Source: Gammaproteobacteria bacterium
GTDB taxonomy: Bacteria; Pseudomonadota; Gammaproteobacteria; Steroidobacterales; Steroidobacteraceae
DNA: 64,000 nt
Reading direction: 5' to 3'
NCBI GenBank assembly: GCA_016874235.1
Contig: VGUJ01000006.1
Span: 1-64,000 of the forward strand
Shown piece after piece: positions 1 to 64,000 of the stretch. A program made the translations under genes and the position numbers. How positions within the stretch are numbered: position 1 is the stretch's first letter; each line of letters starts with the position of its first letter. A model generated the notes under the pieces. It made no database searches. It saw only the letters and a program-made list of their open reading frames with translations, and was not told the DNA's origin.

Positions 1-160
1 AATTGCCGGCCACCAGCAGAACCATGGCGAATTCGTTGCCGAGGCTCGCCATGCGGCTCTCGCTGATGTTGCCGCCGCAGTCGCTGATGACTCGAGTGAG
101 GTCGTGGACGAGACCGGTACGGTCTGGTCCGATGGCCGAGATGGCAAGGTGTTGCTTCAT
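1..160 (-). CDS. gcvR: GcvR-like ACT-domain regulator, N-terminal part only
   Basis: An open frame on the minus strand starts with ATG at 160 and runs off the left edge of the window. The 53 visible residues begin MKQHLAISAIGPDRTGLV and continue with a typical ACT-domain start, including the GPDRTGL loop and a DCGGNI(S)ESRM stretch. This is the pattern of the glycine cleavage regulator GcvR and related two-ACT-domain proteins. It is divergent from dapA with a 124-base gap, a common gammaproteobacterial arrangement. The C-terminal half, with the second ACT domain, is outside the window, so GcvR itself cannot be told apart from a relative. Confidence 0.8.
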   Translation of the reverse strand, partial: MKQHLAISAIGPDRTGLVHDLTRVISDCGGNISESRMASLGNEFAMVLLVAGN

Positions 161-284
161 TCCTGGTGCCCAGTGTAACGACTGCGGCGCGCGATCGCGA
201 CCCAATCTTGTCGTGTTGGGTGGGTTGCGCCTCTCGGTCACGCGCCCGTACCATGCGAAACCCATTTGTCTTTGCGGTTGATCG

Positions 285-1175
285 ATGTTTTCTGGCAGTT
301 CCGTAGCCGTGGTTACGCCGATGCATCCCGATGGTGCGATCGATTTCGATGCCTGGCAGCGCTTGCTCGAATTTCACGTGAGCGGTGGGACGGCGGCCGT
401 GGTGGTCGGCGGCACAACGGGAGAGTCTGCGACGATCACCGACGCGGAACTCAGACAGCTCGTGATTGCTGCGCGCGACGTGGCGCGTGGTCGAGTGGCG
501 ATCATCGCCGGCGCGGGGGTCAGCAGTACCGCGATGACGGTCGAGCGCGTCCGTTGGTTGGGTGATCTCAACATCGACGGGTTGCTAGTCGTCACGCCAG
601 CCTACGTGAAGCCCACTCAAGAGGGGTTGTTCCAGCACTACTCGGCGGTGGCTGCAGTCGCCAAGGTACCGGTGGTGCTCTATAACGTGCCAGGTCGCAC
701 CGGCGTCGATATGGTCCCGGCCACCGTGGCACGGCTCGCTACACTTCCAAAGATCGTGGCGATCAAAGAAGCTGTGCCCGGTGCCGCGCGCGTGCGCGAC
801 ATTAGGTCGCTCGCACCGACGTTCACGGTGCTCTCGGGCGACGATGCGACCTGTCGTGAGGCGGTACTGGCCGGCGCGCGGGGCGTGATTTCGGTCACGG
901 CGAATGTTGCGCCGAACGGAATGCGCGAGATGATCGCCGCGGCGCTTGCAGGTGATGCGGGGCGAGCCGCTGCACTCGATGCGCCTCTGGCGGGTTTACA
1001 CGAGGCTCTCTTTGTCGAAGGCAACCCCATCCCGGTCAAGTGGGCGCTGCAGAGAATGGGTATGATCAGCGCCGGAATTCGCTTACCCATGACGCCGCTC
1101 GCCGAGCCGTTGCAGGGGCGGGTCGCTGCAGCGATGGACGCTGCAGGTCTCAAGCACGCTTTCAGAGGTTCATAG
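285..1175 (+). CDS. dapA: 4-hydroxy-tetrahydrodipicolinate synthase
   Basis: The 296-residue product has the usual length for DapA, which condenses pyruvate with aspartate semialdehyde in lysine and diaminopimelate synthesis in the cytosol. Family marks are visible: the GGTTGES loop near residue 42, the YNVPGRTG motif near 130 carrying the catalytic Tyr, and the Schiff-base Lys in AIKEAV near 160. The ATG at 285 gives the expected N-terminus MFSGSSVAVVTPM. The gene is followed after 4 bases by a small lipoprotein gene, the position that bamC holds in enterics. Confidence 0.96.
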   Translation: MFSGSSVAVVTPMHPDGAIDFDAWQRLLEFHVSGGTAAVVVGGTTGESATITDAELRQLVIAARDVARGRVAIIAGAGVSSTAMTVERVRWLGDLNIDGLLVVTPAYVKPTQEGLFQHYSAVAAVAKVPVVLYNVPGRTGVDMVPATVARLATLPKIVAIKEAVPGAARVRDIRSLAPTFTVLSGDDATCREAVLAGARGVISVTANVAPNGMREMIAAALAGDAGRAAALDAPLAGLHEALFVEGNPIPVKWALQRMGMISAGIRLPMTPLAEPLQGRVAAAMDAAGLKHAFRGS

Positions 1176-1179
1176 AATC

Positions 1180-1458
1180 ATGCGTAGTATTCGGCTCTTG
1201 ATGCTCCTGTCGGTTTTTCTGACCGTGGCCAGCTGTGGTTCTATGTTTAAAGTGAGTTGCGCTAAGCCCGAGGATTTCGCAAAGGTCGAGGAAAACCCGC
1301 CCCTCAAAATCCCTCCGGGATTCGATGCGCCGGATACCCGATCAGCCTTGACCATCCCGCCGCTCGAGGCACCCGAGGCGCCCCGGCCGGCTGATGCGCC
1401 GTGCCTCGATTCACCTCCGAAATTCAACCCGGCACCGCCCAGGCGACCCCAGGCTTGA
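1180..1458 (+). CDS. small Pro-rich lipoprotein in the bamC position
   Basis: A 92-residue protein with a lipoprotein signal: a hydrophobic stretch MLLSVFLTVASCG with Cys at about residue 20, so it is probably lipidated and anchored in the envelope. The mature part is short and Pro-rich (NPPLKIPPGFDAPDT and later APEAPRPADAP). Extended segments of this type occur at the N-terminus of BamC, and in enterics dapA is followed by bamC. No BamC helix-grip domain is present here. It may be a truncated or minimal BamC relative, which is inference from position and composition only. It starts 4 bases after dapA and is probably co-transcribed with it. Confidence 0.65.
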   Translation: MRSIRLLMLLSVFLTVASCGSMFKVSCAKPEDFAKVEENPPLKIPPGFDAPDTRSALTIPPLEAPEAPRPADAPCLDSPPKFNPAPPRRPQA

Positions 1459-1474
1459 TATCATTCGGCCCGCC

Positions 1475-1564
1475 GGAGAGATGGCCGAGCGGTCGAAGGC
1501 GCTTGATTGGAAGTCAAGTAACATCGCAAGGTGTTCGTGGGTTCGAATCCCACTCTCTCCGCCA
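1475..1564 (+). tRNA. tRNA-Ser, anticodon GGA
   Basis: A 90-base cloverleaf with a long variable arm, as expected for serine tRNA. The acceptor arm pairs GGAGAGA (1475-1481) with TCTCTCC (1554-1560), followed by discriminator G and encoded CCA (1562-1564). The anticodon stem CTTGA/TCAAG frames the loop TTGGAAG, giving anticodon GGA. The T arm carries GTTCGAATC. It reads UCC and UCU codons. Confidence 0.95.
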
Positions 1565-1593
1565 ACCTATTATCGCGGCACGCAAGGCTTCTC

Positions 1594-2673
1594 ATGAACA
1601 CGATTCAGGTTGCTCACGTAAAGGTTCAAGGGAGCGACTTCGTATTCGTTCCGGTCTCCTCGCAGATCAAACAGGTTCCCCCAGACGTGAGACAAACGCT
1701 GGTGAGGCAGATCCGCGATATTTGTCGATCGGCCTCACTCGGGGGTGAGGTCGTCTTAGCGTGGCCTTCGGAGACGGGGATCAGCTATCTCGCCGATAGC
1801 CGCTACCATGCCGTACTCTCCAAAACGTTAACGATGGCGTCCCTTCGCGGCAGTCTCAACAAACAGTTGAGCTCCCCGGTGATATCAGGATTACTGGCTC
1901 AGCTGACGGCGGATCCTTTCGCCATGAATCTGCCACCGCTGCCGACGGGTAGCGCGCCGGAGACTCGGGCTCCCGCGGAAGAAAACGGTGGACCGGTTGC
2001 ACATCGCTCGATGCCCGCAATGCACGCGGAGAGCCGTGGAACATCCTCCGCCACCCGTGTCGTGACGATGCTTTTTACGGATCTCGTTGGGTCAACCAAG
2101 TTAAAACAAGAATTTGGGGACTCAAAGGCCATGCAGTTGGTGCGTGAGCATCATGACATCGTGCGCAAAGTTCTTGCTGGAACTGCGACCGGGGAGGAGG
2201 TTTCAACTTCGGGCGATTCGTTCTTCATTGTGTTCGCGACGCCCTCCGAGGCGGTGACTTTTGCCCTAAAGATGCAGCATGAAGTCGAAGGTAAATTCTC
2301 GGCCGATGGCATCAGAGTGCAGGATCGTATCGGAATCCACGTCGGAGAGGTGTATGTCGACAATGCGAAGGTGGCTGGGAAGACTTTCGACTTCAATGGC
2401 ATCCAAGTAGATACCTCGTCTCGCATCATGGCGCTCGCACAGGGCAAGCAAATTTTGATGTCGCGTTTTGTTTATGACAATGCCTTCCAAATGCTCAATG
2501 GGCACGAGATTGAGGGTATTGATCTCGTCGCGTGGCGTAACCACGGTAGTTACGAAGTGAAGGGCGTTCAGGCGCCCGTCGAGATTTTCGAGGTGGGCGA
2601 AGTGGGCCTGGCCCCGCTCAAGGCGCCGCCTGATTCAGAAAAAGCCAAACGGCTGGTGGCCGCGACTCGTTAA
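1594..2673 (+). CDS. class III adenylate/guanylate cyclase
   Basis: A 359-residue cytosolic protein. The first ~140 residues match no domain I recognise. The C-terminal part, about residues 155-335, is a class III nucleotide cyclase homology domain: the metal-binding Asp in MLFTDLVGST, the second metal Asp in TSGDSFFIVF, IGIHVGEV, and the later DFNGIQVDTSSRI block. The usual base-selecting Lys before TxGD is Ser here and the transition-state Asn is Asp. Class IIIc enzymes of the Rv1900c type also replace these residues, so activity is plausible but the product (cAMP, cGMP or another) is open. The ATG at 1594 is preferred because upstream in-frame starts lie inside the tRNA. The gene ends 7 bases from a convergent HD-protein gene. 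Three CNB domains are encoded within the next 12 kb. Confidence 0.88.
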   Translation: MNTIQVAHVKVQGSDFVFVPVSSQIKQVPPDVRQTLVRQIRDICRSASLGGEVVLAWPSETGISYLADSRYHAVLSKTLTMASLRGSLNKQLSSPVISGLLAQLTADPFAMNLPPLPTGSAPETRAPAEENGGPVAHRSMPAMHAESRGTSSATRVVTMLFTDLVGSTKLKQEFGDSKAMQLVREHHDIVRKVLAGTATGEEVSTSGDSFFIVFATPSEAVTFALKMQHEVEGKFSADGIRVQDRIGIHVGEVYVDNAKVAGKTFDFNGIQVDTSSRIMALAQGKQILMSRFVYDNAFQMLNGHEIEGIDLVAWRNHGSYEVKGVQAPVEIFEVGEVGLAPLKAPPDSEKAKRLVAATR

Positions 2674-2680
2674 TCGTCTC

Positions 2681-3937
2681 TCAAGACGCAATCATTCGAT
2701 CTGATAGTTCTTTTGCGTGCTTCGCCAGCTCGGCGGGCACGCACGTCAGCAATTTGGCGCCGATCGGTGATCCATCCACAAACTCTCGGGTCAGTTCTTG
2801 AATCTCGGACGCCGACATCATCGAGATAACTCGATGGGATAAAGCCGATCGATCGATGTCGAACTCCGACGAGGAGTTCTTTCCGACCGCGAGAATCGAC
2901 TCAGCCGTTCGAGCGTGAGTGATCGATCTCGGCGTGGTAGATCTCGAAGTGATTCGATGGCCGAGGTAAGCGGTTGATGGCTCTGCCGTCGCGGCTTCGA
3001 CTAGTGCGACTGCGAGCAGCTTGGTCTGCATTACGACCGAGATGATCGAAAGATTGTCAGAGGTCGACGACAGGAGGTCTTGGAATTGACGCGTGCTCGG
3101 CTCATGGTCAAAGCATCGGAATATATTCTCAGCTCGAAGAGAACCCAAAAAACGCGTCATTTTTTGAATGATGAATCGGTAGGTAGCGATTTTGACGGGT
3201 CGGTCTCTGCGAAGGTCGACTGAGCCTTCGCGCATCAAGTTCCAAGTGTCATCCAAAAACGCGAGAAGATTCTCACTCGCAAAGCTGCATACGTCACGAT
3301 TCGCAACGCCGATGGCGCGGCGGAGGTGCTTGCGCGACTGCTCATTTGAAAAGCCGATCCCATAACGGCGGTCGATGTCCTCGAGCGTGGCCAAGATGCG
3401 GTGCGCGATCTCATCCGAGTCTTTGCGAAAGGGGATTGTGGCTTCGATCCCGACTGCCAGAGCGGCGATCGTCGATGGATCGACGACGCGCTCGAGAATC
3501 TTACACGCGGCCATCGCGCTCAAGAATTCGTTCTTGCCACCGAAATCGGGTAAGCGTTGCCCCGGTTGCAGATTAAAAATTGCTCTGACTATTTCGAAGG
3601 CTCGATCGGCCCGAGTCTGTGCATTGTCGACGAGCGTGAAATGGATACCGTCGTCTGACCGCACAAGGCCGGTGAGCCATTTGCCAGCAGCGGCAGGCAG
3701 TCCACCGTCGACATCCACCTGCGCGATGTCATGGCATAGGCCGATGAGGACATCGAGCGCGTCGCCAGAATCCGCAACCATCATCGCGTGGCCGAGCGTG
3801 TGGTAGTGCCGGGTCTCGTAGGTCATCGATGAATCGATCAACACCGTCAGATCAGTCAGAAGCTGGCCCTCGGATTTCAGCGCCAGCGATATCAGCGCGT
3901 GTTCAAGTTGTGATCGACAGGATGGGGCCGGCGGCAT
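2681..3937 (-). CDS. HD-like metal-dependent hydrolase, function unknown
   Basis: A 418-residue soluble protein. The N-terminal ~100 residues contain YHTLGHAMMV (about residue 45) and, 20-odd residues later, GLCHDIAQVD. This H...HD arrangement resembles the metal ligands of HD-superfamily phosphohydrolases of the type with a YHN.GH motif. The remaining 300 residues are helical in character and I do not recognise them. It lies 46 bases downstream of glgA on the same strand, so it is probably the last gene of a glgC-glgA operon, and it converges on the nucleotide cyclase gene. A role in nucleotide turnover is possible but not shown. Confidence 0.6.
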   Translation of the reverse strand: MPPAPSCRSQLEHALISLALKSEGQLLTDLTVLIDSSMTYETRHYHTLGHAMMVADSGDALDVLIGLCHDIAQVDVDGGLPAAAGKWLTGLVRSDDGIHFTLVDNAQTRADRAFEIVRAIFNLQPGQRLPDFGGKNEFLSAMAACKILERVVDPSTIAALAVGIEATIPFRKDSDEIAHRILATLEDIDRRYGIGFSNEQSRKHLRRAIGVANRDVCSFASENLLAFLDDTWNLMREGSVDLRRDRPVKIATYRFIIQKMTRFLGSLRAENIFRCFDHEPSTRQFQDLLSSTSDNLSIISVVMQTKLLAVALVEAATAEPSTAYLGHRITSRSTTPRSITHARTAESILAVGKNSSSEFDIDRSALSHRVISMMSASEIQELTREFVDGSPIGAKLLTCVPAELAKHAKELSDRMIAS

Positions 3938-3983
3938 TGATGGTTCGACTTCTAAAAGGGTGATGATAACGCCTGATGAGTCG

Positions 3984-5432
3984 TCACGACGGCGTGTGCC
4001 CTAAGATTTGCAGATAGACGTCGCGATACGCCTCTGCGGATTTCCCCCAGCTGTGATCTGCAAGCATCGCGGTCGATACCATATGCATCCAGCGCGGACG
4101 ATCTTGATGGGTCTGCAAGACGTGATCGATGGCAGTCGTCAAAGAAGATTCGCGCTCAAGGAAGCGAAAGCCGGTCTCAGCGGTGACCGTGTCGGCGAGT
4201 CCGCCAACGGCATTCACGAGGGGTAATGTTCCGTAACGCTTCGCGTACATTTGGGTCAACCCACAAGGCTCCTGTCGCGACGGCATGATAAGCGCGTCCC
4301 CTCCAGCGATCGCAAGATGAGCAAGCGGCTCTAAAAACTCGGTGCGGATGGCCACCATTCCGCCATGCCGACTTTGGAGCTCCTGGAGTCGCTCCTCGAT
4401 TTGACGATCACCATTGCCGATTACCACGAGTTGAGCGCCGCGCGCGACGAGGTCGTCGGCGGCGTTGGCGATGAGATCAGACCCCTTTTGCCAGCCAAGT
4501 CGGCTGACGACGACAAAAATAGGCGCCTCACCGTGATCGTTGAGTCCTACCCGGGCGCGTAGTGCTGCTTTGCAGCGCGCCTTGCCAGCGAGGTCATCGA
4601 TTCCAAAGCGTGCCGGTAAATGGTCGTCGTTTCGCGGATCCCAAACGCTGTAGTCGACACCGTTCACGATACCGATGAGCGCGTCGCCCCGCGATCGGAT
4701 CACTGAGTCGATGCCATGACCATGTTGCCCCGCGGTCACTTCACGTGCATAAGTTGGGCTGACCGTCGTGACTTTATGAGCAAGCACCACACCGGCTTTG
4801 AGAAAACAGAGGTCACCGAAAAACTCGAGCGGCCCGTAGGGCGCACATAACCAGTGAGGCAGGCCGAGACGATTGAAGTCATCGGGTGGGAAGCGTCCTT
4901 GGTAGTCGATGTTGTGGATCGAAAGAACGCTCTTCACAGGAGGCCAGGAATCCGCGGCGTAGGCGAGGGCAAGCGCGGGGTGCCAGTCGTGCACGTGCAG
5001 GAGATCGGGCCGCCACTGTGGATCGAGACCACCCTCGGCGAGTCGCGCTGCAGTCCAGCCCAGCATGGCGAAGCGAATAAGGTTGTCTCCCCAATCGCCG
5101 TGGTAAGGATGCGAGTAGGGGCTTCCTGGTCGCGCGTAGAGGGAGGGCGCATCGATTACATAAATGGGAGTGCTTCGCGAGGGCAGCGATCCCAGGCGTA
5201 GCCGCATGCGAGAAGTACCGAGTAGACCCTGCGCCTCATACACCACCCGATCATCGCGCAGGGCGGAGATGACCTCTGGAAAACCCGGGATGACGAGGCG
5301 GGCATCGACGCCAATCGTACCGAGCGCCTCGGGTAGTGCTGCGGCCACATCTGCGAGGCCGCCGGTCTTGATCCACGGAAAAAGCTCCGTGGCCGCATGC
5401 AGCACGGAGAGACTGCGACCATTCGAGGTCAT
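3984..5432 (-). CDS. glgA: glycogen synthase (ADP-glucose type)
   Basis: A 482-residue GT5-family enzyme that transfers glucose from ADP-glucose to the non-reducing end of alpha-1,4-glucan. The ADP-glucose motif KTGGLADV is seen near residue 21. The C-terminal half carries VVVSRLGWQKGSD and the MPSRQEPCGLTQMYA donor-binding region with its conserved Glu. Length is normal for GlgA. Its ATG overlaps the glgC stop by 4 bases, showing translational coupling with the gene that makes its substrate. Confidence 0.96.
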   Translation of the reverse strand: MTSNGRSLSVLHAATELFPWIKTGGLADVAAALPEALGTIGVDARLVIPGFPEVISALRDDRVVYEAQGLLGTSRMRLRLGSLPSRSTPIYVIDAPSLYARPGSPYSHPYHGDWGDNLIRFAMLGWTAARLAEGGLDPQWRPDLLHVHDWHPALALAYAADSWPPVKSVLSIHNIDYQGRFPPDDFNRLGLPHWLCAPYGPLEFFGDLCFLKAGVVLAHKVTTVSPTYAREVTAGQHGHGIDSVIRSRGDALIGIVNGVDYSVWDPRNDDHLPARFGIDDLAGKARCKAALRARVGLNDHGEAPIFVVVSRLGWQKGSDLIANAADDLVARGAQLVVIGNGDRQIEERLQELQSRHGGMVAIRTEFLEPLAHLAIAGGDALIMPSRQEPCGLTQMYAKRYGTLPLVNAVGGLADTVTAETGFRFLERESSLTTAIDHVLQTHQDRPRWMHMVSTAMLADHSWGKSAEAYRDVYLQILGHTPS

Positions 5433-6706
5433 GCGTTGCTCGCCACGCGATCGAGCATTTCCTGCGTGATCAGGGTGACGCCGTTGGGGCTACGCACGAA
5501 ACGCTGGTCATCCAGCTCCGGGTCCTCGCCCACGATGAGTTCCCCTGGAATATTACAGTCGCGATCGATAACGGCTTTTTTTATTCGAGCGCCGTGTCCG
5601 ATCGTAACGCCAGGAAGAACTACACACAGCTCCAGCCGTGCTTTCGAGTGCACACGCACGCCAGAGAAAAGCACTGAACGATCGACGGTGCCGGAGACAA
5701 TACATCCACTCGCGACCAAAGATTCGAAGGCAATGCCGCGACGATCCTCTGAGTTGTGGACGAACTTTGCGGGCGGTAGCTGCGCCTGATAAGTCCAGAT
5801 CGGCCAGCGCTCGTCATAGAGATTCAGAAGGGGCAGTGTGGTCGTCAAGTCGATGTTCGCATCCCAATACGAGTCGAGTGTTCCGACGTCGCGCCAGTAA
5901 GGTTCTGTGCCGTCAGCGCGGTTGACTGCGCTCGACTCGAATTGATGCGCGGTAACGTGTCCTTCACGAACCAGACGCGGAATGACATCACGTCCGAAAT
6001 CATGCGTCGAATTCGGATCGGCCGCATCGCGTTCAAGTTCGCCCAAAAGGAAAGCGGTATCGAATACGTAGATCCCCATCGAAACCAGGCACTTTCCGTG
6101 CGCGTGAGCGGATGAGTGCGGATGCTCGGGCTTTTCGACGAAATGCGTCACCCTACTGTTTTCGCCGATCTCGAGCACGCCGAAATCTTTGGCTTTCTCT
6201 TTCGGCACCTCGATACAGGCGATCGAGCAACCTCGACCATGATGCACGTGATCGGCTAGGGCGATTGCATAATCCATTTTGTATACGTGATCGCCCGCCA
6301 AGATCAGCGTATAGGTGCATCCGAAGCTACGAATGACTTCGCGATTCTGGAATACGGCGTCGGCCGTGCCTTGATACCAGACGTCGCTGCCTGCTCGCTG
6401 GTTCGCCGGCAAGACTTGGACGAATTCATTGAGCTCGCTGCGCAGAAATCCCCACGCCATTTGGATATGACGGATGAGGCTGTGACTCGTGTACTGCGTG
6501 AGGACGGCGATGCGTCTTACGCCCGAGTTGACGGCATTTGACAAAGTAAAGTCGACGATGCGGAATTTACCGCCAAAGAAAACAGCCGGTTTTGAATGGC
6601 GGGTTGTTAAATCGAGCAGGCGACTGCCTCGACCTCCCGCCAATATAATCGCGACAGTTCGGCGCGGGAGTTCGAGGCTCGCCACAACATTGTTGTCAAT
6701 GTTCAC
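5429..6706 (-). CDS. glgC: glucose-1-phosphate adenylyltransferase
   Basis: A 425-residue ADP-glucose pyrophosphorylase, the committed step of bacterial glycogen synthesis. The N-terminal nucleotidyltransferase motif ILAGGRGSRLLDL appears near residue 21 with the following RHSKPAV segment, GDHVYKMDY holds the metal Asp, and FVEKPE lies near residue 190. The C-terminal part is a left-handed beta-helix (VRVHSKARLELCVVLPGV). It is the first gene of a minus-strand glgC-glgA operon and is divergent from the aquaporin-CNB gene across 128 bases. The enzyme family is usually allosterically controlled by glycolytic intermediates. Confidence 0.96.
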   Translation of the reverse strand: MNIDNNVVASLELPRRTVAIILAGGRGSRLLDLTTRHSKPAVFFGGKFRIVDFTLSNAVNSGVRRIAVLTQYTSHSLIRHIQMAWGFLRSELNEFVQVLPANQRAGSDVWYQGTADAVFQNREVIRSFGCTYTLILAGDHVYKMDYAIALADHVHHGRGCSIACIEVPKEKAKDFGVLEIGENSRVTHFVEKPEHPHSSAHAHGKCLVSMGIYVFDTAFLLGELERDAADPNSTHDFGRDVIPRLVREGHVTAHQFESSAVNRADGTEPYWRDVGTLDSYWDANIDLTTTLPLLNLYDERWPIWTYQAQLPPAKFVHNSEDRRGIAFESLVASGCIVSGTVDRSVLFSGVRVHSKARLELCVVLPGVTIGHGARIKKAVIDRDCNIPGELIVGEDPELDDQRFVRSPNGVTLITQEMLDRVASNA

Positions 6707-6834
6707 TCACTCCCTCGCGCCCCTGTTTTTTTCGTGCGCGTCTTGCACTCATTTCATTTTGGAGCGATTGTTAGCAAGCCACAATCGGGGTCTTTGTTCA
6801 ACGTTTTCTTGATCGACAGGCCAAGGGGTCACGC

Positions 6835-7938
6835 ATGAAACATCACTGGCCGGCATACCTCGCGGAGTTCTTCGGCACCGCTGTCATGATGGGCACCGGT
6901 ATCGGTGCGGTGGTTCTGATGTGGCACGAGGGCAGCTCGATGGGCGAGTGGATTCCCTCCGATCCGGTACGGCGTCTCGCTACCGGCATACTTTTCGCGG
7001 GTGGCGGTACGCTGGTCGTGCTATCGCCGCTTGGTCAAAGAAGTGGCGGACACCTGAATCCGGCGATGACCTTCGCCTTCTGGTTGCGCAAAAAAATCTC
7101 ATCGCTCGATGCCCTGTGCTACGTGATTGCTCAAATTGCGGGGGCTCTCCTCGGGGTGCTCGTCGTCGCAGCGATCGCCGGCGAAGCCGCTCGCTCGGTG
7201 GATCTTGGCCTGACGCGTCCGGGGGTTGGTTACACGCCGACCATCGCACTAATCGCTGAGTTGATTATTACGTTTTCGCTGATTTTTCTGGTGTTTTGGG
7301 CGGTCGATAAACGCGCGGTTGCCCGCTTCACACCTTACCTTGCGGGTTTGCTGATCGCTCTTTTAGTGATGATCGAGGCGCCGGTATCAGGTACCAGCCT
7401 GAACCCCGCACGCAGCTTTGCGCCAGCGATGTTGAGCGGGATCTTCAACGACTTTTGGTTGTATGTGGTGGGCCCGGTGTGTGGCGCGGTTTTGGCGGTT
7501 GTTCTCTATCGCCAAATCGGTGGTGAGAAGTCCGGTACCGGCTGCGCGAAACTGCATCACACCGACCGATACCCATGCCTGTTTGCGGGGTGTGGATACC
7601 GAAGATTCCCTGCGGGGACCCGCCTCATCGATGCAGGGACCCAGTCCGATAGGGCGTTCCTGATCCGTCAGGGCGAGGTGGAGGTTCGTTACCGCCGAGA
7701 CGATGGTAACGAAATTTCCATTGCGCGCCTGGGCCCAGGGGAGTGGGTGGGTGAAATGGGATTACTTCTCAACATGCCGCGCTCGGCCTCGGTGGTCGCC
7801 CTCACGAATGTTGAGGTGGATCCGCTCACGGCAGAAAACTTTGAGTATCTAATCGCTGCACATCCTGAGGAGGGCCTACGGCTGATGCGCCAGCTCGCCG
7901 AACGGTTACATCGTTCGAATCAGGGTTACGTAGTTTGA
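6835..7938 (+). CDS. aquaporin (MIP family) fused to a cyclic-nucleotide-binding domain
   Basis: A 367-residue fusion. Residues 1-230 form a six-segment MIP channel with both pore motifs, HLNPAMTF (near 75) and SLNPARSF (near 190). Residues about 236-254 hold a Cys/His-rich linker (GCAKLHHT, then PCLFAGC) that could bind a metal. Residues 255-365 are a CNB domain with a complete phosphate-binding cassette, WVGEMGLLLNMPRSASV, including its Glu and Arg. The channel may conduct water or small uncharged solutes. The CNB tail suggests gating or localisation by a cyclic nucleotide, which is inference. It is divergent from glgC and 146 bases upstream of the GH63 gene. Confidence 0.9.
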   Translation: MKHHWPAYLAEFFGTAVMMGTGIGAVVLMWHEGSSMGEWIPSDPVRRLATGILFAGGGTLVVLSPLGQRSGGHLNPAMTFAFWLRKKISSLDALCYVIAQIAGALLGVLVVAAIAGEAARSVDLGLTRPGVGYTPTIALIAELIITFSLIFLVFWAVDKRAVARFTPYLAGLLIALLVMIEAPVSGTSLNPARSFAPAMLSGIFNDFWLYVVGPVCGAVLAVVLYRQIGGEKSGTGCAKLHHTDRYPCLFAGCGYRRFPAGTRLIDAGTQSDRAFLIRQGEVEVRYRRDDGNEISIARLGPGEWVGEMGLLLNMPRSASVVALTNVEVDPLTAENFEYLIAAHPEEGLRLMRQLAERLHRSNQGYVV

Positions 7939-8084
7939 GCCCCCTTCGCCCACGTTACAGCAACTTGTTTTTTATTTTTGAAAGATCCATTCTGGGCTGG
8001 TCAGAACAATAACGACGGTTAGTCGTCCGCAGTGCTCTTTTTGAGACCTGCGAGAGGGGCGCCATTGTTCGGGGTAGATGGAGT

Positions 8085-10760
8085 ATGGTCGACTCACGGC
8101 AGACGGCTGAGCACAGCCGCTTATTTAAAGCTCGCTCTGGCGAGGCGTGGTACCGCTGGGGACCCTATCTGAGTGAGCGCTCATGGGGCACGGTTCGCGA
8201 GGACTACAGCGCGAATGGCGCCGCCTGGAATCACCTCACGCATGATATGGCTCGAAGTAAAGCCTATCGCTGGGGTGAAGATGGTCTGGCGGGCGTGTCG
8301 GATCAGTATCAACTGCTGTGTTTTTCTTTGGTGTTGTGGAATGGGCGTGACCCGATCCTAAAGGAGCGTCCATTTGGATTGATCCCAGCGGAGGGCAATC
8401 ATGGCGAGGATTTGAAGGAGTACTACTTCTATATCGATAGCACTCCGACCCACAGTTACATGAAGTATCTCTTTAAGTATCCCCACGCGGAGTATCCGTA
8501 CGAGTGCTTGGTACGAGAGAACGGAAGTCGTAACGGTCGAGGACCTGAGTTTGAGTTACTCGACACTGGAATCTTTGATCAAGATCGCTACTTCGATGTG
8601 TTCGTCGAATACGCAAAAGCCGACCCAGAAGATCTGTGTATTCGAATCGAGGTCTGTAATCGAGGCTCCGAAGACGCCGATATTCATTTGATACCCCAAT
8701 TATGGTTCCGAAACATCTGGGGTTGGGGTGAGACGCGCAAGCGCCCACCGAATATCAAATTAGGGGCAAAACGCGGCAAACAGATCCGGATGGTCGCCGA
8801 CGATTCCGGGGCCGACGGGTTGACCAATCTACCCTTCAAGTATTCGCTCGGAAAGCGCTATTTTTCCGCCGAAAGCGGGGGGGAAACGCTCTTTACCGAT
8901 AACGAAACAAACGTTGAACGGTTGTATGGCGTCAAGCCTGAGGCTGGGCGCGCGTTTTATAAGGATGCGTTCCATCGCCATATCGTCAACGGCGAGGTTG
9001 GCGCGATCAACGCCGATCAGGAAGGCACCAAGGCGGGAATACATTACCGACGCACGGTACCGGCGCGAGGTTCGGTGGTGCTGCTTTTCCGCTTGTCGGA
9101 TGACGGCAAGGCGTCGCTCGAGGAGGCGTCGGCGGTAGTCGACAAAGCGCGGCGCGAGGCCGATGAGTTCTACAAAACCATCCATCCGAAGGGCGCCACC
9201 GAGGACGAGTGTCGAATTCAGCGACAAGCGTTTGCCGGCATGATGTGGTCGAAGCAAAATTATATTTTCGATGTCGATCTTTGGCTGAAGGGTGACAACC
9301 CGAAGCTCGCGCCGCCTCAGTCGCGAATCGATATCCGAAACAAGCATTGGCGTCATCTCAATTCGATGCGCGTTCTGTCGATGCCAGATAAATGGGAATA
9401 CCCGTGGTTTGCGGCATGGGATCTCGCGTTCCACACGGTCGCCATTGCAATCATCGATGCTGAGTTCGCCAAACAGCAGTTATGGCTGATGTTGTTTGAG
9501 CAGTTTCAGCATCCCAACGGACAGATTCCTGCCTACGAGTGGGAGTTCTCCGACCTCAATCCGCCTGTGCATCCCTGGGCGGTCTGGCGCGTGTACAACA
9601 TGGATCGCGTTCGCTCCGGGGTGGCCGATAGGGCGTTCCTCGAGCGCTGCTTCCATAAATTGCTCATCAACTTTGCTTGGTGGATCAACAAGGTCGACAG
9701 TCGCGGCAACAACGTATTCGAAGGCGGATTCCTTGGGCTCGACAACATCACATTGTTCGATCGATCGGAAAAGCTACCCGGCGGTGCAGTGCTTGAGCAG
9801 TCGGATGCAACCGGATGGATGGGATTGTTCTGTCTCAACATGATGCGTATCGCGCTCGAGCTCGCCAAAGAAAATCAGACCTACGAGAGCTTAGCAACCA
9901 AGTTCTTCCAGCATTACGTCTACATCGGCGCTGCGATGAAGCGTCAGGGTGGGCGCGATCATGATCTCTGGGATGAGACAGACGGTTTCTTCTACGACGT
10001 ATTGCGTTATCCCGATGGGCACTACGAGAAGATTCGGGTTCGTTCCATGGTCGGACTCATCCCGTTGTATGCCGTGGAGCGCTTGGAAACGGAGTGGCTC
10101 AAGCAGTTCCCAGAGTTCACATCCAATCTCAACTGGTTCGTGAACAACCGATCTGAGATCGTAGATCGCTGCATTTCGAAGATTGCTAACCCAGAGGGTG
10201 AAACCCTCGCGATGACGATTGTCGATCGTGCACAGCTTGAGCGGATGCTGCAGTGGTTATGCGATTCGGACGAGTTTCTGTCCGACTACGGCTTACGCAG
10301 CCTCTCAAGGGTCCACCTTGAGCAGCCCTTCAGTCTTGGCGGAAATCAGGTCGGGTACGAGCCGGGCGAGGCTGACTGCAAGATCAAAGGTGGTAACTCG
10401 AATTGGCGAGGGCCGATTTGGTTCCCAACGGCATTTCTCATGATTGAATCTTTGCGCAAGCTCGCCAAGGCGCATGGAAAAGACTTAACCGTCAAGGACA
10501 AGAAAGGGAAAACCTGGACCATCGATGACATTGCGCGCGCGCATGCGAATCGACTGATCGCGGTGTTTGCACGGGATGCGAGTGGTCGACGTCCAGAGTA
10601 CGGAAACATCGAAAAATTCCAGAATGATCCGCATTGGCGTGACTACCTAACGTTCCATGAGTATTTCCATGGCGACACGGGTGTCGGACTTGGTGCGTCC
10701 CATCAAACGGGGTGGACCGGGTTAGTCGCATCGTTGATCGACGAGTGGCGTTCACACTAA
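8085..10760 (+). CDS. GH63-family glucosidase
   Basis: An 891-residue protein without signal peptide. It matches the large bacterial branch of glycoside hydrolase family 63 (mannosyl-oligosaccharide glucosidase type). Recognisable segments are the N-terminal [17 protein letters not shown] (near 25), [18 protein letters not shown] (near 435), which belongs to the (alpha/alpha)6 catalytic barrel, and [20 protein letters not shown] near 765. It probably acts in the cytosol on an alpha-glucoside or glucan-derived oligosaccharide; the substrate cannot be assigned. The glycogen genes on both sides point to alpha-glucan metabolism. It is followed after 32 bases by the dehydrogenase gene on the same strand. 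Confidence 0.88.
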
Positions 10761-10792
10761 TTCAATTCGTAATGTTTTCAGGAGCAAATTTC

Positions 10793-11599
10793 ATGTCTTA
10801 CAAACCGCTCAAGGGTCAAAAGGCGTTGGTTACCGGCGCAAGTTCAGGTATCGGCGCGGGTGTGGCGATCGCCCTCGGCCAAGCCGGAGCCGACGTGGTG
10901 GTCAACTACGCCGGTAACGTGGCCGGTACGGTGCCTGTGATCGAGGCCATCAAGGCAGCCGGTGGTCGCGCCATCGCAGTGCAGGCCGACGTTTCAGATG
11001 AACCGCAAGTCGAGGCGATGTTCGACAAAATGATGGGCGAGTGGGGCGCGATCGACATCCTCGTGAATAATGCCGGTTTGCAGCAGGACGCGCCGTTCCA
11101 CGAAATGACCTTGGCTCAATGGAACAAGGTCATCAACGTGAATTTGACCGGCATGTTTCTCTGCAGCCGCCGCGCCGTCCGAGAGATGATGAAGCGTGGC
11201 GTTCAGTCCGGAGTCTCTGCGGCTGCCGGTAAAGTGATCTGCATGTCCTCGGTACACGAGGTCATCCCGTGGGCCGGGCACGTCAACTACGCGGCTTCCA
11301 AGGGCGGCGTCAAACTTTTCATGCAAAGTCTTTCACAGGAAGTCGCACCGCTCAAAATACGGGTGAACTCGATTGGCCCGGGTGCGATCGCCACGCCGAT
11401 CAATCGCCCCGCCTGGGAGACGCCCGAGGCGCTCGCCAAGTTGCTCGAACTCATCCCTTATGGCCGAGTCGGACAGCCGACTGATATTGGCAAAGCGGCG
11501 GTTTGGCTGGCCTCGGATGAATCGGATTACGTGAATGGTCAAACCATTTTCGTCTGCGGTGGAATGACTCTTTATCCGGAGTTCGCGGACGGCGGGTGA
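10793..11599 (+). CDS. short-chain dehydrogenase, glucose 1-dehydrogenase-like
   Basis: A 268-residue classical SDR. It has the TGASSGIGAG cofactor motif near residue 14, the NNAG motif near 90, and the Ser/Tyr/Lys catalytic set with YAASKGG near 165. The sequence style is that of glucose 1-dehydrogenases and related sugar SDRs, but the substrate is not certain. The ATG at 10793 has an AGGAG-type ribosome site 8 bases ahead (10780-10784), so it is chosen over an upstream in-frame start within the GH63 gene. It would supply NAD(P)H, and the next gene, 4 bases on, is an NAD(P)-dependent flavoprotein. Confidence 0.88.
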   Translation: MSYKPLKGQKALVTGASSGIGAGVAIALGQAGADVVVNYAGNVAGTVPVIEAIKAAGGRAIAVQADVSDEPQVEAMFDKMMGEWGAIDILVNNAGLQQDAPFHEMTLAQWNKVINVNLTGMFLCSRRAVREMMKRGVQSGVSAAAGKVICMSSVHEVIPWAGHVNYAASKGGVKLFMQSLSQEVAPLKIRVNSIGPGAIATPINRPAWETPEALAKLLELIPYGRVGQPTDIGKAAVWLASDESDYVNGQTIFVCGGMTLYPEFADGG

Positions 11600-11603
11600 G
11601 GTC

Positions 11604-14051
11604 ATGACCAAGGTCGTCATTGCCGTTGTCGGTTCAGGCCCGGGCGGATTGAGCGCTGCAGCCCGGGCTGCCGAGATCGGCGTATCGCATGTGCTGCTTG
11701 AGCAAACGGCTGCTCATGCCAACACGATCCAGCGATACCAGAAAGGCAAGCACGTGATGGCCGAGCCGAATGTGCTGCCGCTGCGTAGTCCACTCGCCTT
11801 CGCCGCCGGAACTCGAGAAAAAATTCTCGATGAGTGGGCTCGAGGTCTTGCCGCGCAGAACGTTAACGTTCGTTACGGTGCGGAGATCGTCGCGATCTCC
11901 GGGGAGAAAGGGAACTTCAATCTCACGCTACAAGACGGTAGTGAAGTTCTCGCTGAGAACGTCATCCTTGGCATCGGGTTGCAAGGTAATCCGCGGCGTC
12001 TCGGCGTTCCTGGAGAGAACTTGCCATGCGTGCAGTACACGCTGGATGACCCGGAGGAGTACCAGGGCGAGACGATCGTCGTCGTCGGTGCGGGTGATGC
12101 GGCCATCGAGAACGCGGTGGCTCTCTCAAAACAGAATACGGTTTATCTGATCAATCGGGCGGGGGAGTTCGCGCGTTGCAAGGACGGCAACTTGACGCTC
12201 ATCCTAAAAACAATAGAGGCGGGAAAGGTTAACTGCCTCTATTCCACCCAGTGCAGTGCGCTCGCCGAGACGCCGGGGGGCGCTAAACCGTACGAGTTGT
12301 CTTTGAAGACTGCAAATGGGCAGATGCAGTTGCCCTGCGATCGAATCATCGCCCGTCTCGGTGCTATTCCGCCGCGCAAGTTTGTTGAGTCCTGCGGAAT
12401 CAAATTCCCCTCGAGCGATCCGACCTCATTGCCGTTGCTATCGGCCAATTACGAATCCAATGTTGCTGGGCTGTACGTCATCGGTGCGCTAGGGGGATAT
12501 CCGCTCATCAAGCAGGCGATGAACCAAGGCTACGAGGTTGTTGAGCACATTCGCGGCGCACCCGTCACGCCAGCTGACGAACCCTTGCTTCAGTCGAAGC
12601 TCGCGGGAATTCCCGGACATCTCTCAGTCTCCGCGACGCTGCAGAGTATGCAAGCGCGGATACCGATTTTTGCGGAGGTCAATCCGCTGATGTTTCGCGA
12701 GCTGATGCTCGGTAGCAGCGTCCATGTTCCGAAGTCAGGCGAGGTGGTGTTCAAAAGAAACGATTACACCAACTCGTTCTACACAATCTTCAGCGGTAGC
12801 GTCGAAATCCAAGTTGACGATAACGATCCAGCTAAGCGCGTGGTGCTCTCGACCGGGCAATTCTTCGGTGAAATGGGATTGCTTTCGGGTCGTCGTCGTA
12901 CCGCTACCGCACTCGCCGGGCGAGACTGTGTACTGATCGAGACGCCGCGTCGGGATGTGTTGAAGTTGTTGAGCTCAGTCGACGCTGCCAAAGCCGTCGT
13001 CGACCATGCCTTTATCGTTCGTGCGATTCAGAGAGGGTTTGCGCCGCAAGCCACCACCGATGAGTTACTGCCTATTGCTGCCAAGTCGAAGCTCAATCGC
13101 TTTCGGGCGGGGCAAGTTCTGTTTACCGAGGGTGACGAGGCTGATTCGTTGCATCTCATTCGAAGCGGCTCCGTATCGGTGTTGCGATCGATCGGCGCAA
13201 GAGAGGTAGTGACCTCGTACGTGGCGGCCGGCAACTATGTCGGCGAAATGGGTCTACTCGGGAACACGCGGCGTAGTGCGACGGTGCGAGCAACGGTGGC
13301 CACGGAGACCATTAGTGTAAATGCTGCGACGTTCGACGAACTACTCCAGAAAAATCCGCGCTTGCGAAAAGAGCTGGAGGCGACTGTTCGACAGCGCGTG
13401 GCCAGTAACACCCATCTGCAAGGGCAGGACCACGCAGGCGAATTGATTTCGTTCCTTCTAAAGCAAGGTCTGGGTGAGGCCACCGACGTACTGCTGATCG
13501 ATGAGTCGCTGTGTGTCGGATGCGATAACTGTGAGCGCGCCTGTGCGGCGACTCATGGCGGCACGTCTCGCCTCGATCGCGCAGCCGGCCCGACGTTTGC
13601 GAACGTTCATGTGCCGACGTCTTGTCGCCACTGCGAAGATCCGCATTGCATGAAGGACTGTCCGCCCGATGCGATTCGCCGTTCGCCGAATGGTGAAGTA
13701 TTCGTCGGCGATAATTGTATAGGCTGTGGAAACTGCGAGCGTAATTGTCCTTATGGCGTAATTCACATGTCGGGACCGCCGCTCGAGCAGCCCTCGCTAA
13801 TGTCTTGGCTGATGTTCGGCGGGAACAAAGAGAGTGTTTATGGCGAGTTGCAGGGGCTTGGTCGCGCTCATCACCACGAGCATGCTCCGACCGATGCGCC
13901 AAAGGCTGTCAAAAAAGCGGTCAAGTGCGATATGTGTAAGGGTCAGGATGGCGGACCTGCATGCGTTCGCGCGTGTCCGACAGGTGCGGCGCTGCGCGTC
14001 AGCCCGGAGGAGTTTGTTACGTTCGTCAAGGAGGAGGCCTCGCGGTTCTAA
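11604..14051 (+). CDS. FAD/NAD(P) oxidoreductase - 2x CNB - four-cluster ferredoxin fusion
   Basis: An 815-residue cytosolic fusion. Residues 1-330 are a two-dinucleotide-fold flavoprotein of the thioredoxin-reductase/YpdA type (VVGSGPGGLSAAA near 8, VVVGAGDAAIEN near 157) without a CxxC redox pair. Residues 345-465 and 485-600 are two CNB domains, each with an intact cassette (FFGEMGLLSGRRRTATA and YVGEMGLLGNTRRSATV). Residues 635-795 are a ferredoxin domain with four Cys groups (CVGCDNCERAC, CRHCEDPHCMKDC, CIGCGNCERNC, CDMCKG...CVRAC). These give 16 Cys for four [4Fe-4S] clusters, as in DmsB/HybA-type subunits. I infer electron transfer between NAD(P)H and the membrane cytochrome b encoded 2 bases downstream, with cyclic-nucleotide control. 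I know of no characterised protein with this order. Confidence 0.92.
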   Translation: MTKVVIAVVGSGPGGLSAAARAAEIGVSHVLLEQTAAHANTIQRYQKGKHVMAEPNVLPLRSPLAFAAGTREKILDEWARGLAAQNVNVRYGAEIVAISGEKGNFNLTLQDGSEVLAENVILGIGLQGNPRRLGVPGENLPCVQYTLDDPEEYQGETIVVVGAGDAAIENAVALSKQNTVYLINRAGEFARCKDGNLTLILKTIEAGKVNCLYSTQCSALAETPGGAKPYELSLKTANGQMQLPCDRIIARLGAIPPRKFVESCGIKFPSSDPTSLPLLSANYESNVAGLYVIGALGGYPLIKQAMNQGYEVVEHIRGAPVTPADEPLLQSKLAGIPGHLSVSATLQSMQARIPIFAEVNPLMFRELMLGSSVHVPKSGEVVFKRNDYTNSFYTIFSGSVEIQVDDNDPAKRVVLSTGQFFGEMGLLSGRRRTATALAGRDCVLIETPRRDVLKLLSSVDAAKAVVDHAFIVRAIQRGFAPQATTDELLPIAAKSKLNRFRAGQVLFTEGDEADSLHLIRSGSVSVLRSIGAREVVTSYVAAGNYVGEMGLLGNTRRSATVRATVATETISVNAATFDELLQKNPRLRKELEATVRQRVASNTHLQGQDHAGELISFLLKQGLGEATDVLLIDESLCVGCDNCERACAATHGGTSRLDRAAGPTFANVHVPTSCRHCEDPHCMKDCPPDAIRRSPNGEVFVGDNCIGCGNCERNCPYGVIHMSGPPLEQPSLMSWLMFGGNKESVYGELQGLGRAHHHEHAPTDAPKAVKKAVKCDMCKGQDGGPACVRACPTGAALRVSPEEFVTFVKEEASRF

Positions 14052-14053
14052 GC

Positions 14054-14932
14054 ATGCACGAGTCACTGCTCAATTATGCGAATCGACGTTATCTTCGGGT
14101 GTCTCTGTGGCTCTGCGGTCTCTCCGTGGCGCTGTATGTCTGGCACGACCCTCTATCGCCCCCCAACGGTGGCACCTGGCTCGGATATACACTCGGGGGC
14201 ATCGGTGCTGCGCTTACCTTGTGGTTGACCGCTCTGGGAGTTAGAAAGCGGGCATATTCATCGGCGATGGGCACCCTGCGGGGCTGGACCAGCGCACACG
14301 TTTACCTGGGTCTCTCGCTTCTGTTGATCTCTACATTACACAGTGGATTCCAGTTCGGTTGGAATTTGCACACGCTTTGTTATGTATTGATGGTCATCGT
14401 GATCGTCAGCGGAGTCGTCGGGGTGGTGGCTTACCAGCGTTACCCCCAGCTGATGTCGGCAAATCGCGCCGGCAGCAAGCCTGACCGTCTGCTTGAGGAA
14501 ATTCAGGACCTCGACCAGCGCGCGTTGCGTATCGCACGCGACATGCCACGGCGTTTCGCTGCTCTGCTGCGGGCGAATCGTGAGGGCACCGTGCTCGGTG
14601 GTAGTACGCGCAACATTTTGTCCGGCCGGGACAGCTCTGTGCTGATGGTTCCCTCGACTGAAGGAGCCGTTAGCTCGCCAAACAGTGGACAGTCTGCGGC
14701 GCTGGCATGGCTCGGGGACGAGCTTGCACGCAGTACGGATGGTGAGCTCAGTCGGCGCATTGGCGATCTGCTAAGCCTATTGGCGGAGCGGAGAAATTTA
14801 CTTCGTCGGCTGTGTAGAGATGCGCAGATCAGAGGTTGGCTCGATATCTGGCTGTACATACATGTACCTGTAACCTTGGCTTTGCTCGGAACACTCGTCG
14901 CGCACGTCGTGAGCGTGTTTCTCTACTGGTAA
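14054..14932 (+). CDS. integral membrane di-heme cytochrome b-like protein
   Basis: A 292-residue protein with four probable membrane segments before about residue 130 and one at the C-terminus. Two segments carry His pairs at the same spacing, His82/His96 and His270/His284 (i, i+14), which is how four-helix cytochromes b bind two stacked hemes. A further His lies near residue 112. Between the segments is a soluble insert of about 130 residues, rich in charged residues, that I do not recognise. It is squeezed between the FeS flavoprotein and the FHA-cytochrome genes (2 and 4 bases apart). This suggests it passes electrons across the inner membrane. Confidence 0.78.
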   Translation: MHESLLNYANRRYLRVSLWLCGLSVALYVWHDPLSPPNGGTWLGYTLGGIGAALTLWLTALGVRKRAYSSAMGTLRGWTSAHVYLGLSLLLISTLHSGFQFGWNLHTLCYVLMVIVIVSGVVGVVAYQRYPQLMSANRAGSKPDRLLEEIQDLDQRALRIARDMPRRFAALLRANREGTVLGGSTRNILSGRDSSVLMVPSTEGAVSSPNSGQSAALAWLGDELARSTDGELSRRIGDLLSLLAERRNLLRRLCRDAQIRGWLDIWLYIHVPVTLALLGTLVAHVVSVFLYW

Positions 14933-14936
14933 TCCG

Positions 14937-16652
14937 ATGCGGTTCTTAATTCGTTCGTTAGAGACGGAAAAAGCGGGTGGCTTGCGCACGCAAGAGAGGG
15001 CGGTCGAGAGCGATTCGCTGTCCATTGGGCGAGCCACTGATCAGAATATCCAGATCAACGATCCGCGAATCGATTTGCAGCACGCACGTTTGAGTCGATC
15101 CGGTAGCGAGCTGCAACTCACGTGCACGCCTCCTGCGCAGGTCGAGATCAACGGGCGGTTGCAGCGTAGCGCCGTATTGAGAGTGGGTGACGAGATTTCG
15201 CTCGGTCCGTCGCTGATCAAGGTGGTCGAGAGTCCCGTCGGCTATGACGTGACCCTGACAATCGAGCGAGATATCCGAGAAAGTGTGGCTGTCGACGATG
15301 GGCCGCTTCTAAAGTTTTCGATGTCTCTCGCCGAAGTGGGTTGGCGAAAGCGTCCTTGGGCGTGGGCGGGAATCAGTGTCTCCCTCGTACTCGGACTCGT
15401 TCTGCCCTGGGTCATGGTGGGTCGCGGCGATGCGTCCATCGAATGGTTGCGACAGAGCGTTTTGCCGAGCGATATGCAGTGGACTTCCGGGGCGCTACAT
15501 TCTGCGCACGGTAATCTCGAGGTTGCTTGCGAGGCCTGTCATGAGCAACCGTTCCGCCGAGTTCGCAATGAGCAATGCCTCGATTGTCACGCGACGACTC
15601 TTCATCAGCACGTTCCTGCGGATCATCCTGCTGCGGCAGACATGACTTCCGATCGTTGCACGACCTGTCACGTCGAGCATGATGAACCGTCAAATCTTGT
15701 CCAGCTCGACACGCGAATTTGCTCGGATTGTCATGCCGAACCCCAGAGTCATGGCGCTGGACCCAAAGTGCTGCCGGTGACGGATTTTGTTTCTCAGCAT
15801 CCGGATTTTCAGGTCAGTTTACTGACGGCGCCCGATTGGAAAGTGACGAGGGCCCGTTTAGGCGAATCAGAAATCGTTGAAAAATCGAATCTCGAGTTTA
15901 CGCATGCTGCGCACCTCAATCCGAAGGGCATCAAGGCTCCGCAGGGTGAAGTCGTCATGGAGTGTGCTGATTGCCACACGCCGACTGAGAGCGGTACGAG
16001 CTTCAAGCCAATTGAGATGGAGCAGCACTGCGGCTCATGCCACACGCTGGGTTTCGATCCAGCTGAGCCGAAGCGTACGGTGCCGCATGGCGAGCCGGCA
16101 CTGGTCATGCAGACGCTGATTGATCATTACAGTCGGCGTTTTCTCGGCGGGTATAGCGATACGGTAGCGGCTGCAAGCGGTGCGGCACCACCCGGAGCTT
16201 CGTTGAGTGCGTCAGCTCGCGCTCGCGTGCTCGGGAGCGCCAAGCAGCGCGCGAATCAGGTGGCGGCAGATATCTTCGAGCGTCGGATGTGCGCGGATTG
16301 TCATACCGTCACACGCGGAGGGTCCGCCGCAGAGCCTCTGTGGAGCGTCGCGCCGGTCAAGTTGACGCAAACGTTCATGCCCAAAGCGCAATTTGATCAT
16401 TCCGCGCACGCGACGGGCAAGGCGACGTGCGAGACCTGTCACGCTGCGACGGATTCAAAAGTCGCCAGCGACGTTTTGATGCCGCAGATCAAAGTATGTC
16501 GTGACTGCCATGGCGGTGAGATCGGCACTGAGGGTGGACAGGCTCGTATCGCAAGCCCTTGCGCGTCGTGTCACGTTTATCACGACAAGCAAGAGCCGCT
16601 GTGGATTCCTGTCATGAAGAAGGTGATTCGAGAGGCGGTGGTTAGCCAATGA
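14937..16652 (+). CDS. FHA domain - membrane segment - ten-heme cytochrome c fusion
   Basis: A 571-residue protein with no cleavable signal. Residues about 20-100 form a forkhead-associated domain (SIGRATDQNIQINDP, later EINGRL and RVGDEISLG). The box that binds phosphothreonine, normally SRxH, reads DLQH. One membrane segment follows at about 141-162 (WAWAGISVSLVLGLVLPWVMVG). Residues 199-547 carry ten CxxCH sites: CEACH, CLDCH, CTTCH, CSDCH, CADCH, CGSCH, CADCH, CETCH, CRDCH and CASCH. The topology implied is FHA in the cytosol and hemes in the periplasm. It probably accepts electrons from the cytochrome b encoded just upstream. Its stop overlaps the next start by 4 bases. Confidence 0.92.
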   Translation: MRFLIRSLETEKAGGLRTQERAVESDSLSIGRATDQNIQINDPRIDLQHARLSRSGSELQLTCTPPAQVEINGRLQRSAVLRVGDEISLGPSLIKVVESPVGYDVTLTIERDIRESVAVDDGPLLKFSMSLAEVGWRKRPWAWAGISVSLVLGLVLPWVMVGRGDASIEWLRQSVLPSDMQWTSGALHSAHGNLEVACEACHEQPFRRVRNEQCLDCHATTLHQHVPADHPAAADMTSDRCTTCHVEHDEPSNLVQLDTRICSDCHAEPQSHGAGPKVLPVTDFVSQHPDFQVSLLTAPDWKVTRARLGESEIVEKSNLEFTHAAHLNPKGIKAPQGEVVMECADCHTPTESGTSFKPIEMEQHCGSCHTLGFDPAEPKRTVPHGEPALVMQTLIDHYSRRFLGGYSDTVAAASGAAPPGASLSASARARVLGSAKQRANQVAADIFERRMCADCHTVTRGGSAAEPLWSVAPVKLTQTFMPKAQFDHSAHATGKATCETCHAATDSKVASDVLMPQIKVCRDCHGGEIGTEGGQARIASPCASCHVYHDKQEPLWIPVMKKVIREAVVSQ

Positions 16653-18646
16653 GACGCCTGGGGTTTATGGCACTCTGCGCCGTGTTGGTTGCATCGTGTG
16701 GCGGTGGCGGCTCGGAGGCGCCGAGCTCTGGAGTCAGTAGTGGCGCGGTTCCACCCTCCAGTACGGCTTCCTGTGACGGGAGCTGCGCGAACGTCAGCTC
16801 TTTTTTGGCTGTCAGTGACGTTGAATCCGTCATCGCACGTGGTGTTGCTGAGGCGCAGGCGAGAGGCGTCAAGGCAACCATTGCCGTAGTCGATCGGGTC
16901 GGTAATGTGCTTGCGGTGTTCCGCATGTCTGGCGCGCTTGAGGACGTCACGATGCGTACCAGCGACGTGTCGGCGTCGGCGCTGAGCGGAGGCCTCGAAA
17001 ACGTCGAAGTGATTCCCGCGACGGCGGCTGCGATTGCAAAGGCCGTCACCGGCGCCTATCTGTCAAGTGAAGGTAATGCCTTCAGCACTCGAACGGCCAG
17101 TCAAATCATTCAATCACATTTCAATCCTGGCGAACTGCTGACTCCGGGCGGTCCGTTGTTCGGTGTTCAGTTCAGTCAGCTGCCGTGCTCGGATGTTGCG
17201 TTGCGTTTCACGACTGCTGAGGGTGATGCCGGACCGAAGCGTTCGCCTCTCGGACTTGCAGGCGACCCGGGTGGATTCCCTCTCTACCGATCCGGAACGC
17301 CGATCGGTGGCGTAGGGGTAGTCGTCGATCCTGTTTATGGCATTGATCGTAATGTTCTCGATGTCGATAACGATGTCGACGAGGCGGTGGCGTTCGCCGC
17401 CACGGGCTCGCTGGCTGCGCCGGAGGACCGTCGCGCAGATCGAATTACGGCAGATGGTAAGACTCTCAGGTTCAGCGATTTTCGTGTCGAGGACCTACGC
17501 TCCCGAATCGACTCGCCCCCGACGTTCGCATCGCTGCTTGGTAGCGTTGGGCAGCTCATTGCAGTACCTGGCTACAACGTTGCGGCGGTCAGAGCGGGGA
17601 CAGCTTTTGGGCAGGCACGCTCCGGTATTCGGGCCGATAGTCAGGACTATGCCAATCTCGATGCGTTCGTTCTGGTTGATGCGACGGACAACGAGCGTTT
17701 TCGTCCGCGCGCAGGCACTGACGGTGCTGCGGCGCTGACATCCGTCGAGGTGCGATCCATTCTCTCGAGTGCCTTGCGAATTGCGAATCGTAGTCGAGCG
17801 CAGATACGTCGTCCGCTCGATACGCCGGCGCGTGTCTCGATCACCGTCGTAGATTCGCGGGGCGAGATTTTGGGGCTCGTAAGAACTCGCGATGCGCCCG
17901 TGTTCGGTATCGATGTGTCGGTACAGAAGGCGCGCGGCGCGGCGTTTTTGTCTTCGCGTACCTCGGCAGAGAGATTGAATGCGCTTCCTCCGGCCGTTTA
18001 TCTCGATCGCGTCTTGGTACGGTTGCGAGAAGAGTCGCCGGCGCAGTACGTCCCTACCACGCGGATTTTTCTTGGCTTGCCAAATGCCTTGGCGGATGGG
18101 ATGACTGCGTTTTCCGCGCGCGCGATCGGCAATCTCGCACGCCCAAATTATCCGGACGGGGTTGATGGAAATCCATTTGGTCCGCTCTCGCGAGCGCCGG
18201 GGCAATGGAGTCCGCTCAACACGGGATTACAAATGGATCTCGTTCATAACGCTGTCATTCAGCACGTTGCGTTTGTTCGTGGTTTGACGCCCGATACCCC
18301 GCGTAATTGCAGTGGAGTAGGCGGTTTCGATCGCGGCTTTGTCGTAAATGGTGCCGTTCGCGGTCTAGCCAATGGCATACAAATTTTTCCCGGCGCTGTG
18401 CCGATCTATCGCGGTGAGCAGCTGATCGGGGCGATCGGAGTTTCTGGGGACGGCATCGATCAGGATGACATGGTCGCTTTCCTTGGTGTCGCACGTGCCG
18501 GCTTATCCGGAAACCCGCCACATAACGCGCCGACAAATCGTCGAGCGGATCAATTAGTTCCTCGTGGTGCGCGCCTGCGCTACGTCAGCTGTCCGCAAGC
18601 GCCGTTCCTGGACTCCAACGAACAGGAGCCCTGCAGTGGTCTTTGA
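16649..18646 (+). CDS. lipoprotein with two HbpS/GlcG-like (DUF336) domains
   Basis: A 665-residue protein with a clear lipobox (LVASCGGGG, Cys at about 18), so it is a lipid-anchored envelope protein. Two regions resemble the HbpS/GlcG fold: about 50-240 (ARGVKATIAVVDRVGNVLAV) and about 365-600 (ARVSITVVDSRGEILGLVR). HbpS proteins bind heme or sense redox state in other bacteria. Here the family fits a heme-rich neighbourhood, but binding is not shown. The gene overlaps the FHA-cytochrome gene by 4 bases and the barrel gene by 11 bases, so all three are surely co-expressed. Confidence 0.78.
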   Translation: MRRLGFMALCAVLVASCGGGGSEAPSSGVSSGAVPPSSTASCDGSCANVSSFLAVSDVESVIARGVAEAQARGVKATIAVVDRVGNVLAVFRMSGALEDVTMRTSDVSASALSGGLENVEVIPATAAAIAKAVTGAYLSSEGNAFSTRTASQIIQSHFNPGELLTPGGPLFGVQFSQLPCSDVALRFTTAEGDAGPKRSPLGLAGDPGGFPLYRSGTPIGGVGVVVDPVYGIDRNVLDVDNDVDEAVAFAATGSLAAPEDRRADRITADGKTLRFSDFRVEDLRSRIDSPPTFASLLGSVGQLIAVPGYNVAAVRAGTAFGQARSGIRADSQDYANLDAFVLVDATDNERFRPRAGTDGAAALTSVEVRSILSSALRIANRSRAQIRRPLDTPARVSITVVDSRGEILGLVRTRDAPVFGIDVSVQKARGAAFLSSRTSAERLNALPPAVYLDRVLVRLREESPAQYVPTTRIFLGLPNALADGMTAFSARAIGNLARPNYPDGVDGNPFGPLSRAPGQWSPLNTGLQMDLVHNAVIQHVAFVRGLTPDTPRNCSGVGGFDRGFVVNGAVRGLANGIQIFPGAVPIYRGEQLIGAIGVSGDGIDQDDMVAFLGVARAGLSGNPPHNAPTNRRADQLVPRGARLRYVSCPQAPFLDSNEQEPCSGL

Positions 18647-20405
18647 TCGAACGTGGTTACCTGCGCTGCTCGGATGGTTGCTTGCAGGGTCCGCTCTCGC
18701 GAGCGAGGCGTGTCCACCGTCGCAGCCGACCGAGTCGGGCCGACGTAGCCCCACGATACCGGTTATCCCGTATGAGCCGGAGCCTTGTGATCCATCGCGA
18801 ATTTCCCCAGCTCCGATAGAGGAGATGGGATCTTTACAAGGGTTCCCGGATCGGTGGCGTATCGTTGAGGCGATTGGCATTAAAGAAAACTTGCTCGACC
18901 CTTACAATGGCTACAATCGCTTAAAGGGCGATCGACCGATGCTCGGCGAAGACTGGTACTTGGCGTTCATCGGGATTTCCGATTCAGTCTTTGAGCCGCG
19001 TTCGTTTCCTCTGCCGGTCGGTGGTCCAGTTACGGACAGATCGGGATCCCTCAATACGTTTGGCAGTCCGAAGACGGAGATCTTAGCGCAGACGTTCATT
19101 CTTGAGACTGTGCTCTACCAAGGCAATACGACGTTCAAACCGCCCGATTGGGAATTCCGATTCACGCCAGCATTTAACGTAACACGAGTCTCTGCTGACG
19201 AGCGTGGTTTGCTGCGAGCGCCCGCAGATGCTTCTAAGGTTCGCTACGACTCGGCGTTTGGCTTGCAGGCTGCGTTCGTGGATCGCCATTTGCGAAATGT
19301 GTCGCCTAACTACGACTTCGACAGTCTCCGCGTCGGAATACAGCCCTTCACTTCTGACTTCCGTGGCTTTTTGCTCAACGATGCGATGTTTGGTGTGCGT
19401 CTATTTGGCATCCGAGCAAGCAATCGTTATCAATACAACCTTGCGTGGTTCCGTCGCCTAGACAAAGATACGAATAGCGGTCTGAACGACGTGTTCTCTC
19501 GCGGTCTCGCATCGTTTCGAGACGATGATGTCTTCGTCGCTAACCTTTATATACAAGACTGGCCGACTCTCGGATTTTTCACCCAAGGCACGGTGATTCA
19601 TAACCGTAATCGCGAAGGCGGACAAATTCAGTACGACGATAACGGTATCATTCAGCGACCTGTGTCGCTCGGCGTCGAGCGATCGGGTGATTACGATGTC
19701 ACCTATCTCGGTGTCTCCGGTGACGGTCATATCGCCGGAGTTAACCTAACGACTTCCGCGTACTACGCGACTGGAGATGCCGAACGTGGTACCTTCGTCG
19801 ACCGCCCGCAAAAGATCCGAGCGGGGTTCGTCGCAGCCGAGATCTCCAAGGATTTCTCATGGATCCGCGCCCGCGCGTCGCTCGCGTGGGGATCTGCGGA
19901 TTCAGATCCGTTTGACGATCGAGGCGAAGGATTTGACGCGATATTCGAAAATCCTCTGTTTGCGGGTGCGGATACCAGTTTTTGGATACGCGAACCCGTT
20001 CCGCTGATTGGTGGTGGACGTGTGACACTGACCGGGCGTAACGGGTTGCTGAACTCGCTGAGATCGTCGAAGGAGTTTGGTCAGTCGAACTTCGCGAATC
20101 CGGGGCTGAAGCTTGTGGGTGTTGGAGCAGACTTTGATCTGACGCCAACCTTGCGGGTGAGCACCAACGTCAATTGGCTGCAATTTGTGGATACGGAAAC
20201 CTTGCGGGTTGCGCGTGCGCAAGGGGATATCGACAAGCAGATCGGTATTGACGCCTCAATCGCGTTGATCTGGCGACCGACGGCCATTCAAAACGTCGTG
20301 GGTCGTCTGTCTGTCGCCACGTTGGTGCCGGGGGACGGTTATCGCGATCTCTTTGAAGACGACATCGCTTACGCCGTTCTCGGCAATCTCGTTCTTACTT
20401 ACTGA
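18636..20405 (+). CDS. probable outer-membrane beta-barrel protein
   Basis: A 589-residue exported protein: N-terminal VVFDRTW, a hydrophobic core LLGWLLAG, then a cleavage-like ALA-SEA. The mature part has alternating hydrophobic and polar strands rich in Tyr, Phe and Asp (for instance FDSLRVGIQPFTSDFRGFLL). It ends in Tyr (VLGNLVLTY), as Bam-assembled barrels do. I choose the GTG at 18636, 11 bases inside the upstream gene, because CAGGAG precedes it at proper distance and a signal peptide follows directly. It lies between cytochrome genes, so it may be the porin of a porin-cytochrome conduit. I see no direct similarity to MtrB or PioB. Confidence 0.75.
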   Translation: MVFDRTWLPALLGWLLAGSALASEACPPSQPTESGRRSPTIPVIPYEPEPCDPSRISPAPIEEMGSLQGFPDRWRIVEAIGIKENLLDPYNGYNRLKGDRPMLGEDWYLAFIGISDSVFEPRSFPLPVGGPVTDRSGSLNTFGSPKTEILAQTFILETVLYQGNTTFKPPDWEFRFTPAFNVTRVSADERGLLRAPADASKVRYDSAFGLQAAFVDRHLRNVSPNYDFDSLRVGIQPFTSDFRGFLLNDAMFGVRLFGIRASNRYQYNLAWFRRLDKDTNSGLNDVFSRGLASFRDDDVFVANLYIQDWPTLGFFTQGTVIHNRNREGGQIQYDDNGIIQRPVSLGVERSGDYDVTYLGVSGDGHIAGVNLTTSAYYATGDAERGTFVDRPQKIRAGFVAAEISKDFSWIRARASLAWGSADSDPFDDRGEGFDAIFENPLFAGADTSFWIREPVPLIGGGRVTLTGRNGLLNSLRSSKEFGQSNFANPGLKLVGVGADFDLTPTLRVSTNVNWLQFVDTETLRVARAQGDIDKQIGIDASIALIWRPTAIQNVVGRLSVATLVPGDGYRDLFEDDIAYAVLGNLVLTY

Positions 20406-20416
20406 TTATCGAACTC

Positions 20417-23400
20417 ATGAAAAAGCTCGTCGCTTCACTCTTCACCTTATCCGGACTGATGCTTTTGCCGGGCTCGGTCGATTTCGCGACCTCTGCGGAG
20501 GGTCTCAAGGCAGTCGAGCGGATTTACTCGGTCTCACCGCCTGCGCCGGCAAAGCAGACCTTGGAGGAGGCCGCGGCGAAGAGTGTGGGGTGTAACGACT
20601 GCCACACGAAGACCGATCAGCCGACCATGCATGCTAATCCGGGTGTCGTACTCGGTTGCACGGACTGTCACGGCGGCTCAGCCAATGTGCGTTGGATTGG
20701 TCCTGATGATCGCGACACGCAACGGAACAACCGAAAGTACGCCGAGGTGCGCGATGCGGCGCATGTGCTGCCTAAGTATCCTTCCGCATGGCATCACCCA
20801 TCGAGTGCTAACCCAGAGCGTACTTACGCTTTGCTCAACAAAGAGGCGAACGAGTTCATCCGGTTCGTCAATCCTGGCGACTATCGCGCCGCCGATGCGG
20901 CGTGCGGTGCGTGTCACGCCCGAACCATCGAAGATGCCAAGCGTAGTTTGATGGCGACCGCCACGATGTTCTGGGGCGGAGCGGCCTATAACAATGGCTT
21001 ACTTCCTTTCAAGAATTATATTCTCGGTGAGAGCTACACCAGAGAGGGTGTCGCGGCGATCCTCGAAGGGGCGAAGACAACGGCAGAGCAACGTGATAAG
21101 CATGAGCTCGTCGAGCGAATCTACCCATTGCCGCGTTGGGAGAACCTGCCGCCCGCCGATATCTTCCGCGCCTTCGAGCGCGGAGGACGCAACATCACCA
21201 ACCTGTTCCCCGAAACAGGTATCCCTAATTCTTTGGGTCAAATACAGCGTCTTGAGGAGCCAGGTCGCCCTGACTTCAAGCAGTCGAATCGCGGGCCCGG
21301 TACTGGTGGTCGGATCGCGGTGCCGGTACTCAATATCCACAAAACTCGGTTGAACGACCCCTTGATGTGGTTCATGGGTACTAACGATAACCCTGGCGAT
21401 TTCCGCTCGTCGGGTTGTACGAGCTGTCATGTGGTGTACGCGAACGATCGCGATCCAAGACACTCAGGTCCTTACGCGCAATTTGGGCACGATGGAAAAT
21501 CGCAGACCTTAGATCCTACGATTCCGAAAGATCGCAGCGGGCATCCGTTAGCCCACTCATTCACGCGGTCGATCCCAACGAGCCAGTGCATGATTTGTCA
21601 CATGCACCAGCCAAACATGTTCATCAACTCGTTCCTTGGCTACACGATGTGGGATTACGAGTCAGATGCTCCCCACATGTGGCCGGAAGAGCAGCAGTTT
21701 CCGACGCCGGAGAAAATCCGACAGGTGCTCGATCGTAATCCGGAAGGCGCTGCGCCGCGCGGGAAGTGGGGGGATCTTGAGTTTCTCAAGACTGTCAGCG
21801 AGCTCAATCCGAAGTTGAAGGATACCCAGTTCGCGGACTATCACGGGCACGGGTGGAATTTCCGGGCGATTCACAAGCGTGACCGAGAAGGCAATCTGCT
21901 CGATGCCGACGGTAACATCATCGCTAACGACGACCCGCAGAAGTGGAAAAAGACGGTGCAGATGTCTTCGATTCACGTGGATGTCGGCATGCACTGCGTC
22001 GACTGTCACTTTGCGCAGGACTCTCATGGCAATGGCTATCTGCACGGCTCTGTTGCTGCAGCCGTCGAGATTGACTGCAAGGACTGTCATGGTACGACGG
22101 CGGCTGTGGCCAATCTCAGAACATCCGGACCTGCGGCGCCGAAGTCCGGGACTAATCTGGGTCTTATTCGTAACCCCGATGGAAAGCCTCGCTTCGAGTG
22201 GCGTGGGAATACGCTGATTCAAAGATCAGCGGTGACAGCGGGTCTCGAGTGGGAGGTGTCCCAGGTCAAGGATACGGTGACGCCCGGTAACGCGCACTAC
22301 AACGCGAAGGCGGCGCGAGCCAAGACGATGGCGAAGGATTCCAAGAAGCAAAACTTCGGGCCGGATATTCCGTGGGAGATGCTTGCGCACAACGACGACA
22401 AAATGGAGTGCTACACCTGTCACACGCCCTGGACGACAAGTTGTGGCGGTTGTCATTTGCCGATCGAGGCGAATGCGAAGACGGAGCGCCATCGTTACGA
22501 GGGCGGTGAGACGCGTAATTTTGCGACTTATAATCCACAGGTCTTGCGTGAAGACATTTTCATGCTTGGTTGGCGCGGGGCGAGTGAAGGAGGAAAGATG
22601 GCGCCGGTGCGCTCGTCGTCGGCCCTCGTGTTGTCTTCGACCAACTCCAACCGAGAGCGTATTTACATCCAGCAGCCGCCGATCGCCGCGTCGGGCTACA
22701 GCTCGCAGGCAATGAATCCTCACTATCCGCACACCGAGCGCAAGACGGAAACGAAGACCTGCAGTGACTGTCATCTTGCGAAAGAGGGAGATAACAACGC
22801 GATCATCGCGCAGACACTGGGATTCGGTACCCAGTTCATCAATTTTAATGGTCTAAACGCTTGGGTCGGCACGGAGAAGGGCGTCGCTGCAATCGAGGTG
22901 ACGGAGTGGGATGAGCCGCAGGCCGTCATCGGTAGTTACCTTCATCGATACGCCTACCCCAAGTGGTACGCCGATCATCTCAGTCGGGACCGCGAATTAC
23001 AGCGCGCCAGCGCGTTGAGCGGCGGACTTGCCGGCTGCGTGCAATTGCGAGGCGAATACGTGTTCTCTGCTGAGGGGAAACGCGGTATGCGCGTGTTGGA
23101 TGCAGCGAGCATCGCCAACAAAGGCATCAGCCAGAAATTGATCAGCGCACCGTTCTCGCCTCTCGGTCACAACACCCAGGTGCGGACGACCAATGCGACG
23201 TGCGTTGCGTTAGCGACCACTCAACCCGTGCACCCGCCGCGCAATGAGGGCGATCGCATGCGTAAGGCGAATCTTGAGCAACCTTTCCTGCCGATCTATA
23301 ACTTTGCAGTGATCACCGACTCGGTCGAAGGGCTCGTGTTAGTCGATATCAATACGTTGGCTGATGGCGAGTTCAGGAACAATTTCCTGCGGCGCTTCTT

Positions 23401-24184
23401 GACTTGGAATCCGAGCGGGAAGTTGACTGGTGCGCGGCATTTGACCATCGCCGGGAATCTGGCTTACGTCGTCACGGACAGGTCGGTTGTCATTACAGAC
23501 TTGTCTACTCCGAGTCTGCCAAAGATCGTTTCGGAGATTGCGTTCGACTCGCCGCGTGCCGTGGCCCTTCAGTTCCGTTATCTCTTCGTGACGACGGCGC
23601 GAGGATTCGAGGTGGTCGATATTACGGCGCCATCGCGTCCGCGCAAGTTGCCAGACGCGACGGTACCGTTAAATGGTGCAGGGGGTTTCACTGTCGCAAG
23701 GACCTACGCTTACGTCGCTAATGGACGTGAGGGTCTGGCCATCATCGACGTGAAAAAACCGCAAGCGGCGCGCTTGTTCCGGAAATGGGGCGCCGACGGG
23801 AATCTTGTCGACTCCCGCGACGTCATGATCGCGTCGACCAACGCCTCTCTTTTCGCCTACGTCGCAGACGGAAAGGGTGGCTTGAAAGTAATGCAACTGA
23901 CGAGCCCCTCTTCACAGCCGAATTTCTACGGGTTCAGTCCGGAACCGCGACCGGAGTTGATCGCCCACAAGGCGACAAGATCGGCTGCGCTGAGTCTGTC
24001 TCGGCCATTGGAGCGCGATCGTGCGGTTGACGAAAGCGGTGGGCAAGTTGCTGTCTTTGGTCGCCGCGGTTCGCGTCCGTTCAATTTGCAGGAGATGCAG
24101 CGAATGTATCTCAGCCAGGATGGCGAGCCCTGGTACGTTGAGGACAACCCAGCCGTGCAGCAGGCGCGGAGGAATCAAAGATGA
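20417..24184 (+). CDS. ten-heme cytochrome c with C-terminal LVIVD propeller
   Basis: A 1255-residue exported protein with signal MKKLVASLFTLSGLMLLPG. Ten CxxCH sites lie between about residues 58 and 786: CNDCH, CTDCH, CGACH, CTSCH, CMICH, CVDCH, CKDCH, CYTCH, CGGCH and CSDCH. Scattered His residues could be distal ligands. Residues about 960-1180 contain LVIVD-type repeats (AYVVTDRSVVITDLS, YLFVTTARGFEVVDI, YAYVANGREGLAIIDV, FAYVADGKGGLKVM), which form a beta propeller in other surface proteins. It is probably periplasmic or cell-surface, with the propeller as a docking or catalytic module. It lies 11 bases after the barrel gene and overlaps the next cytochrome gene by 4 bases. Confidence 0.9.
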   Translation: MKKLVASLFTLSGLMLLPGSVDFATSAEGLKAVERIYSVSPPAPAKQTLEEAAAKSVGCNDCHTKTDQPTMHANPGVVLGCTDCHGGSANVRWIGPDDRDTQRNNRKYAEVRDAAHVLPKYPSAWHHPSSANPERTYALLNKEANEFIRFVNPGDYRAADAACGACHARTIEDAKRSLMATATMFWGGAAYNNGLLPFKNYILGESYTREGVAAILEGAKTTAEQRDKHELVERIYPLPRWENLPPADIFRAFERGGRNITNLFPETGIPNSLGQIQRLEEPGRPDFKQSNRGPGTGGRIAVPVLNIHKTRLNDPLMWFMGTNDNPGDFRSSGCTSCHVVYANDRDPRHSGPYAQFGHDGKSQTLDPTIPKDRSGHPLAHSFTRSIPTSQCMICHMHQPNMFINSFLGYTMWDYESDAPHMWPEEQQFPTPEKIRQVLDRNPEGAAPRGKWGDLEFLKTVSELNPKLKDTQFADYHGHGWNFRAIHKRDREGNLLDADGNIIANDDPQKWKKTVQMSSIHVDVGMHCVDCHFAQDSHGNGYLHGSVAAAVEIDCKDCHGTTAAVANLRTSGPAAPKSGTNLGLIRNPDGKPRFEWRGNTLIQRSAVTAGLEWEVSQVKDTVTPGNAHYNAKAARAKTMAKDSKKQNFGPDIPWEMLAHNDDKMECYTCHTPWTTSCGGCHLPIEANAKTERHRYEGGETRNFATYNPQVLREDIFMLGWRGASEGGKMAPVRSSSALVLSSTNSNRERIYIQQPPIAASGYSSQAMNPHYPHTERKTETKTCSDCHLAKEGDNNAIIAQTLGFGTQFINFNGLNAWVGTEKGVAAIEVTEWDEPQAVIGSYLHRYAYPKWYADHLSRDRELQRASALSGGLAGCVQLRGEYVFSAEGKRGMRVLDAASIANKGISQKLISAPFSPLGHNTQVRTTNATCVALATTQPVHPPRNEGDRMRKANLEQPFLPIYNFAVITDSVEGLVLVDINTLADGEFRNNFLRRFLTWNPSGKLTGARHLTIAGNLAYVVTDRSVVITDLSTPSLPKIVSEIAFDSPRAVALQFRYLFVTTARGFEVVDITAPSRPRKLPDATVPLNGAGGFTVARTYAYVANGREGLAIIDVKKPQAARLFRKWGADGNLVDSRDVMIASTNASLFAYVADGKGGLKVMQLTSPSSQPNFYGFSPEPRPELIAHKATRSAALSLSRPLERDRAVDESGGQVAVFGRRGSRPFNLQEMQRMYLSQDGEPWYVEDNPAVQQARRNQR

Positions 24185-25467
24185 GTGTTAAGTCGATCCA
24201 GTTGAAGTGGGCAGCCTTAGGTCTTGCACTGTTGTCCACGCTCGGCGCGGTCGCAGAGGAGGCCAAGCGACGTCATGAGGGCGTTGCAACCTGTGCTTCA
24301 TCGCTGTGCCACGGTTCGAGCCAGCCACTCAAGACTTACGAGAGCGCCCTTCAAAACGAATATACGACTTGGTCGCAATTTGATCCGCATTCCAACGCGT
24401 ACAAGGTGTTACTCAACAAGCAGTCCCAGGAGATCGCTCGTCGGATGGGTATCGGCCCGGCTCATGAGGCGCCAGCGTGTCTTGCCTGCCATTCGGATGC
24501 GGTCCCTGCTGCGCAGCGAGGCGTCAAATTCCAATTGGATGACGGAGTCGGCTGTGAGAGTTGTCACGGTGGCTCGGAAAAGTGGCTGGCGACGCACTAT
24601 CAGGTGCCGAAGATTCCGCGAAGTGAGAATCTGGCCCGAGGGCTCGTCGCACTCGAGAACCCCGATACGCTCGCGGGCACCTGTCTCGCGTGTCATGTCG
24701 GCGACAAAGATCGCTATGCGAATCATCGAATGATGGCAGCCGGTCACCCACGAATTGTCTTCGAGCTCGATACTTATCTCGAGCTTTGGCGTACCAGTGG
24801 TGGGCGGGAGCATTATCGTAAGAGCGCTCAAATAGCGCATGTTGCCTTATGGGCCAAGGGACTCATCGAATCGTCGCGTCGGCAACTTGATCTGATCGAC
24901 CGTCACGGCGCTGGACGACTTGGACCCATCCCGGATTTCGGTATCTACGCCTGTCACTCCTGCCATCGGGATCTTCGACTGTCCGCGTTTGGAGGCTCGA
25001 ACTCTTCGCTTGGCGGGCCGGGCGACCTTCGATGGCAGGATGCGCATCTGCTCGTTCTTCAACAGGTCTCTCAAGCTCTTCGGTTGCAATCTTCGAAGCC
25101 GCTTGACCGGGCGATAATCGGATTACAGCGTTCGGCGAATGGCGATGTGGCCTCGTTAAAGCTTGCCCTTGCGTCCACTCGCGACGCGCTGCTGGTCACA
25201 GAAAGGGAGCTTAAAGGACGTAATTGGAGTACCGCTGAGATGAACCTCGTGGTCCAGGCGCTGATTGACGCATCTCTACGCGGCGGATTCCCCGATCCAG
25301 CCGCCGCCGAGCAAGCGGCGATGGGTCTTGTCGTCATGCTGGCCGGCTTGCAGCTAGATCGTGGCAAGCGTGCGGAGATCGACCGGCTATTCGATGATTT
25401 GCGTGATGACAACGCCTTCGATCAAAGACGGTTCGTGAAGTGGATGTCTGTGCTCGGCGCACGCTGA
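24181..25467 (+). CDS. c554-like multiheme cytochrome c
   Basis: A 428-residue exported cytochrome with a signal ending ...AVAEE near residue 25. Four normal sites are present (CLACH, CESCH, CLACH, CHSCH), plus an N-terminal CASSLCH, a CX4CH spacing. That gives up to five c-type hemes within the first ~260 residues. The arrangement, including AGHPRIVFELD after the fourth site, is that of the cytochrome c554-like family. The C-terminal 150 residues are helical and heme-free. As a soluble periplasmic carrier it could shuttle electrons between the inner-membrane decaheme protein and the outer-membrane partners. The glgB start codon follows after 6 bases. Confidence 0.88.
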   Translation: MSVKSIQLKWAALGLALLSTLGAVAEEAKRRHEGVATCASSLCHGSSQPLKTYESALQNEYTTWSQFDPHSNAYKVLLNKQSQEIARRMGIGPAHEAPACLACHSDAVPAAQRGVKFQLDDGVGCESCHGGSEKWLATHYQVPKIPRSENLARGLVALENPDTLAGTCLACHVGDKDRYANHRMMAAGHPRIVFELDTYLELWRTSGGREHYRKSAQIAHVALWAKGLIESSRRQLDLIDRHGAGRLGPIPDFGIYACHSCHRDLRLSAFGGSNSSLGGPGDLRWQDAHLLVLQQVSQALRLQSSKPLDRAIIGLQRSANGDVASLKLALASTRDALLVTERELKGRNWSTAEMNLVVQALIDASLRGGFPDPAAAEQAAMGLVVMLAGLQLDRGKRAEIDRLFDDLRDDNAFDQRRFVKWMSVLGAR

Positions 25468-25473
25468 TCTTTG

Positions 25474-27678
25474 ATGCGCTCGAGCAGGTATGAGCCGTTG
25501 CAGCTCGGTCCCTACATCGATTCGAAGGGAAACGCGAGAGTTCGAGTTTTCCAGCCGGGTGCGCTGACTCTCGAACTCCTGCAGCCTGAGAATCATCTCG
25601 TTATTGCCCGTCTCGAACGGCTCCACCCTGATGGGCTCTATGAGGCGTCGACCAAGACTTTGATCGTAGACTACCGATTACGCGCGCGCTGGGAGTCGGG
25701 TGGGGAATCGGTGTTCGACGATCCGTATCGGCATCCGAGTTTGCTCTCGCCGCGCGAGCTGGCGGAGTTCGCTGCCGGAAGACACATACGTCCTCAACGT
25801 CTACTTGGGGCCGAGCCTTGCAGTTCACTCGGCGTGACAGGCGTGCGCTTTGCTGTATGGGCGCCGAGGGCGGGTGCCGTCAGCGTCGTCGGCGCCTTCA
25901 ATTTTTGGAATGAGCGTCAGCATCGGATGCGGCTGCATGAGGACAGCGGGATTTGGGAGCTTTTTGTTCCGGGCGTCACTGAGGGCGCTCTGTACAAGTT
26001 CGCCATTCACGATGCGTCGGGCGTTATACGGGGTCAAAAAGCGGATCCATTTGCTCGCAGATCCGAGGCCTATTCAGGAACTGCGAGCGTCGTATCACGA
26101 TTGACAGAGCGAGTCGTACGGCCCGGCGCGCGTGTAGAGGCCAACGCACCCCACGCACCCATTAGTATTTACGAGGTGCATCTGCCTTCTTGGCGACGCC
26201 CAAAGGATTCGCTACGACAATTTCTCGACTGGGATGAACTTGCCGCAGAGCTCGTTCCCTACGCGACCCAGCTGGGATTTACGCACATCGAGTTATTACC
26301 GCCCGCCGAACATCCCTTCGATGGCTCTTGGGGGTATCAGCCCGTCGGACTTTATGCGCCCACCTCGCGGCATGGTGAGCCTGCCGGATTCGGGAGGTTC
26401 GTGTCGGCCTGCCACCAAGCAGGGCTTGGAGTAATCGTCGACTGGGTCCCAGGACACTTCCCGAACGATACGCACGGCCTGGTTTGTTTTGATGGTGCAC
26501 CCCTGTATGAGTACGAAGATCCTCGAGAGGGTGTTCACCAGGATTGGGATACGTTGATCTATGATTTTTCGAAGCCCCAGGTCAGGAGTTTTCTGATCGG
26601 CAGCGCACTGCATTGGCTTGAGTCTTACGGGATAGACGGAATGCGTGTCGATGCAGTCGCGTCGATACTGTATCGAGATTACAGCCGTCGCGAAGGAGAG
26701 TGGCTTCCGAACGTCAATGGCGGTCGAGAAAATCTAGAAGCTATTATGTTTTTGCGGCAGCTGAATTCCGTGATCGCCGCAGAGTATCCGGGGACGCTGA
26801 TGATCGCCGAGGAGTCCACTGCGTTCCCGAAAGTCACCCAGCCGGTCGAAGCCGGTGGGCTCGGATTTTCTTATAAATGGAATATGGGCTGGATGAACGA
26901 CTCGCTGCGCTACATCGCTCGATCGCCGGAGCACCGCGCTTATCATCACGACGAGATCACCTTCAGCCTGCTCTATGCCTTTAGTGAGCGATATGTCCTA
27001 CCGATCTCTCACGATGAAGTGGTTCACGGGAAAGGCTCTCTGATTGGCAAGATGCCAAAAACCCGTGAGCAGAAATTTGCCAACCTCCGAGCGTATCTCG
27101 GCTATATGTTTGGTCATCCCGGCAAGAAACTGCTTTTCATGGGATGCGAGCTCGCGCAGGAGCGCGAGTGGAACCACGATACCGAACTCGATTGGTCGAG
27201 GCTCAATGAGCCTTTAAACGCTGGGGTTCAGCGGTTGGTTCGCGATCTGAATGCGATGCTACGCGAGACACCCGCGCTCTACCGATGCGACGTCGATCCT
27301 CACTCATTCGAATGGATCGAAGTGACCGATCGCCAGCGATCCCTGATTGCGTTTATGCGCCGCGGCCACGAGATTGACCGTCCGATCATCGTCATCAGTA
27401 ATTTCACGCCGGCGACCCGCGAAGGGTATCGGATCGGTGTCCCTGCGGCGGGTGTTTATCGGGAAAGGCTGAATACCGATTCGGCCTACTACGGGGGTCG
27501 CAACATCGGGCTGAAGTTCGGTGCCGCCACCGCCGAGGCCATACCAGCCCACGGGCGACCGTACTCGATCGTGTTGCGGTTACCACCGCTATCCACCGTG
27601 TTTGTAGAGCCCGTAGGCCCCACGGAGGGTGGCGATCCACGGGACTCGGGGGCGGCTCGACATGGTCGGCTGGTGTAG
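25474..27678 (+). CDS. glgB: 1,4-alpha-glucan branching enzyme
   Basis: A 734-residue GH13 enzyme that forms alpha-1,6 branches in glycogen. An N-terminal CBM48-type region (GVRFAVWAPRAGAVSVVGAFNFW near residue 125) precedes the catalytic barrel. Barrel motifs are GIDGMRVDAVASILY (nucleophile Asp), MIAEESTAFP (acid Glu) and LPISHDEVVHGKGSL. ATG at 25474 is preferred to the TTG just before it. The unusual point is position: it starts 6 bases after a cytochrome gene and appears to be the last gene of the long electron-transfer gene string, far from glgC-glgA. Confidence 0.96.
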   Translation: MRSSRYEPLQLGPYIDSKGNARVRVFQPGALTLELLQPENHLVIARLERLHPDGLYEASTKTLIVDYRLRARWESGGESVFDDPYRHPSLLSPRELAEFAAGRHIRPQRLLGAEPCSSLGVTGVRFAVWAPRAGAVSVVGAFNFWNERQHRMRLHEDSGIWELFVPGVTEGALYKFAIHDASGVIRGQKADPFARRSEAYSGTASVVSRLTERVVRPGARVEANAPHAPISIYEVHLPSWRRPKDSLRQFLDWDELAAELVPYATQLGFTHIELLPPAEHPFDGSWGYQPVGLYAPTSRHGEPAGFGRFVSACHQAGLGVIVDWVPGHFPNDTHGLVCFDGAPLYEYEDPREGVHQDWDTLIYDFSKPQVRSFLIGSALHWLESYGIDGMRVDAVASILYRDYSRREGEWLPNVNGGRENLEAIMFLRQLNSVIAAEYPGTLMIAEESTAFPKVTQPVEAGGLGFSYKWNMGWMNDSLRYIARSPEHRAYHHDEITFSLLYAFSERYVLPISHDEVVHGKGSLIGKMPKTREQKFANLRAYLGYMFGHPGKKLLFMGCELAQEREWNHDTELDWSRLNEPLNAGVQRLVRDLNAMLRETPALYRCDVDPHSFEWIEVTDRQRSLIAFMRRGHEIDRPIIVISNFTPATREGYRIGVPAAGVYRERLNTDSAYYGGRNIGLKFGAATAEAIPAHGRPYSIVLRLPPLSTVFVEPVGPTEGGDPRDSGAARHGRLV

Positions 27679-27694
27679 ACTCCGCTTCTTCTAT

Positions 27695-27806
27695 GGCGTC
27701 CCGCACCGGTTCCTTCGCGACGACCAGCCGTTAACCCCGCCAGGCCCGGAAGGGAGCAACGGTCGCGGCGATGTCGGGTGCCGGAGTCCAGCTGGTGCGG
27801 GCCGCC
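27695..27806 (+). ncRNA. ffs: signal recognition particle 4.5S RNA (small bacterial SRP RNA)
   Basis: A single long hairpin. The ends pair GGCGTCCCGCACC (27695-27707) with GGTGCGGGCCGCC (27794-27806). The tip carries the conserved SRP signature CAGGCCCGGAAGGGAGCAACG around 27741-27761, which holds the GGAA-type tetraloop and the symmetric and asymmetric Ffh-binding loops. About 112 bases, the usual size in Gammaproteobacteria. It sits between glgB and dnaX. Confidence 0.93.
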
Positions 27807-27821
27807 TCCAGTAGGACAAGC

Positions 27822-29444
27822 ATGAGCTACACCGCACTCGCGCGAAAATGGCGACCCCGCCGATTCGATGAACTCACCGGGCAGGAGCACGTCCTGCAGG
27901 CGCTGTCGAATGCGCTCGAAACCAATCGAGTGCATCACGCGTTCTTGTTCACGGGTACTCGTGGCGTCGGCAAGACGACCATCGCCCGTATTCTTGCCAA
28001 GTGCCTCAACTGTGAGACGGGCATGGGCCCGGCGCCCTGCGGGACGTGCGCGACCTGTCGCGAGATCGACGAGGGTCGCTTCGTCGATTTGATCGAAGTG
28101 GATGCCGCTTCGCGAACGAAGGTGGATGACACGCGCGAACTGCTCGACAACGTCCAGTACGCACCGACTCGGGGTCGATACAAGGTTTATCTCATCGACG
28201 AAGTCCACATGCTCTCGACGCATTCATTCAATGCGTTGCTCAAAACCCTCGAAGAGCCGCCGCCCCACGTCAAGTTTTTGCTGGCGACGACCGATCCTCA
28301 AAAACTGCCGGTGACGGTGCTCTCGCGCTGTCTTCAGTTCAATCTCAAACGATTGTCCGTCTCGATGATCGCCGATCGTATGAAAGTGATCCTCAACGCG
28401 GAGAACATTCCCTTCGAGCCTGCAGCCGTGCGCCTCATTGCCGAGGCCGCCGACGGCAGTATGCGAGATGGCTTGTCGCTCCTCGACCAATTGCTTGCGT
28501 TTGGGGGCGGCAAGGTCGCTGAGAGTGAAGCGCGGGCCATGCTCGCGACGGTCGATCGCAAGCAGGTGTTTCAGCTCGCGAGGTTACTCGGCACTTCAGA
28601 CCCCGCCGAGCTCATGCGCTTTGCGCAGTCACTCGATGAGTGGGCTCCGGATTATGGCGATGTGCTCGATGCGCTCTCGACGCTGCTGGTGCGAGTGGCG
28701 CTCATGCAGACGCTGCCGACCTACGAAGGCGACGAGCTGCATCCGCCCGAGCAGCTCGCCGAGCTAGCCGGGGCGTTGAGCCCTGAAGACGTACAGCTCT
28801 GCTATCAAACGGCGATCCTGGGACGGCGTGACCTGGCTTGGGCGCCAGACCCTCGGACAGGGTTCGAGATGACTTTGCTGCGCATGGCCGCCTTCCGGCT
28901 CGCCTCGGGGCCTGGGGCCGCTTCAGGGGGGCCTGTGGCGAGCTCGGGCCCCACCGACGCCAAAGCGCCCCGGCGGGCTTCCTCCGCGGCTGTCACGGCC
29001 TCGAGTTCGGCCCAGGGGGAGGCGCCGGCGGTGGCGCCTTCTCGCTCGTCACCGGGTGTCGTCCTCGACCTTTCTCAGTGGCAGGAGGCGATCGCCGGTC
29101 TCGAGCTCGGCGGCGCGGCGAGGCAGCTGGCAGCGAACTGCGCCTATGCCGGTCGGGAGGGTGGACTCCTTCGCCTGACCCTCGACCCAGCCCAGTCGTT
29201 GCTCAAGACAGCCTCCCTGGTCGACAAACTTTCGCAGGCGCTGTCGCGTGCGCTGGGTGAGACGGTTCGGGTTGAGATCGAGTTGTCGCAGGCGCCGGTC
29301 GAGACTCCGGCCCGCGCGGAGCAGCGCGCGGCGGACGCGGAGCTCGACGAGGCCCGACGATCACTCGAGTCCGACGCGACGATCCGGGGCTTCAAAGAAA
29401 AATTCGGCGCCAGCCTGAAAACAGATTCAGTCAAACCGCATTAA
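27822..29444 (+). CDS. dnaX: DNA polymerase III subunit tau
   Basis: A 540-residue clamp-loader ATPase. It has Walker A GTRGVGKTT near residue 45, four zinc-binding Cys at 64-79 (CLNCETG...CGTCATC), Walker B VYLIDEVHML near 125, and sensor residues in the VLSRCLQF segment. The C-terminal third has an Ala/Pro/Ser-rich linker and then a tau-type tail. I found no A AAA AAG slippery site in the linker region, so a frameshifted gamma form is not supported. The start is ATG 27822, because the longer frame runs back through the SRP RNA. Confidence 0.95.
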   Translation: MSYTALARKWRPRRFDELTGQEHVLQALSNALETNRVHHAFLFTGTRGVGKTTIARILAKCLNCETGMGPAPCGTCATCREIDEGRFVDLIEVDAASRTKVDDTRELLDNVQYAPTRGRYKVYLIDEVHMLSTHSFNALLKTLEEPPPHVKFLLATTDPQKLPVTVLSRCLQFNLKRLSVSMIADRMKVILNAENIPFEPAAVRLIAEAADGSMRDGLSLLDQLLAFGGGKVAESEARAMLATVDRKQVFQLARLLGTSDPAELMRFAQSLDEWAPDYGDVLDALSTLLVRVALMQTLPTYEGDELHPPEQLAELAGALSPEDVQLCYQTAILGRRDLAWAPDPRTGFEMTLLRMAAFRLASGPGAASGGPVASSGPTDAKAPRRASSAAVTASSSAQGEAPAVAPSRSSPGVVLDLSQWQEAIAGLELGGAARQLAANCAYAGREGGLLRLTLDPAQSLLKTASLVDKLSQALSRALGETVRVEIELSQAPVETPARAEQRAADAELDEARRSLESDATIRGFKEKFGASLKTDSVKPH

Positions 29445-29456
29445 GGAAACTCAGCG

Positions 29457-29777
29457 ATGGCTAACTTCGGCAACATGATGAAGCAGGCGGAAGCCCTGCA
29501 GCGCAATATGCAAAAGGCGCAAGAAGAGATCGCGCAGATGGAAGTCGTCGGCGAGGCGGGCGGCGGCATGGTCAAGGTCACGATGACCGGCAAGCACGAG
29601 GTGAAGCGCGTGCAGATCGAGCCTGTCGTCATTGGTGACGATCGCGAGATGCTCGAAGATTTGGTCGCGGCGGCCATCAACGATGCGGTCCGACGAGTCG
29701 AGACCGAGAGCCAGCAGCGCATGTCCTCCCTGATGTCTGGGTTGCGCTTGCCTCCCGGCTTCAAGATGCCGTTCTGA
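29457..29777 (+). CDS. ybaB: YbaB/EbfC nucleoid-associated protein
   Basis: A 106-residue DNA-binding protein of the YbaB/EbfC family: [20 protein letters not shown] start, [16 protein letters not shown] strand region, and a Met- and Gly-rich tail ending [12 protein letters not shown]. It lies 12 bases after dnaX and 14 bases before recR, the standard dnaX-ybaB-recR order. Confidence 0.95.
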
Positions 29778-29791
29778 GTTAACGCCTCGAG

Positions 29792-30391
29792 ATGAAGCAC
29801 ACTCCTGCGCTCGCTCGGCTCATCGATGCGTTGCGTACGCTACCCGGAGTCGGCCCGAAGACCGCTCAGCGCATGGCATTCCATTTGTTGCAGGAAGGTC
29901 GTGATGGCGCGCGTGCCTTGACCGAGGCTCTCTCGGGTGCGCTCGCCAAGGTTGGCCGATGTCGACGGTGCCGCATGCTCACCGAGAGTGAGCTGTGTTT
30001 CATTTGTAGTTCGACTCAGCGGGATGCGAGCCAAGTTTGTGTCGTCGAGTCACCGGCGGATGTGGTCGCCATCGAGCAATCGGGTGGCTATCGCGGGCGG
30101 TACTTCGTTTTGATGGGGCATCTGTCGCCGCTCGATGGCGTTGGACCAGAGCAGCTCGGGATTCGCGAACTTGAGGGTTTGCTCGATTCGGGAACGGTAC
30201 AAGAGTTGATCCTCGCGACGAATCCCACGGTAGAGGGCGAGGCGACGGCGCATTTTCTGTCTGAGATTGCCAAGGCCCGCGGCTTGCGTGCGACACGCAT
30301 CGCACACGGTGTGCCGATCGGAGGGGAGCTCGAGTACATCGACGGCGGAACGCTCGCCCATGCGCTTGCGGGGCGCCAGTCGCTGATCTAA
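29792..30391 (+). CDS. recR: recombination mediator RecR
   Basis: A 199-residue protein of normal length. It has the helix-hairpin-helix [17 protein letters not shown] near residue 15, a four-Cys zinc site CRRC...CFIC at about 57-72, and a TOPRIM domain with [29 protein letters not shown] and the EGEATAHFL segment. It acts with RecF/RecO in loading RecA at gaps. Its last four bases overlap the convergent rsgA stop. Confidence 0.96.
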
Positions 30392-31299
30392 CTGCGCTTT
30401 CGGCCTGGGCCTTGGGCCGTTGTCAGATCCGCATGCAGCCGCCGCAGTCTGCGGTAGCTCTCATAACGACGCTCATCGATCTGCCTAACTTCGGCGGCGG
30501 TCCGAACCGCGCAGCCCGGTTCCTGCAAATGTTGGCAGTCGGAAAATCGACAGCCCGTTGAGAGTTGATCGACCTCGGGAAATCCGAGGCTACGAGCTTC
30601 GAGCGAATCGATGGACGGTGCGAAGTCGCGAACCCCTGGCGAGTCGATGACATGACCTCCATCCGGCAGATCGTGCAGGGAGGAGCTCGTGGTCGTGTGA
30701 CGACCCTCGGCGTCTCGATCGAGTTCGCCGGTCGCGAGTTCGACGCCGGGAATCAGTCGACCAATGATCGAAGATTTTCCGACGCCTGACTGCCCGACAA
30801 AGACGCTCGTCTCGTGACGGAGAAATTCATTGAGCGTCTCGAGACCTCGACCTGTCTCGGCGCTACATATAAGGATCGGATAGTCGGCCGTCTCGAAGGA
30901 CTGGGTGAGCGCGGAAAGATCGATGTCGGGTACGAGGTCGCATTTATTGACGAGTACGAGCGCTTTGATGCCCGCAGAGGATGCGGCGCAGAGGTAACGG
31001 TCGATGATGAAGAGATCGGGCATCGGCGCAGGGGCCATCACGGCGACCAAGAGCGAGAGATTGGCAACGACCGGCTCGGCATCGCCGCGCAGCGTAGCGC
31101 GGGCGAGGAGGGTGCGACGCGGCAGAATCTCGGTGACGTGGACCTCGGCGTGAGTGGCGTCTTCGTTACATCGCACCCGATCACCGCAAACCACCTGCAG
31201 GCGACGCCCGAACGGTCGGGCTTGAACGATACGTCCCGTGTCGTCGCGAACCCGGACATGACGCCCGTACGCGGCAATGACTTGCGCTTCGAATTCCAA
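30388..31299 (-). CDS. rsgA: ribosome small-subunit maturation GTPase
   Basis: A 303-residue circularly permuted GTPase. The N-terminal OB fold ([18 protein letters not shown]) is followed by G4 (VLVNKCDL near 115), then G1 ([10 protein letters not shown] near 168), G3 (DSPGVRDF near 220), and a C-terminal zinc knuckle [14 protein letters not shown]. The start is a TTG at 31299 giving [12 protein letters not shown]; no better ATG is available upstream. Divergent from orn, as in E. coli. Confidence 0.94.
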
Positions 31300-31366
31300 G
31301 ATAGGGTCACTCTAGCCTCTGATAGACTTTCGCTCAATCGAAAAGACCTTACGATGGACCGTCACC

Positions 31367-31927
31367 ATGCCGAGTCGCGATGCGCTGATCTGGATCGATC
31401 TCGAGATGACCGGGCTAAAGCCCGACTCGGATACAATCATCGAAATTGCGACGTTGGTGACCGACTCGTCTCTTCAACTCATTGCCGAAGGGCCCGTGCT
31501 CGTAATCCATCAGGATGACGCCACGCTCGCGGGCATGGATGAGTGGAACCAGCGGCAACATGGTGGCTCGGGTCTCATCGCCCGCGTTCGGGCGAGCACG
31601 ATCACGCTCGCCGAGGCGGAGCGTCAGACGCTAGAGTTCTTGGCGCAGCACGTCGAGTCGGGCGCGTCACCCATGTGTGGCAACAGTATTTGCCAGGATC
31701 GTCGCTTCATGGCGCGCCTGATGCCGAAGCTCGAGGCGTTCTTCCATTACCGTAACCTCGATGTAAGTACGGTCAAAGAATTAGCCAAGCGCTGGTCACC
31801 CGAGCTCGCGACCGCTTTCAACAAGGAAGGCACGCATCTTGCGCTCGATGACATTCGTGAGTCGGTGCGCGAGTTGCAGTATTATCGCGAGCGATTCTTC
31901 GTGCTCGGCCCGCGAGGCGCGTGCTGA
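31367..31927 (+). CDS. orn: oligoribonuclease
   Basis: A 186-residue DEDDh 3'-5' exonuclease that removes di- to pentaribonucleotides. ExoI motif [14 protein letters not shown] near residue 9, Exo[13 protein letters not shown] near 105, and ExoIII with [14 protein letters not shown] near 152 are all seen. Length matches the family. It also clears pGpG in cells using c-di-GMP. Confidence 0.96.
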
Positions 31928-31950
31928 GTGTGCCGGCGCTTGATTCCCGT

Positions 31951-32922
31951 ATGATCGATCTACCGACGTTCGACGATATCGTCGCCGCCGAAGGCCGGTT
32001 GCTCAGCCGAGTCTTGCGTACGCCGGTATTACATTCTCCACGCTTCGACGCGCGCGTCGGTCGTCGCGTGCTTTTCAAGTGCGAGAACCTCCAGCACGTC
32101 GGTGCGTTCAAGCTCCGTGGGGCGACCAACGCTTTGCTGCAGCTCGAGGCGAGTTCAAAAGTCGTGGCGACCCATTCCTCGGGCAATCATGGCGCTGCGC
32201 TCGCGCGAGCCGCGCGTGAGCTCGGGTGGCGATGCGTCGTCGTGGCGCCGCGAGACGCCTCGGCGGTCAAACTTCAATCGATTCGCGCCGAAGGTGCCGA
32301 GCTTGTCTCCTGCGAGCCCGGGCTCGTGGCCCGTGAGGCTGCTCTCGCTGAGGTCGTTGCGCGCACGGGGGCGGCGGTCGTTCATCCTTTCGATGATGCT
32401 CATGTGATTGCCGGGCAGGGCACGGCCGCGCTGGAGTTGTTGAGCGAGTATCCCGACCTCGACGTTCTTACGGCGCCGGTGGGCGGTGGAGGCTTACTGT
32501 CAGGCACAGCCATCGCCGGTAAGGCCATGGTCCCCACCTGTCGCGTGATCGGTGTCGAGCCAGAGATGGCCGACGATGCCGCGCGCTCGTTTCATGGTGG
32601 TAAGCGGGTAGGTGTTCAAGGCTCGCCCGCGACGATTGCAGATGGACTACGTGGCTCGATCGGTGTTCGACCTTTCGCAATATTCAGGACGCTCGTGGAT
32701 GACGTGTTGACGGTCTCCGAGAGCGCAATCGTCTCGGCGATGCGTGTTGCGCTCGAAGACCTGCGGCTCCTCATCGAGCCTTCATCCGCCGTGCCGATTG
32801 CAGCACTCATCGATGGGCGCATCGGTAAACCAGGCGAGAAGATCGGTGTGATTGTCTCTGGCGGAAACGTCGATCTCTCGGTCTGTCCGTTTTTGGCGGG
32901 TCGCGCTCCGCTTAACGCTTAG
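31951..32922 (+). CDS. threonine/serine dehydratase-like PLP enzyme
   Basis: A 323-residue fold-type II PLP enzyme. It has the Schiff-base Lys in [12 protein letters not shown] near residue 57, SSGNHGAAL near 80, and the phosphate-binding loop VGGGGLLSG near 185. It is shorter than biosynthetic IlvA and lacks its regulatory C-terminal domain, so it fits catabolic threonine dehydratase or serine racemase-like enzymes. ATG 31951 is chosen, although a GTG at 31921 inside the orn end is also in frame. Its end overlaps the convergent ppsA stop by 11 bases. Confidence 0.85.
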
Positions 32923-35281
32923 CCGTCGCCGCGGCGTCCTGCGCCAGCATTAACCAGGTCTCGATCACGGTATCGGGGTTGAGCGAGAGGCTGTCGATAC
33001 CTTCGTCGACGAGCCAACGCGCGAGATCGGGGTGATCGGAAGGGCCTTGGCCGCAAATGCCGACATACTTCTTCGCCTTGCGACACGCGCGAATGGCCAT
33101 GGAGAGCATTTCTTTGACAGCCGGATCGCGCTCATCGAAGTGCTGGGCGACGATACCCGAGTCGCGATCGACCCCGAGCGTGAGCTGCGTCATGTCGTTC
33201 GAGCCGATCGACATGCCATCGAAGAACTCGAGGAATCGTTCGGCGAGTACCGCGTTGGAGGGTAGTTCGCACATCATGATGATTTTGAGGTCTTGCTCGC
33301 CGCGCTTGAGGCCATTGGCGGCTAGTAACTCCGTGACCTCTTTGGCTTCGCCCAAGGTGCGCACGAAGGGGACCATGACCTGCACGTTGGTGAGACCCAT
33401 TTCGTTGCGTACTTTTTTGAGCGCACGGCATTCGAGTTCGAAGCAGGCTCGGAAATTGATATCGGTGTAACGCGCTGCGCCACGGAATCCGATCATCGGG
33501 TTTTCTTCAGTCGGCTCGTAGAGTCGTCCGCCAATAAGATTGGCGTACTCGTTCGATTTGAAATCGGAGAGACGCACGATGACGGGCTCGGGTGCAAACG
33601 CTGCGGCAATCTGCGCCACACCTTCGGCAAGCTTATCGACGTAGAAACCAACCGGATCGGAATAGCCCGACATCTGCGCGCGAATTTCTTCTTTGAGTGT
33701 CGCATTAAGCCGATCGAACTCGAGCAGGGCTCGCGGGTGCACGCCAATCATGCGGTTGATGATGAACTCGAGACGTGCGAGCCCCACGCCGCGATGCGGA
33801 ATACTCGCGAAGTCGAAGGCGCGATCGGGGTTGCCCACGTTCATCATGATTTTGACGGGGGCTTGGGGCAGCGAGTCGAGCTCGATCTGGCGACGCTCGA
33901 AGTCGAGCGCGCCCTCATACACAAAACCCGTATCGCCTTCAGCGCACGACACGGTTACCGGTTGTCCCTCACGGATCCGGGTCGTCGTATCACCGCAGCC
34001 CACGACCGCGGGAATGCCCAGCTCTCTTGCAATGATTGCGGCGTGGCAGGTACGGCCTCCGCGATTCGTGACGATGGCCGAGGCGCGTTTCATGACCGGC
34101 TCCCAGTCGGGGTCGGTCATATCGGCGACGAGTACGTCGCCGGGTTGCACGCGAGCCATCTGTGACGGATCGGAGATGACGCGGGCAGGGCCAGCGCCGA
34201 TGCGCTGCCCAATGCTGCGTCCTTGGGCGATGACGTTGGAGCGCTTGGCGAGGGTGTAACGTTGGATCGTACGGCCGCTGTGGCTCTGCACGGTCTCCGG
34301 TCTCGCTTGAAGGATGTAGATCGTGCCGGTGGCTCCGTCCTTACCCCACTCGATATCCATCGGACGGCCATAGTGCTCTTCGATGATGAGGGCCTGCTTG
34401 GCGAGCTCGATCAGATCGGCATCGTTGAGGCTGAATCGCTGCCGGTCCGCCGGCGCGACATCGACGGTACGAACGCGCTCTGCAGCACCCGACTCGCCGT
34501 AGACCATCTTGATGGCCTTGGCGCCGAGATTGCGACGCAGCACGGCATGGCGACCCGCGCGCACGGCCGGCTTGTAGAGATAAAACTCATCCGGGTTCAC
34601 GGCGCCTTGGACGACCGTTTCACCGAGACCGTAAGACGCCGTGATGAACACCACATCGCGAAAACCGCTATCGGTGTCGAGGGTGAACATCACGCCGCTC
34701 GCGCCGAGATCGGAGCGCACCATTTGCTGGATGCCCGCTGAAAGCGCGACCTGCGAATGATCGAAACCTTGATGAACGCGATAGGCGATGGCCCGATCGT
34801 TGAAGAGCGAGGCGAAGACGTGACGCATCGCCTCGATGACGGCATCTTCACCCTGAACGTTCAGAAAGGTTTCTTGTTGGCCTGCAAAGGACGCCTCGGG
34901 CAAATCTTCGGCGGTCGCCGATGAGCGGACGGCGACCGATACGTGATCGCCGAAGCGACGATAGCCCTCGCGTACGGCCTTCTCGAGCGCAGCCGGTAGC
35001 GGCGCTTGGAGGATCCAGCCGCGGATGGTGGCACCGACCTCCGCGAGGCGCACGACATCATCGACGTCGAGTGATTGAAGCAACTCGCGAATTCGTTGAT
35101 CGAGCCCGTTGTGCGCGAGCATTTGCCGATAGGCCGCCGCCGTCGTGGCGAAGCCGCCCGGTACCTTCACGCCAAGACGTGCAAGTTGCCCAATCATCTC
35201 CCCGATTGAGGCATTTTTGCCTCCGACGGTTTCGACGTCGTGCATGGTCAGGCGCTCGAAGGGTAGGACGAGTTCGGTCAC
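32912..35281 (-). CDS. ppsA: phosphoenolpyruvate synthase
   Basis: A 789-residue enzyme converting pyruvate and ATP to PEP, AMP and phosphate in gluconeogenesis. The N-terminal ATP-grasp part has [11 protein letters not shown] and [22 protein letters not shown]. The swivel domain has the phospho-His in [24 protein letters not shown], and the C-terminal PEP barrel ends with [18 protein letters not shown]. The GTG at 35281 is preferred: AAGGA lies 7-8 bases upstream, and the length then matches the 792-residue E. coli enzyme. Divergent from its own regulator gene, ppsR. Confidence 0.95.
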
Positions 35282-35351
35282 GGGTACATCCTTGAGTTGG
35301 CAGGCGGAGCGAGGGAGACTGACGTCTGGCGTTTGATGGGTAGAACCACTC

Positions 35352-36173
35352 GTGACAACAAGAACCGTGTTTTTCGTTTCGGACCAAACTGGCGTGACAG
35401 CCGAGACCATGGGTCACAGCCTGTTGACGCAATTTGATCGGCTGCAGTTTCGGGCCGTGACTCTGCCATTTGTCTCCACCCTTGACAAGGCACACGAGGC
35501 AGTTCGGCGTATCAATGCCGCGGGCGTCGAAGAGGGCGCCCGACCCATCGTCTTCAGCACCTTGGTCCAGGATGATTTACGACTCGTATTGCGCGAGGCC
35601 GAGGCGTTGGTACTCGATTTTTTCGAGGCTTTCGTGGGGCCGATGGAGCGCGAACTCGGTACGCGCTCGACGCATAGCGCCGGCAAGGCGCACGGCATCT
35701 CCGATTCTGTCGGGTACGCGGCCCGTATCGACGCTACAAACTACGCACTCTCGAACGACGATGGCTCAAACCGCGATTATTCGAAAGCCGATGTCGTGCT
35801 GGTGGGGGTCTCGCGCTCGGGCAAGACGCCGACCTGTCTTTATCTTGCGATGCAGTACGGGATCTTTGCCGCAAACTATCCTTTGACCGATGACGATCTT
35901 GAGTCGGCGCGTCTGCCGCCTGCGCTGCAGCCTCACAAAGGCAAGCTCTTCGGACTGCGCATCGCCCCCAATCGTCTGCAACAAATTCGTCAGGAGCGCA
36001 GGCCAAACAGTCGCTATGCGTCACCGCCGCAGGTTCAGTTCGAGACTCGTGCCGCGGATGCAATCTTTCAACGAAATTCGATTCCAGTGCTCGACACGAC
36101 GGAATGCTCCATTGAAGAAATCTCGGCGCGCATCCTCGAGTCGACGGGGATTGAGCGACGTGTCCGCCCATGA
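35352..36173 (+). CDS. ppsR: PEP synthase regulatory protein (bifunctional kinase/pyrophosphorylase)
   Basis: A 273-residue DUF299 protein. In its family it phosphorylates PEP synthase with ADP to switch it off and removes the phosphate by phosphorolysis. The N-terminus [16 protein letters not shown] and the P-loop [15 protein letters not shown] near residue 155 are diagnostic. Start is GTG 35352, 70 bases from the divergent ppsA start, so the enzyme and its regulator share a promoter region. Confidence 0.95.
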
Positions 36174-36206
36174 CGTGAGCTCACGACTCGCGGTATAGTG
36201 TGATCA

Positions 36207-36725
36207 ATGAAATCGCCGCCCGACCACTTCGACTCGCGAAAGCTCGCCCTGCAGGGCTTGCTCGGCGAGCCGTTGTTGCCAGCGAGTTGGCGATCGCGGC
36301 CTCGAAGTTTTGTGGCGCTGATGGCTCTTTACGAAAGCAATCACCGCAGACTCGGTGCGCTCGCAGGCGAGCTACGCTCAATCGACGGATTGCATCAGTC
36401 GAGCGTGCAGGGCGATGTCGAGCTCGAGCTTCGGGTGACGGAACGCTCGCCCTACACGACCATGCTGCAACTCACTTACGTGTTTTCGGACGATGGCTCG
36501 GTGCCAAACGCGCCTGATATGGAGGTTCGGGTCTACCACGATGCGCGTTTGGCCGAAGCGCACTCCTGGGCGGACACCCACGAGCACCCGCTGTTACGCG
36601 GATGGCGTCAGCATGCGGGCCTCGATCTCGATCAGCGTTGGGCACGCAACATGATGCTCAACAAGTGGCTCGAGTATTGCCTCGAGCGCGGGCACGGGTT
36701 CAGGCGGCTTCGCGCTTCGCCGTAA
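36207..36725 (+). CDS. DUF1249 (YqiB-like) protein
   Basis: A 172-residue soluble protein matching the DUF1249/YqiB family: FVALMALYESNHRRL near residue 35, then TERSPYTTMLQLTYVF, DMEVRVYHDARLAEA and a C-terminal NMMLNKWLEYCLERGHGF. Function is unknown. It lies 33 bases after ppsR and its last 26 bases overlap the convergent prc gene. Confidence 0.85.
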   Translation: MKSPPDHFDSRKLALQGLLGEPLLPASWRSRPRSFVALMALYESNHRRLGALAGELRSIDGLHQSSVQGDVELELRVTERSPYTTMLQLTYVFSDDGSVPNAPDMEVRVYHDARLAEAHSWADTHEHPLLRGWRQHAGLDLDQRWARNMMLNKWLEYCLERGHGFRRLRASP

Positions 36726-38829
36726 CCGTTTTGGGTTTTGTCGGCTTGGCGGGCGCCGACAGTTTGAGCATATCCACCATCACTTCAGCCGACTGGTCGA
36801 GGACCACATCGGGTTGTTTCGAGGCATCGAGATCTTCGATCGATGCAATCGGCGATTCTGAGCGCGCCACGCGTCGGGCATTCTCCCGGGCGAGTCGATT
36901 CGCCTCAAGCTGCGCTCGCTCGGCGCGCCGCGTCTCAAGGTTGAGCGACAGCGCGCGTTGATCGCGCAATCGGTTGAGCGCCGCGATGTCCTCAACAAGC
37001 CAGCGATAATCTGGATCGCGACCTTGGCGGGCATTCTCTTCGAGCGCGAGTTTTGCGATCGAGGGCAGGCGAGTGTCGAGCGCGCGAAACTCGGCGCGGT
37101 CGATACGATCCCACGGCAGGGCGTCATCGAGAGAGCTTTCACCGATGTCTTTCAGGCTGATTGGCGAGGCGAGTTCCACGTCGGGCTCGACGCCGCGGTG
37201 CTGAGTGCTCTCGCCCGTGACGCGATAAAACTTGCCGATGGTGACGGTGAGCTGGCCGTTGACCGGCCGTGCACTCCAGCGCGACAGCGGCACGAGGTTT
37301 TGTACCGTACCTTTGCCGAAGCTGCGCTGACCGACCACGACGCCCCTGCGGTAGTCCTGAATCGCACCCGCGAAAATCTCGGACGCTGAGGCGCTGAACC
37401 GATCGATCACGACGACGAGCGGGCCGTCGTAGGCGATACCCGCATCGGGGTCATCGAGGACTTCGCGCTCGCCATTTGAAAACTGCACCTGAACCACGGG
37501 CCCCTGGTCAACGAATAGTCCCGTGAGGGACTGTGCTTCGGGGAGGAAGCCGCCGCCATTGCCGCGTAGGTCGATGACGAGACCATCGATCTTTTCTTCT
37601 TTGAGTTCTTCGATGAGCCGCCTCACGTCTCGCGTGGTGCTACGAAAGTTTTTGTCGCCGGCTCGTTGGCCGTCGTAGTCGGAGTAGAAGCCGGGTACGT
37701 TGATGACTCCGACTCGATACTCGATCTCGCCACGCGTGATGGTTTTGAGTTCTTTGCGAGCGGCCTGCGCCTCGAGCGTGACCTTGCCTCGAGTGAACTC
37801 GAGGACTCGCTCCGGCGACCCCGGTGCCGCACCCACGGGCAGAATCTGCAGTCGTACGACGGTGCCGCCTTTGCCGCGGATGAGTTGCACCACATCGTCA
37901 ATGCGCCAGCCGACAACGTCGGTCATCGGACCCTGCTTGCCTTGTCCGACTGCCGTAATGCGATCGTTGACGCTCAGTGCGCCCGATGCAGCTGCCGGAC
38001 CGCCTTCGAAGAGGTTCATGATCGTGACGTAGTCGTCGATGAGCTGCAGCGAGGCGCCGATACCCTCGTAATTAAGGCTCATCTGGATCTTGTACTCCTC
38101 TGAATTTCTCGGTGAGAAATAGTTGGAGTGCGGATCAAAGGTACGTGCGTAGGAATTGAGGAACACCTCGAAGACTTCCTCGGGTTTCACCTGATCGGCG
38201 CGCTTGAGCACGCGGTCGTACCGGGTGCGCAGCACCTCGCGGGCTTCATCCCAGGTCTTGCCGGCAAGAAGTAAGGAGATCGCGTCGTTCTTGACCCGCT
38301 TACGCCACAACTCATCGAGCTCGACGGTTGTCGTGGGCCAAGCCGCTTTTTCGCGGTCGAACTCGAACGACTCGTCGAGTGTGAAGTCAGGCGTTTGGTC
38401 GAGCAGCGCGAGCGCGTGTCGAATGCGTTCACGGTTGCGCTGCTGATAGCGCGCGAACATCGCATACGCAGGCTCGAGATCGCCGGTGCGGATCATGTCG
38501 TCGAAGCGCAGCCGATAAGCCTGGAACTCAGCGATGTCGCTCGCGAGGAAATAACTCTTCTGCCCGTCGAGGCCATCCAGGAACTTATCCATGACCCGAG
38601 GCGACATCGCGTCGTCGATGCGCTGCTGGCTGTAATGGTTGTCCTCGAGCAACGCGCCGACCTGCCTCGCGATCATGCGTTCGCGAGCTGAGGGCGTCAT
38701 GGCGCCCGGGGGTAGGGCTGAGGTGTTGGCCGTCAGTCGCGAGGAACTGCCCAAAGTGAGCAGCCCGATGGTCAGGGCGACATAAGCGATGAGAGCGGCC
38801 GGGCGGCGTCCTTGAGGCGTCATGGGCAT
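36700..38829 (-). CDS. prc: carboxy-terminal (tail-specific) processing protease
   Basis: A 709-residue periplasmic S41 protease. It has an N-terminal hydrophobic signal (LIAYVALTIGLLTLG), a long N-terminal helical domain, a PDZ domain near residues 245-330 (LNYEGIGASLQLIDDYVTI), and the protease core. The nucleophile Ser is in DRFSASASEIFAG near 480 and the Lys base in RSFGKGTVQNL about 25 residues later. The C-terminal DUF3340 region is present. It degrades proteins with nonpolar tails, including ssrA-tagged ones, and trims envelope proteins. The C-terminus lies over the end of the DUF1249 gene. Confidence 0.94.
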   Translation of the reverse strand: MPMTPQGRRPAALIAYVALTIGLLTLGSSSRLTANTSALPPGAMTPSARERMIARQVGALLEDNHYSQQRIDDAMSPRVMDKFLDGLDGQKSYFLASDIAEFQAYRLRFDDMIRTGDLEPAYAMFARYQQRNRERIRHALALLDQTPDFTLDESFEFDREKAAWPTTTVELDELWRKRVKNDAISLLLAGKTWDEAREVLRTRYDRVLKRADQVKPEEVFEVFLNSYARTFDPHSNYFSPRNSEEYKIQMSLNYEGIGASLQLIDDYVTIMNLFEGGPAAASGALSVNDRITAVGQGKQGPMTDVVGWRIDDVVQLIRGKGGTVVRLQILPVGAAPGSPERVLEFTRGKVTLEAQAARKELKTITRGEIEYRVGVINVPGFYSDYDGQRAGDKNFRSTTRDVRRLIEELKEEKIDGLVIDLRGNGGGFLPEAQSLTGLFVDQGPVVQVQFSNGEREVLDDPDAGIAYDGPLVVVIDRFSASASEIFAGAIQDYRRGVVVGQRSFGKGTVQNLVPLSRWSARPVNGQLTVTIGKFYRVTGESTQHRGVEPDVELASPISLKDIGESSLDDALPWDRIDRAEFRALDTRLPSIAKLALEENARQGRDPDYRWLVEDIAALNRLRDQRALSLNLETRRAERAQLEANRLARENARRVARSESPIASIEDLDASKQPDVVLDQSAEVMVDMLKLSAPAKPTKPKTVTAKREAA

Positions 38830-38910
38830 CCAGTGTTCGGTAGAATCCTTGCAGACTAGTTCCCCGGACGCGCCCCTTCAAGTGCGGCGCCGGTCGGGAC
38901 GAGGTTTTTC

Positions 38911-39201
38911 ATGCGCCCTTTATCGGTATTGCTCGGAATCGTGTTGGGTTCATCCGTCTCGATCACCGTCGCGCTGGTGTTGACGTTGGTGGTGTTCCTG
39001 ATGCTCCCGGAGTTCGCCGAGCGCATCGGTGAGGAGTTCCCGCCCTTGCTTTTGACTTTGGCGGGCTCTGCGCTCATCGCCGTGGTGTCGGCCCTGGGGT
39101 TTTATGGTGAACTGCGGGAGACCGCATGGCGGCGGATACCTCAGGTGGCGCTCGTGCTTTTGCTGACGTTTATCGGCTGGTTGGTCTGGCCTCAAAAATA
39201 A
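38911..39201 (+). CDS. small three-helix membrane protein, unknown
   Basis: A 96-residue very hydrophobic protein with three probable membrane segments (about 8-31, 45-63 and 75-93) separated by short charged loops (PEFAERIGEEFPP and GELRETAWRRIP). I do not recognise a family. It starts 81 bases from the divergent prc start and ends 26 bases before the peptidase gene, so it may be co-transcribed with that gene. Confidence 0.6.
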   Translation: MRPLSVLLGIVLGSSVSITVALVLTLVVFLMLPEFAERIGEEFPPLLLTLAGSALIAVVSALGFYGELRETAWRRIPQVALVLLLTFIGWLVWPQK

Positions 39202-39227
39202 TTTTCGGATCATTGGGGAGTTCTTGA

Positions 39228-40859
39228 ATGCTTAAGAGTGTCCTTGTCGCGTGCCTTGCGGTCACCCTCGTCGGCTGTCACGGCGCCTCCCGTTCCACGC
39301 CGCCCCCCATCTCGGCCGCCGAGTACGAGCGTCACATCGTGGCCTTGTCGAGCGATGAGTTCGAGGGTCGAAAGCCGGGCACGGCCGGCGAGCGCAAAAC
39401 CGTCGACTACCTTGTGTCGGAGTTTAAAAAATTAGGCCTCGCGCCAGGCAACGGCGACTCTTACTTGCAGCAGGTGCCACTCGTCGAGATCACGGCGGGA
39501 ACCAGTGCAGCCCTGTCGTTCGGCGACTCGAAACTCGAATACGGCACCGACATGGTCATCTGGACGAAGCGAATTGTTCCCGAAGCGTCGATCGCCGATA
39601 GTCCGCTCGTCTTCGTCGGGCACGGTGTCGTGGCGCCGGAGTACGGCTGGAACGATTACGCCGGCGTCGACATGCGCGGCAAGACCGCTGTGATCTTGAT
39701 CAACGATCCAGGCCTCGCGACGAACGACGCCAAGTTATTTCGTGGTCGGGCGATGACTTACTACGGGCGCTGGACATATAAGTTCGAGGAGGCGGCGCGC
39801 CAAGGCGCGACCGCGGCGATGATCATCCACGACGACAAGCCCGCTGCATACGGCTGGGGCACGGTGCAGACGAGCTGGACGGGTCCGCAGCTCGATACGG
39901 TCTCTGCCGACGGCAATGCCGGTCGGGTGGCGATTGAAGGTTGGATCACGCGCGCGGCGGGCGATGCTTTGTTGCGTGCGAACGGTCGCAGCTACGACGA
40001 ACTTTTGATCGCAGCAAGTCAGCCCGGGTTCAAGCCGATTCCGCTTGCGCAACAAGCATCCGGGAACCTTCGCAACCTCATTCGTCGGTCGAGCTCGCCC
40101 AACGTGGTGGCGATGATCGAAGGCAGTAAGCGCCCCGATGAGTACGTCATCTACATCGCGCATTGGGATCACCTGGGTAAGTCATTGGCACGCACCGGCG
40201 ACAACATCTTCAATGGCGCACTCGACAATGCGACCGGGACCTCAGGCCTGCTGACCCTCGCCAAGGCGTTTGCAGAGTCGAAGCGTCGTCCCGAGCGTTC
40301 CGTGGTGTTCCTGGCCGTCACGCTCGAGGAGAGTGGGTTGCTGGGTTCCGCGTTCTACGTTCAGAACCCGATCTTTCCGCTGAATAAAACGGTTGCGGCG
40401 CTCAATATGGACGCCATCTCTTGGGGTGGGCCGACACGCGATGTCTCTGTCATCGGCTTCGGCGCGTCTGAGCTCGAGCCTTACCTCGAGCGTGCGGCGG
40501 CCAAGCAGGATCGCGTGTTGCGCGAAGAGCCGACGCCGGAGAATGGATTTTTCTATCGTTCTGATCACTTCAATTTCGCCAAGGTCGGCGTGCCGGCGCT
40601 CTATTTCAAAATGGGTATCGAAGATCGTGAGAAGGGGGCGGAGTGGGCGAAGGCCCAAGCGGCCGAGTTCACGGCCTTGCACTACCACAAGCCTTCCGAT
40701 GAATTCAGGCCGGGAACCGACCTGCGCGGTGGCGTACAGGACCTCGAGTTGCTGTTCGACGTGGGTGCAACCCTAGCGCGAGAGAAGCGTTTTCCGAACT
40801 GGTATGCAACGAGCGAATTTCGTGGAGCGCGCGACCGCAGTATGGCGGCGGCCGACTAG
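39228..40859 (+). CDS. M28-family aminopeptidase, lipoprotein
   Basis: A 543-residue zinc peptidase with lipobox TLVGC near residue 17, so it is lipid-anchored in the envelope. A PA insertion domain spans about 120-260. The M28 metal ligands are visible as HWDHLG (near 306), GALDNATGTSGLL with the bridging Asp, EESGLLGS with the catalytic Glu and next ligand, NMDAISWG, and a late HYHKPSDE. It probably trims peptides at the cell envelope. The last bases are followed closely by a convergent small membrane gene. Confidence 0.9.
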   Translation: MLKSVLVACLAVTLVGCHGASRSTPPPISAAEYERHIVALSSDEFEGRKPGTAGERKTVDYLVSEFKKLGLAPGNGDSYLQQVPLVEITAGTSAALSFGDSKLEYGTDMVIWTKRIVPEASIADSPLVFVGHGVVAPEYGWNDYAGVDMRGKTAVILINDPGLATNDAKLFRGRAMTYYGRWTYKFEEAARQGATAAMIIHDDKPAAYGWGTVQTSWTGPQLDTVSADGNAGRVAIEGWITRAAGDALLRANGRSYDELLIAASQPGFKPIPLAQQASGNLRNLIRRSSSPNVVAMIEGSKRPDEYVIYIAHWDHLGKSLARTGDNIFNGALDNATGTSGLLTLAKAFAESKRRPERSVVFLAVTLEESGLLGSAFYVQNPIFPLNKTVAALNMDAISWGGPTRDVSVIGFGASELEPYLERAAAKQDRVLREEPTPENGFFYRSDHFNFAKVGVPALYFKMGIEDREKGAEWAKAQAAEFTALHYHKPSDEFRPGTDLRGGVQDLELLFDVGATLAREKRFPNWYATSEFRGARDRSMAAAD

Positions 40860-40876
40860 CGTTCGCTTGAGGATGG

Positions 40877-41158
40877 TCAGAACCGGCGGGCGCCCCAGGC
40901 CGCAAGGCGCAAGGCGCTGAGCAGGACATAGGGGGCGAACAAAAGAATCCAGGCGGAGGTTGACCCCGCGTAGAGCAGGGTGAAGTAGTCGCCCAGGATC
41001 GCGAACATGCCGCCGTTGGCGTACGGGCCGAGGAGCGCGCGCCCCGTGACCCAGACGATCAGCGGCAAGGCGACGGCTGAGAATATGAGCGAGCCCGCGA
41101 GCAGTCGGGCCTCGCGGTTGACGGTGAGCAGGTCGAGCTTCGAGTTTCGGCGGCCCAT
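40877..41158 (-). CDS. small membrane protein, unknown
   Basis: A 93-residue protein with a charged N-terminus (MGRRNSKLDLL) and two or three hydrophobic segments (AGSLIFSAVALPLIVWV, AILGDYFTLLYAG and WILLFAPYVLLSALRLAAWGA). I do not recognise it. The ATG at 41158 is preferred to one at 41185, which would run into the divergent oxidoreductase gene. Placed in the 17-base gap context of the M28 gene end, it converges on that gene. Confidence 0.5.
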   Translation of the reverse strand: MGRRNSKLDLLTVNREARLLAGSLIFSAVALPLIVWVTGRALLGPYANGGMFAILGDYFTLLYAGSTSAWILLFAPYVLLSALRLAAWGARRF

Positions 41159-41174
41159 GCGGGCATAATACGGC

Positions 41175-42119
41175 ATGGGCACCATTCGGGCAGCAGTGAT
41201 CGGGGCGGGTTACCTCGGTCGATTCCACGCGCAAAAGTATGCGAGTGAGTCGGCATGCACTTTGGTGGCCGTGGCCGATACCCGCGTCGAGGCTCGCGAG
41301 GCGTTAGCTCGCGAGCTCAACACGCGGGGCGTCGCAGACCATCGAGAGCTGCTCGGACACGTCGATGCGGTCAGCATCGTCACGACCACGCCTGCACATC
41401 ACGCGATCGCGCGCGACTTTCTCGAGGCCGGGGCGCACGTGCTCGTCGAAAAGCCGATCACCGAAACACCCGAGCAAGCGCGAGATCTCATTGCGCTTGC
41501 TGCACGGCGGGGTCGCATCCTGCAAGTCGGGCATCTCGAGCGGTTCAATCCGGCGGTCGTCGCTGCCGAGGGCAGACTCGAGGGCGCACGCTTCATCGAG
41601 TGCCAACGCCTCGCGCCGTTCAAAGAGCGCGGGACCGACGTCAACGTCGTCCTCGATCTCATGATTCACGATATCGACATTGTTCAAAGTATTGTGGGTC
41701 GTCCGATCGACTCGATCGATGCAGTTGGTACGCCGGTTTTTTCTGGTGCGGTCGATATTGCGAACGCTCGCTTACGATTCGCCGGAGGCTGTGTCGCGAA
41801 CGTAACGGCGAGCCGGGTGAGTCTCAAGACCGAGCGCAAGCTGCGCGTATTCCGCGACGACGCGTATCTCTCCATCGATCTGCAGCAACGTATCCTCACG
41901 ACTATCACTAAACGCTCGACGCCGCTCGCGGCGGGGGAGTTGCCAGTCAATATCGAGGAACAGAGTTTCGAACAAGGCGATGCCTTGCGCGCCGAGATTC
42001 GATCGTTCCTCGACTGTATCGCGACAGGTCGCCCGCCCGTGGTCGACGGTGAGGCCGGGCTGCGGGCGCTCGAGACGGCGATCCGAATCACCGAAATGCT
42101 GGCACCGAAAGGAGGCTGA
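41175..42119 (+). CDS. Gfo/Idh/MocA-family oxidoreductase
   Basis: A 314-residue NAD(P)-dependent oxidoreductase. It has the Rossmann motif GAGYLGRFHAQ near residue 10, EKPITETPEQA near 93 with the conserved EKP, and MIHDIDIVQSIVG near 160, where His/Asp lie in the active site. The substrate, usually a sugar or nucleotide sugar, is unknown. The next gene follows after 4 bases, so it appears to head the operon that includes the F420 genes. Confidence 0.88.
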   Translation: MGTIRAAVIGAGYLGRFHAQKYASESACTLVAVADTRVEAREALARELNTRGVADHRELLGHVDAVSIVTTTPAHHAIARDFLEAGAHVLVEKPITETPEQARDLIALAARRGRILQVGHLERFNPAVVAAEGRLEGARFIECQRLAPFKERGTDVNVVLDLMIHDIDIVQSIVGRPIDSIDAVGTPVFSGAVDIANARLRFAGGCVANVTASRVSLKTERKLRVFRDDAYLSIDLQQRILTTITKRSTPLAAGELPVNIEEQSFEQGDALRAEIRSFLDCIATGRPPVVDGEAGLRALETAIRITEMLAPKGG

Positions 42120-42123
42120 GCCC

Positions 42124-43035
42124 ATGTCTGCCAAGTCGAGGTCGAGAAAAGTGACTGTGGCGGCCACTCAGTTCGCTTGTAGCTGGGATCGTGACGCGAA
42201 CATCGCGCGCGCCGAGGCGCTGGTGCGCGAGGCTGTGGGCCGCGGGGCTCAAGTGATCTTGCTTCAAGAGCTTTTTGAAACACCGTACTTCTGTATCGAG
42301 CAAGACGCACGACACTTCGAGCTGGCGACGACGGTCGCCGAAAATGAAGCAATCAAACATTTCAGGCAGGTTGCCAAAGAGCTCGAAGTCGTTTTGCCGA
42401 TCAGTTTTTTCGAACGTGCGAATCAGTCGTTTTTCAATAGCGTTGCCATCGTCGATGCCGATGGCGAAGTGCTCGGACTCTATCGGAAGTCGCATATCCC
42501 GAATGGCCCTGGCTACCAGGAGAAGCAGTACTTCAGCCCGGGTGACACGGGCTTCAAGGTCTGGTCGACGCGGTTTGGCCGAATCGGCGTCGGAATTTGT
42601 TGGGACCAGTGGTTTCCGGAGTGCGCACGCTCCATGGCCTTGCTCGGAGCGGACATGCTTTTTTACCCAACAGCGATCGGCACGGAGCCGCCGCCGGCAC
42701 CACCCGTCGACTCGCGTCTACATTGGCAGCGTACCCAACAGGGTCATGCCGCCGCCAATGTCATGCCGCTCATTGTCTCGAACCGATATGGCGTCGAACG
42801 TTCGTTGCAAGATCCTGAAAATCTGTTCATCCGTTTTCATGGTTCGTCTTTCATCGCGGATCACACAGGCGGCAAGGTGAGCGAAGCGAGCGAGAACGAA
42901 GATACCGTGCTGACGGCGACCTTCGACCTGGAAGATCTCGCGAAGCAGCGAGCGAGCTGGGGGGTGTTTCGAGACCGGCGGCCCGATCTCTACGGTTCGC
43001 TCGTAAGTTATGACGGCGCCGACTCCCGCCGCTGA
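42124..43035 (+). CDS. aguB: N-carbamoylputrescine amidase (carbon-nitrogen hydrolase)
   Basis: A 303-residue nitrilase-superfamily enzyme. The Glu-Lys-Cys triad is seen in LLQELFETPYF (Glu near 47), YRKSHIPNG (Lys near 123) and GICWDQWFPE (Cys near 160). The motifs and length fit AguB, which hydrolyses N-carbamoylputrescine to putrescine. The agmatine deiminase gene (aguA) that would supply its substrate is not in the window. ATG 42124 is 4 bases after the oxidoreductase stop. The end overlaps the CobW gene by 26 bases. Confidence 0.9.
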   Translation: MSAKSRSRKVTVAATQFACSWDRDANIARAEALVREAVGRGAQVILLQELFETPYFCIEQDARHFELATTVAENEAIKHFRQVAKELEVVLPISFFERANQSFFNSVAIVDADGEVLGLYRKSHIPNGPGYQEKQYFSPGDTGFKVWSTRFGRIGVGICWDQWFPECARSMALLGADMLFYPTAIGTEPPPAPPVDSRLHWQRTQQGHAAANVMPLIVSNRYGVERSLQDPENLFIRFHGSSFIADHTGGKVSEASENEDTVLTATFDLEDLAKQRASWGVFRDRRPDLYGSLVSYDGADSRR

Positions 43036-44116
43036 GTCGGTCGCCGCGGTGACACCGATACCGGCCTGGGTGATCACCGGGCCCTTGGGTTGCGGTAAAA
43101 CCACGGTCATTGCGCGTTGGCTGGCTGAAAAACCTGCCGACCAAAATTGGGTCGTTCTCCTTAATGAGTACACCGATGCCGGGATCGATGCCCTGACGGT
43201 CGCAGCGGCCGCGCGGGGCGCCTACGACGTTCGTCTGGTACCCGGCGGATGCCTGTGTTGCGCAGGCGAAGCCGATTTCCGACGAAATCTGCAAGATCTG
43301 ATCGATCGCGTTCGTCCCGCCGGGATTTTGGTCGAGCCCTCAGGCATCGGACATCCGGGCGGGATCGTCGAAGAACTGCTCGCGCACGAGGCTGCCGGGA
43401 ACATCAGACTCTGTGGTGTCATCGGTCTCATCGATCCTGCGAACCTTGATCGGACGGATGACACCTCGGTTGCCGTTCGGGAGATCTGTGACGCGTGGGT
43501 GCTGACCAAGGCGGATCTTGCCTCGCCCGAACACCTCAAAAAATTCCGGGCGATCGCAGATGAGCTTTTTCCTTCCAAGAGCTGGGTAGGAGAGATTGCG
43601 CAGGGCGTTTTGCCAACGGCACTGCGGCATACCATTGAGGGTGCGCGCTTCGGTCGGGAACCGACAGTATCGGTGTCAAGGTCTCGTACTCATGAGGCGG
43701 AGCGAGCTCACGCCCACCTCCCGGCGAACGTCGACTCAGGTAGCGAAACGCGGTCGATCATGCAGGGCTCGGCCGAGCGTCGCGAGTTTCATCACCTTGA
43801 TCGACATGGGGCCCGTTGGATTTTCCCGCGCTCGATGTCGTTCGTTGAGCTGCGGATGCTCACGTTGCTGTCGAGCGACCTGTCGCTCTTCGATCCTGAT
43901 CTCAGTCGTCCCGAGCGCTTGAAGGCGGTCATTCGCGTCGATGAAGATGCGTGGTTGCTGGTACAAATGGTGGATGGTCGATTGTCGATGCAACCGTCGG
44001 CCTGGCGTCGCGACAACCGTATCGAAGTGCAGCTGCCGCCTGGGCTCCCTTGGAACGTCGACGCTTGGGATCGGTTGTGGGCAAGATGCCTGAGAGGCTC
44101 GACGATCGCCTCATGA
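43010..44116 (+). CDS. CobW/COG0523-family GTP-binding metallochaperone-like protein
   Basis: A 368-residue G3E GTPase. The P-loop GPLGCGKTTVIARW is near residue 25, the metal-binding GGCLCC motif near 80, VEPSGIGHPGGI near 110, and the guanine-recognition TKADL near 168. The C-terminal CobW domain is present, joined by a linker rich in His and Arg (about 225-265). The family supplies Zn, Co or other metals to client enzymes. It overlaps aguB by 26 bases and the kinase gene by 4, so it is expressed with the F420 operon; the client is unknown. Confidence 0.86.
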   Translation: MTAPTPAAESVAAVTPIPAWVITGPLGCGKTTVIARWLAEKPADQNWVVLLNEYTDAGIDALTVAAAARGAYDVRLVPGGCLCCAGEADFRRNLQDLIDRVRPAGILVEPSGIGHPGGIVEELLAHEAAGNIRLCGVIGLIDPANLDRTDDTSVAVREICDAWVLTKADLASPEHLKKFRAIADELFPSKSWVGEIAQGVLPTALRHTIEGARFGREPTVSVSRSRTHEAERAHAHLPANVDSGSETRSIMQGSAERREFHHLDRHGARWIFPRSMSFVELRMLTLLSSDLSLFDPDLSRPERLKAVIRVDEDAWLLVQMVDGRLSMQPSAWRRDNRIEVQLPPGLPWNVDAWDRLWARCLRGSTIAS

Positions 44117-45366
44117 CGGCGGATATCAGATCGGCTCTCGCTCGATGGCATGCCGCCGCCGTCGCGGCAGTCCAGGGTGAGCGCGTCTTTCGTGATCATT
44201 CATACGTCAAAGAAAATGTTTTTTGCTTTGAGCGGGGCGATCGATCCTTGCGCCTCTCACTTCCGCCGGCTGGAGGGCGCCTGCGACTCGTTGGTCTCGG
44301 CAAAGCGGCCCTCGGTATGGCGCGCGGAGTGCGCTCGCGCCTGGAGGCTGCAGGGCGTGACGTCGATGATGGGCTTTTGATCGTTCGTGACGCGCCCACC
44401 GTGGCGGACGCGCAGGAGCCTTGGGACATCGTACTTGGCGATCATCCTTATCCGGGCGAAGCGAGTGTTCGCGCCGCACAGCGCTTACTCGAATTCATTG
44501 GTGAGCCTCGCGCAGAAGATCGATTCTTCGTCGTGCTATCCGGGGGCGCTTCAGCGCTCTGCGCCCTGCCCGCGCCAGGTGTCACGCTGGAAGAGAAACG
44601 CCGGAGAACACTCGCGGTCATGGCCTCGGGGGCTTCGATTGCGGAAATCAATCGTATTCGTCAGCAGCTGTCGGCCATCAAGGGGGGTCGCCTCGCGGCA
44701 TATTTCGCACCGGCTCAGTTCGCCACCTTCGCCATCTCGGATGTTCCCGGGGATGATCCGCTCGTGATCGGCTCGGCGCCGACATGGTCGGACACGCTCG
44801 CTAGACGAGGTGGTCGATATGTCGTGATTGCGACGCTCGACGATGCGCTGGAGGCGGCTGCACACGCTGCCCGTAAAGAGGGTGTTGAGGTGGTTCAACT
44901 CGGACGATGCCTCGATGGATCGGTTGAGGAGGAGGCAAATCGGATCACCCAGCAAGTTATGGAAATCGAAGGTCGCCGCGAGCGCTCTTCAGCACGTCGA
45001 TCCTGCGTGATCATCGCAGGGGGTGAGCCGCTCGTTGTCCTACGGGGCGACGGTCGGGGTGGGCGAGCCCAAGAGCTCGCGTTGCGACTGGGTCGAGCAC
45101 TCGCTTCGCGACAGGACGCGAGCCGTACGGAGGTCAGTGGACTTGTCGCAGGCACGGACGGCTCCGATGGATCGACAACCGCCGCCGGTGCGTTTTTCGA
45201 CCGCAGTACGATCGATCGAGCGCATGCCGCTCACTTCGACGTTGGGCGTGCCCTCGAGTCCAATGACTCGGGTCCGGTGTTGCAGGCGATCCACGACGTG
45301 TTCATCACGGGGCCGACGGGTACGAACGTCGCCGATATCCTCATGGTGGTGATCCCGGGCCGTTAG
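44113..45366 (+). CDS. glycerate 2-kinase-like (DUF4147/MOFRL) protein
   Basis: A 417-residue protein of the GckA/TtuD class. The N-terminal domain has VGLGKAALGMARGV near residue 58 and VVLSGGASALCALPAPGVTLEEK near 140. The C-terminal MOFRL domain has IIAGGEPLVVLRGDGRGGRAQELAL near 300 and SGLVAGTDGSDGSTTAAGAF near 345. The family phosphorylates D-glycerate at C2. ATG 44113 overlaps the previous stop (ATGA), which decides the start. Its place inside the F420 operon suggests it may make the phosphorylated C3 acid used by CofC, which is inference. Confidence 0.86.
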   Translation: MTADIRSALARWHAAAVAAVQGERVFRDHSYVKENVFCFERGDRSLRLSLPPAGGRLRLVGLGKAALGMARGVRSRLEAAGRDVDDGLLIVRDAPTVADAQEPWDIVLGDHPYPGEASVRAAQRLLEFIGEPRAEDRFFVVLSGGASALCALPAPGVTLEEKRRRTLAVMASGASIAEINRIRQQLSAIKGGRLAAYFAPAQFATFAISDVPGDDPLVIGSAPTWSDTLARRGGRYVVIATLDDALEAAAHAARKEGVEVVQLGRCLDGSVEEEANRITQQVMEIEGRRERSSARRSCVIIAGGEPLVVLRGDGRGGRAQELALRLGRALASRQDASRTEVSGLVAGTDGSDGSTTAAGAFFDRSTIDRAHAAHFDVGRALESNDSGPVLQAIHDVFITGPTGTNVADILMVVIPGR

Positions 45367-45408
45367 AATTTGGCCTAATTGAGGCCCTCGATTGTGTCGG
45401 AGATATCC

Positions 45409-46071
45409 ATGACAGATTCTGCTCCCGTCATCGCCGTGATCGGTGGCACCGGAGATCTCGGCTCGGCCATCGCGCGTCGCCTCGTCAAGGCAGGCGAGCG
45501 AGTGGTGATTGGTTCGAGAGATCCCGCCAAGGCGGCCGACATGGCCTCGCGCCTGACCGCTGAGGCAGACCGCGTCGTGGGAGCGGGGAGCAATGCCGAC
45601 GTCGCCTCTCAAGCGCAGATCGTGATTCTGACCGTACCGTTCGCCTCGCAGGAATCCACGCTGCGCGATATCGCCGCCGGGGTCGCTGGAAAAATCGTCG
45701 TTGATACGACCGTTCCGCTCGTGCCGCCCAAGGTCATGCGCGTGCAGTTGCCGCCTGAGGGCAGTGCAGCCGTTCGTGCTCAAAGAATATTGGGTGAAGG
45801 CGTCAAGGTCGTATCGGCCTTTCATAACGTCGCGGCGCACAAACTCGCGACCGATGCGGTCGTGGACTGCGATGTGCTCGTGTTTGGCGACGACAAAGCC
45901 GCTCGTGATTCGGTTGTTCGCCTCGTCGGAGCCTGCGGGTTGCGCGGCGTGCATGCAGGGGCGCTCGTCAACTCGGCAGCAGCCGAGGCATTGACCTCCC
46001 TCCTCATTTTCATCAACAAGCACTACACGGTCGACGGCGCGGGCGTTCGCATCACCGGAATGACGACCTGA
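45409..46071 (+). CDS. npdG: NADPH-dependent F420 reductase
   Basis: A 220-residue protein with the N-terminal dinucleotide fold VIGGTGDLGSAIARRLVKAG and the NADPH 2'-phosphate region GSRDPAKA near residue 42. The family pattern VPFASQESTL, ..DTTVPL and SAFHNVAAHKL follows. It reduces F420 with NADPH, or the reverse, so it would feed the luciferase-like enzymes. ATG 45409 is preceded by CGGAG. A 42-base gap separates it from the kinase gene and 5 bases from cofE. Confidence 0.92.
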   Translation: MTDSAPVIAVIGGTGDLGSAIARRLVKAGERVVIGSRDPAKAADMASRLTAEADRVVGAGSNADVASQAQIVILTVPFASQESTLRDIAAGVAGKIVVDTTVPLVPPKVMRVQLPPEGSAAVRAQRILGEGVKVVSAFHNVAAHKLATDAVVDCDVLVFGDDKAARDSVVRLVGACGLRGVHAGALVNSAAAEALTSLLIFINKHYTVDGAGVRITGMTT

Positions 46072-46076
46072 TCTCC

Positions 46077-46829
46077 ATGCCGACGGCGGTCAGTTTCTTA
46101 GGTTTGCGGGGGCTGCCGGAGATTCGGGCGGGTGACGACCTTGGGGTGCTGATCCGGACCGCTATACGTGAGAGCGGTCTCGCACTCGAGTCCACAGACC
46201 TCCTCGTCGTTGCGCAAAAAATCGTCTCGAAAGCGGAGGGGCGACTCGTTCGACTCTCGGAGGTGACCCCGTCGGTCGAGGCACAGTCGCTGGCTTCAAG
46301 GGTGCAAAAAGACCCGCGCTTCGTCGAGCTCGCACTGCGCGAGTCCAAAGAAATTCTTCGCGCAGTACCCAACATTCTCATCACACGTCATCGCTGTGGT
46401 TGGGTGATGGCGAACGCAGGAATCGACCGGTCCAACATCCCGGATGCGGACGACCATGTGCTGCTCTTGCCAGAAGACTGCGATGCATCGGCTCGAAGGT
46501 TGCGTGACTCGTTAGCGCCTGAGCACCCCGCGGTCATCATCAGCGATAGTTTTGGACGTCCATGGCGCGAGGGGACGGTCAACGTCGCGCTCGGCGTGGC
46601 CGGTTATGCCGCCGTGCTCGACTTACGCGGCACGACCGATCGTCAAGGTCGGACGCTGCAGAGCACGCAAATCGCACTTGCCGACGCGGTGGCGGCGGGG
46701 GCTGGCCTCGTGATGGGTGAGTCGATCGAAGGAGTTCCGGTCACGCTCGTGCGTGGACTGGACTTTTCCGCGCCGCTATCGGATGGTCAGTCCATCGTGC
46801 GACCGAGCGAGGGGGATCTTTTTCGGTGA
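46077..46829 (+). CDS. cofE: coenzyme F420-0:L-glutamate ligase
   Basis: A 250-residue CofE/FbiB N-domain-type enzyme that adds gamma-linked glutamates to F420-0 with GTP. The family features LLVVAQKIVSKAEGR near residue 42, SDSFGRPWREGTVNVALG near 160, and the late GESIEGVPVTLVRG are all seen. The nitroreductase-like FbiB C-domain of actinobacteria is absent, so it is the archaeal/proteobacterial short form. It overlaps cofD by 4 bases. Confidence 0.94.
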   Translation: MPTAVSFLGLRGLPEIRAGDDLGVLIRTAIRESGLALESTDLLVVAQKIVSKAEGRLVRLSEVTPSVEAQSLASRVQKDPRFVELALRESKEILRAVPNILITRHRCGWVMANAGIDRSNIPDADDHVLLLPEDCDASARRLRDSLAPEHPAVIISDSFGRPWREGTVNVALGVAGYAAVLDLRGTTDRQGRTLQSTQIALADAVAAGAGLVMGESIEGVPVTLVRGLDFSAPLSDGQSIVRPSEGDLFR

Positions 46830-47814
46830 AGCCGGCGGTCACTGTGCTGGCGTTGTCGGGGGGCGTGGGCGGCGCCAAGCTCGCGCTCGGCCTTTCCCGT
46901 CGTGTGTCATCTGGCGAGCTTGCGGTGCTCGTCAACACGGGCGACGACTTTACCCATTTGGGACTGCGCGTTTGTCCAGATCTCGACACCGTGCTTTACA
47001 CGCTGGGCGGCGTCGTCCATCCCGCTCAAGGATGGGGGCGGGCGGATGAATCCTTTGGTTTCATGGACGAGTTGCGTCGTCAGGGCGGACCCGATTGGTT
47101 TCTGCTCGGCGATCGTGATCTCGTCCTGCATGTCGAGCGCACCCGACGACTCGCCGAAGGTGAGCGACTCACGCAGATCATGAGTGACCTGGCGAGTCGC
47201 TTTGGTGTGGCGAGTCGTGTGCTACCGATGAGTGACGCGCCGATCAGCACGTTACTCGAGACGGATGCAGGCGCCCTTGAGTTCCAGCATTACTTCGTAC
47301 GTCTTCGCGCGGTCCCGATAGTTCAAAGATTGCATTACGCCGGAGCCTCTCAAGCGAGGCCGCCGGACGAGGTGCTTGATCTGCTGCGTAGCCGATCGCT
47401 CGAAGCCGTCATCCTCTGTCCGTCCAATCCGTACCTCAGTATCGATCCGATTCTTGCGGTGCCTGGGTTACGCGTGGCGCTGCGTGCCGCCCGAGTACCC
47501 ATCATCGCGGTCTCCCCACTCATTGGCGGGCGAGCGGTGAAGGGACCTACGAGTAAAATCATGCAGGAACTGGGTATCGAGGCGACTTCGGTATCGATCG
47601 CTCGCCATTACTCTGGGTTGATCGACGGTTTGCTCATCGACGAGACTGACGATACCCGCGAGACCCGAGAGGCGCTTGAGGCGATGGGCATTCGAGTCGG
47701 CGTCACTCCAACGCTTATGAAAACCTTGGATGATCGCGAGCGAGTCGCGCAACGGGCACTCGACCTTGCGAGCGAGCTCGCGACGGTGTCGACCCATACG
47801 CGGAGTGCGGGGTG

Positions 47815-47815
<1 letters not shown>
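46826..47815 (+). CDS. cofD: 2-phospho-L-lactate transferase (F420-0 synthesis)
   Basis: A 329-residue CofD/FbiA enzyme that joins the activated phospho-acid to FO. Motifs include the N-terminal LALSGGVGGAKLALGL, LVNTGDDF near 37, FLLGDRDLVLHV near 92, and the SPLIGGRAVKGPTSKI segment near 228. Start is a GTG overlapping the cofE stop (GTGA). Substrate choice (2-phospholactate, PEP or phosphoglycerate derivative) is set together with CofC and cannot be read here. Confidence 0.95.
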
Positions 47816-50754
<2,939 letters not shown>

Positions 50755-51843
50755 CGCACACTCGGTCAATCCGGCCTTGGCGAAGAGGCGAAAGCGCTCG
50801 ATTTCGCGATCGAGATCTTCGAGTCCGCCGGTCGAGGTGAAGTACTCGCAGAGTCGATTTGGGATCGACTCTGGAATGCCCTGTACGTGACCCGATCGAT
50901 CAAACCACGCTGCCACGAATTTGTCGTAGTGATCGCGAACCAACTGCGCCTCGTCTTCCGACAGGCACTGCATGATGAGTTCTTTCTGAAGCTTGATCGC
51001 CCGCCATGGTAGTTCGCGACGAGACTCCCGATAACCCTCTGCGCGATCACGCTTGAGATGCCAAGCCCAGAAAGTATTGGTAAGGAGGGCCGGCATGTCG
51101 GGCTCACGCTTCGCGGCGCCCTCCATGACCTCTTTCATGGCAAGAGCCATAACCTCGGGAGGCGTACACCCAATGAAGACGCCATCGGAAACCCGAGCTT
51201 CCATCCGCATCATCTGACCCCGATAGGCGGTGCCATACACGAGGGGCGGCGAGGGCGCCTTCACCCAACCGTAGGCGCAGGGAAGGTTGACGATAAAATC
51301 CTCGCCCTTGTAGCCCTTGGCGAGTGTGCCGCGGCCTGCGCCGCGGACGATCTCGATACCCTCACGGACAGCTCGGACGATCTTTTCGGGGCGTTCGATA
51401 CCCATGCAGTCGATGTTGCCTTCACCCGCGCCCATCGCAATCACCGCACGCCCTCCCGCAAATTCATTGAGCGAGAGCAGGCTGTTGGCGATTTTGAGGG
51501 GGTGCATCTCGAAGGGACTGACGGCGAGCGGTCCGAGCAGCAGTTTCGAGGTCGATTGCGCAAGCGGAGCAAGGGACAAGAAGCAGTCCCAATGCGCGAA
51601 ATAGTTAGAACTCCAGAGGGCTCTTACTCCATAACGCTCTGCTTTTTGGCCCAATTCGGCCACTTGAGCGGGGGTCAGGTCCGGTTCGAGGATGATATCG
51701 ATGTCCATGTCCCAGAGACTATCCAAAGCCGTCTTAGATCGCAGCAAGCCCGTGCGATCTGCGCATCACGTGGGCAGGTGCCCGACCGGGAACTTCCGGC
51801 CCCAGCGATCGTCCATCACTGCTCGTCAGGAGGTCTCACGTCC

Positions 51844-52851
51844 ATGAATGCCAACGAACAACGTGCCGTGCTCAACATCATGATCCACGCCGCTCTGGCG
51901 GACGGTCGTAAGTCCGAAGATGAGCGGGGTGCCATTCGTGACGCCGCCGAGTCGTTGGTGACGGCGGGCGGTGCGACGCTCGCAGGGGTTTATCAGGACG
52001 TCCTGCTCAAGCGGGTCACCCTGGAGTCCGCTGCAGCGGCGCTTCCCGCACTCGAACATCGCCAACTTACCTTTGAAATGGCGGTATGTGTCATCGATGC
52101 CGACGGCGTACAGAGCGAGGGCGAGCAGGCTTTTTTGGCGTCCTTACGCCAACGCCTCGGCCTTGAAGCCGATGAGACTGCGAAGGCCGCCGCATCGCGA
52201 GCCGATTCCATCGTCGCTGCCGCTTACGCGCCGGCAGCCTACGCGTCCGCCGCGGCGATGGGCGCATCGGGCGCCGCTGCGGCCGTCACTGCGAACTCGG
52301 TGTCAGCGACCAGAGCCTCGACTGTCGTCGATTCGACGACAGACGCCGCTCTCGACAAGCGCATCCTCAACTACGCGATCCTCAATGGAGCGCTCGAGCT
52401 TTTGCCGCAGTCTTGGGCGTCGATGGCGATCATCCCGCTGCAAGTCCGAATGGTTTACCGCATCGGACAATCCTATGGAGTCAATCTCGATCAAGGCCAT
52501 ATCAAAGAATTTCTCGCGACCGTCGGCGTGGGGCTGACATCTCAGTATGTCGAGCAGGTCGGTCGTAAGCTCGTGGGTGGACTTCTCGGCAAAGCGGCCG
52601 GGGGAATGATCGGCGGATTGGGGCGTGCAGTCACCGGCATCGCCTTCTCATTCGCCACGACTTACGCGCTCGGACATCTCGCCAAGCGGTATTACGCAGG
52701 AGGCCGTGTAATGTCGACGGCGTTGCTGCGCAGCACCTACCAGGACCTGCTGGTCTCAGCCAAGGGAACTCAGCAGCAACACCTTCCCGCGATTCGCGAG
52801 CGAGCGAGCTCGCTGAGCCCGACCGAGGTCATGCGATTAGTCAAAGAATAA
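51844..52851 (+). CDS. TerB-like + DUF697 (YcjF-type) membrane-associated protein
   Basis: A 335-residue protein. Residues 1-105 look like a TerB domain: acidic helical pairs with AALADGRKSEDERGAI and AVCVIDADGVQSEGEQAFL. A low-complexity Ala stretch spans about 120-165. Residues about 175-290 match DUF697/YcjF: LNYAILNGALELLPQ, IPLQVRMVYRIGQSYG and a Gly-rich GGLLGKAAGGMIGGLG hydrophobic part. TerB domains are linked to metal-responsive stress systems. The role here is unknown. The frame is open far upstream only because it is antisense to the LLM gene; ATG 51844 is the sensible start. Confidence 0.75.
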   Translation: MNANEQRAVLNIMIHAALADGRKSEDERGAIRDAAESLVTAGGATLAGVYQDVLLKRVTLESAAAALPALEHRQLTFEMAVCVIDADGVQSEGEQAFLASLRQRLGLEADETAKAAASRADSIVAAAYAPAAYASAAAMGASGAAAAVTANSVSATRASTVVDSTTDAALDKRILNYAILNGALELLPQSWASMAIIPLQVRMVYRIGQSYGVNLDQGHIKEFLATVGVGLTSQYVEQVGRKLVGGLLGKAAGGMIGGLGRAVTGIAFSFATTYALGHLAKRYYAGGRVMSTALLRSTYQDLLVSAKGTQQQHLPAIRERASSLSPTEVMRLVKE

Positions 52852-52866
52852 TCAGCGCTGAGGGCG

Positions 52867-53535
52867 TCAGATCAAGCCGCGATCTTGTGCGCGGGTGACG
52901 GCCTGCACCTGCGAGTGCACATCCAGCTTGCGATACAAATTTCGGATGTGAGTCTGGACCGTCGAAATGGCGATGCCCATTTCTTTTCCCGCCTCGGCAT
53001 AGCTCCGGCCGCAGGAGAGATGTTTGAGCAATTCGAGTTCTTTCGGAGTGAGCTCCGCTAGATCGGCCGTCGTGTCTCGGGAGCCGGCGAGTTTGAATAG
53101 GTAGCGGGCGAGGGATGGGCTGATGGGGTAGTTTCCCTGCAGCGTCTGCTGCAGCGCCTTAGAAATCTCAGTAGTGCTGTCATCTTTGAGCACGTATCCG
53201 CGCGCACCGGCGCGGATCGCGGCGAGAACGCTTCGCTCTGCAGAGATGACCGAGATCACGACGATGGGCGCATCCGGATGTCTTTCTCGTACTTGGCGGA
53301 CAACCTCGATTCCGCTGATATCGGGCAAGCCGATGTCGATGAGTGCGAGATCGACGCGCGCCTCGGGAGAATCGAGGTAGCGCAGCCCGTCGGCCGCGTT
53401 ACGAAAGCACGCGGCCTCCCACTGATGACCTAAACTCCCGATTGCGGAGCGCATCGACGACTCGAAAGTCGGGTCGTCTTCGACAATCAGCGCCATCGGG
53501 CGACGCCCGGATCCGACATTATCCAGAGGACTCAT
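52867..53535 (-). CDS. NarL/LuxR-type response regulator
   Basis: A 222-residue two-component regulator. The receiver domain (about 12-130) has the acidic pair VEDD, the phospho-accepting Asp in LALIDIGLPDISG near residue 63, and Lys in YVLKDDST near 113. The C-terminal HTH (LTPKELELLKHLSCGRSYAEAGKEM, then STVQTHIRNLYRKLDV) is of the LuxR class. No histidine kinase gene is adjacent, so its partner lies elsewhere. Confidence 0.92.
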   Translation of the reverse strand: MSPLDNVGSGRRPMALIVEDDPTFESSMRSAIGSLGHQWEAACFRNAADGLRYLDSPEARVDLALIDIGLPDISGIEVVRQVRERHPDAPIVVISVISAERSVLAAIRAGARGYVLKDDSTTEISKALQQTLQGNYPISPSLARYLFKLAGSRDTTADLAELTPKELELLKHLSCGRSYAEAGKEMGIAISTVQTHIRNLYRKLDVHSQVQAVTRAQDRGLI

Positions 53536-53606
53536 AGGACGCTAGTTTATGCGGGTCATGGGAGATGATGGGTATTTCATGCGATGAATCCCATCTTCAT
53601 GTGATA

Positions 53607-54419
53607 TCAGTCTCCTCTTTCAAACCCGTGTCGCGCAAAAATCTTTTGTCCCTCGGTGCTAGACAAGAAATCCAGATAGGCCATCGATCCTTCTTCAGCA
53701 TCTTTCAAACGTGCGGCGGGGTAGACGATCGGTAAATGCAGCGATGACTCGAGCGTCGTGATCACTTTAACTCGCGGTTCGATGAGCGCGTCCGTGGCGT
53801 ACACAATCCCGAGCGGCGCCTCGCCTCGCGCAACGAGCAAGGTTGCGCTGCGTGCGTTTTCGGCGCGCGCGAGATGGGGCCTCAGGGTGGTCCAAACGCC
53901 GAGGGACGTGAGCGCTTCACGCGCATAACGACCCAAGGGGACAAAATCGGGATCGCCGGTTGCGAGTCGTCCTCGGCCTAGCGTGCGCATCCAGTTGCGG
54001 GCTTCTACTTTCGGTAGGTTGGCGGGTTGGATCACCACCAATCGATTGCCCGCGATCCTTCGTTCGCTCCACGGGTCGATATGCCGTGCTCGTCGAAGTT
54101 CATCCATCCACTGTTGATCGGCAGAGATGAAGACGTCAGCCCGTGCGCCCGCCTCGATCTGTCTTGCAAGTTGAGCGCTGGAGGCGAAGACGTATTTGAC
54201 CTCGATACCGGTCTGGCGAGTGAACTGCGTTGCAATGTTTTGCAGCGCCTCGCTCATAGAGATGGCGGCGAACACCATCACGGGAGACGTCGACGAGCTG
54301 GGTACCGATGCGAGCGGTGTCGGACTGCCGTCCGCGCGACCGAGGGCGGCAAAGCCCCACGCTGATATCAGCACGGCGAGGGCCAGATAGGACCCAAAGT
54401 GTGGGCGACGACGAGGCAT
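53607..54419 (-). CDS. modA: molybdate-binding periplasmic protein (orphan)
   Basis: A 270-residue exported solute-binding protein. After a signal (LALAVLISAWGFAAL), the ModA pattern starts with VMVFAAISMSEALQNIA and continues FASSAQLARQIEAGARADVFISADQQWM near 80 and GIVYATDAL near 200. Molybdate or tungstate is the likely ligand. No modB or modC lies beside it, which is unusual for an ABC uptake component. Confidence 0.87.
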   Translation of the reverse strand: MPRRRPHFGSYLALAVLISAWGFAALGRADGSPTPLASVPSSSTSPVMVFAAISMSEALQNIATQFTRQTGIEVKYVFASSAQLARQIEAGARADVFISADQQWMDELRRARHIDPWSERRIAGNRLVVIQPANLPKVEARNWMRTLGRGRLATGDPDFVPLGRYAREALTSLGVWTTLRPHLARAENARSATLLVARGEAPLGIVYATDALIEPRVKVITTLESSLHLPIVYPAARLKDAEEGSMAYLDFLSSTEGQKIFARHGFERGD

Positions 54420-54488
54420 CGACCTATTCTAGTCGCGCGTATACTTCGGTCGTGACTGAATTAGGGTCCACGTGAAGGGGGAAGCACG

Positions 54489-55562
54489 ATGATCTCTCGT
54501 CGACAAGCGATCACCGCGGCGATGCTGAGTGCCATCGCACCGTTAATGGGTCCCGTTGTGGCGGCATCCTCGTCGCCCAGGCGTCAATCCGCCAAGGACG
54601 CTGTCCGAGGTCTGCTGACGGTCAAACCGCCCCGCATTCAGGTGGGCGATACGATCGGGCTTATGATCCCCTCCAGTGCCAACTGGGATCCAATCGATAT
54701 CGATATTTTGCTCGAAGCGCTCGCCGCGCTCGGTCTCAAGGGCAAGCTCGGTCGGCATGTGTATGACCGTTATGGTTACCTCGCCGGGCGTGATGCAGAT
54801 CGCGCCGCCGATCTCAACGATCTGTTCCGCGATCCTGAAGTCAAGGCCATCCATTGCATCCGCGGTGGATGGGGTGCGGCGCGGCTGCTGCCTTTGCTCG
54901 ATTGGCCGGCGATCGCCGCGAATCCCAAAGTATTGATCGGCTACAGCGACATCACGGCGTTGCTGCTGTCGCTCCACGCTAAGACGGGGCTTGTGACGTT
55001 TCATGGCCCCAACGGGGCGAGTGAATGGAATCGTACGAACGTTGAGTGGCTGCAGCGCGTGACCTGGAACGGCGAGGCGGCAACCTTTGCCAATCCCAAA
55101 GACACCTCGGACACCTTGGTTCCGAGTGACGATCGTACTCGCACCATTACGCCCGGTAAGGCGCGGGGGAAGTTGCTCGGCGGGAATCTTACGGTGCTCA
55201 CGGCGATCCTCGGGTCACCTTTCGTGCCCGATTTCACCGACTCGATTCTGTTTCTTGAGGATGTACAGGAGGCGCCGTATCGGATCGATCGCATGCTCGT
55301 ACAGATGAAGCTTGCCGGTATCCTCGATCGCGTGAAAGGCGTCGTGTGGGGTACCTGCAGCAAGTGCGATCCGGGTGAGGGTTTCGGGTCTCTCACCATT
55401 CCAGATGTCTTGAACGATCACGTGAAGTCACTCGGAGTGCCTGCTTATTACGGCGCTATGTTCGGTCATGTGCGACGTCAGTTCACGTTGCCGGTCGGTG
55501 TCCAGGTGGAACTCGATGCGGATGCAGGCACCTTGACGATGCTCGAATCTGCGGTGACGTAA
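54489..55562 (+). CDS. LD-carboxypeptidase, S66 family
   Basis: A 357-residue serine peptidase of the MccF/LdcA family, which cleaves the L,D bond in recycled murein peptides. The N-terminus MISRRQAITAAMLSAIAP has a twin-arginine signal, so it is probably exported folded, unlike cytosolic LdcA. Catalytic features: RGGWGAARLL near 123, the nucleophile Ser in GYSDITALL near 150, the Glu in FLEDVQEAPYRID near 255, and the His in MFGHVRRQ near 325. Confidence 0.88.
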   Translation: MISRRQAITAAMLSAIAPLMGPVVAASSSPRRQSAKDAVRGLLTVKPPRIQVGDTIGLMIPSSANWDPIDIDILLEALAALGLKGKLGRHVYDRYGYLAGRDADRAADLNDLFRDPEVKAIHCIRGGWGAARLLPLLDWPAIAANPKVLIGYSDITALLLSLHAKTGLVTFHGPNGASEWNRTNVEWLQRVTWNGEAATFANPKDTSDTLVPSDDRTRTITPGKARGKLLGGNLTVLTAILGSPFVPDFTDSILFLEDVQEAPYRIDRMLVQMKLAGILDRVKGVVWGTCSKCDPGEGFGSLTIPDVLNDHVKSLGVPAYYGAMFGHVRRQFTLPVGVQVELDADAGTLTMLESAVT

Positions 55563-55566
55563 GGAG

Positions 55567-56346
55567 TTGTCCGCGTCGTCGCAGTTACCCGATGATTTTC
55601 GCGCGCTGAACCCAAACTTCGGCTCGGGGGCACTACGCCGTCGCATCCGTTTGATCGCGACGAGTGGGCGTGTTCAGGCCGGGGTTGAAGACTCCTACCA
55701 TTCGTTTCGACTCACTCTGTCACACGATGAGCGTGTGGTGTCCCGTATCGAAACTCGAGCGCTTCGTTATCCGCTCGATACCTGTCCTTTGGCGAGCGTA
55801 CCTCTTCAAAAATTTATCGGCATATCGCTGAGGACGCCCTGGTCTGATCTCATCTCGCGCGAAAATCCGCGCGAGCATTGCACGCATCTTTACGATCTGC
55901 TGTTTCTCTCGATGGTTCATGCATTGCGGGGCGGACAGCGAACCTACGACATCACCGTCCCGGATGAGAACCCGGGTCCGGTCTGGTCGACGGTGCATCG
56001 TGATGGTACCGAGGTGCTTCGTTGGAAAACCCACGCGGGGGTCGTCGTGGAGCCGAACGGATTCGCCGGCCGACCTCTGCTCAAAGGGTTTTCGCGATGG
56101 GCGAGCGAGCAGTTCTCAGGTGATGAGCTCGAGGCAGCTGTGGTGCTTCACAAAGGCTACTTCGTCAGTCGCGCCCGCCGATTCGACATTGCGGGTGGAG
56201 CAGGGCAGCGGGTTGCCCACCTCGAAGTGATGCGGGGCGCGTGCTTCAGCTATTCCGAGCCTCGAATGTCGGTCGCCGTGCGCATGGCGAACCACGTCAG
56301 CGACACAAGCTCGCCCACGACGCCCTTGCTCGAAGACTTGACCTAG
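55567..56346 (+). CDS. DUF2889-family protein
   Basis: A soluble protein of up to 259 residues matching DUF2889: a central LRYPLDTCPLASVPLQKFIG, then LRTPWSDLISRENPREHCTHLYDLLFLS near residue 95 with Cys and His that could bind a metal. Function is unknown; members are often found near degradation genes. The start is uncertain. The TTG at 55567 directly abuts GGAG, too close for an ideal ribosome site, but no better ATG precedes the conserved part. It starts 4 bases after the carboxypeptidase stop. Confidence 0.72.
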   Translation: MSASSQLPDDFRALNPNFGSGALRRRIRLIATSGRVQAGVEDSYHSFRLTLSHDERVVSRIETRALRYPLDTCPLASVPLQKFIGISLRTPWSDLISRENPREHCTHLYDLLFLSMVHALRGGQRTYDITVPDENPGPVWSTVHRDGTEVLRWKTHAGVVVEPNGFAGRPLLKGFSRWASEQFSGDELEAAVVLHKGYFVSRARRFDIAGGAGQRVAHLEVMRGACFSYSEPRMSVAVRMANHVSDTSSPTTPLLEDLT

Positions 56347-56355
56347 CCGCCAGCG

Positions 56356-56377
56356 CCGCGGCGATTAACAGCCGCGG
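56356..56377. terminator. stem-loop between convergent genes
   Basis: CCGCGGC (56356-56362) and GCCGCGG (56371-56377) form a perfect 7-bp GC stem with an 8-base loop. It fills the whole space between the stop codons of the DUF2889 gene and the convergent nitroreductase gene. There is no T run on either side, so it is at best a weak or factor-assisted bidirectional terminator. Confidence 0.4.
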
Positions 56378-57052
56378 TTACTGATCGAAGCCGCGGAACT
56401 CGGCGAGTTCGTCGACGCTGATCCGATTTCGCTCAAATTGATTGACGGCTTTGCTGCGGTCCGGATATCCGACGGCCATGCCGCAATACACCATCTCGTC
56501 AGGTCCCAACGCGAACCTCTTGGCGAGTTCCGGTCGGAACGCCGCCCAGGCTTCCTGCATGCAGCACCCGAGTCCTCGCTCTTCGATGAGGAGCGCTACG
56601 GTTTGGATCAGCATGCCGAGATGTGCCCATTGACCATGAGCAACGCGGCGGTCGATGACAAAGAAAAGACCGACGGGTGCGCCAAAGAATTCGAAGTTCC
56701 GGGCGACTTGCTTGAGTCGAGCCGGTTTGTCCTCGCGCGGAATGCCGAGAGCGCGATACATGTCTTCGGCGAGCGCGAAGCGCCGTGAGCACAAGGGCTC
56801 CCAGAGGTTCGGGGGATAAATCGGGAAATCGTCCGAGCTTGCGAGGCCGGCCTCAGGCTTGGATTGCGCCATTCGAACGACGGCATCACGCTCGGCCCCC
56901 GCGACGGCGATGATCTTCCAGGCCTGCACGTTGCTGCCCGAGGGAGCCCAGCGTGCTGCACCAAAAATTTCGCGCAGCACCGACTCAGGTATGGGGTCGG
57001 GGAGGAAGTCGCGGATGGACCGGCGACCGCGAACCGCATCAGACACATTCAT
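56378..57052 (-). CDS. nitroreductase-family flavoprotein
   Basis: A 224-residue FMN-dependent oxidoreductase. It has VRGRRSIRDFLPDPIPE near residue 8, AARWAPSGSNVQAWKIIAV near 32, and the C-terminal GMAVGYPD with the family's GYP motif. Substrates in the family are nitroaromatics, quinones or similar. ATG 57052 (MNVSDAV) is preferred over an upstream TTG. It starts only 19 bases past the 3' end of tmRNA on the same strand, so it may be read from the ssrA promoter. Confidence 0.88.
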   Translation of the reverse strand: MNVSDAVRGRRSIRDFLPDPIPESVLREIFGAARWAPSGSNVQAWKIIAVAGAERDAVVRMAQSKPEAGLASSDDFPIYPPNLWEPLCSRRFALAEDMYRALGIPREDKPARLKQVARNFEFFGAPVGLFFVIDRRVAHGQWAHLGMLIQTVALLIEERGLGCCMQEAWAAFRPELAKRFALGPDEMVYCGMAVGYPDRSKAVNQFERNRISVDELAEFRGFDQ

Positions 57053-57071
57053 ATCGAGACAGCCCAAAAAA

Positions 57072-57426
57072 TGGTGGAGGCGGCGGGAATCGAACCCGCG
57101 TCCGCAAGCCCTAGACTTCAGGATCTACGCGCGTAGCTCTCTCATTGGTTCTCACCTTGCGCTACCCGAGGAGCAGGGAAGACGCTCAGCCAGCGGACGG
57201 TGACTCTTAACGGAACTGCCCCGTCGCACGGCAGTCCGCGATCTCATGAGCGCGTCCCCTGATTCGGTGTCATGAGCACCAGCCGGTCAGAGGTTAGGCG
57301 GGATTAAGCCGCCAGAGCGTAGTTGTCGTCGTTGGCAACTGTAGTTTGCAGCAAAGTTTTACGAGGTTCACTGCACCTCGGCACGCCCCTGAAGGTTCGC
57401 AACCCACGTCGAAGCCGGTCGCCCCC
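57072..57426 (-). ncRNA. ssrA: tmRNA
   Basis: A 355-base one-piece tmRNA on the minus strand. The 5' end GGGGGCG (from 57426) pairs with the 3' CGCCTCC before ACCA (57072-57074 = CCA), and the T arm with GGGAATCGAACCC in plus-strand reading is clear. The tag reading frame gives ANDDNYALAA followed by TAA, near 57311-57343. This differs from the E. coli tag only at the fourth residue (Asp for Glu). Its partner smpB is encoded just upstream on the same strand. Confidence 0.96.
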
Positions 57427-57491
57427 TTCAAAGCATTGGGGTGGAGTCTACCTGAACCGGAAAGTTCTCGCCGACGCGAGCGCCGCCGAAG

Positions 57492-58022
57492 CTATCCGCG
57501 CCGCAGCAGTCGCGCTTTGTCTCGGGCCCAGTCGCGGTCTTTCTCGGTGGCGCGTTTGTCGTGCGCTTGTTTGCCCTTGGCAAGCCCAATGCGCAGCTTC
57601 GCCTTGCCGCGCTGCCAATAAAGCTCGAGCGGTACGATGGTGAACCCCTTGCGCTCGACCGCTCCGACGAGATGTTCGATCTCGCGTTTGTTGAGCAGCA
57701 GTTTGCGAGTGCGCGTCGGATCGGCGACGACGTGAGTCGAGGTTGTTTTGAGCGGTGAGAGGTGGGCGCCCGTGAGGAATACTTCCCCATTGCGCAGAAA
57801 AACATACGCCTCGGTGATCTGCGCTTTGCCCGCCCGCAGGGCTTTGACCTCCCAACCCTCGAGTACGAGTCCAGCCTCGTAACGCTCCTCGATGAAATAG
57901 TCGAACCGCGCACGACGGTTCTCCGCGATCACGCGCGGCCCCTCCGAGGCTTTGGTCGGAGTCGTTTTGGGCGGGTCTTGGCGGGTGGGGCGTGTCACGT
58001 TGATCGAGTCCTTGGGCGGCAT
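57492..58022 (-). CDS. smpB: SsrA-binding protein SmpB
   Basis: A 176-residue tmRNA-binding protein. After an N-terminal extension of about 30 residues rich in Thr, Pro and Lys, the core begins [29 protein letters not shown] and continues with [25 protein letters not shown]. It ends in the basic tail [21 protein letters not shown] that enters the ribosome decoding site. ATG 58022 lies inside an inverted repeat shared with the divergent ratA start. It is 65 bases upstream of ssrA. Confidence 0.95.
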
Positions 58023-58054
58023 TCTACGCGTCGCGGCAGGGCGTAGAATGCCGC
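58016..58054. repeat. 14-bp perfect inverted repeat spanning both divergent starts
   Basis: GCGGCATTCTACGC (58016-58029) and GCGTAGAATGCCGC (58041-58054) are perfect inverted copies with an 11-base spacer. The left arm contains the smpB start codon (CAT at 58020-58022). The right arm contains ATG 58048, an in-frame alternative start for ratA. Each arm also carries TAGAAT, a -10-like hexamer, pointing outwards. It may be an operator or a shared promoter symmetry. Confidence 0.75.
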
Positions 58055-58056
58055 GT

Positions 58057-58482
58057 ATGCGTGAAGTCACCCGTTCAGCGCTGGTGCCGCTCTCGGCGGA
58101 GAAACTCTACGAGCTCATCATCGATATCGAGCGCTACCCTGATTTCGTTCCCGGCTGCACGCGGGCGCACATCGAGGAGCGAGGCGAGAACGAGGTGATC
58201 GCGACGCTCGGGGTGAAGCGCGGCGGCCTTGATACCGAGTTCACGACGCGCAATACGCTCGAGCCGGGGCGGTCGGTCACGATGCGGCTCGTTCGGGGTC
58301 CGTTTAGCTCCCTCGAGGGCATTTGGACCCTTAAACCACTCGGAGAGGCGGGCTGCGAAGTGACCTTGAGGTTGCGGTTCGAGTTTGCGAATCGGCTCGC
58401 GGGCATGATGCTCGCGCCCGTGTTTGAAGACACGGCTAAATCGTTGGTCGACGCTTTCGTCGCAAGGGCTCGCGCGCGATGA
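58057..58482 (+). CDS. ratA: RatA/COQ10-type START-domain protein
   Basis: A 141-residue polyketide-cyclase/START-like protein. It shows [38 protein letters not shown] near residue 22, and the C-terminal [17 protein letters not shown], as in YfjG/RatA and the eukaryotic Coq10 family, which binds ubiquinone. RatA has also been reported to affect 70S ribosome association in E. coli. The order smpB-ratA-rnfH-bamE is conserved with E. coli. ATG 58057 and 58048 are both possible starts. Confidence 0.92.
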
Positions 58483-58817
58483 TTCAGTGTGCGTTCGCCA
58501 TGGCCTTTTCTGATTGGCAAGGCGAGTTATCTTTGACCGTGACAAACGGAGCGACCGTCGCGCACGTACTGCAAGCGGCGCGAACTGAGCTCCAGCATCG
58601 AGGCGTGCCGATCGACGATCATTTTTGGGGCGCCGCACCCGTCGGCGTTTTTGGTGAGCGATGCGAGCGAGATCGAGTGGTCTTCGAAGGGGATCGAGTC
58701 GAGCTCTATCGGCCGCTCACCGTCGACCCGAAGCAGGCGAGGCGCGAGCGCGCTCGTCAGTCGCAAACCGAGAAGGGGAGAAATCCGCTCACTGCCAAAC
58801 CGCGGCGAGGAGGCTAG
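58479..58817 (+). CDS. rnfH: RnfH-family ubiquitin-like protein
   Basis: A 112-residue protein with the RnfH (UPF0125) pattern: LSLTVTNGATVAHVLQAA near residue 17, VGVFGERCERDRVVFEGDRVELYRPLTVDPKQARRERA near 55-90, and a basic tail. The fold is ubiquitin-like; the function is not settled. Its ATG overlaps the ratA stop by 4 bases. Confidence 0.92.
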   Translation: MIQCAFAMAFSDWQGELSLTVTNGATVAHVLQAARTELQHRGVPIDDHFWGAAPVGVFGERCERDRVVFEGDRVELYRPLTVDPKQARRERARQSQTEKGRNPLTAKPRRGG

Positions 58818-58828
58818 CTCCGTGGGGT

Positions 58829-59284
58829 TTAGCCGGGAGGCGCCTCGGTGCTTGTCGCGGCCGGAGGACTTGGCGCAGCGGGTGAGCTGGGAGGAGTCGG
58901 CGCGGCGGGTGCCGCGCTCGGATCAGCCGGCACCTCGGTCGGCGCGCCCGCATTTTCGATACGGCTGACTTTGTCGTCGTCGAAAAAAATGGTCAGTCGC
59001 TGACGCGTCACCGCCGAACCATCCCCCATGTTGAGGGTGTAGAGGTAGTCCCAGCGATCTCGATTGAATGCGTCAGGCAGCATCGGTGTGCCAAGCAGGA
59101 ACCGGATTTGAGCGCGCGTCATGCCTTCTTTCACCTGAACGACCTGACGGGCGTCGAGGTAATTGCCTTGCTGGACGGCCATGCGATACACGCAGCCGCT
59201 GAGCAGCAGCGAGCAGCCGAGCAAAAGGGCGCCAATGAACGGAACGGCTGGTGAGCGCGGAGCAGAATGAACCATAATCGACAT
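58829..59284 (-). CDS. bamE: outer-membrane assembly lipoprotein BamE
   Basis: A 151-residue lipoprotein of the Bam complex. Lipobox LLLSGC near residue 30, then VYRMAVQQGNYLDARQVVQVKEGMTRAQIRFLLGTP and WDYLYTL, the SmpA/OmlA core. The last 45 residues form an Ala/Pro tail longer than in E. coli. ATG 59284 is chosen; a longer frame would cross the divergent fur start. Confidence 0.93.
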   Translation of the reverse strand: MSIMVHSAPRSPAVPFIGALLLGCSLLLSGCVYRMAVQQGNYLDARQVVQVKEGMTRAQIRFLLGTPMLPDAFNRDRWDYLYTLNMGDGSAVTRQRLTIFFDDDKVSRIENAGAPTEVPADPSAAPAAPTPPSSPAAPSPPAATSTEAPPG

Positions 59285-59309
59285 TCTAACCGAAAGAGCG
59301 GGTGGCATC

Positions 59310-59747
59310 GTGGAAGGCAACGATCTGCGCAAAGCAGGACTCAAGGTGACGCTTCCGCGCGTCAAGATCCTCGAGATCCTCGAAAACAGCCCCAATCGTC
59401 ATTTGTCGGCGGAGGACATCTATCGCCGGTTGGTGGATTTGCGTGAGGACATCGGACTCGCCACGGTCTACCGCGTGCTGACCCAGTTTGAATCAGCGGG
59501 TCTCGTGACTCGCCACCATTTTGCCGATGGGATGGCGGTGTTCGAGCTAAATGCAGGCCCACACCACGATCACATCTTGTGTCTCGACTGCGGGCATGTC
59601 GAAGAGTTTGTGGATGCCGGGATCGAGGAGCGTCAAAACTCGGTCGCCGAGCGACTCGGGTTTTCGATCAGCGAGCACGCCCTCGTGATTTACGGGCACT
59701 GCCAGCGGACGAGCTGCCCCCATCGCGGGAAGAAGACCGCCGACTGA
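59310..59747 (+). CDS. fur: ferric uptake regulator
   Basis: A 145-residue Fur repressor. The winged helix (LKVTLPRVKILEILENS and LATVYRVLTQFESAGLV) is followed by the metal-binding dimerisation domain with HHDHILCLDCGHVEEF near residue 88 and a C-terminal HCQRTSCPH. Start is GTG 59310, 25 bases from the divergent bamE start, as often seen next to bamE. The last 80 bases overlap recN on the opposite strand. Confidence 0.95.
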   Translation: MEGNDLRKAGLKVTLPRVKILEILENSPNRHLSAEDIYRRLVDLREDIGLATVYRVLTQFESAGLVTRHHFADGMAVFELNAGPHHDHILCLDCGHVEEFVDAGIEERQNSVAERLGFSISEHALVIYGHCQRTSCPHRGKKTAD

Positions 59748-61440
59748 GCATATCGCCTGCCTCCAACATTTCGGCGGCATGCTCTCGGGCTTTACCGGTG
59801 ATCGACACGCCGCCCAGCATTCGAGCGATTTCTTCGATCCGCGAATCGCGCTCGAGCGGCGTGACTTGTGTGCGCGTCGTGCGTCCGTCGCTCATCTTCG
59901 ACACTCTCAGGTGCTGGTTGCCGAGCGCAGCGACTTGCGGCAGGTGCGTCACGCAAAGCACTTGAGCCGACACACCGAGTGCTGCCAATTCGCGACCGAC
60001 GATTTCGGCGACGGCGCCGCCGACACCTGAGTCGACTTCGTCAAAAACCATACACCCGCCGGCGGCGAGATCTTTGATGCGACCGGCCAGTGCCACCTGA
60101 GCGGCGAGTGAGAGGCGGGAGAGCTCGCCGCCGGAGGCCACTTTACCGATGGGCCGCGCCGGTTGCCCCGCATTGGCGGAGACGAGAAACGCGACGTCTT
60201 CCAGACCATTTGCCGAGGTACCGCCGTCGGGTTTATCCACGGCAGACAGTTCGATGTCGAACTTGCCGCCGATCATGCCGAGCTTTTGCATGCGAGCACT
60301 GATCTCGGTGGCGAGCTCCGCGGCGGTCTTGCGACGCTTTTTGGAGAGTTGTGATGCGGCCTCGCACCAGGCGTCGATGGCTGATTTCACGTGCGTGCGT
60401 AGCGCCGAGAGGTTGGCATCGATTTGGTCGAGGCGCATGAGCTCGTCGGAGAGCTCAGTGGCCTTGGCCGGCAGTTCGTCGACGGTGCAGCGGTGCTTGC
60501 GTGCGAGCGACTCGATCGTAGCGAGTCGTTGCTCGAGTACTTCTTGTCGACGTGGGTCAGCTTCGATCGAGTCGAGGTAACGCGTGAGCTCCTGGGCGCC
60601 GTCGGCGATGCGGATGGCTGCCTCCTCGAGCGGGAGCAACAGTGCGTCGAGTTTGGAATCGAACGCGGCGACCTGACGCAGCGCGACCAGCGCGCGTGAC
60701 ACTGCGTGATGCGCATTGTGATCTTCGGCGTCATAAAGAAGATCAAGCGCGCTGCGCGCCGCGTCCGCGAGACGTCCGGAGTTGGCGAGTCGATTGCGCT
60801 CTTCGCTGAGCGAGTGGAGTTCTCCGGGCTTCAGAGACAGCGCGGCGAGTTCGCCGGTCTGATGTCGCAGTAGGTCGAGTCGGGCATCCCGATCGCGAGC
60901 GGCGGCTTCGAGCGATTCGAGGGCGCTCGAGTGCTGGAGGCGCTCGCGGTGCAGTCTCAAGACCTCGGCGGCGAGCGGATCGTGTCCGCCGAACGCATCG
61001 AGGAGTTCTCGTTGAGCGCCGCTCTTAACGAGGCTTTGAAACTCATGTTGCCCGTGAATTTCGGCCAGTGACTCGCCGACGGATCTCAGTGTTTGAAGCG
61101 GCACCTGCTGGCCATTGAGATAGGCGCGTGATTTGCCCTCGCGTGTGAGGACTCGCCGAACGACGAGCTCTTCGTCGATCTCGATGCTTTGTTCTTCGAG
61201 GAGCGACAAGAGAGACTTGGGTGCTGCGCCGATATCGAAGGTGGCGGTGATTTCCGCGCGATCGGCGCCATGACGAATCGCTTCGGCGCCTCCGCGGCCA
61301 CCGACCGCTAGTTGAAGGGCATCGACAAGGATCGACTTGCCCGCACCGGTTTCACCGGTGAGTACGGTGAGCCCGCGCGAAAAGTCGACTTCGACGGCAT
61401 CGATGATCGCGAAGTCTCGGATGTGCAAATGCGAGAGCAT
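59668..61440 (-). CDS. recN: DNA repair protein RecN
   Basis: A 590-residue SMC-like ATPase for double-strand-break repair. Walker A TGETGAGKSILVDAL is near residue 30, the coiled-coil arms occupy about 160-360, and the signature LSLAAQVALA with Walker B MVFDEVDSGVGG is near 470. The final ~25 residues are Ser/Arg/Gly-rich (SRRSSSRDGGSSSAGS) and lie opposite the fur coding end, an extension beyond the usual RecN C-terminus. It starts 11 bases after nadK. Confidence 0.95.
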   Translation of the reverse strand: MLSHLHIRDFAIIDAVEVDFSRGLTVLTGETGAGKSILVDALQLAVGGRGGAEAIRHGADRAEITATFDIGAAPKSLLSLLEEQSIEIDEELVVRRVLTREGKSRAYLNGQQVPLQTLRSVGESLAEIHGQHEFQSLVKSGAQRELLDAFGGHDPLAAEVLRLHRERLQHSSALESLEAAARDRDARLDLLRHQTGELAALSLKPGELHSLSEERNRLANSGRLADAARSALDLLYDAEDHNAHHAVSRALVALRQVAAFDSKLDALLLPLEEAAIRIADGAQELTRYLDSIEADPRRQEVLEQRLATIESLARKHRCTVDELPAKATELSDELMRLDQIDANLSALRTHVKSAIDAWCEAASQLSKKRRKTAAELATEISARMQKLGMIGGKFDIELSAVDKPDGGTSANGLEDVAFLVSANAGQPARPIGKVASGGELSRLSLAAQVALAGRIKDLAAGGCMVFDEVDSGVGGAVAEIVGRELAALGVSAQVLCVTHLPQVAALGNQHLRVSKMSDGRTTRTQVTPLERDSRIEEIARMLGGVSITGKAREHAAEMLEAGDMLSRRSSSRDGGSSSAGSARKSRGRAR

Positions 61441-61451
61441 GGAAGCAGGGT

Positions 61452-62342
61452 TCAGCGCTGCGCGTCGAAACTACGACGGCCCCAGTTGAGCTTGCTGCGC
61501 AGGAGTCGGTAGTAGTCGTAGCCTTCAGGATGCAGCAGCGTGATTCGTGCACCCGCCGTGCGGATGACGAGCGACTCGCCTGGGTTGAGCGGGGCGAGCG
61601 ATCGACCGTCGCAGGCCACCTCCGCAGATGAATCGGGGCGGTCGATGATGCGGATTTCGATGGCGGAGCGTGCCGACACCACGATGGGACGATCAGAAAG
61701 GGTGTGTGGGCAGATCGGCGTGACCACCACGATCTCGAGCGACGGATCGACGATTGGGCCTCCGCAGGAAAGAGCGTAGGCCGTAGAACCGGTGGCGCTG
61801 GCGACGACGAGGCCATCGCCACCGTGACTATTGACGAAATGGCCGTCGATCCAGGTTTCGAAATCGATGAGATGACCGCTTTGTCGCTTTTGAAGGACCA
61901 CGTCGTTGAGAGCAAGGCCGCTGACCGTCGAGCCGGCAGCCGATTTGATCTCAGCACGCAGCAATGGCCGCTCGTCCCGCAGGCACTGGCCCGCGAGGGC
62001 GGCATCGACCGCGCTCAGCATGTCTTCGGGCATGACGTCGGTGAGAAAGCCGAGTCGTCCTCGATTGACACCGAGTAGCGGCGTGCCGTGCTCGGCCACC
62101 AAGCCCGCGGCGTAGAGCAGGGTGCCATCGCCGCCAATGGCGATGATGAGATCGGCCTCGCGGATTAAGGCTGACTCGGACAGAAAACGCGCCTCGACGC
62201 CCTGAAGGCGGTCGCGCTCGTCTTCGGAGGCGAGTGCTTCCAGGCCTCGGGAGGCAAGATGACGGGCGATGAGCGCTGCGCTCTCGGCGACGCGGGTGTC
62301 GGCAAATCGGGTGATGAGCGCGCAGCGGCGAATGTCGGTCAT
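61452..62342 (-). CDS. nadK: NAD kinase
   Basis: A 296-residue ATP-NAD kinase making NADP. The GGDGT motif is in IIAIGGDGTLLYAAGL near residue 68, the NE/D motif in LALNDVVLQKR near 145, and the Gly-rich GDGLVVASATGSTAYALS near 173. ATG 62342 is divergent from hrcA and the gene is upstream of recN in one operon. Confidence 0.95.
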   Translation of the reverse strand: MTDIRRCALITRFADTRVAESAALIARHLASRGLEALASEDERDRLQGVEARFLSESALIREADLIIAIGGDGTLLYAAGLVAEHGTPLLGVNRGRLGFLTDVMPEDMLSAVDAALAGQCLRDERPLLRAEIKSAAGSTVSGLALNDVVLQKRQSGHLIDFETWIDGHFVNSHGGDGLVVASATGSTAYALSCGGPIVDPSLEIVVVTPICPHTLSDRPIVVSARSAIEIRIIDRPDSSAEVACDGRSLAPLNPGESLVIRTAGARITLLHPEGYDYYRLLRSKLNWGRRSFDAQR

Positions 62343-62421
62343 GGGACGGGGTCCGAGGAAAACCTGCGCCGTTTTATCACGTCCCTTGACGCAGTAAAGG
62401 TCCTGTCGTTAGTTTTTGTTC

Positions 62422-63486
62422 ATGGCCCACGAATACGAACTGCTGAATGAGCGCGCCCAGCAGTTGCTGAGGGTTCTGGTCGAGAGTTACATCCGTGAGG
62501 GACAGCCCGTCGGCTCCCGAGCGCTGTCGCGCGACTCGGGGTTGCAGCTGTCCTCGGCCACTATTCGCAACGTCATGGCGGATCTCGAGGAGCTCGGGTT
62601 CGTCGCATCGCCGCACACCTCAGCGGGTCGCATCCCCACGGATCGCGGTTACCGGTTCTTCGTCGATACGTTGCTGCGCTCGAGGCCCCTCGACGAGGCA
62701 GCGGTCGCCGAGGTCCGGCGTCATCTCGATGTCTCGGCGAATGACGATCCGAAGGCCTTGGTCGCCAACGCCTCCCAGTTGCTCTCGAATGTCACGCGCC
62801 TCGCGGGCGTCGTGACGGTGCCGAGACCGTCGGTCGCCTCGATCACCCAGATCGAGTTTGTAGCGCTCTCCGAGAACCGGGTACTCGTGGTGCTCGTGTT
62901 CAACGATCGCGAGGTTCAGAACCGCATCATTCACCTCTCGCGACACCATACGCCCGAGGAACTGCGGCGCGCCGCGCATTATCTCAACGAACAATTGATC
63001 GGCCGGTCGGCCGATGCGGCGCGAGTCGAGATCTTGCGTCAGTTGCAGGAAGCCCGCGAACACATGAACTCGCTGATGCTCGATGCCATCACCATGGCGC
63101 AGCAGGTGTTCGATCAAGGCGGGGCCTCGCAGTCGGCCGGTCTCGATTACATCGTTGCGGGCGAAACCAATCTCATGGGTGCCGCTCAGCTGACCAGTGT
63201 CGAAAAGCTCAAGCGCTTGTTCGAGGCTTTTAATGAAAAGCGCGACTTCCTGCACCTGCTCGATCAGAGTCTGCACGCCGAGGGGGTGCAGATTTTCATT
63301 GGCAAGGAGTCGGGTTATCAGATGCTCGATGACTGTAGCGTCATCACGGCGCCGTACAGCGCGGGTGACGGGGTCATAGGTGTCATTGGGGTCATCGGTC
63401 CGACTCGAATGGCCTACGAGCGGGTCATTCCCATTGTCGACGTGACGGCCCGACTGCTCGGTTCAGCCCTCAACGCCCGACGTTGA
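62422..63486 (+). CDS. hrcA: heat-shock repressor HrcA
   Basis: A 354-residue repressor of groE/dnaK-type operons. The N-terminal winged helix (LLRVLVESYIREGQPVGSRALS and SSATIRNVMADLEELGFV) is followed by the long ligand or dimer domain with AGVVTVPRPSVASITQIEFV and GPTRMAYERVIPIVDVTARLL at the end. ATG 62422 is preferred to an upstream TTG. No CIRCE repeat is visible before it or before grpE, so its operators must lie elsewhere. Confidence 0.95.
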   Translation: MAHEYELLNERAQQLLRVLVESYIREGQPVGSRALSRDSGLQLSSATIRNVMADLEELGFVASPHTSAGRIPTDRGYRFFVDTLLRSRPLDEAAVAEVRRHLDVSANDDPKALVANASQLLSNVTRLAGVVTVPRPSVASITQIEFVALSENRVLVVLVFNDREVQNRIIHLSRHHTPEELRRAAHYLNEQLIGRSADAARVEILRQLQEAREHMNSLMLDAITMAQQVFDQGGASQSAGLDYIVAGETNLMGAAQLTSVEKLKRLFEAFNEKRDFLHLLDQSLHAEGVQIFIGKESGYQMLDDCSVITAPYSAGDGVIGVIGVIGPTRMAYERVIPIVDVTARLLGSALNARR

Positions 63487-63489
63487 CCC

Positions 63490-63518
63490 CTTGATTTGCG
63501 GGGGGAGACCCCCTATAT
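63490..63518 (+). promoter_or_regulatory. sigma-32-type heat-shock promoter for grpE
   Basis: CTTGATT (63490-63496) and CCCCTATAT (63510-63518) with a 13-base spacer match the heat-shock consensus CTTGAAA-N13-17-CCCCATNT closely. It lies directly after the hrcA stop and about 80 bases before the grpE ATG. This suggests grpE is driven by RpoH separately from hrcA. Confidence 0.7.
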
Positions 63519-63533
63519 CGCCCTTCGGGCGAT
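63517..63533 (+). other. short hairpin in the grpE leader
   Basis: ATCGCCC-TTC-GGGCGAT forms a perfect 7-bp stem with a 3-base loop immediately after the heat-shock -10 region, near the predicted transcript start. No T run follows, so it is not a normal terminator. It may stabilise the 5' end of the mRNA. Confidence 0.45.
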
Positions 63534-63597
63534 GCCGGACATTGTTCGGTCTCAGCCTCCGGTAGCTTAGGCAACTTACTGTTTTGAAGGGCTTTAA

Positions 63598-64000
63598 ATG
63601 GGTCAAAACCCGGAAAACGAGTCGTTTACGCCGTTTGCGGGCCCGGAAGGGACGTCGGAGCTCGAAACGTTGCGGCAGGCTATGGCCGCCGCCGAGGCCC
63701 AGGCTCAGGCTGCGCGCGATCAGGCGCTGCGTGCCTTGGCTGAGCTCGAGAACGTGCGCAAGCGGGCGCAGCGCGACGTCGAAAACGCGCATCGGTTTGC
63801 ACTCGAAAAATTCGCGCAAGAATTACTGCCCGTCAAAGATAGTCTCGATCTTGCCATCGAGAGTGCGGGTCGGGCCGATGCCGCGGCGCTTGTCGAGGGG
63901 CAGGCGGCCACCCAGCGCCTGCTCGGTAAAGCGCTCGAGCGGGGTGGCATCGTCGAGATCAACCCCGTGGGCGAACCGTTTGATGCGAATCTGCATGAGG
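63598..64000 (+). CDS. grpE: nucleotide exchange factor GrpE, N-terminal part
   Basis: An open frame starts with ATG 63598 and runs off the right edge. The 134 visible residues begin MGQNPENESFTPFAGPEG. They then form a long heptad-rich helix (ELETLRQAMAAAEAQAQAA and ALRALAELENVRKRAQRDV), followed by FAQELLPVKDSLDLAIES, the GrpE dimer and DnaK-binding core. GrpE releases ADP from DnaK. The C-terminal beta domain is outside the window. dnaK and dnaJ would be expected next. Confidence 0.95.
   Translation, partial: MGQNPENESFTPFAGPEGTSELETLRQAMAAAEAQAQAARDQALRALAELENVRKRAQRDVENAHRFALEKFAQELLPVKDSLDLAIESAGRADAAALVEGQAATQRLLGKALERGGIVEINPVGEPFDANLHE

Follow-up and report, generated by a model that had tools for sequence, protein, structure and literature searches.

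A conserved core of seven genes, P2 to P8, occupies positions 11604–25467 of the window, by which we mean the whole 64,000-nucleotide stretch of DNA analysed. We read this module as a porin-cytochrome pathway that draws on cytosolic NAD(P)H and is controlled by a cyclic nucleotide, and give this reading a probability of about 0.5. It starts from the observed gene set, cofactor motifs, gene order, co-occurrence, predicted barrel and cyclase linkage. The core consists of block A (P2, P3 and P4) and block B (P5, P6 and P7), with P8 accompanying either.

Layout of the locus

The first-pass annotation had described eight co-directional genes on the + strand at 10793–25467. All eight ORFs are present there, and its domain calls match those of Pfam and NCBIfam, the first gene being a soluble SDR. 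The features are as follows.

1531..2673, + strand: class III nucleotidyl cyclase domain protein (PF00211 match)
6835..7938, + strand: aquaporin (MIP)-CNB fusion; neighbour, not core
10793..11599, + strand: P1, SDR (glucose-1-dehydrogenase-like); lineage-specific neighbour, not core
11604..14051, + strand: P2, TrxR/YpdA-like NAD(P)H/FAD oxidoreductase domain followed by two CNB domains and a 16-Cys Fe-S domain (Pfam)
14054..14932, + strand: P3, five-helix inner-membrane protein (alignments, model)
14937..16652, + strand: P4, FHA domain, one TM helix and ten CXXCH (Pfam, motif count)
16649..18646, + strand: P5, HbpS-like lipoprotein (Pfam, lipobox-like motif)
18636..20405, + strand: P6, predicted outer-membrane barrel of AlgE-type fold (model, Foldseek)
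20417..24184, + strand: P7, ten CXXCH and C-terminal LVIVD-type propeller repeats (Pfam)
24181..25467, + strand: P8, c554-like cytochrome with four CXXCH and one CX4CH (Pfam)

Homologues were used to set the start sites of P3 (14054 rather than 13961) and P6 (about 18636 rather than 18564); with these corrections the gaps from P1 through P8 are +4, +2, +4, -4, -11, +11 and -4 bases.

P1 is a short-chain dehydrogenase whose top model, glucose-1-dehydrogenase, scored 298.6 bits, below the cut-off of 420. It had been proposed as part of the conduit; it adjoins the core solely in the closest relatives, and we rejected it as the first carrier. The aquaporin-CNB fusion was likewise rejected as a module part: it is near the module in L037 and L083 and absent from the sister locus L082, in a comparison where the stretches of most other loci end short of its position. 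The + strand gene run extends past both ends of P1–P8, with a glucosidase-like ORF stopping 32 bases 5' of the SDR and a GlgB-like ORF beginning 3 bases 3' of P8 (both named from sequence alone).

Conservation and co-occurrence

Across 100 further loci, many of which stop before P7, the order P2-P3-P4 was kept in 90; it extended as far as P6 in 72 and as far as P7 in 64. These counts are not independent, the same genome being present twice in cases such as L089/L180, L128/L164 and L095/L181. A scan for P2 relatives at E <= 1e-3 gave at least 530 stretches, each holding some P2 relative and not necessarily a module; among the best 80 named loci, 72 had P2-P3-P4 in order and 57 had the whole run from P2 through P7. 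Ten CXXCH motifs were counted in the window's P4 and in 88 of 89 complete homologues. This count and the order kept across the 100 loci indicate that the clustering of these genes is more than chance. The first-pass annotation had staked the idea of a single conduit on the genes staying together in related genomes, and they do, in distant ones as well.

Among 396 genomes of the order, P4 was found in 51 and P7 in 57, and every one of the 51 P4-bearers had P7. The two blocks occur in the usual order, rotated (L140, L160) or divergent (L174, L175, L176), and are close throughout. One result counts against our reading: in a selected set of 20 genomes that have block A or P2, 11 gave no P7 match, one of the 11 being L119, where P5 and the start of P6 reach the contig end. 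Blocks A and B therefore seem separable outside this order. Host genus names in the scan include Dokdonella, Tahibacter, Solimonas and Alcanivorax, which are known as genera of aerobic heterotrophs, where extracellular electron transfer is unexpected.

Block A: putative flavin, Fe-S and inner-membrane carriers

P2 matches Pyr_redox, two cNMP_binding domains and Fer4 in Pfam, and also PF13247 (33.9 bits, cut-off 26.2). The glycine tested in each of its dinucleotide motifs (FAD and NAD(P)) was present in 97/97 proteins, and the last position of the second motif was A in 82 and G in 15. All 16 Fe-S cysteines were kept in 97/97, so that four [4Fe-4S] clusters are expected. The phosphate-binding cassettes are nearly invariant in the residues that we take to bind the ligand, glutamate and arginine (CNB1, E in 97/97 and R in 96/97; CNB2, E in 96/97 and R in 96/97). 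This pocket supports a potential of the CNB domains to bind a cyclic nucleotide. Since both domains are placed, along the chain, after the flavin region and before the Fe-S region, a ligand could gate the first electron step.

P3 carries WX3HX13H on both TM3 and TM5 and SGXXG on TM4, its helices having been placed from the model and by eye. W78/H82/H96, S119-G120/G123 and W266/H270/H284 were invariant in 26 aligned proteins, and H82, H96, H106, H270 and H284 were kept in 86/86. From these motifs, P3 is expected to be a b-type protein with two b hemes. It had no Pfam match, and its sequence gave only weak matches to the PDB (E 0.11 or worse, mostly stathmin). We rejected a ferric-reductase fold for P3: its model (pLDDT 86.2) found no PDB match by Foldseek at E <= 0.001, leaving the motif argument alone.

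P4 combines FHA and Cytochrome_C7/c3 domains in Pfam. The FHA domain appears to be cytosolic and the hemes periplasmic, membrane sides being judged by eye from charges. The FHA domain had been taken for a sensor, a view that did not hold up. Phosphothreonine binding presumably requires GR, a serine followed by a basic residue, a histidine and an asparagine. The R of GR (86/90), the histidine (85/90) and the asparagine (73/90) are largely kept in P4 proteins; the serine position holds serine in 3/90, and the position after it is leucine in 77/90. With the pocket this degenerate, we rejected the FHA domain as a phospho-sensor.

Block B and P8

The HbpS-like match of P5 (73.5 bits, cut-off 25) falls in three stretches, and 59/77 of its homologues have a lipobox-like motif. 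P6 had no Pfam match and no PDB match by sequence. Its model, of middling confidence (pLDDT 70.9), has about 18 strands by our own count; its top Foldseek match was AlgE 8pz4 (E 6e-17; TM-score 0.61 by target, 0.49 by query), and the fold also resembles other specific channels, the Occ/Opd porins. A signal sequence was read by eye, and a C-terminal Tyr or Phe ends 68/68 P6 proteins. The conduit had been said to fail if P6 were soluble; model and Foldseek agree in predicting a barrel.

P7 matches LVIVD and Cytochrom_c3 in Pfam, has a signal sequence by eye, and found no PDB match by sequence. Ten CXXCH were counted in the window protein and in 18/18 complete homologues. It shares 58–67% identity with 11 homologues, which come from more than one class, and hundreds of positions are invariant among the 12 sequences. 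P8 matches Cytochrome_C554 (39.8 bits, cut-off 20.8), and four CXXCH were found in 21 of 22 homologues; one match, in L095, has no CXXCH and is probably spurious.

Cyclase genes near the module

A class III cyclase gene lay within 20 kb of the module in 27/51 genomes, versus 1.63 expected under uniform placement, a model that ignores kinship and shared ancestry. At least one such genome was found in 10/13 genera, and the nearest match was on the same strand in 24/27; in one of the 27, G056, the match (E 1.1e-4) is a partial gene lying where a contig ends. In the other 24 genomes the 20-kb range held no cyclase; for G256 and G355, the closest one on that contig is more than 300 kb away. Together with the conserved Glu and Arg of P2, these nearby genes strengthen the earlier proposal of signalling through the CNB domains.

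A CHASE2-cyclase was identified by Pfam in all three loci tested (L091, L166, L167) and assigned through sequence clustering in eight further loci; in the neighbour clustering, nine short loci of L082–L181 were left out and L026, L030 and L032 added. Of the 50 loci with at least 6 kb upstream of P2, 7 had an ORF of the CHASE2-cyclase cluster there. In L181 the CHASE2-cyclase instead follows P8, and in L167 it sits on the opposite strand between P2 and P3. The window's own cyclase is the sole PF00211 match in its genome. Its Lys and Asn positions, which we take to have the functional roles known for class III cyclases, differ from those of the CHASE2-cyclases; we counted this against the cyclic-nucleotide reading, and judge this cyclase, by its residues, to be non-canonical. 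In 5 loci, all from a single family in another class, the module has as a neighbour a metallophosphoesterase like SpdA/CpdA that scores below the cut-offs of both.

Comparison with known conduits

MtrCAB, MtoAB and PioAB share with the module a barrel and decaheme cytochromes. Their source is quinol, whereas the proposed electron source of the module is NAD(P)H. Scores against their families were low: for MtrA-family TIGR03508 (cut-off 192.2), 25.9 bits for P4 and 16.3 for P8; for OmcA/MtrC TIGR03507 (cut-off 209.3), 15.1 bits for P8; and for the Pfam MtrC/MtrF domain (cut-off 30), 15.9 bits for P7 and 20.8 for P8. P7 matched neither TIGR03508 nor TIGR03507 at E <= 0.01. A stretch of P7 matches ExtM (NF040943) of the Geobacter Ext conduits, scoring 64 bits where the cut-off is 800; we know of no LVIVD propeller, CNB or FHA domain in Ext conduits. 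We found no report of CNB domains in conduit carriers in a search of open-licence papers.

The NADPH oxidase/ferric reductase family (FRD, PF01794) resembles the module in having HX13H on TM3 and TM5 (a pattern given in PMC5566968) and a cytosolic flavin partner. P3 differs in having five helices, no PF01794 match and no PDB fold match.

The nearest likeness is to PCC4 subgroup II, a putative porin-cytochrome complex (He et al. 2017, PMC5566968). As described there, PCC4 has a porin and, like P3, a five-helix protein with WX3HX13H on TM3/TM5 and SGXXG on TM4. Its PF13247 Fe-S gene lies upstream of the membrane protein, as P2 precedes P3 by a 2-base gap, and both systems have a 10-heme and a 4-heme cytochrome. 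The multiheme cytochromes of PCC4 are given as 4, 5 and 10 hemes versus 10, 10 and 4 (plus one CX4CH) in the module, and the HbpS lipoprotein, AlgE-type barrel and decaheme-propeller protein of block B are absent from that description. Compared by description, then, block A matches the inner half of PCC4, whereas the outer half formed by block B differs. Two loci, L155 and L132, look more like PCC4 as described than the window's module does: both have the same block A, proteins with 5, 4, 4 and 10 CXXCH, and an ORF of 545–553 aa ending in Phe. Between P6 and the putative porin of L155, the match reaches only E 0.046.

A 10-heme 'Forkhead-associated protein' (cluster 403) is tabulated in 27/87 iron-oxidiser genomes (PMC10734462, Table 1); going by its table row, it shares domain name and heme count with P4. 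This entry and the fit of the PCC4 description to the inner half (PMC5566968) count against the earlier idea that no system of this sort was known.

Proposed pathway and alternatives

If the CXXCH motifs are loaded with heme and the barrel contacts the cytochromes, as we infer, electrons could flow outward as follows. In P2, NAD(P)H would reduce FAD by hydride transfer, and the Fe-S clusters would conduct the electrons onward; the two b hemes of P3 would take them through the inner membrane; and P4, anchored by one helix, would move them into the periplasm. P8 would then hand the electrons to P7 at the outer membrane, alongside the barrel P6 and the lipoprotein P5, and reduction of an external acceptor would take place there. 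A ligand at the CNB domains of P2, putatively a cyclic nucleotide, could switch the first electron transfer on or off; class III cyclases, whose genes often lie close to the module, would be its source.

The module might instead be an enzyme rather than a wire, with P7 a substrate-specific surface or periplasmic reductase fed by P2-P3-P4-P8 and P6 a channel for substrate or product. The high identity and many invariant positions of P7 across more than one class point this way, as do the resemblance of P6 to AlgE and the Occ/Opd porins and the potential of the propeller and HbpS-like regions for ligand binding. Set against this are the ten CXXCH in all complete P7 homologues, which suggest long-range conduction, and the presence of a dedicated barrel beside multiheme proteins, the hallmark of conduits; we regard a reductase as unlikely. 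A real pathway without cyclic-nucleotide control, its CNB domains structural and its cyclase genes inherited neighbours, we would call possible if somewhat improbable. It would account for the 24 genomes lacking a cyclase within 20 kb, the low frequency (7/50) of the CHASE2-cyclase cluster upstream of P2, and the non-canonical cyclase of the window. It accords poorly with the near-invariant Glu and Arg in both CNB domains and with a CHASE2-cyclase that adjoins the module in three arrangements.

Flow could also run the opposite way, an outside donor such as Fe(II) or Mn(II) being oxidised and its electrons delivered to quinones or NAD(P)+. For donors of this kind, reducing NAD(P)+ is uphill; P2 keeps its NAD(P)H-FAD domain, and several hosts carry the names of genera known as aerobic heterotrophs. 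We think inward flow quite unlikely. It would agree with the direction that He et al. propose for PCC4, outside donor oxidation with inward electron flow, and with the match of P3 motifs to a PCC4 inner-membrane protein described as possibly quinone-active (PMC5566968), as well as with the 10-heme forkhead-associated protein of iron oxidisers (PMC10734462, Table 1).

Returning to NAD(P)H-driven outward flow, we suggest a bolder version tentatively, at less than even odds: that this is the first cyclic-nucleotide-gated trans-envelope pathway, an NAD(P)H-driven surface output with a flavin-to-Fe-S switch worked directly by cAMP or cGMP that a co-inherited CHASE2-cyclase would supply, and with an interchangeable outer half (propeller or PCC4 type) on a common inner half.

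Significance

New relative to the PCC4 description (PMC5566968) is the outer half, block B, on a PCC4-like inner half. The module is widespread, including in hosts bearing the names of aerobic heterotrophs, and in many Proteobacteria the seven-gene core looks like a wire between the cell interior and the outer surface. Known conduits are regarded as governed by gene expression and substrate supply. If second messengers act here on the carriers themselves, surface electron flow could be switchable within seconds.

Gene content and distribution of the module

All eight ORFs of the run in the first-pass annotation (10793-25467, + strand) lie where it placed them, and the domain content it described matches family searches. 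Intergenic gaps from P1 to P8 are +4, +2, +4, −4, −11, +11 and −4, with the start sites of P3 and P6 set by homologues.

Proteins of the module and their domain families
P1, short-chain dehydrogenase
P2, Pyr_redox, two CNB and Fer4 domains
P3, without Pfam family
P4, FHA and cytochrome c3/c7 domains
P5, HbpS-like
P6, without Pfam family
P7, c3/c7 and LVIVD
P8, Cytochrome_C554

The window's genome (1.8 Mb, 27 contigs, 95% complete) has one P4 copy and a heme-copper oxidase match. P4 matches were found in 26 of 60 genomes (E ≤ 0.001; the four weakest partial) and in 51 of the 396 genomes of the host's order (E ≤ 1e-20). A P4 profile (E ≤ 1e-30) matched in 16 of 369 genomes across the class and in 15 of 398 across the phylum; every count includes the window's own genome. 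P2-P5 were consecutive in all 18 retrieved regions, with P6 in 17, P7 in 14 and P8 in 12, absences falling mostly at contig or region ends; in locus L032 (genome G034) P7 is on a separate contig. P1 adjoined P2 in 5 of the 18, and the L023 contig stops within P2.

Scanning named genomes with the P2 alignment (E ≤ 1e-3) yielded at least 530 stretches that encode a P2 relative, and the best 80 were retained. By record title, hosts among these best 80 of at least 530 were Steroidobacteraceae, Nevskiaceae, Lysobacterales, Woeseiaceae, Solimonas, Alcanivorax, Colwellia, Dokdonella, Tahibacter, Ferrovibrio, Oceanibacterium and others; the MAG labels Klebsiella, Bordetella and Marinimicrobia for some module loci are probably mislabels. 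Together with 20 retrieved regions these formed a set of 100 loci, with above-threshold matches to P2 in 98, P3 in 92, P4 in 93, P5 in 80, P6 in 77, P7 in 72 and P8 in 22, the last two being undercounted because many loci end there. Same-strand order was kept for P2-P3-P4 in 90/100, from P2 to P6 in 72/100 and from P2 to P7 in 64/100. One genome, G510, holds two module copies (L167 and L166, the latter's stretch showing no P2), each flanked by its own CHASE2-cyclase, TPR and FecR-like genes.

Cofactor sites, topology and the predicted barrel

Among 97 P2 proteins, the 16 Fe-S cysteines and the glycines checked in both dinucleotide motifs are invariant. P3 has five helices, with HX13H in TM3 and TM5, and five histidines are invariant (86/86); its model is good (pLDDT 86.2) and had no structural match at E ≤ 0.001. 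The positive-inside pattern, read by eye, suggests that the long loop of P3 and the FHA domain of P4 are cytosolic. A single TM helix follows that FHA domain, so the P4 hemes would face the periplasm. CXXCH counts in complete ORFs were 10 for P4 (88/89), 10 for P7 (18/18) and 4 for P8 (21/22). The P6 model, built from 27 sequences (pLDDT 70.9), has ∼18 strands by our count and resembles AlgE structures (best E 6e-17; TM-score 0.61 by target, 0.49 by query), and all 68 P6 homologues end in Tyr or Phe.

CNB and FHA domains

Sensor roles had been proposed for both domain types. Residue roles in the CNB cassette and FHA pocket are taken to be the usual ones. The cassette Glu and Arg are kept in both P2 CNB domains (96-97 of 97 proteins). 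Selection is therefore likely to act on cyclic-nucleotide binding, which supports the CNB proposal. The FHA proposal did not hold up. The P4 pocket is degenerate: among 90 proteins GR and His are kept and Asn mostly so, the Ser position is Ser in 3, and the next position, basic as a rule, is Leu in 77. Phosphothreonine reading is thus not likely to be under selection; the domain may serve for docking.

Cyclases near the module

Neighbour clustering found cyclase, TPR/SH3 and FecR proteins adjoining P2 in one group of loci. The three cyclases tested (L091, L166, L167) all carry CHASE2 and Guanylate_cyc by Pfam, and eight additional ORFs fall in the same cluster by sequence; Pfam also names FecR in L113 and SH3/TPR in L181. 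A PF00211 match lies ≤20 kb away on the same contig in 27 of the order's 51 P4-bearing genomes, versus 1.63 expected, uncorrected for kinship; the other 24 lack one at that distance. For 18 of these 27, the match is 7.4–9.1 kb upstream of P4 on the same strand, mostly in a 716–814 aa ORF, and from length and place we infer that all 18 are CHASE2-cyclases. It is 12–14 kb downstream, same strand, in G051, G065 and G088, and the G051 cyclase (L181) belongs to the CHASE2 cluster. The L167 cyclase sits between P2 and P3 on the opposite strand. Cluster members occur upstream of P2 in 7 of the 50 loci having at least 6 kb there, the L126 member on the other strand. Nine aligned CHASE2-cyclases retain the Asp, Lys, Asn and Arg that we take to be catalytic. 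In five loci, all from one family of another class (f226), a metallophosphoesterase is encoded beside the module; the two examined show similarity to SpdA and CpdA, with scores under the curated cut-offs.

The sole PF00211 match in the window's genome (2053-2565, 9 kb upstream) deviates at the Lys and Asn positions when aligned with CHASE2-cyclases, making its activity doubtful. A search for class I cyclases (PF01295) gave no match in that genome, which has four CNB matches, three inside the window. An aquaporin (MIP)-CNB fusion is encoded at 6835-7938; such a fusion also precedes the module in L037 and L083 but was not found in the sister locus L082.

Two blocks

Gene order resolves block A (P2-P3-P4) and block B (P5-P6-P7), usually A then B, with P8 on either side or between them (L168, L172). 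The order is rotated (4-5-6-7-8-2) in L140 and L160, and the blocks are divergent in L174, L175 and L176. Block A occurs without B within the stretch in L132, L155, L165, L169, L170 and L173. Whole-genome searches found P7 in 9 of 20 selected genomes and not in the other 11 (E ≤ 1e-50), so block B is probably dispensable outside the window's order; one of the 11, L119, has P5 and a P6 cut short by the contig end. Within the order, P7 occurs in 57/396 genomes (E ≤ 1e-100), including all 51 with P4; of the six with P7 but not P4, five are <90% complete. An additional gene lies between P4 and P5 in five loci (L129, L134, L138, L149, L159), three of which have alphaproteobacterial titles, and in L159 its product ends in a biotin/lipoyl-type domain.

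Relation to known systems

The putative porin-cytochrome complex PCC4 is described as comprising a porin, MHCs of 4, 5 and 10 hemes, and a protein of five TM helices that carries WX3HX13H on TM3 and TM5 plus SGXXG on TM4, with a PF13247 Fe-S gene upstream of the latter in subgroup II (He et al. 2017, PMC5566968). P3 and P2 fit these five-TM and Fe-S descriptions. Three loci carry P8 and P2-P3, with P4 in L155 and L132 (L161 ends before P4), beside added MHCs with 5 and 4 CXXCH and a conserved Phe-ending ORF; to judge from the published description, this set looks like PCC4 itself.

Alternative outer half beside the shared inner half (5-heme and 4-heme c-type cytochromes, putative porin of 535-553 aa)
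L155, 3778-8593
L132, 3676-8483
L161, 3804-8530

The L155 P2 likewise has two CNB domains. Neither 'cyclic nucleotide' nor 'FHA' occurs in the PCC4 paper's main text (PMC5566968), and a 10-heme 'Forkhead-associated protein' is listed in 27 of 87 iron-oxidiser genomes (PMC10734462, Table 1). Compared by description, the window module therefore has a PCC4-like inner half and an outer half of another type, and varies a known kind of system, forming no new category.

Proposed electron path

Most likely, the module would be an NAD(P)H-to-outside pathway gated by cyclic nucleotide. Electrons would pass from NAD(P)H through FAD to Fe-S, to the two b hemes and P4, then via P8 and P7/P6 to an acceptor outside the cell; cAMP or cGMP would act on the CNB pair between the flavin and Fe-S parts. 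Inward flow is also possible, as is an enzyme-plus-channel arrangement instead of a conduit.

A run at 45379-51747 resembles coenzyme F420 synthesis and use, which seems unusual in a proteobacterium of this kind; its genes are presumably an NpdG-like reductase, CofE-like, CofD-like, a 980 aa CofC+FbiC(CofGH)-like fusion and a luciferase-like oxidoreductase.

In the window (3984-10760 and 25471-27678), and otherwise only in its closest relatives, the module is embedded within a putative glycogen/glucosidase locus, whose genes we take to be glgA, glgC, GH63-like, SDR and then glgB. This locus might supply NAD(P)H via glucose oxidation.
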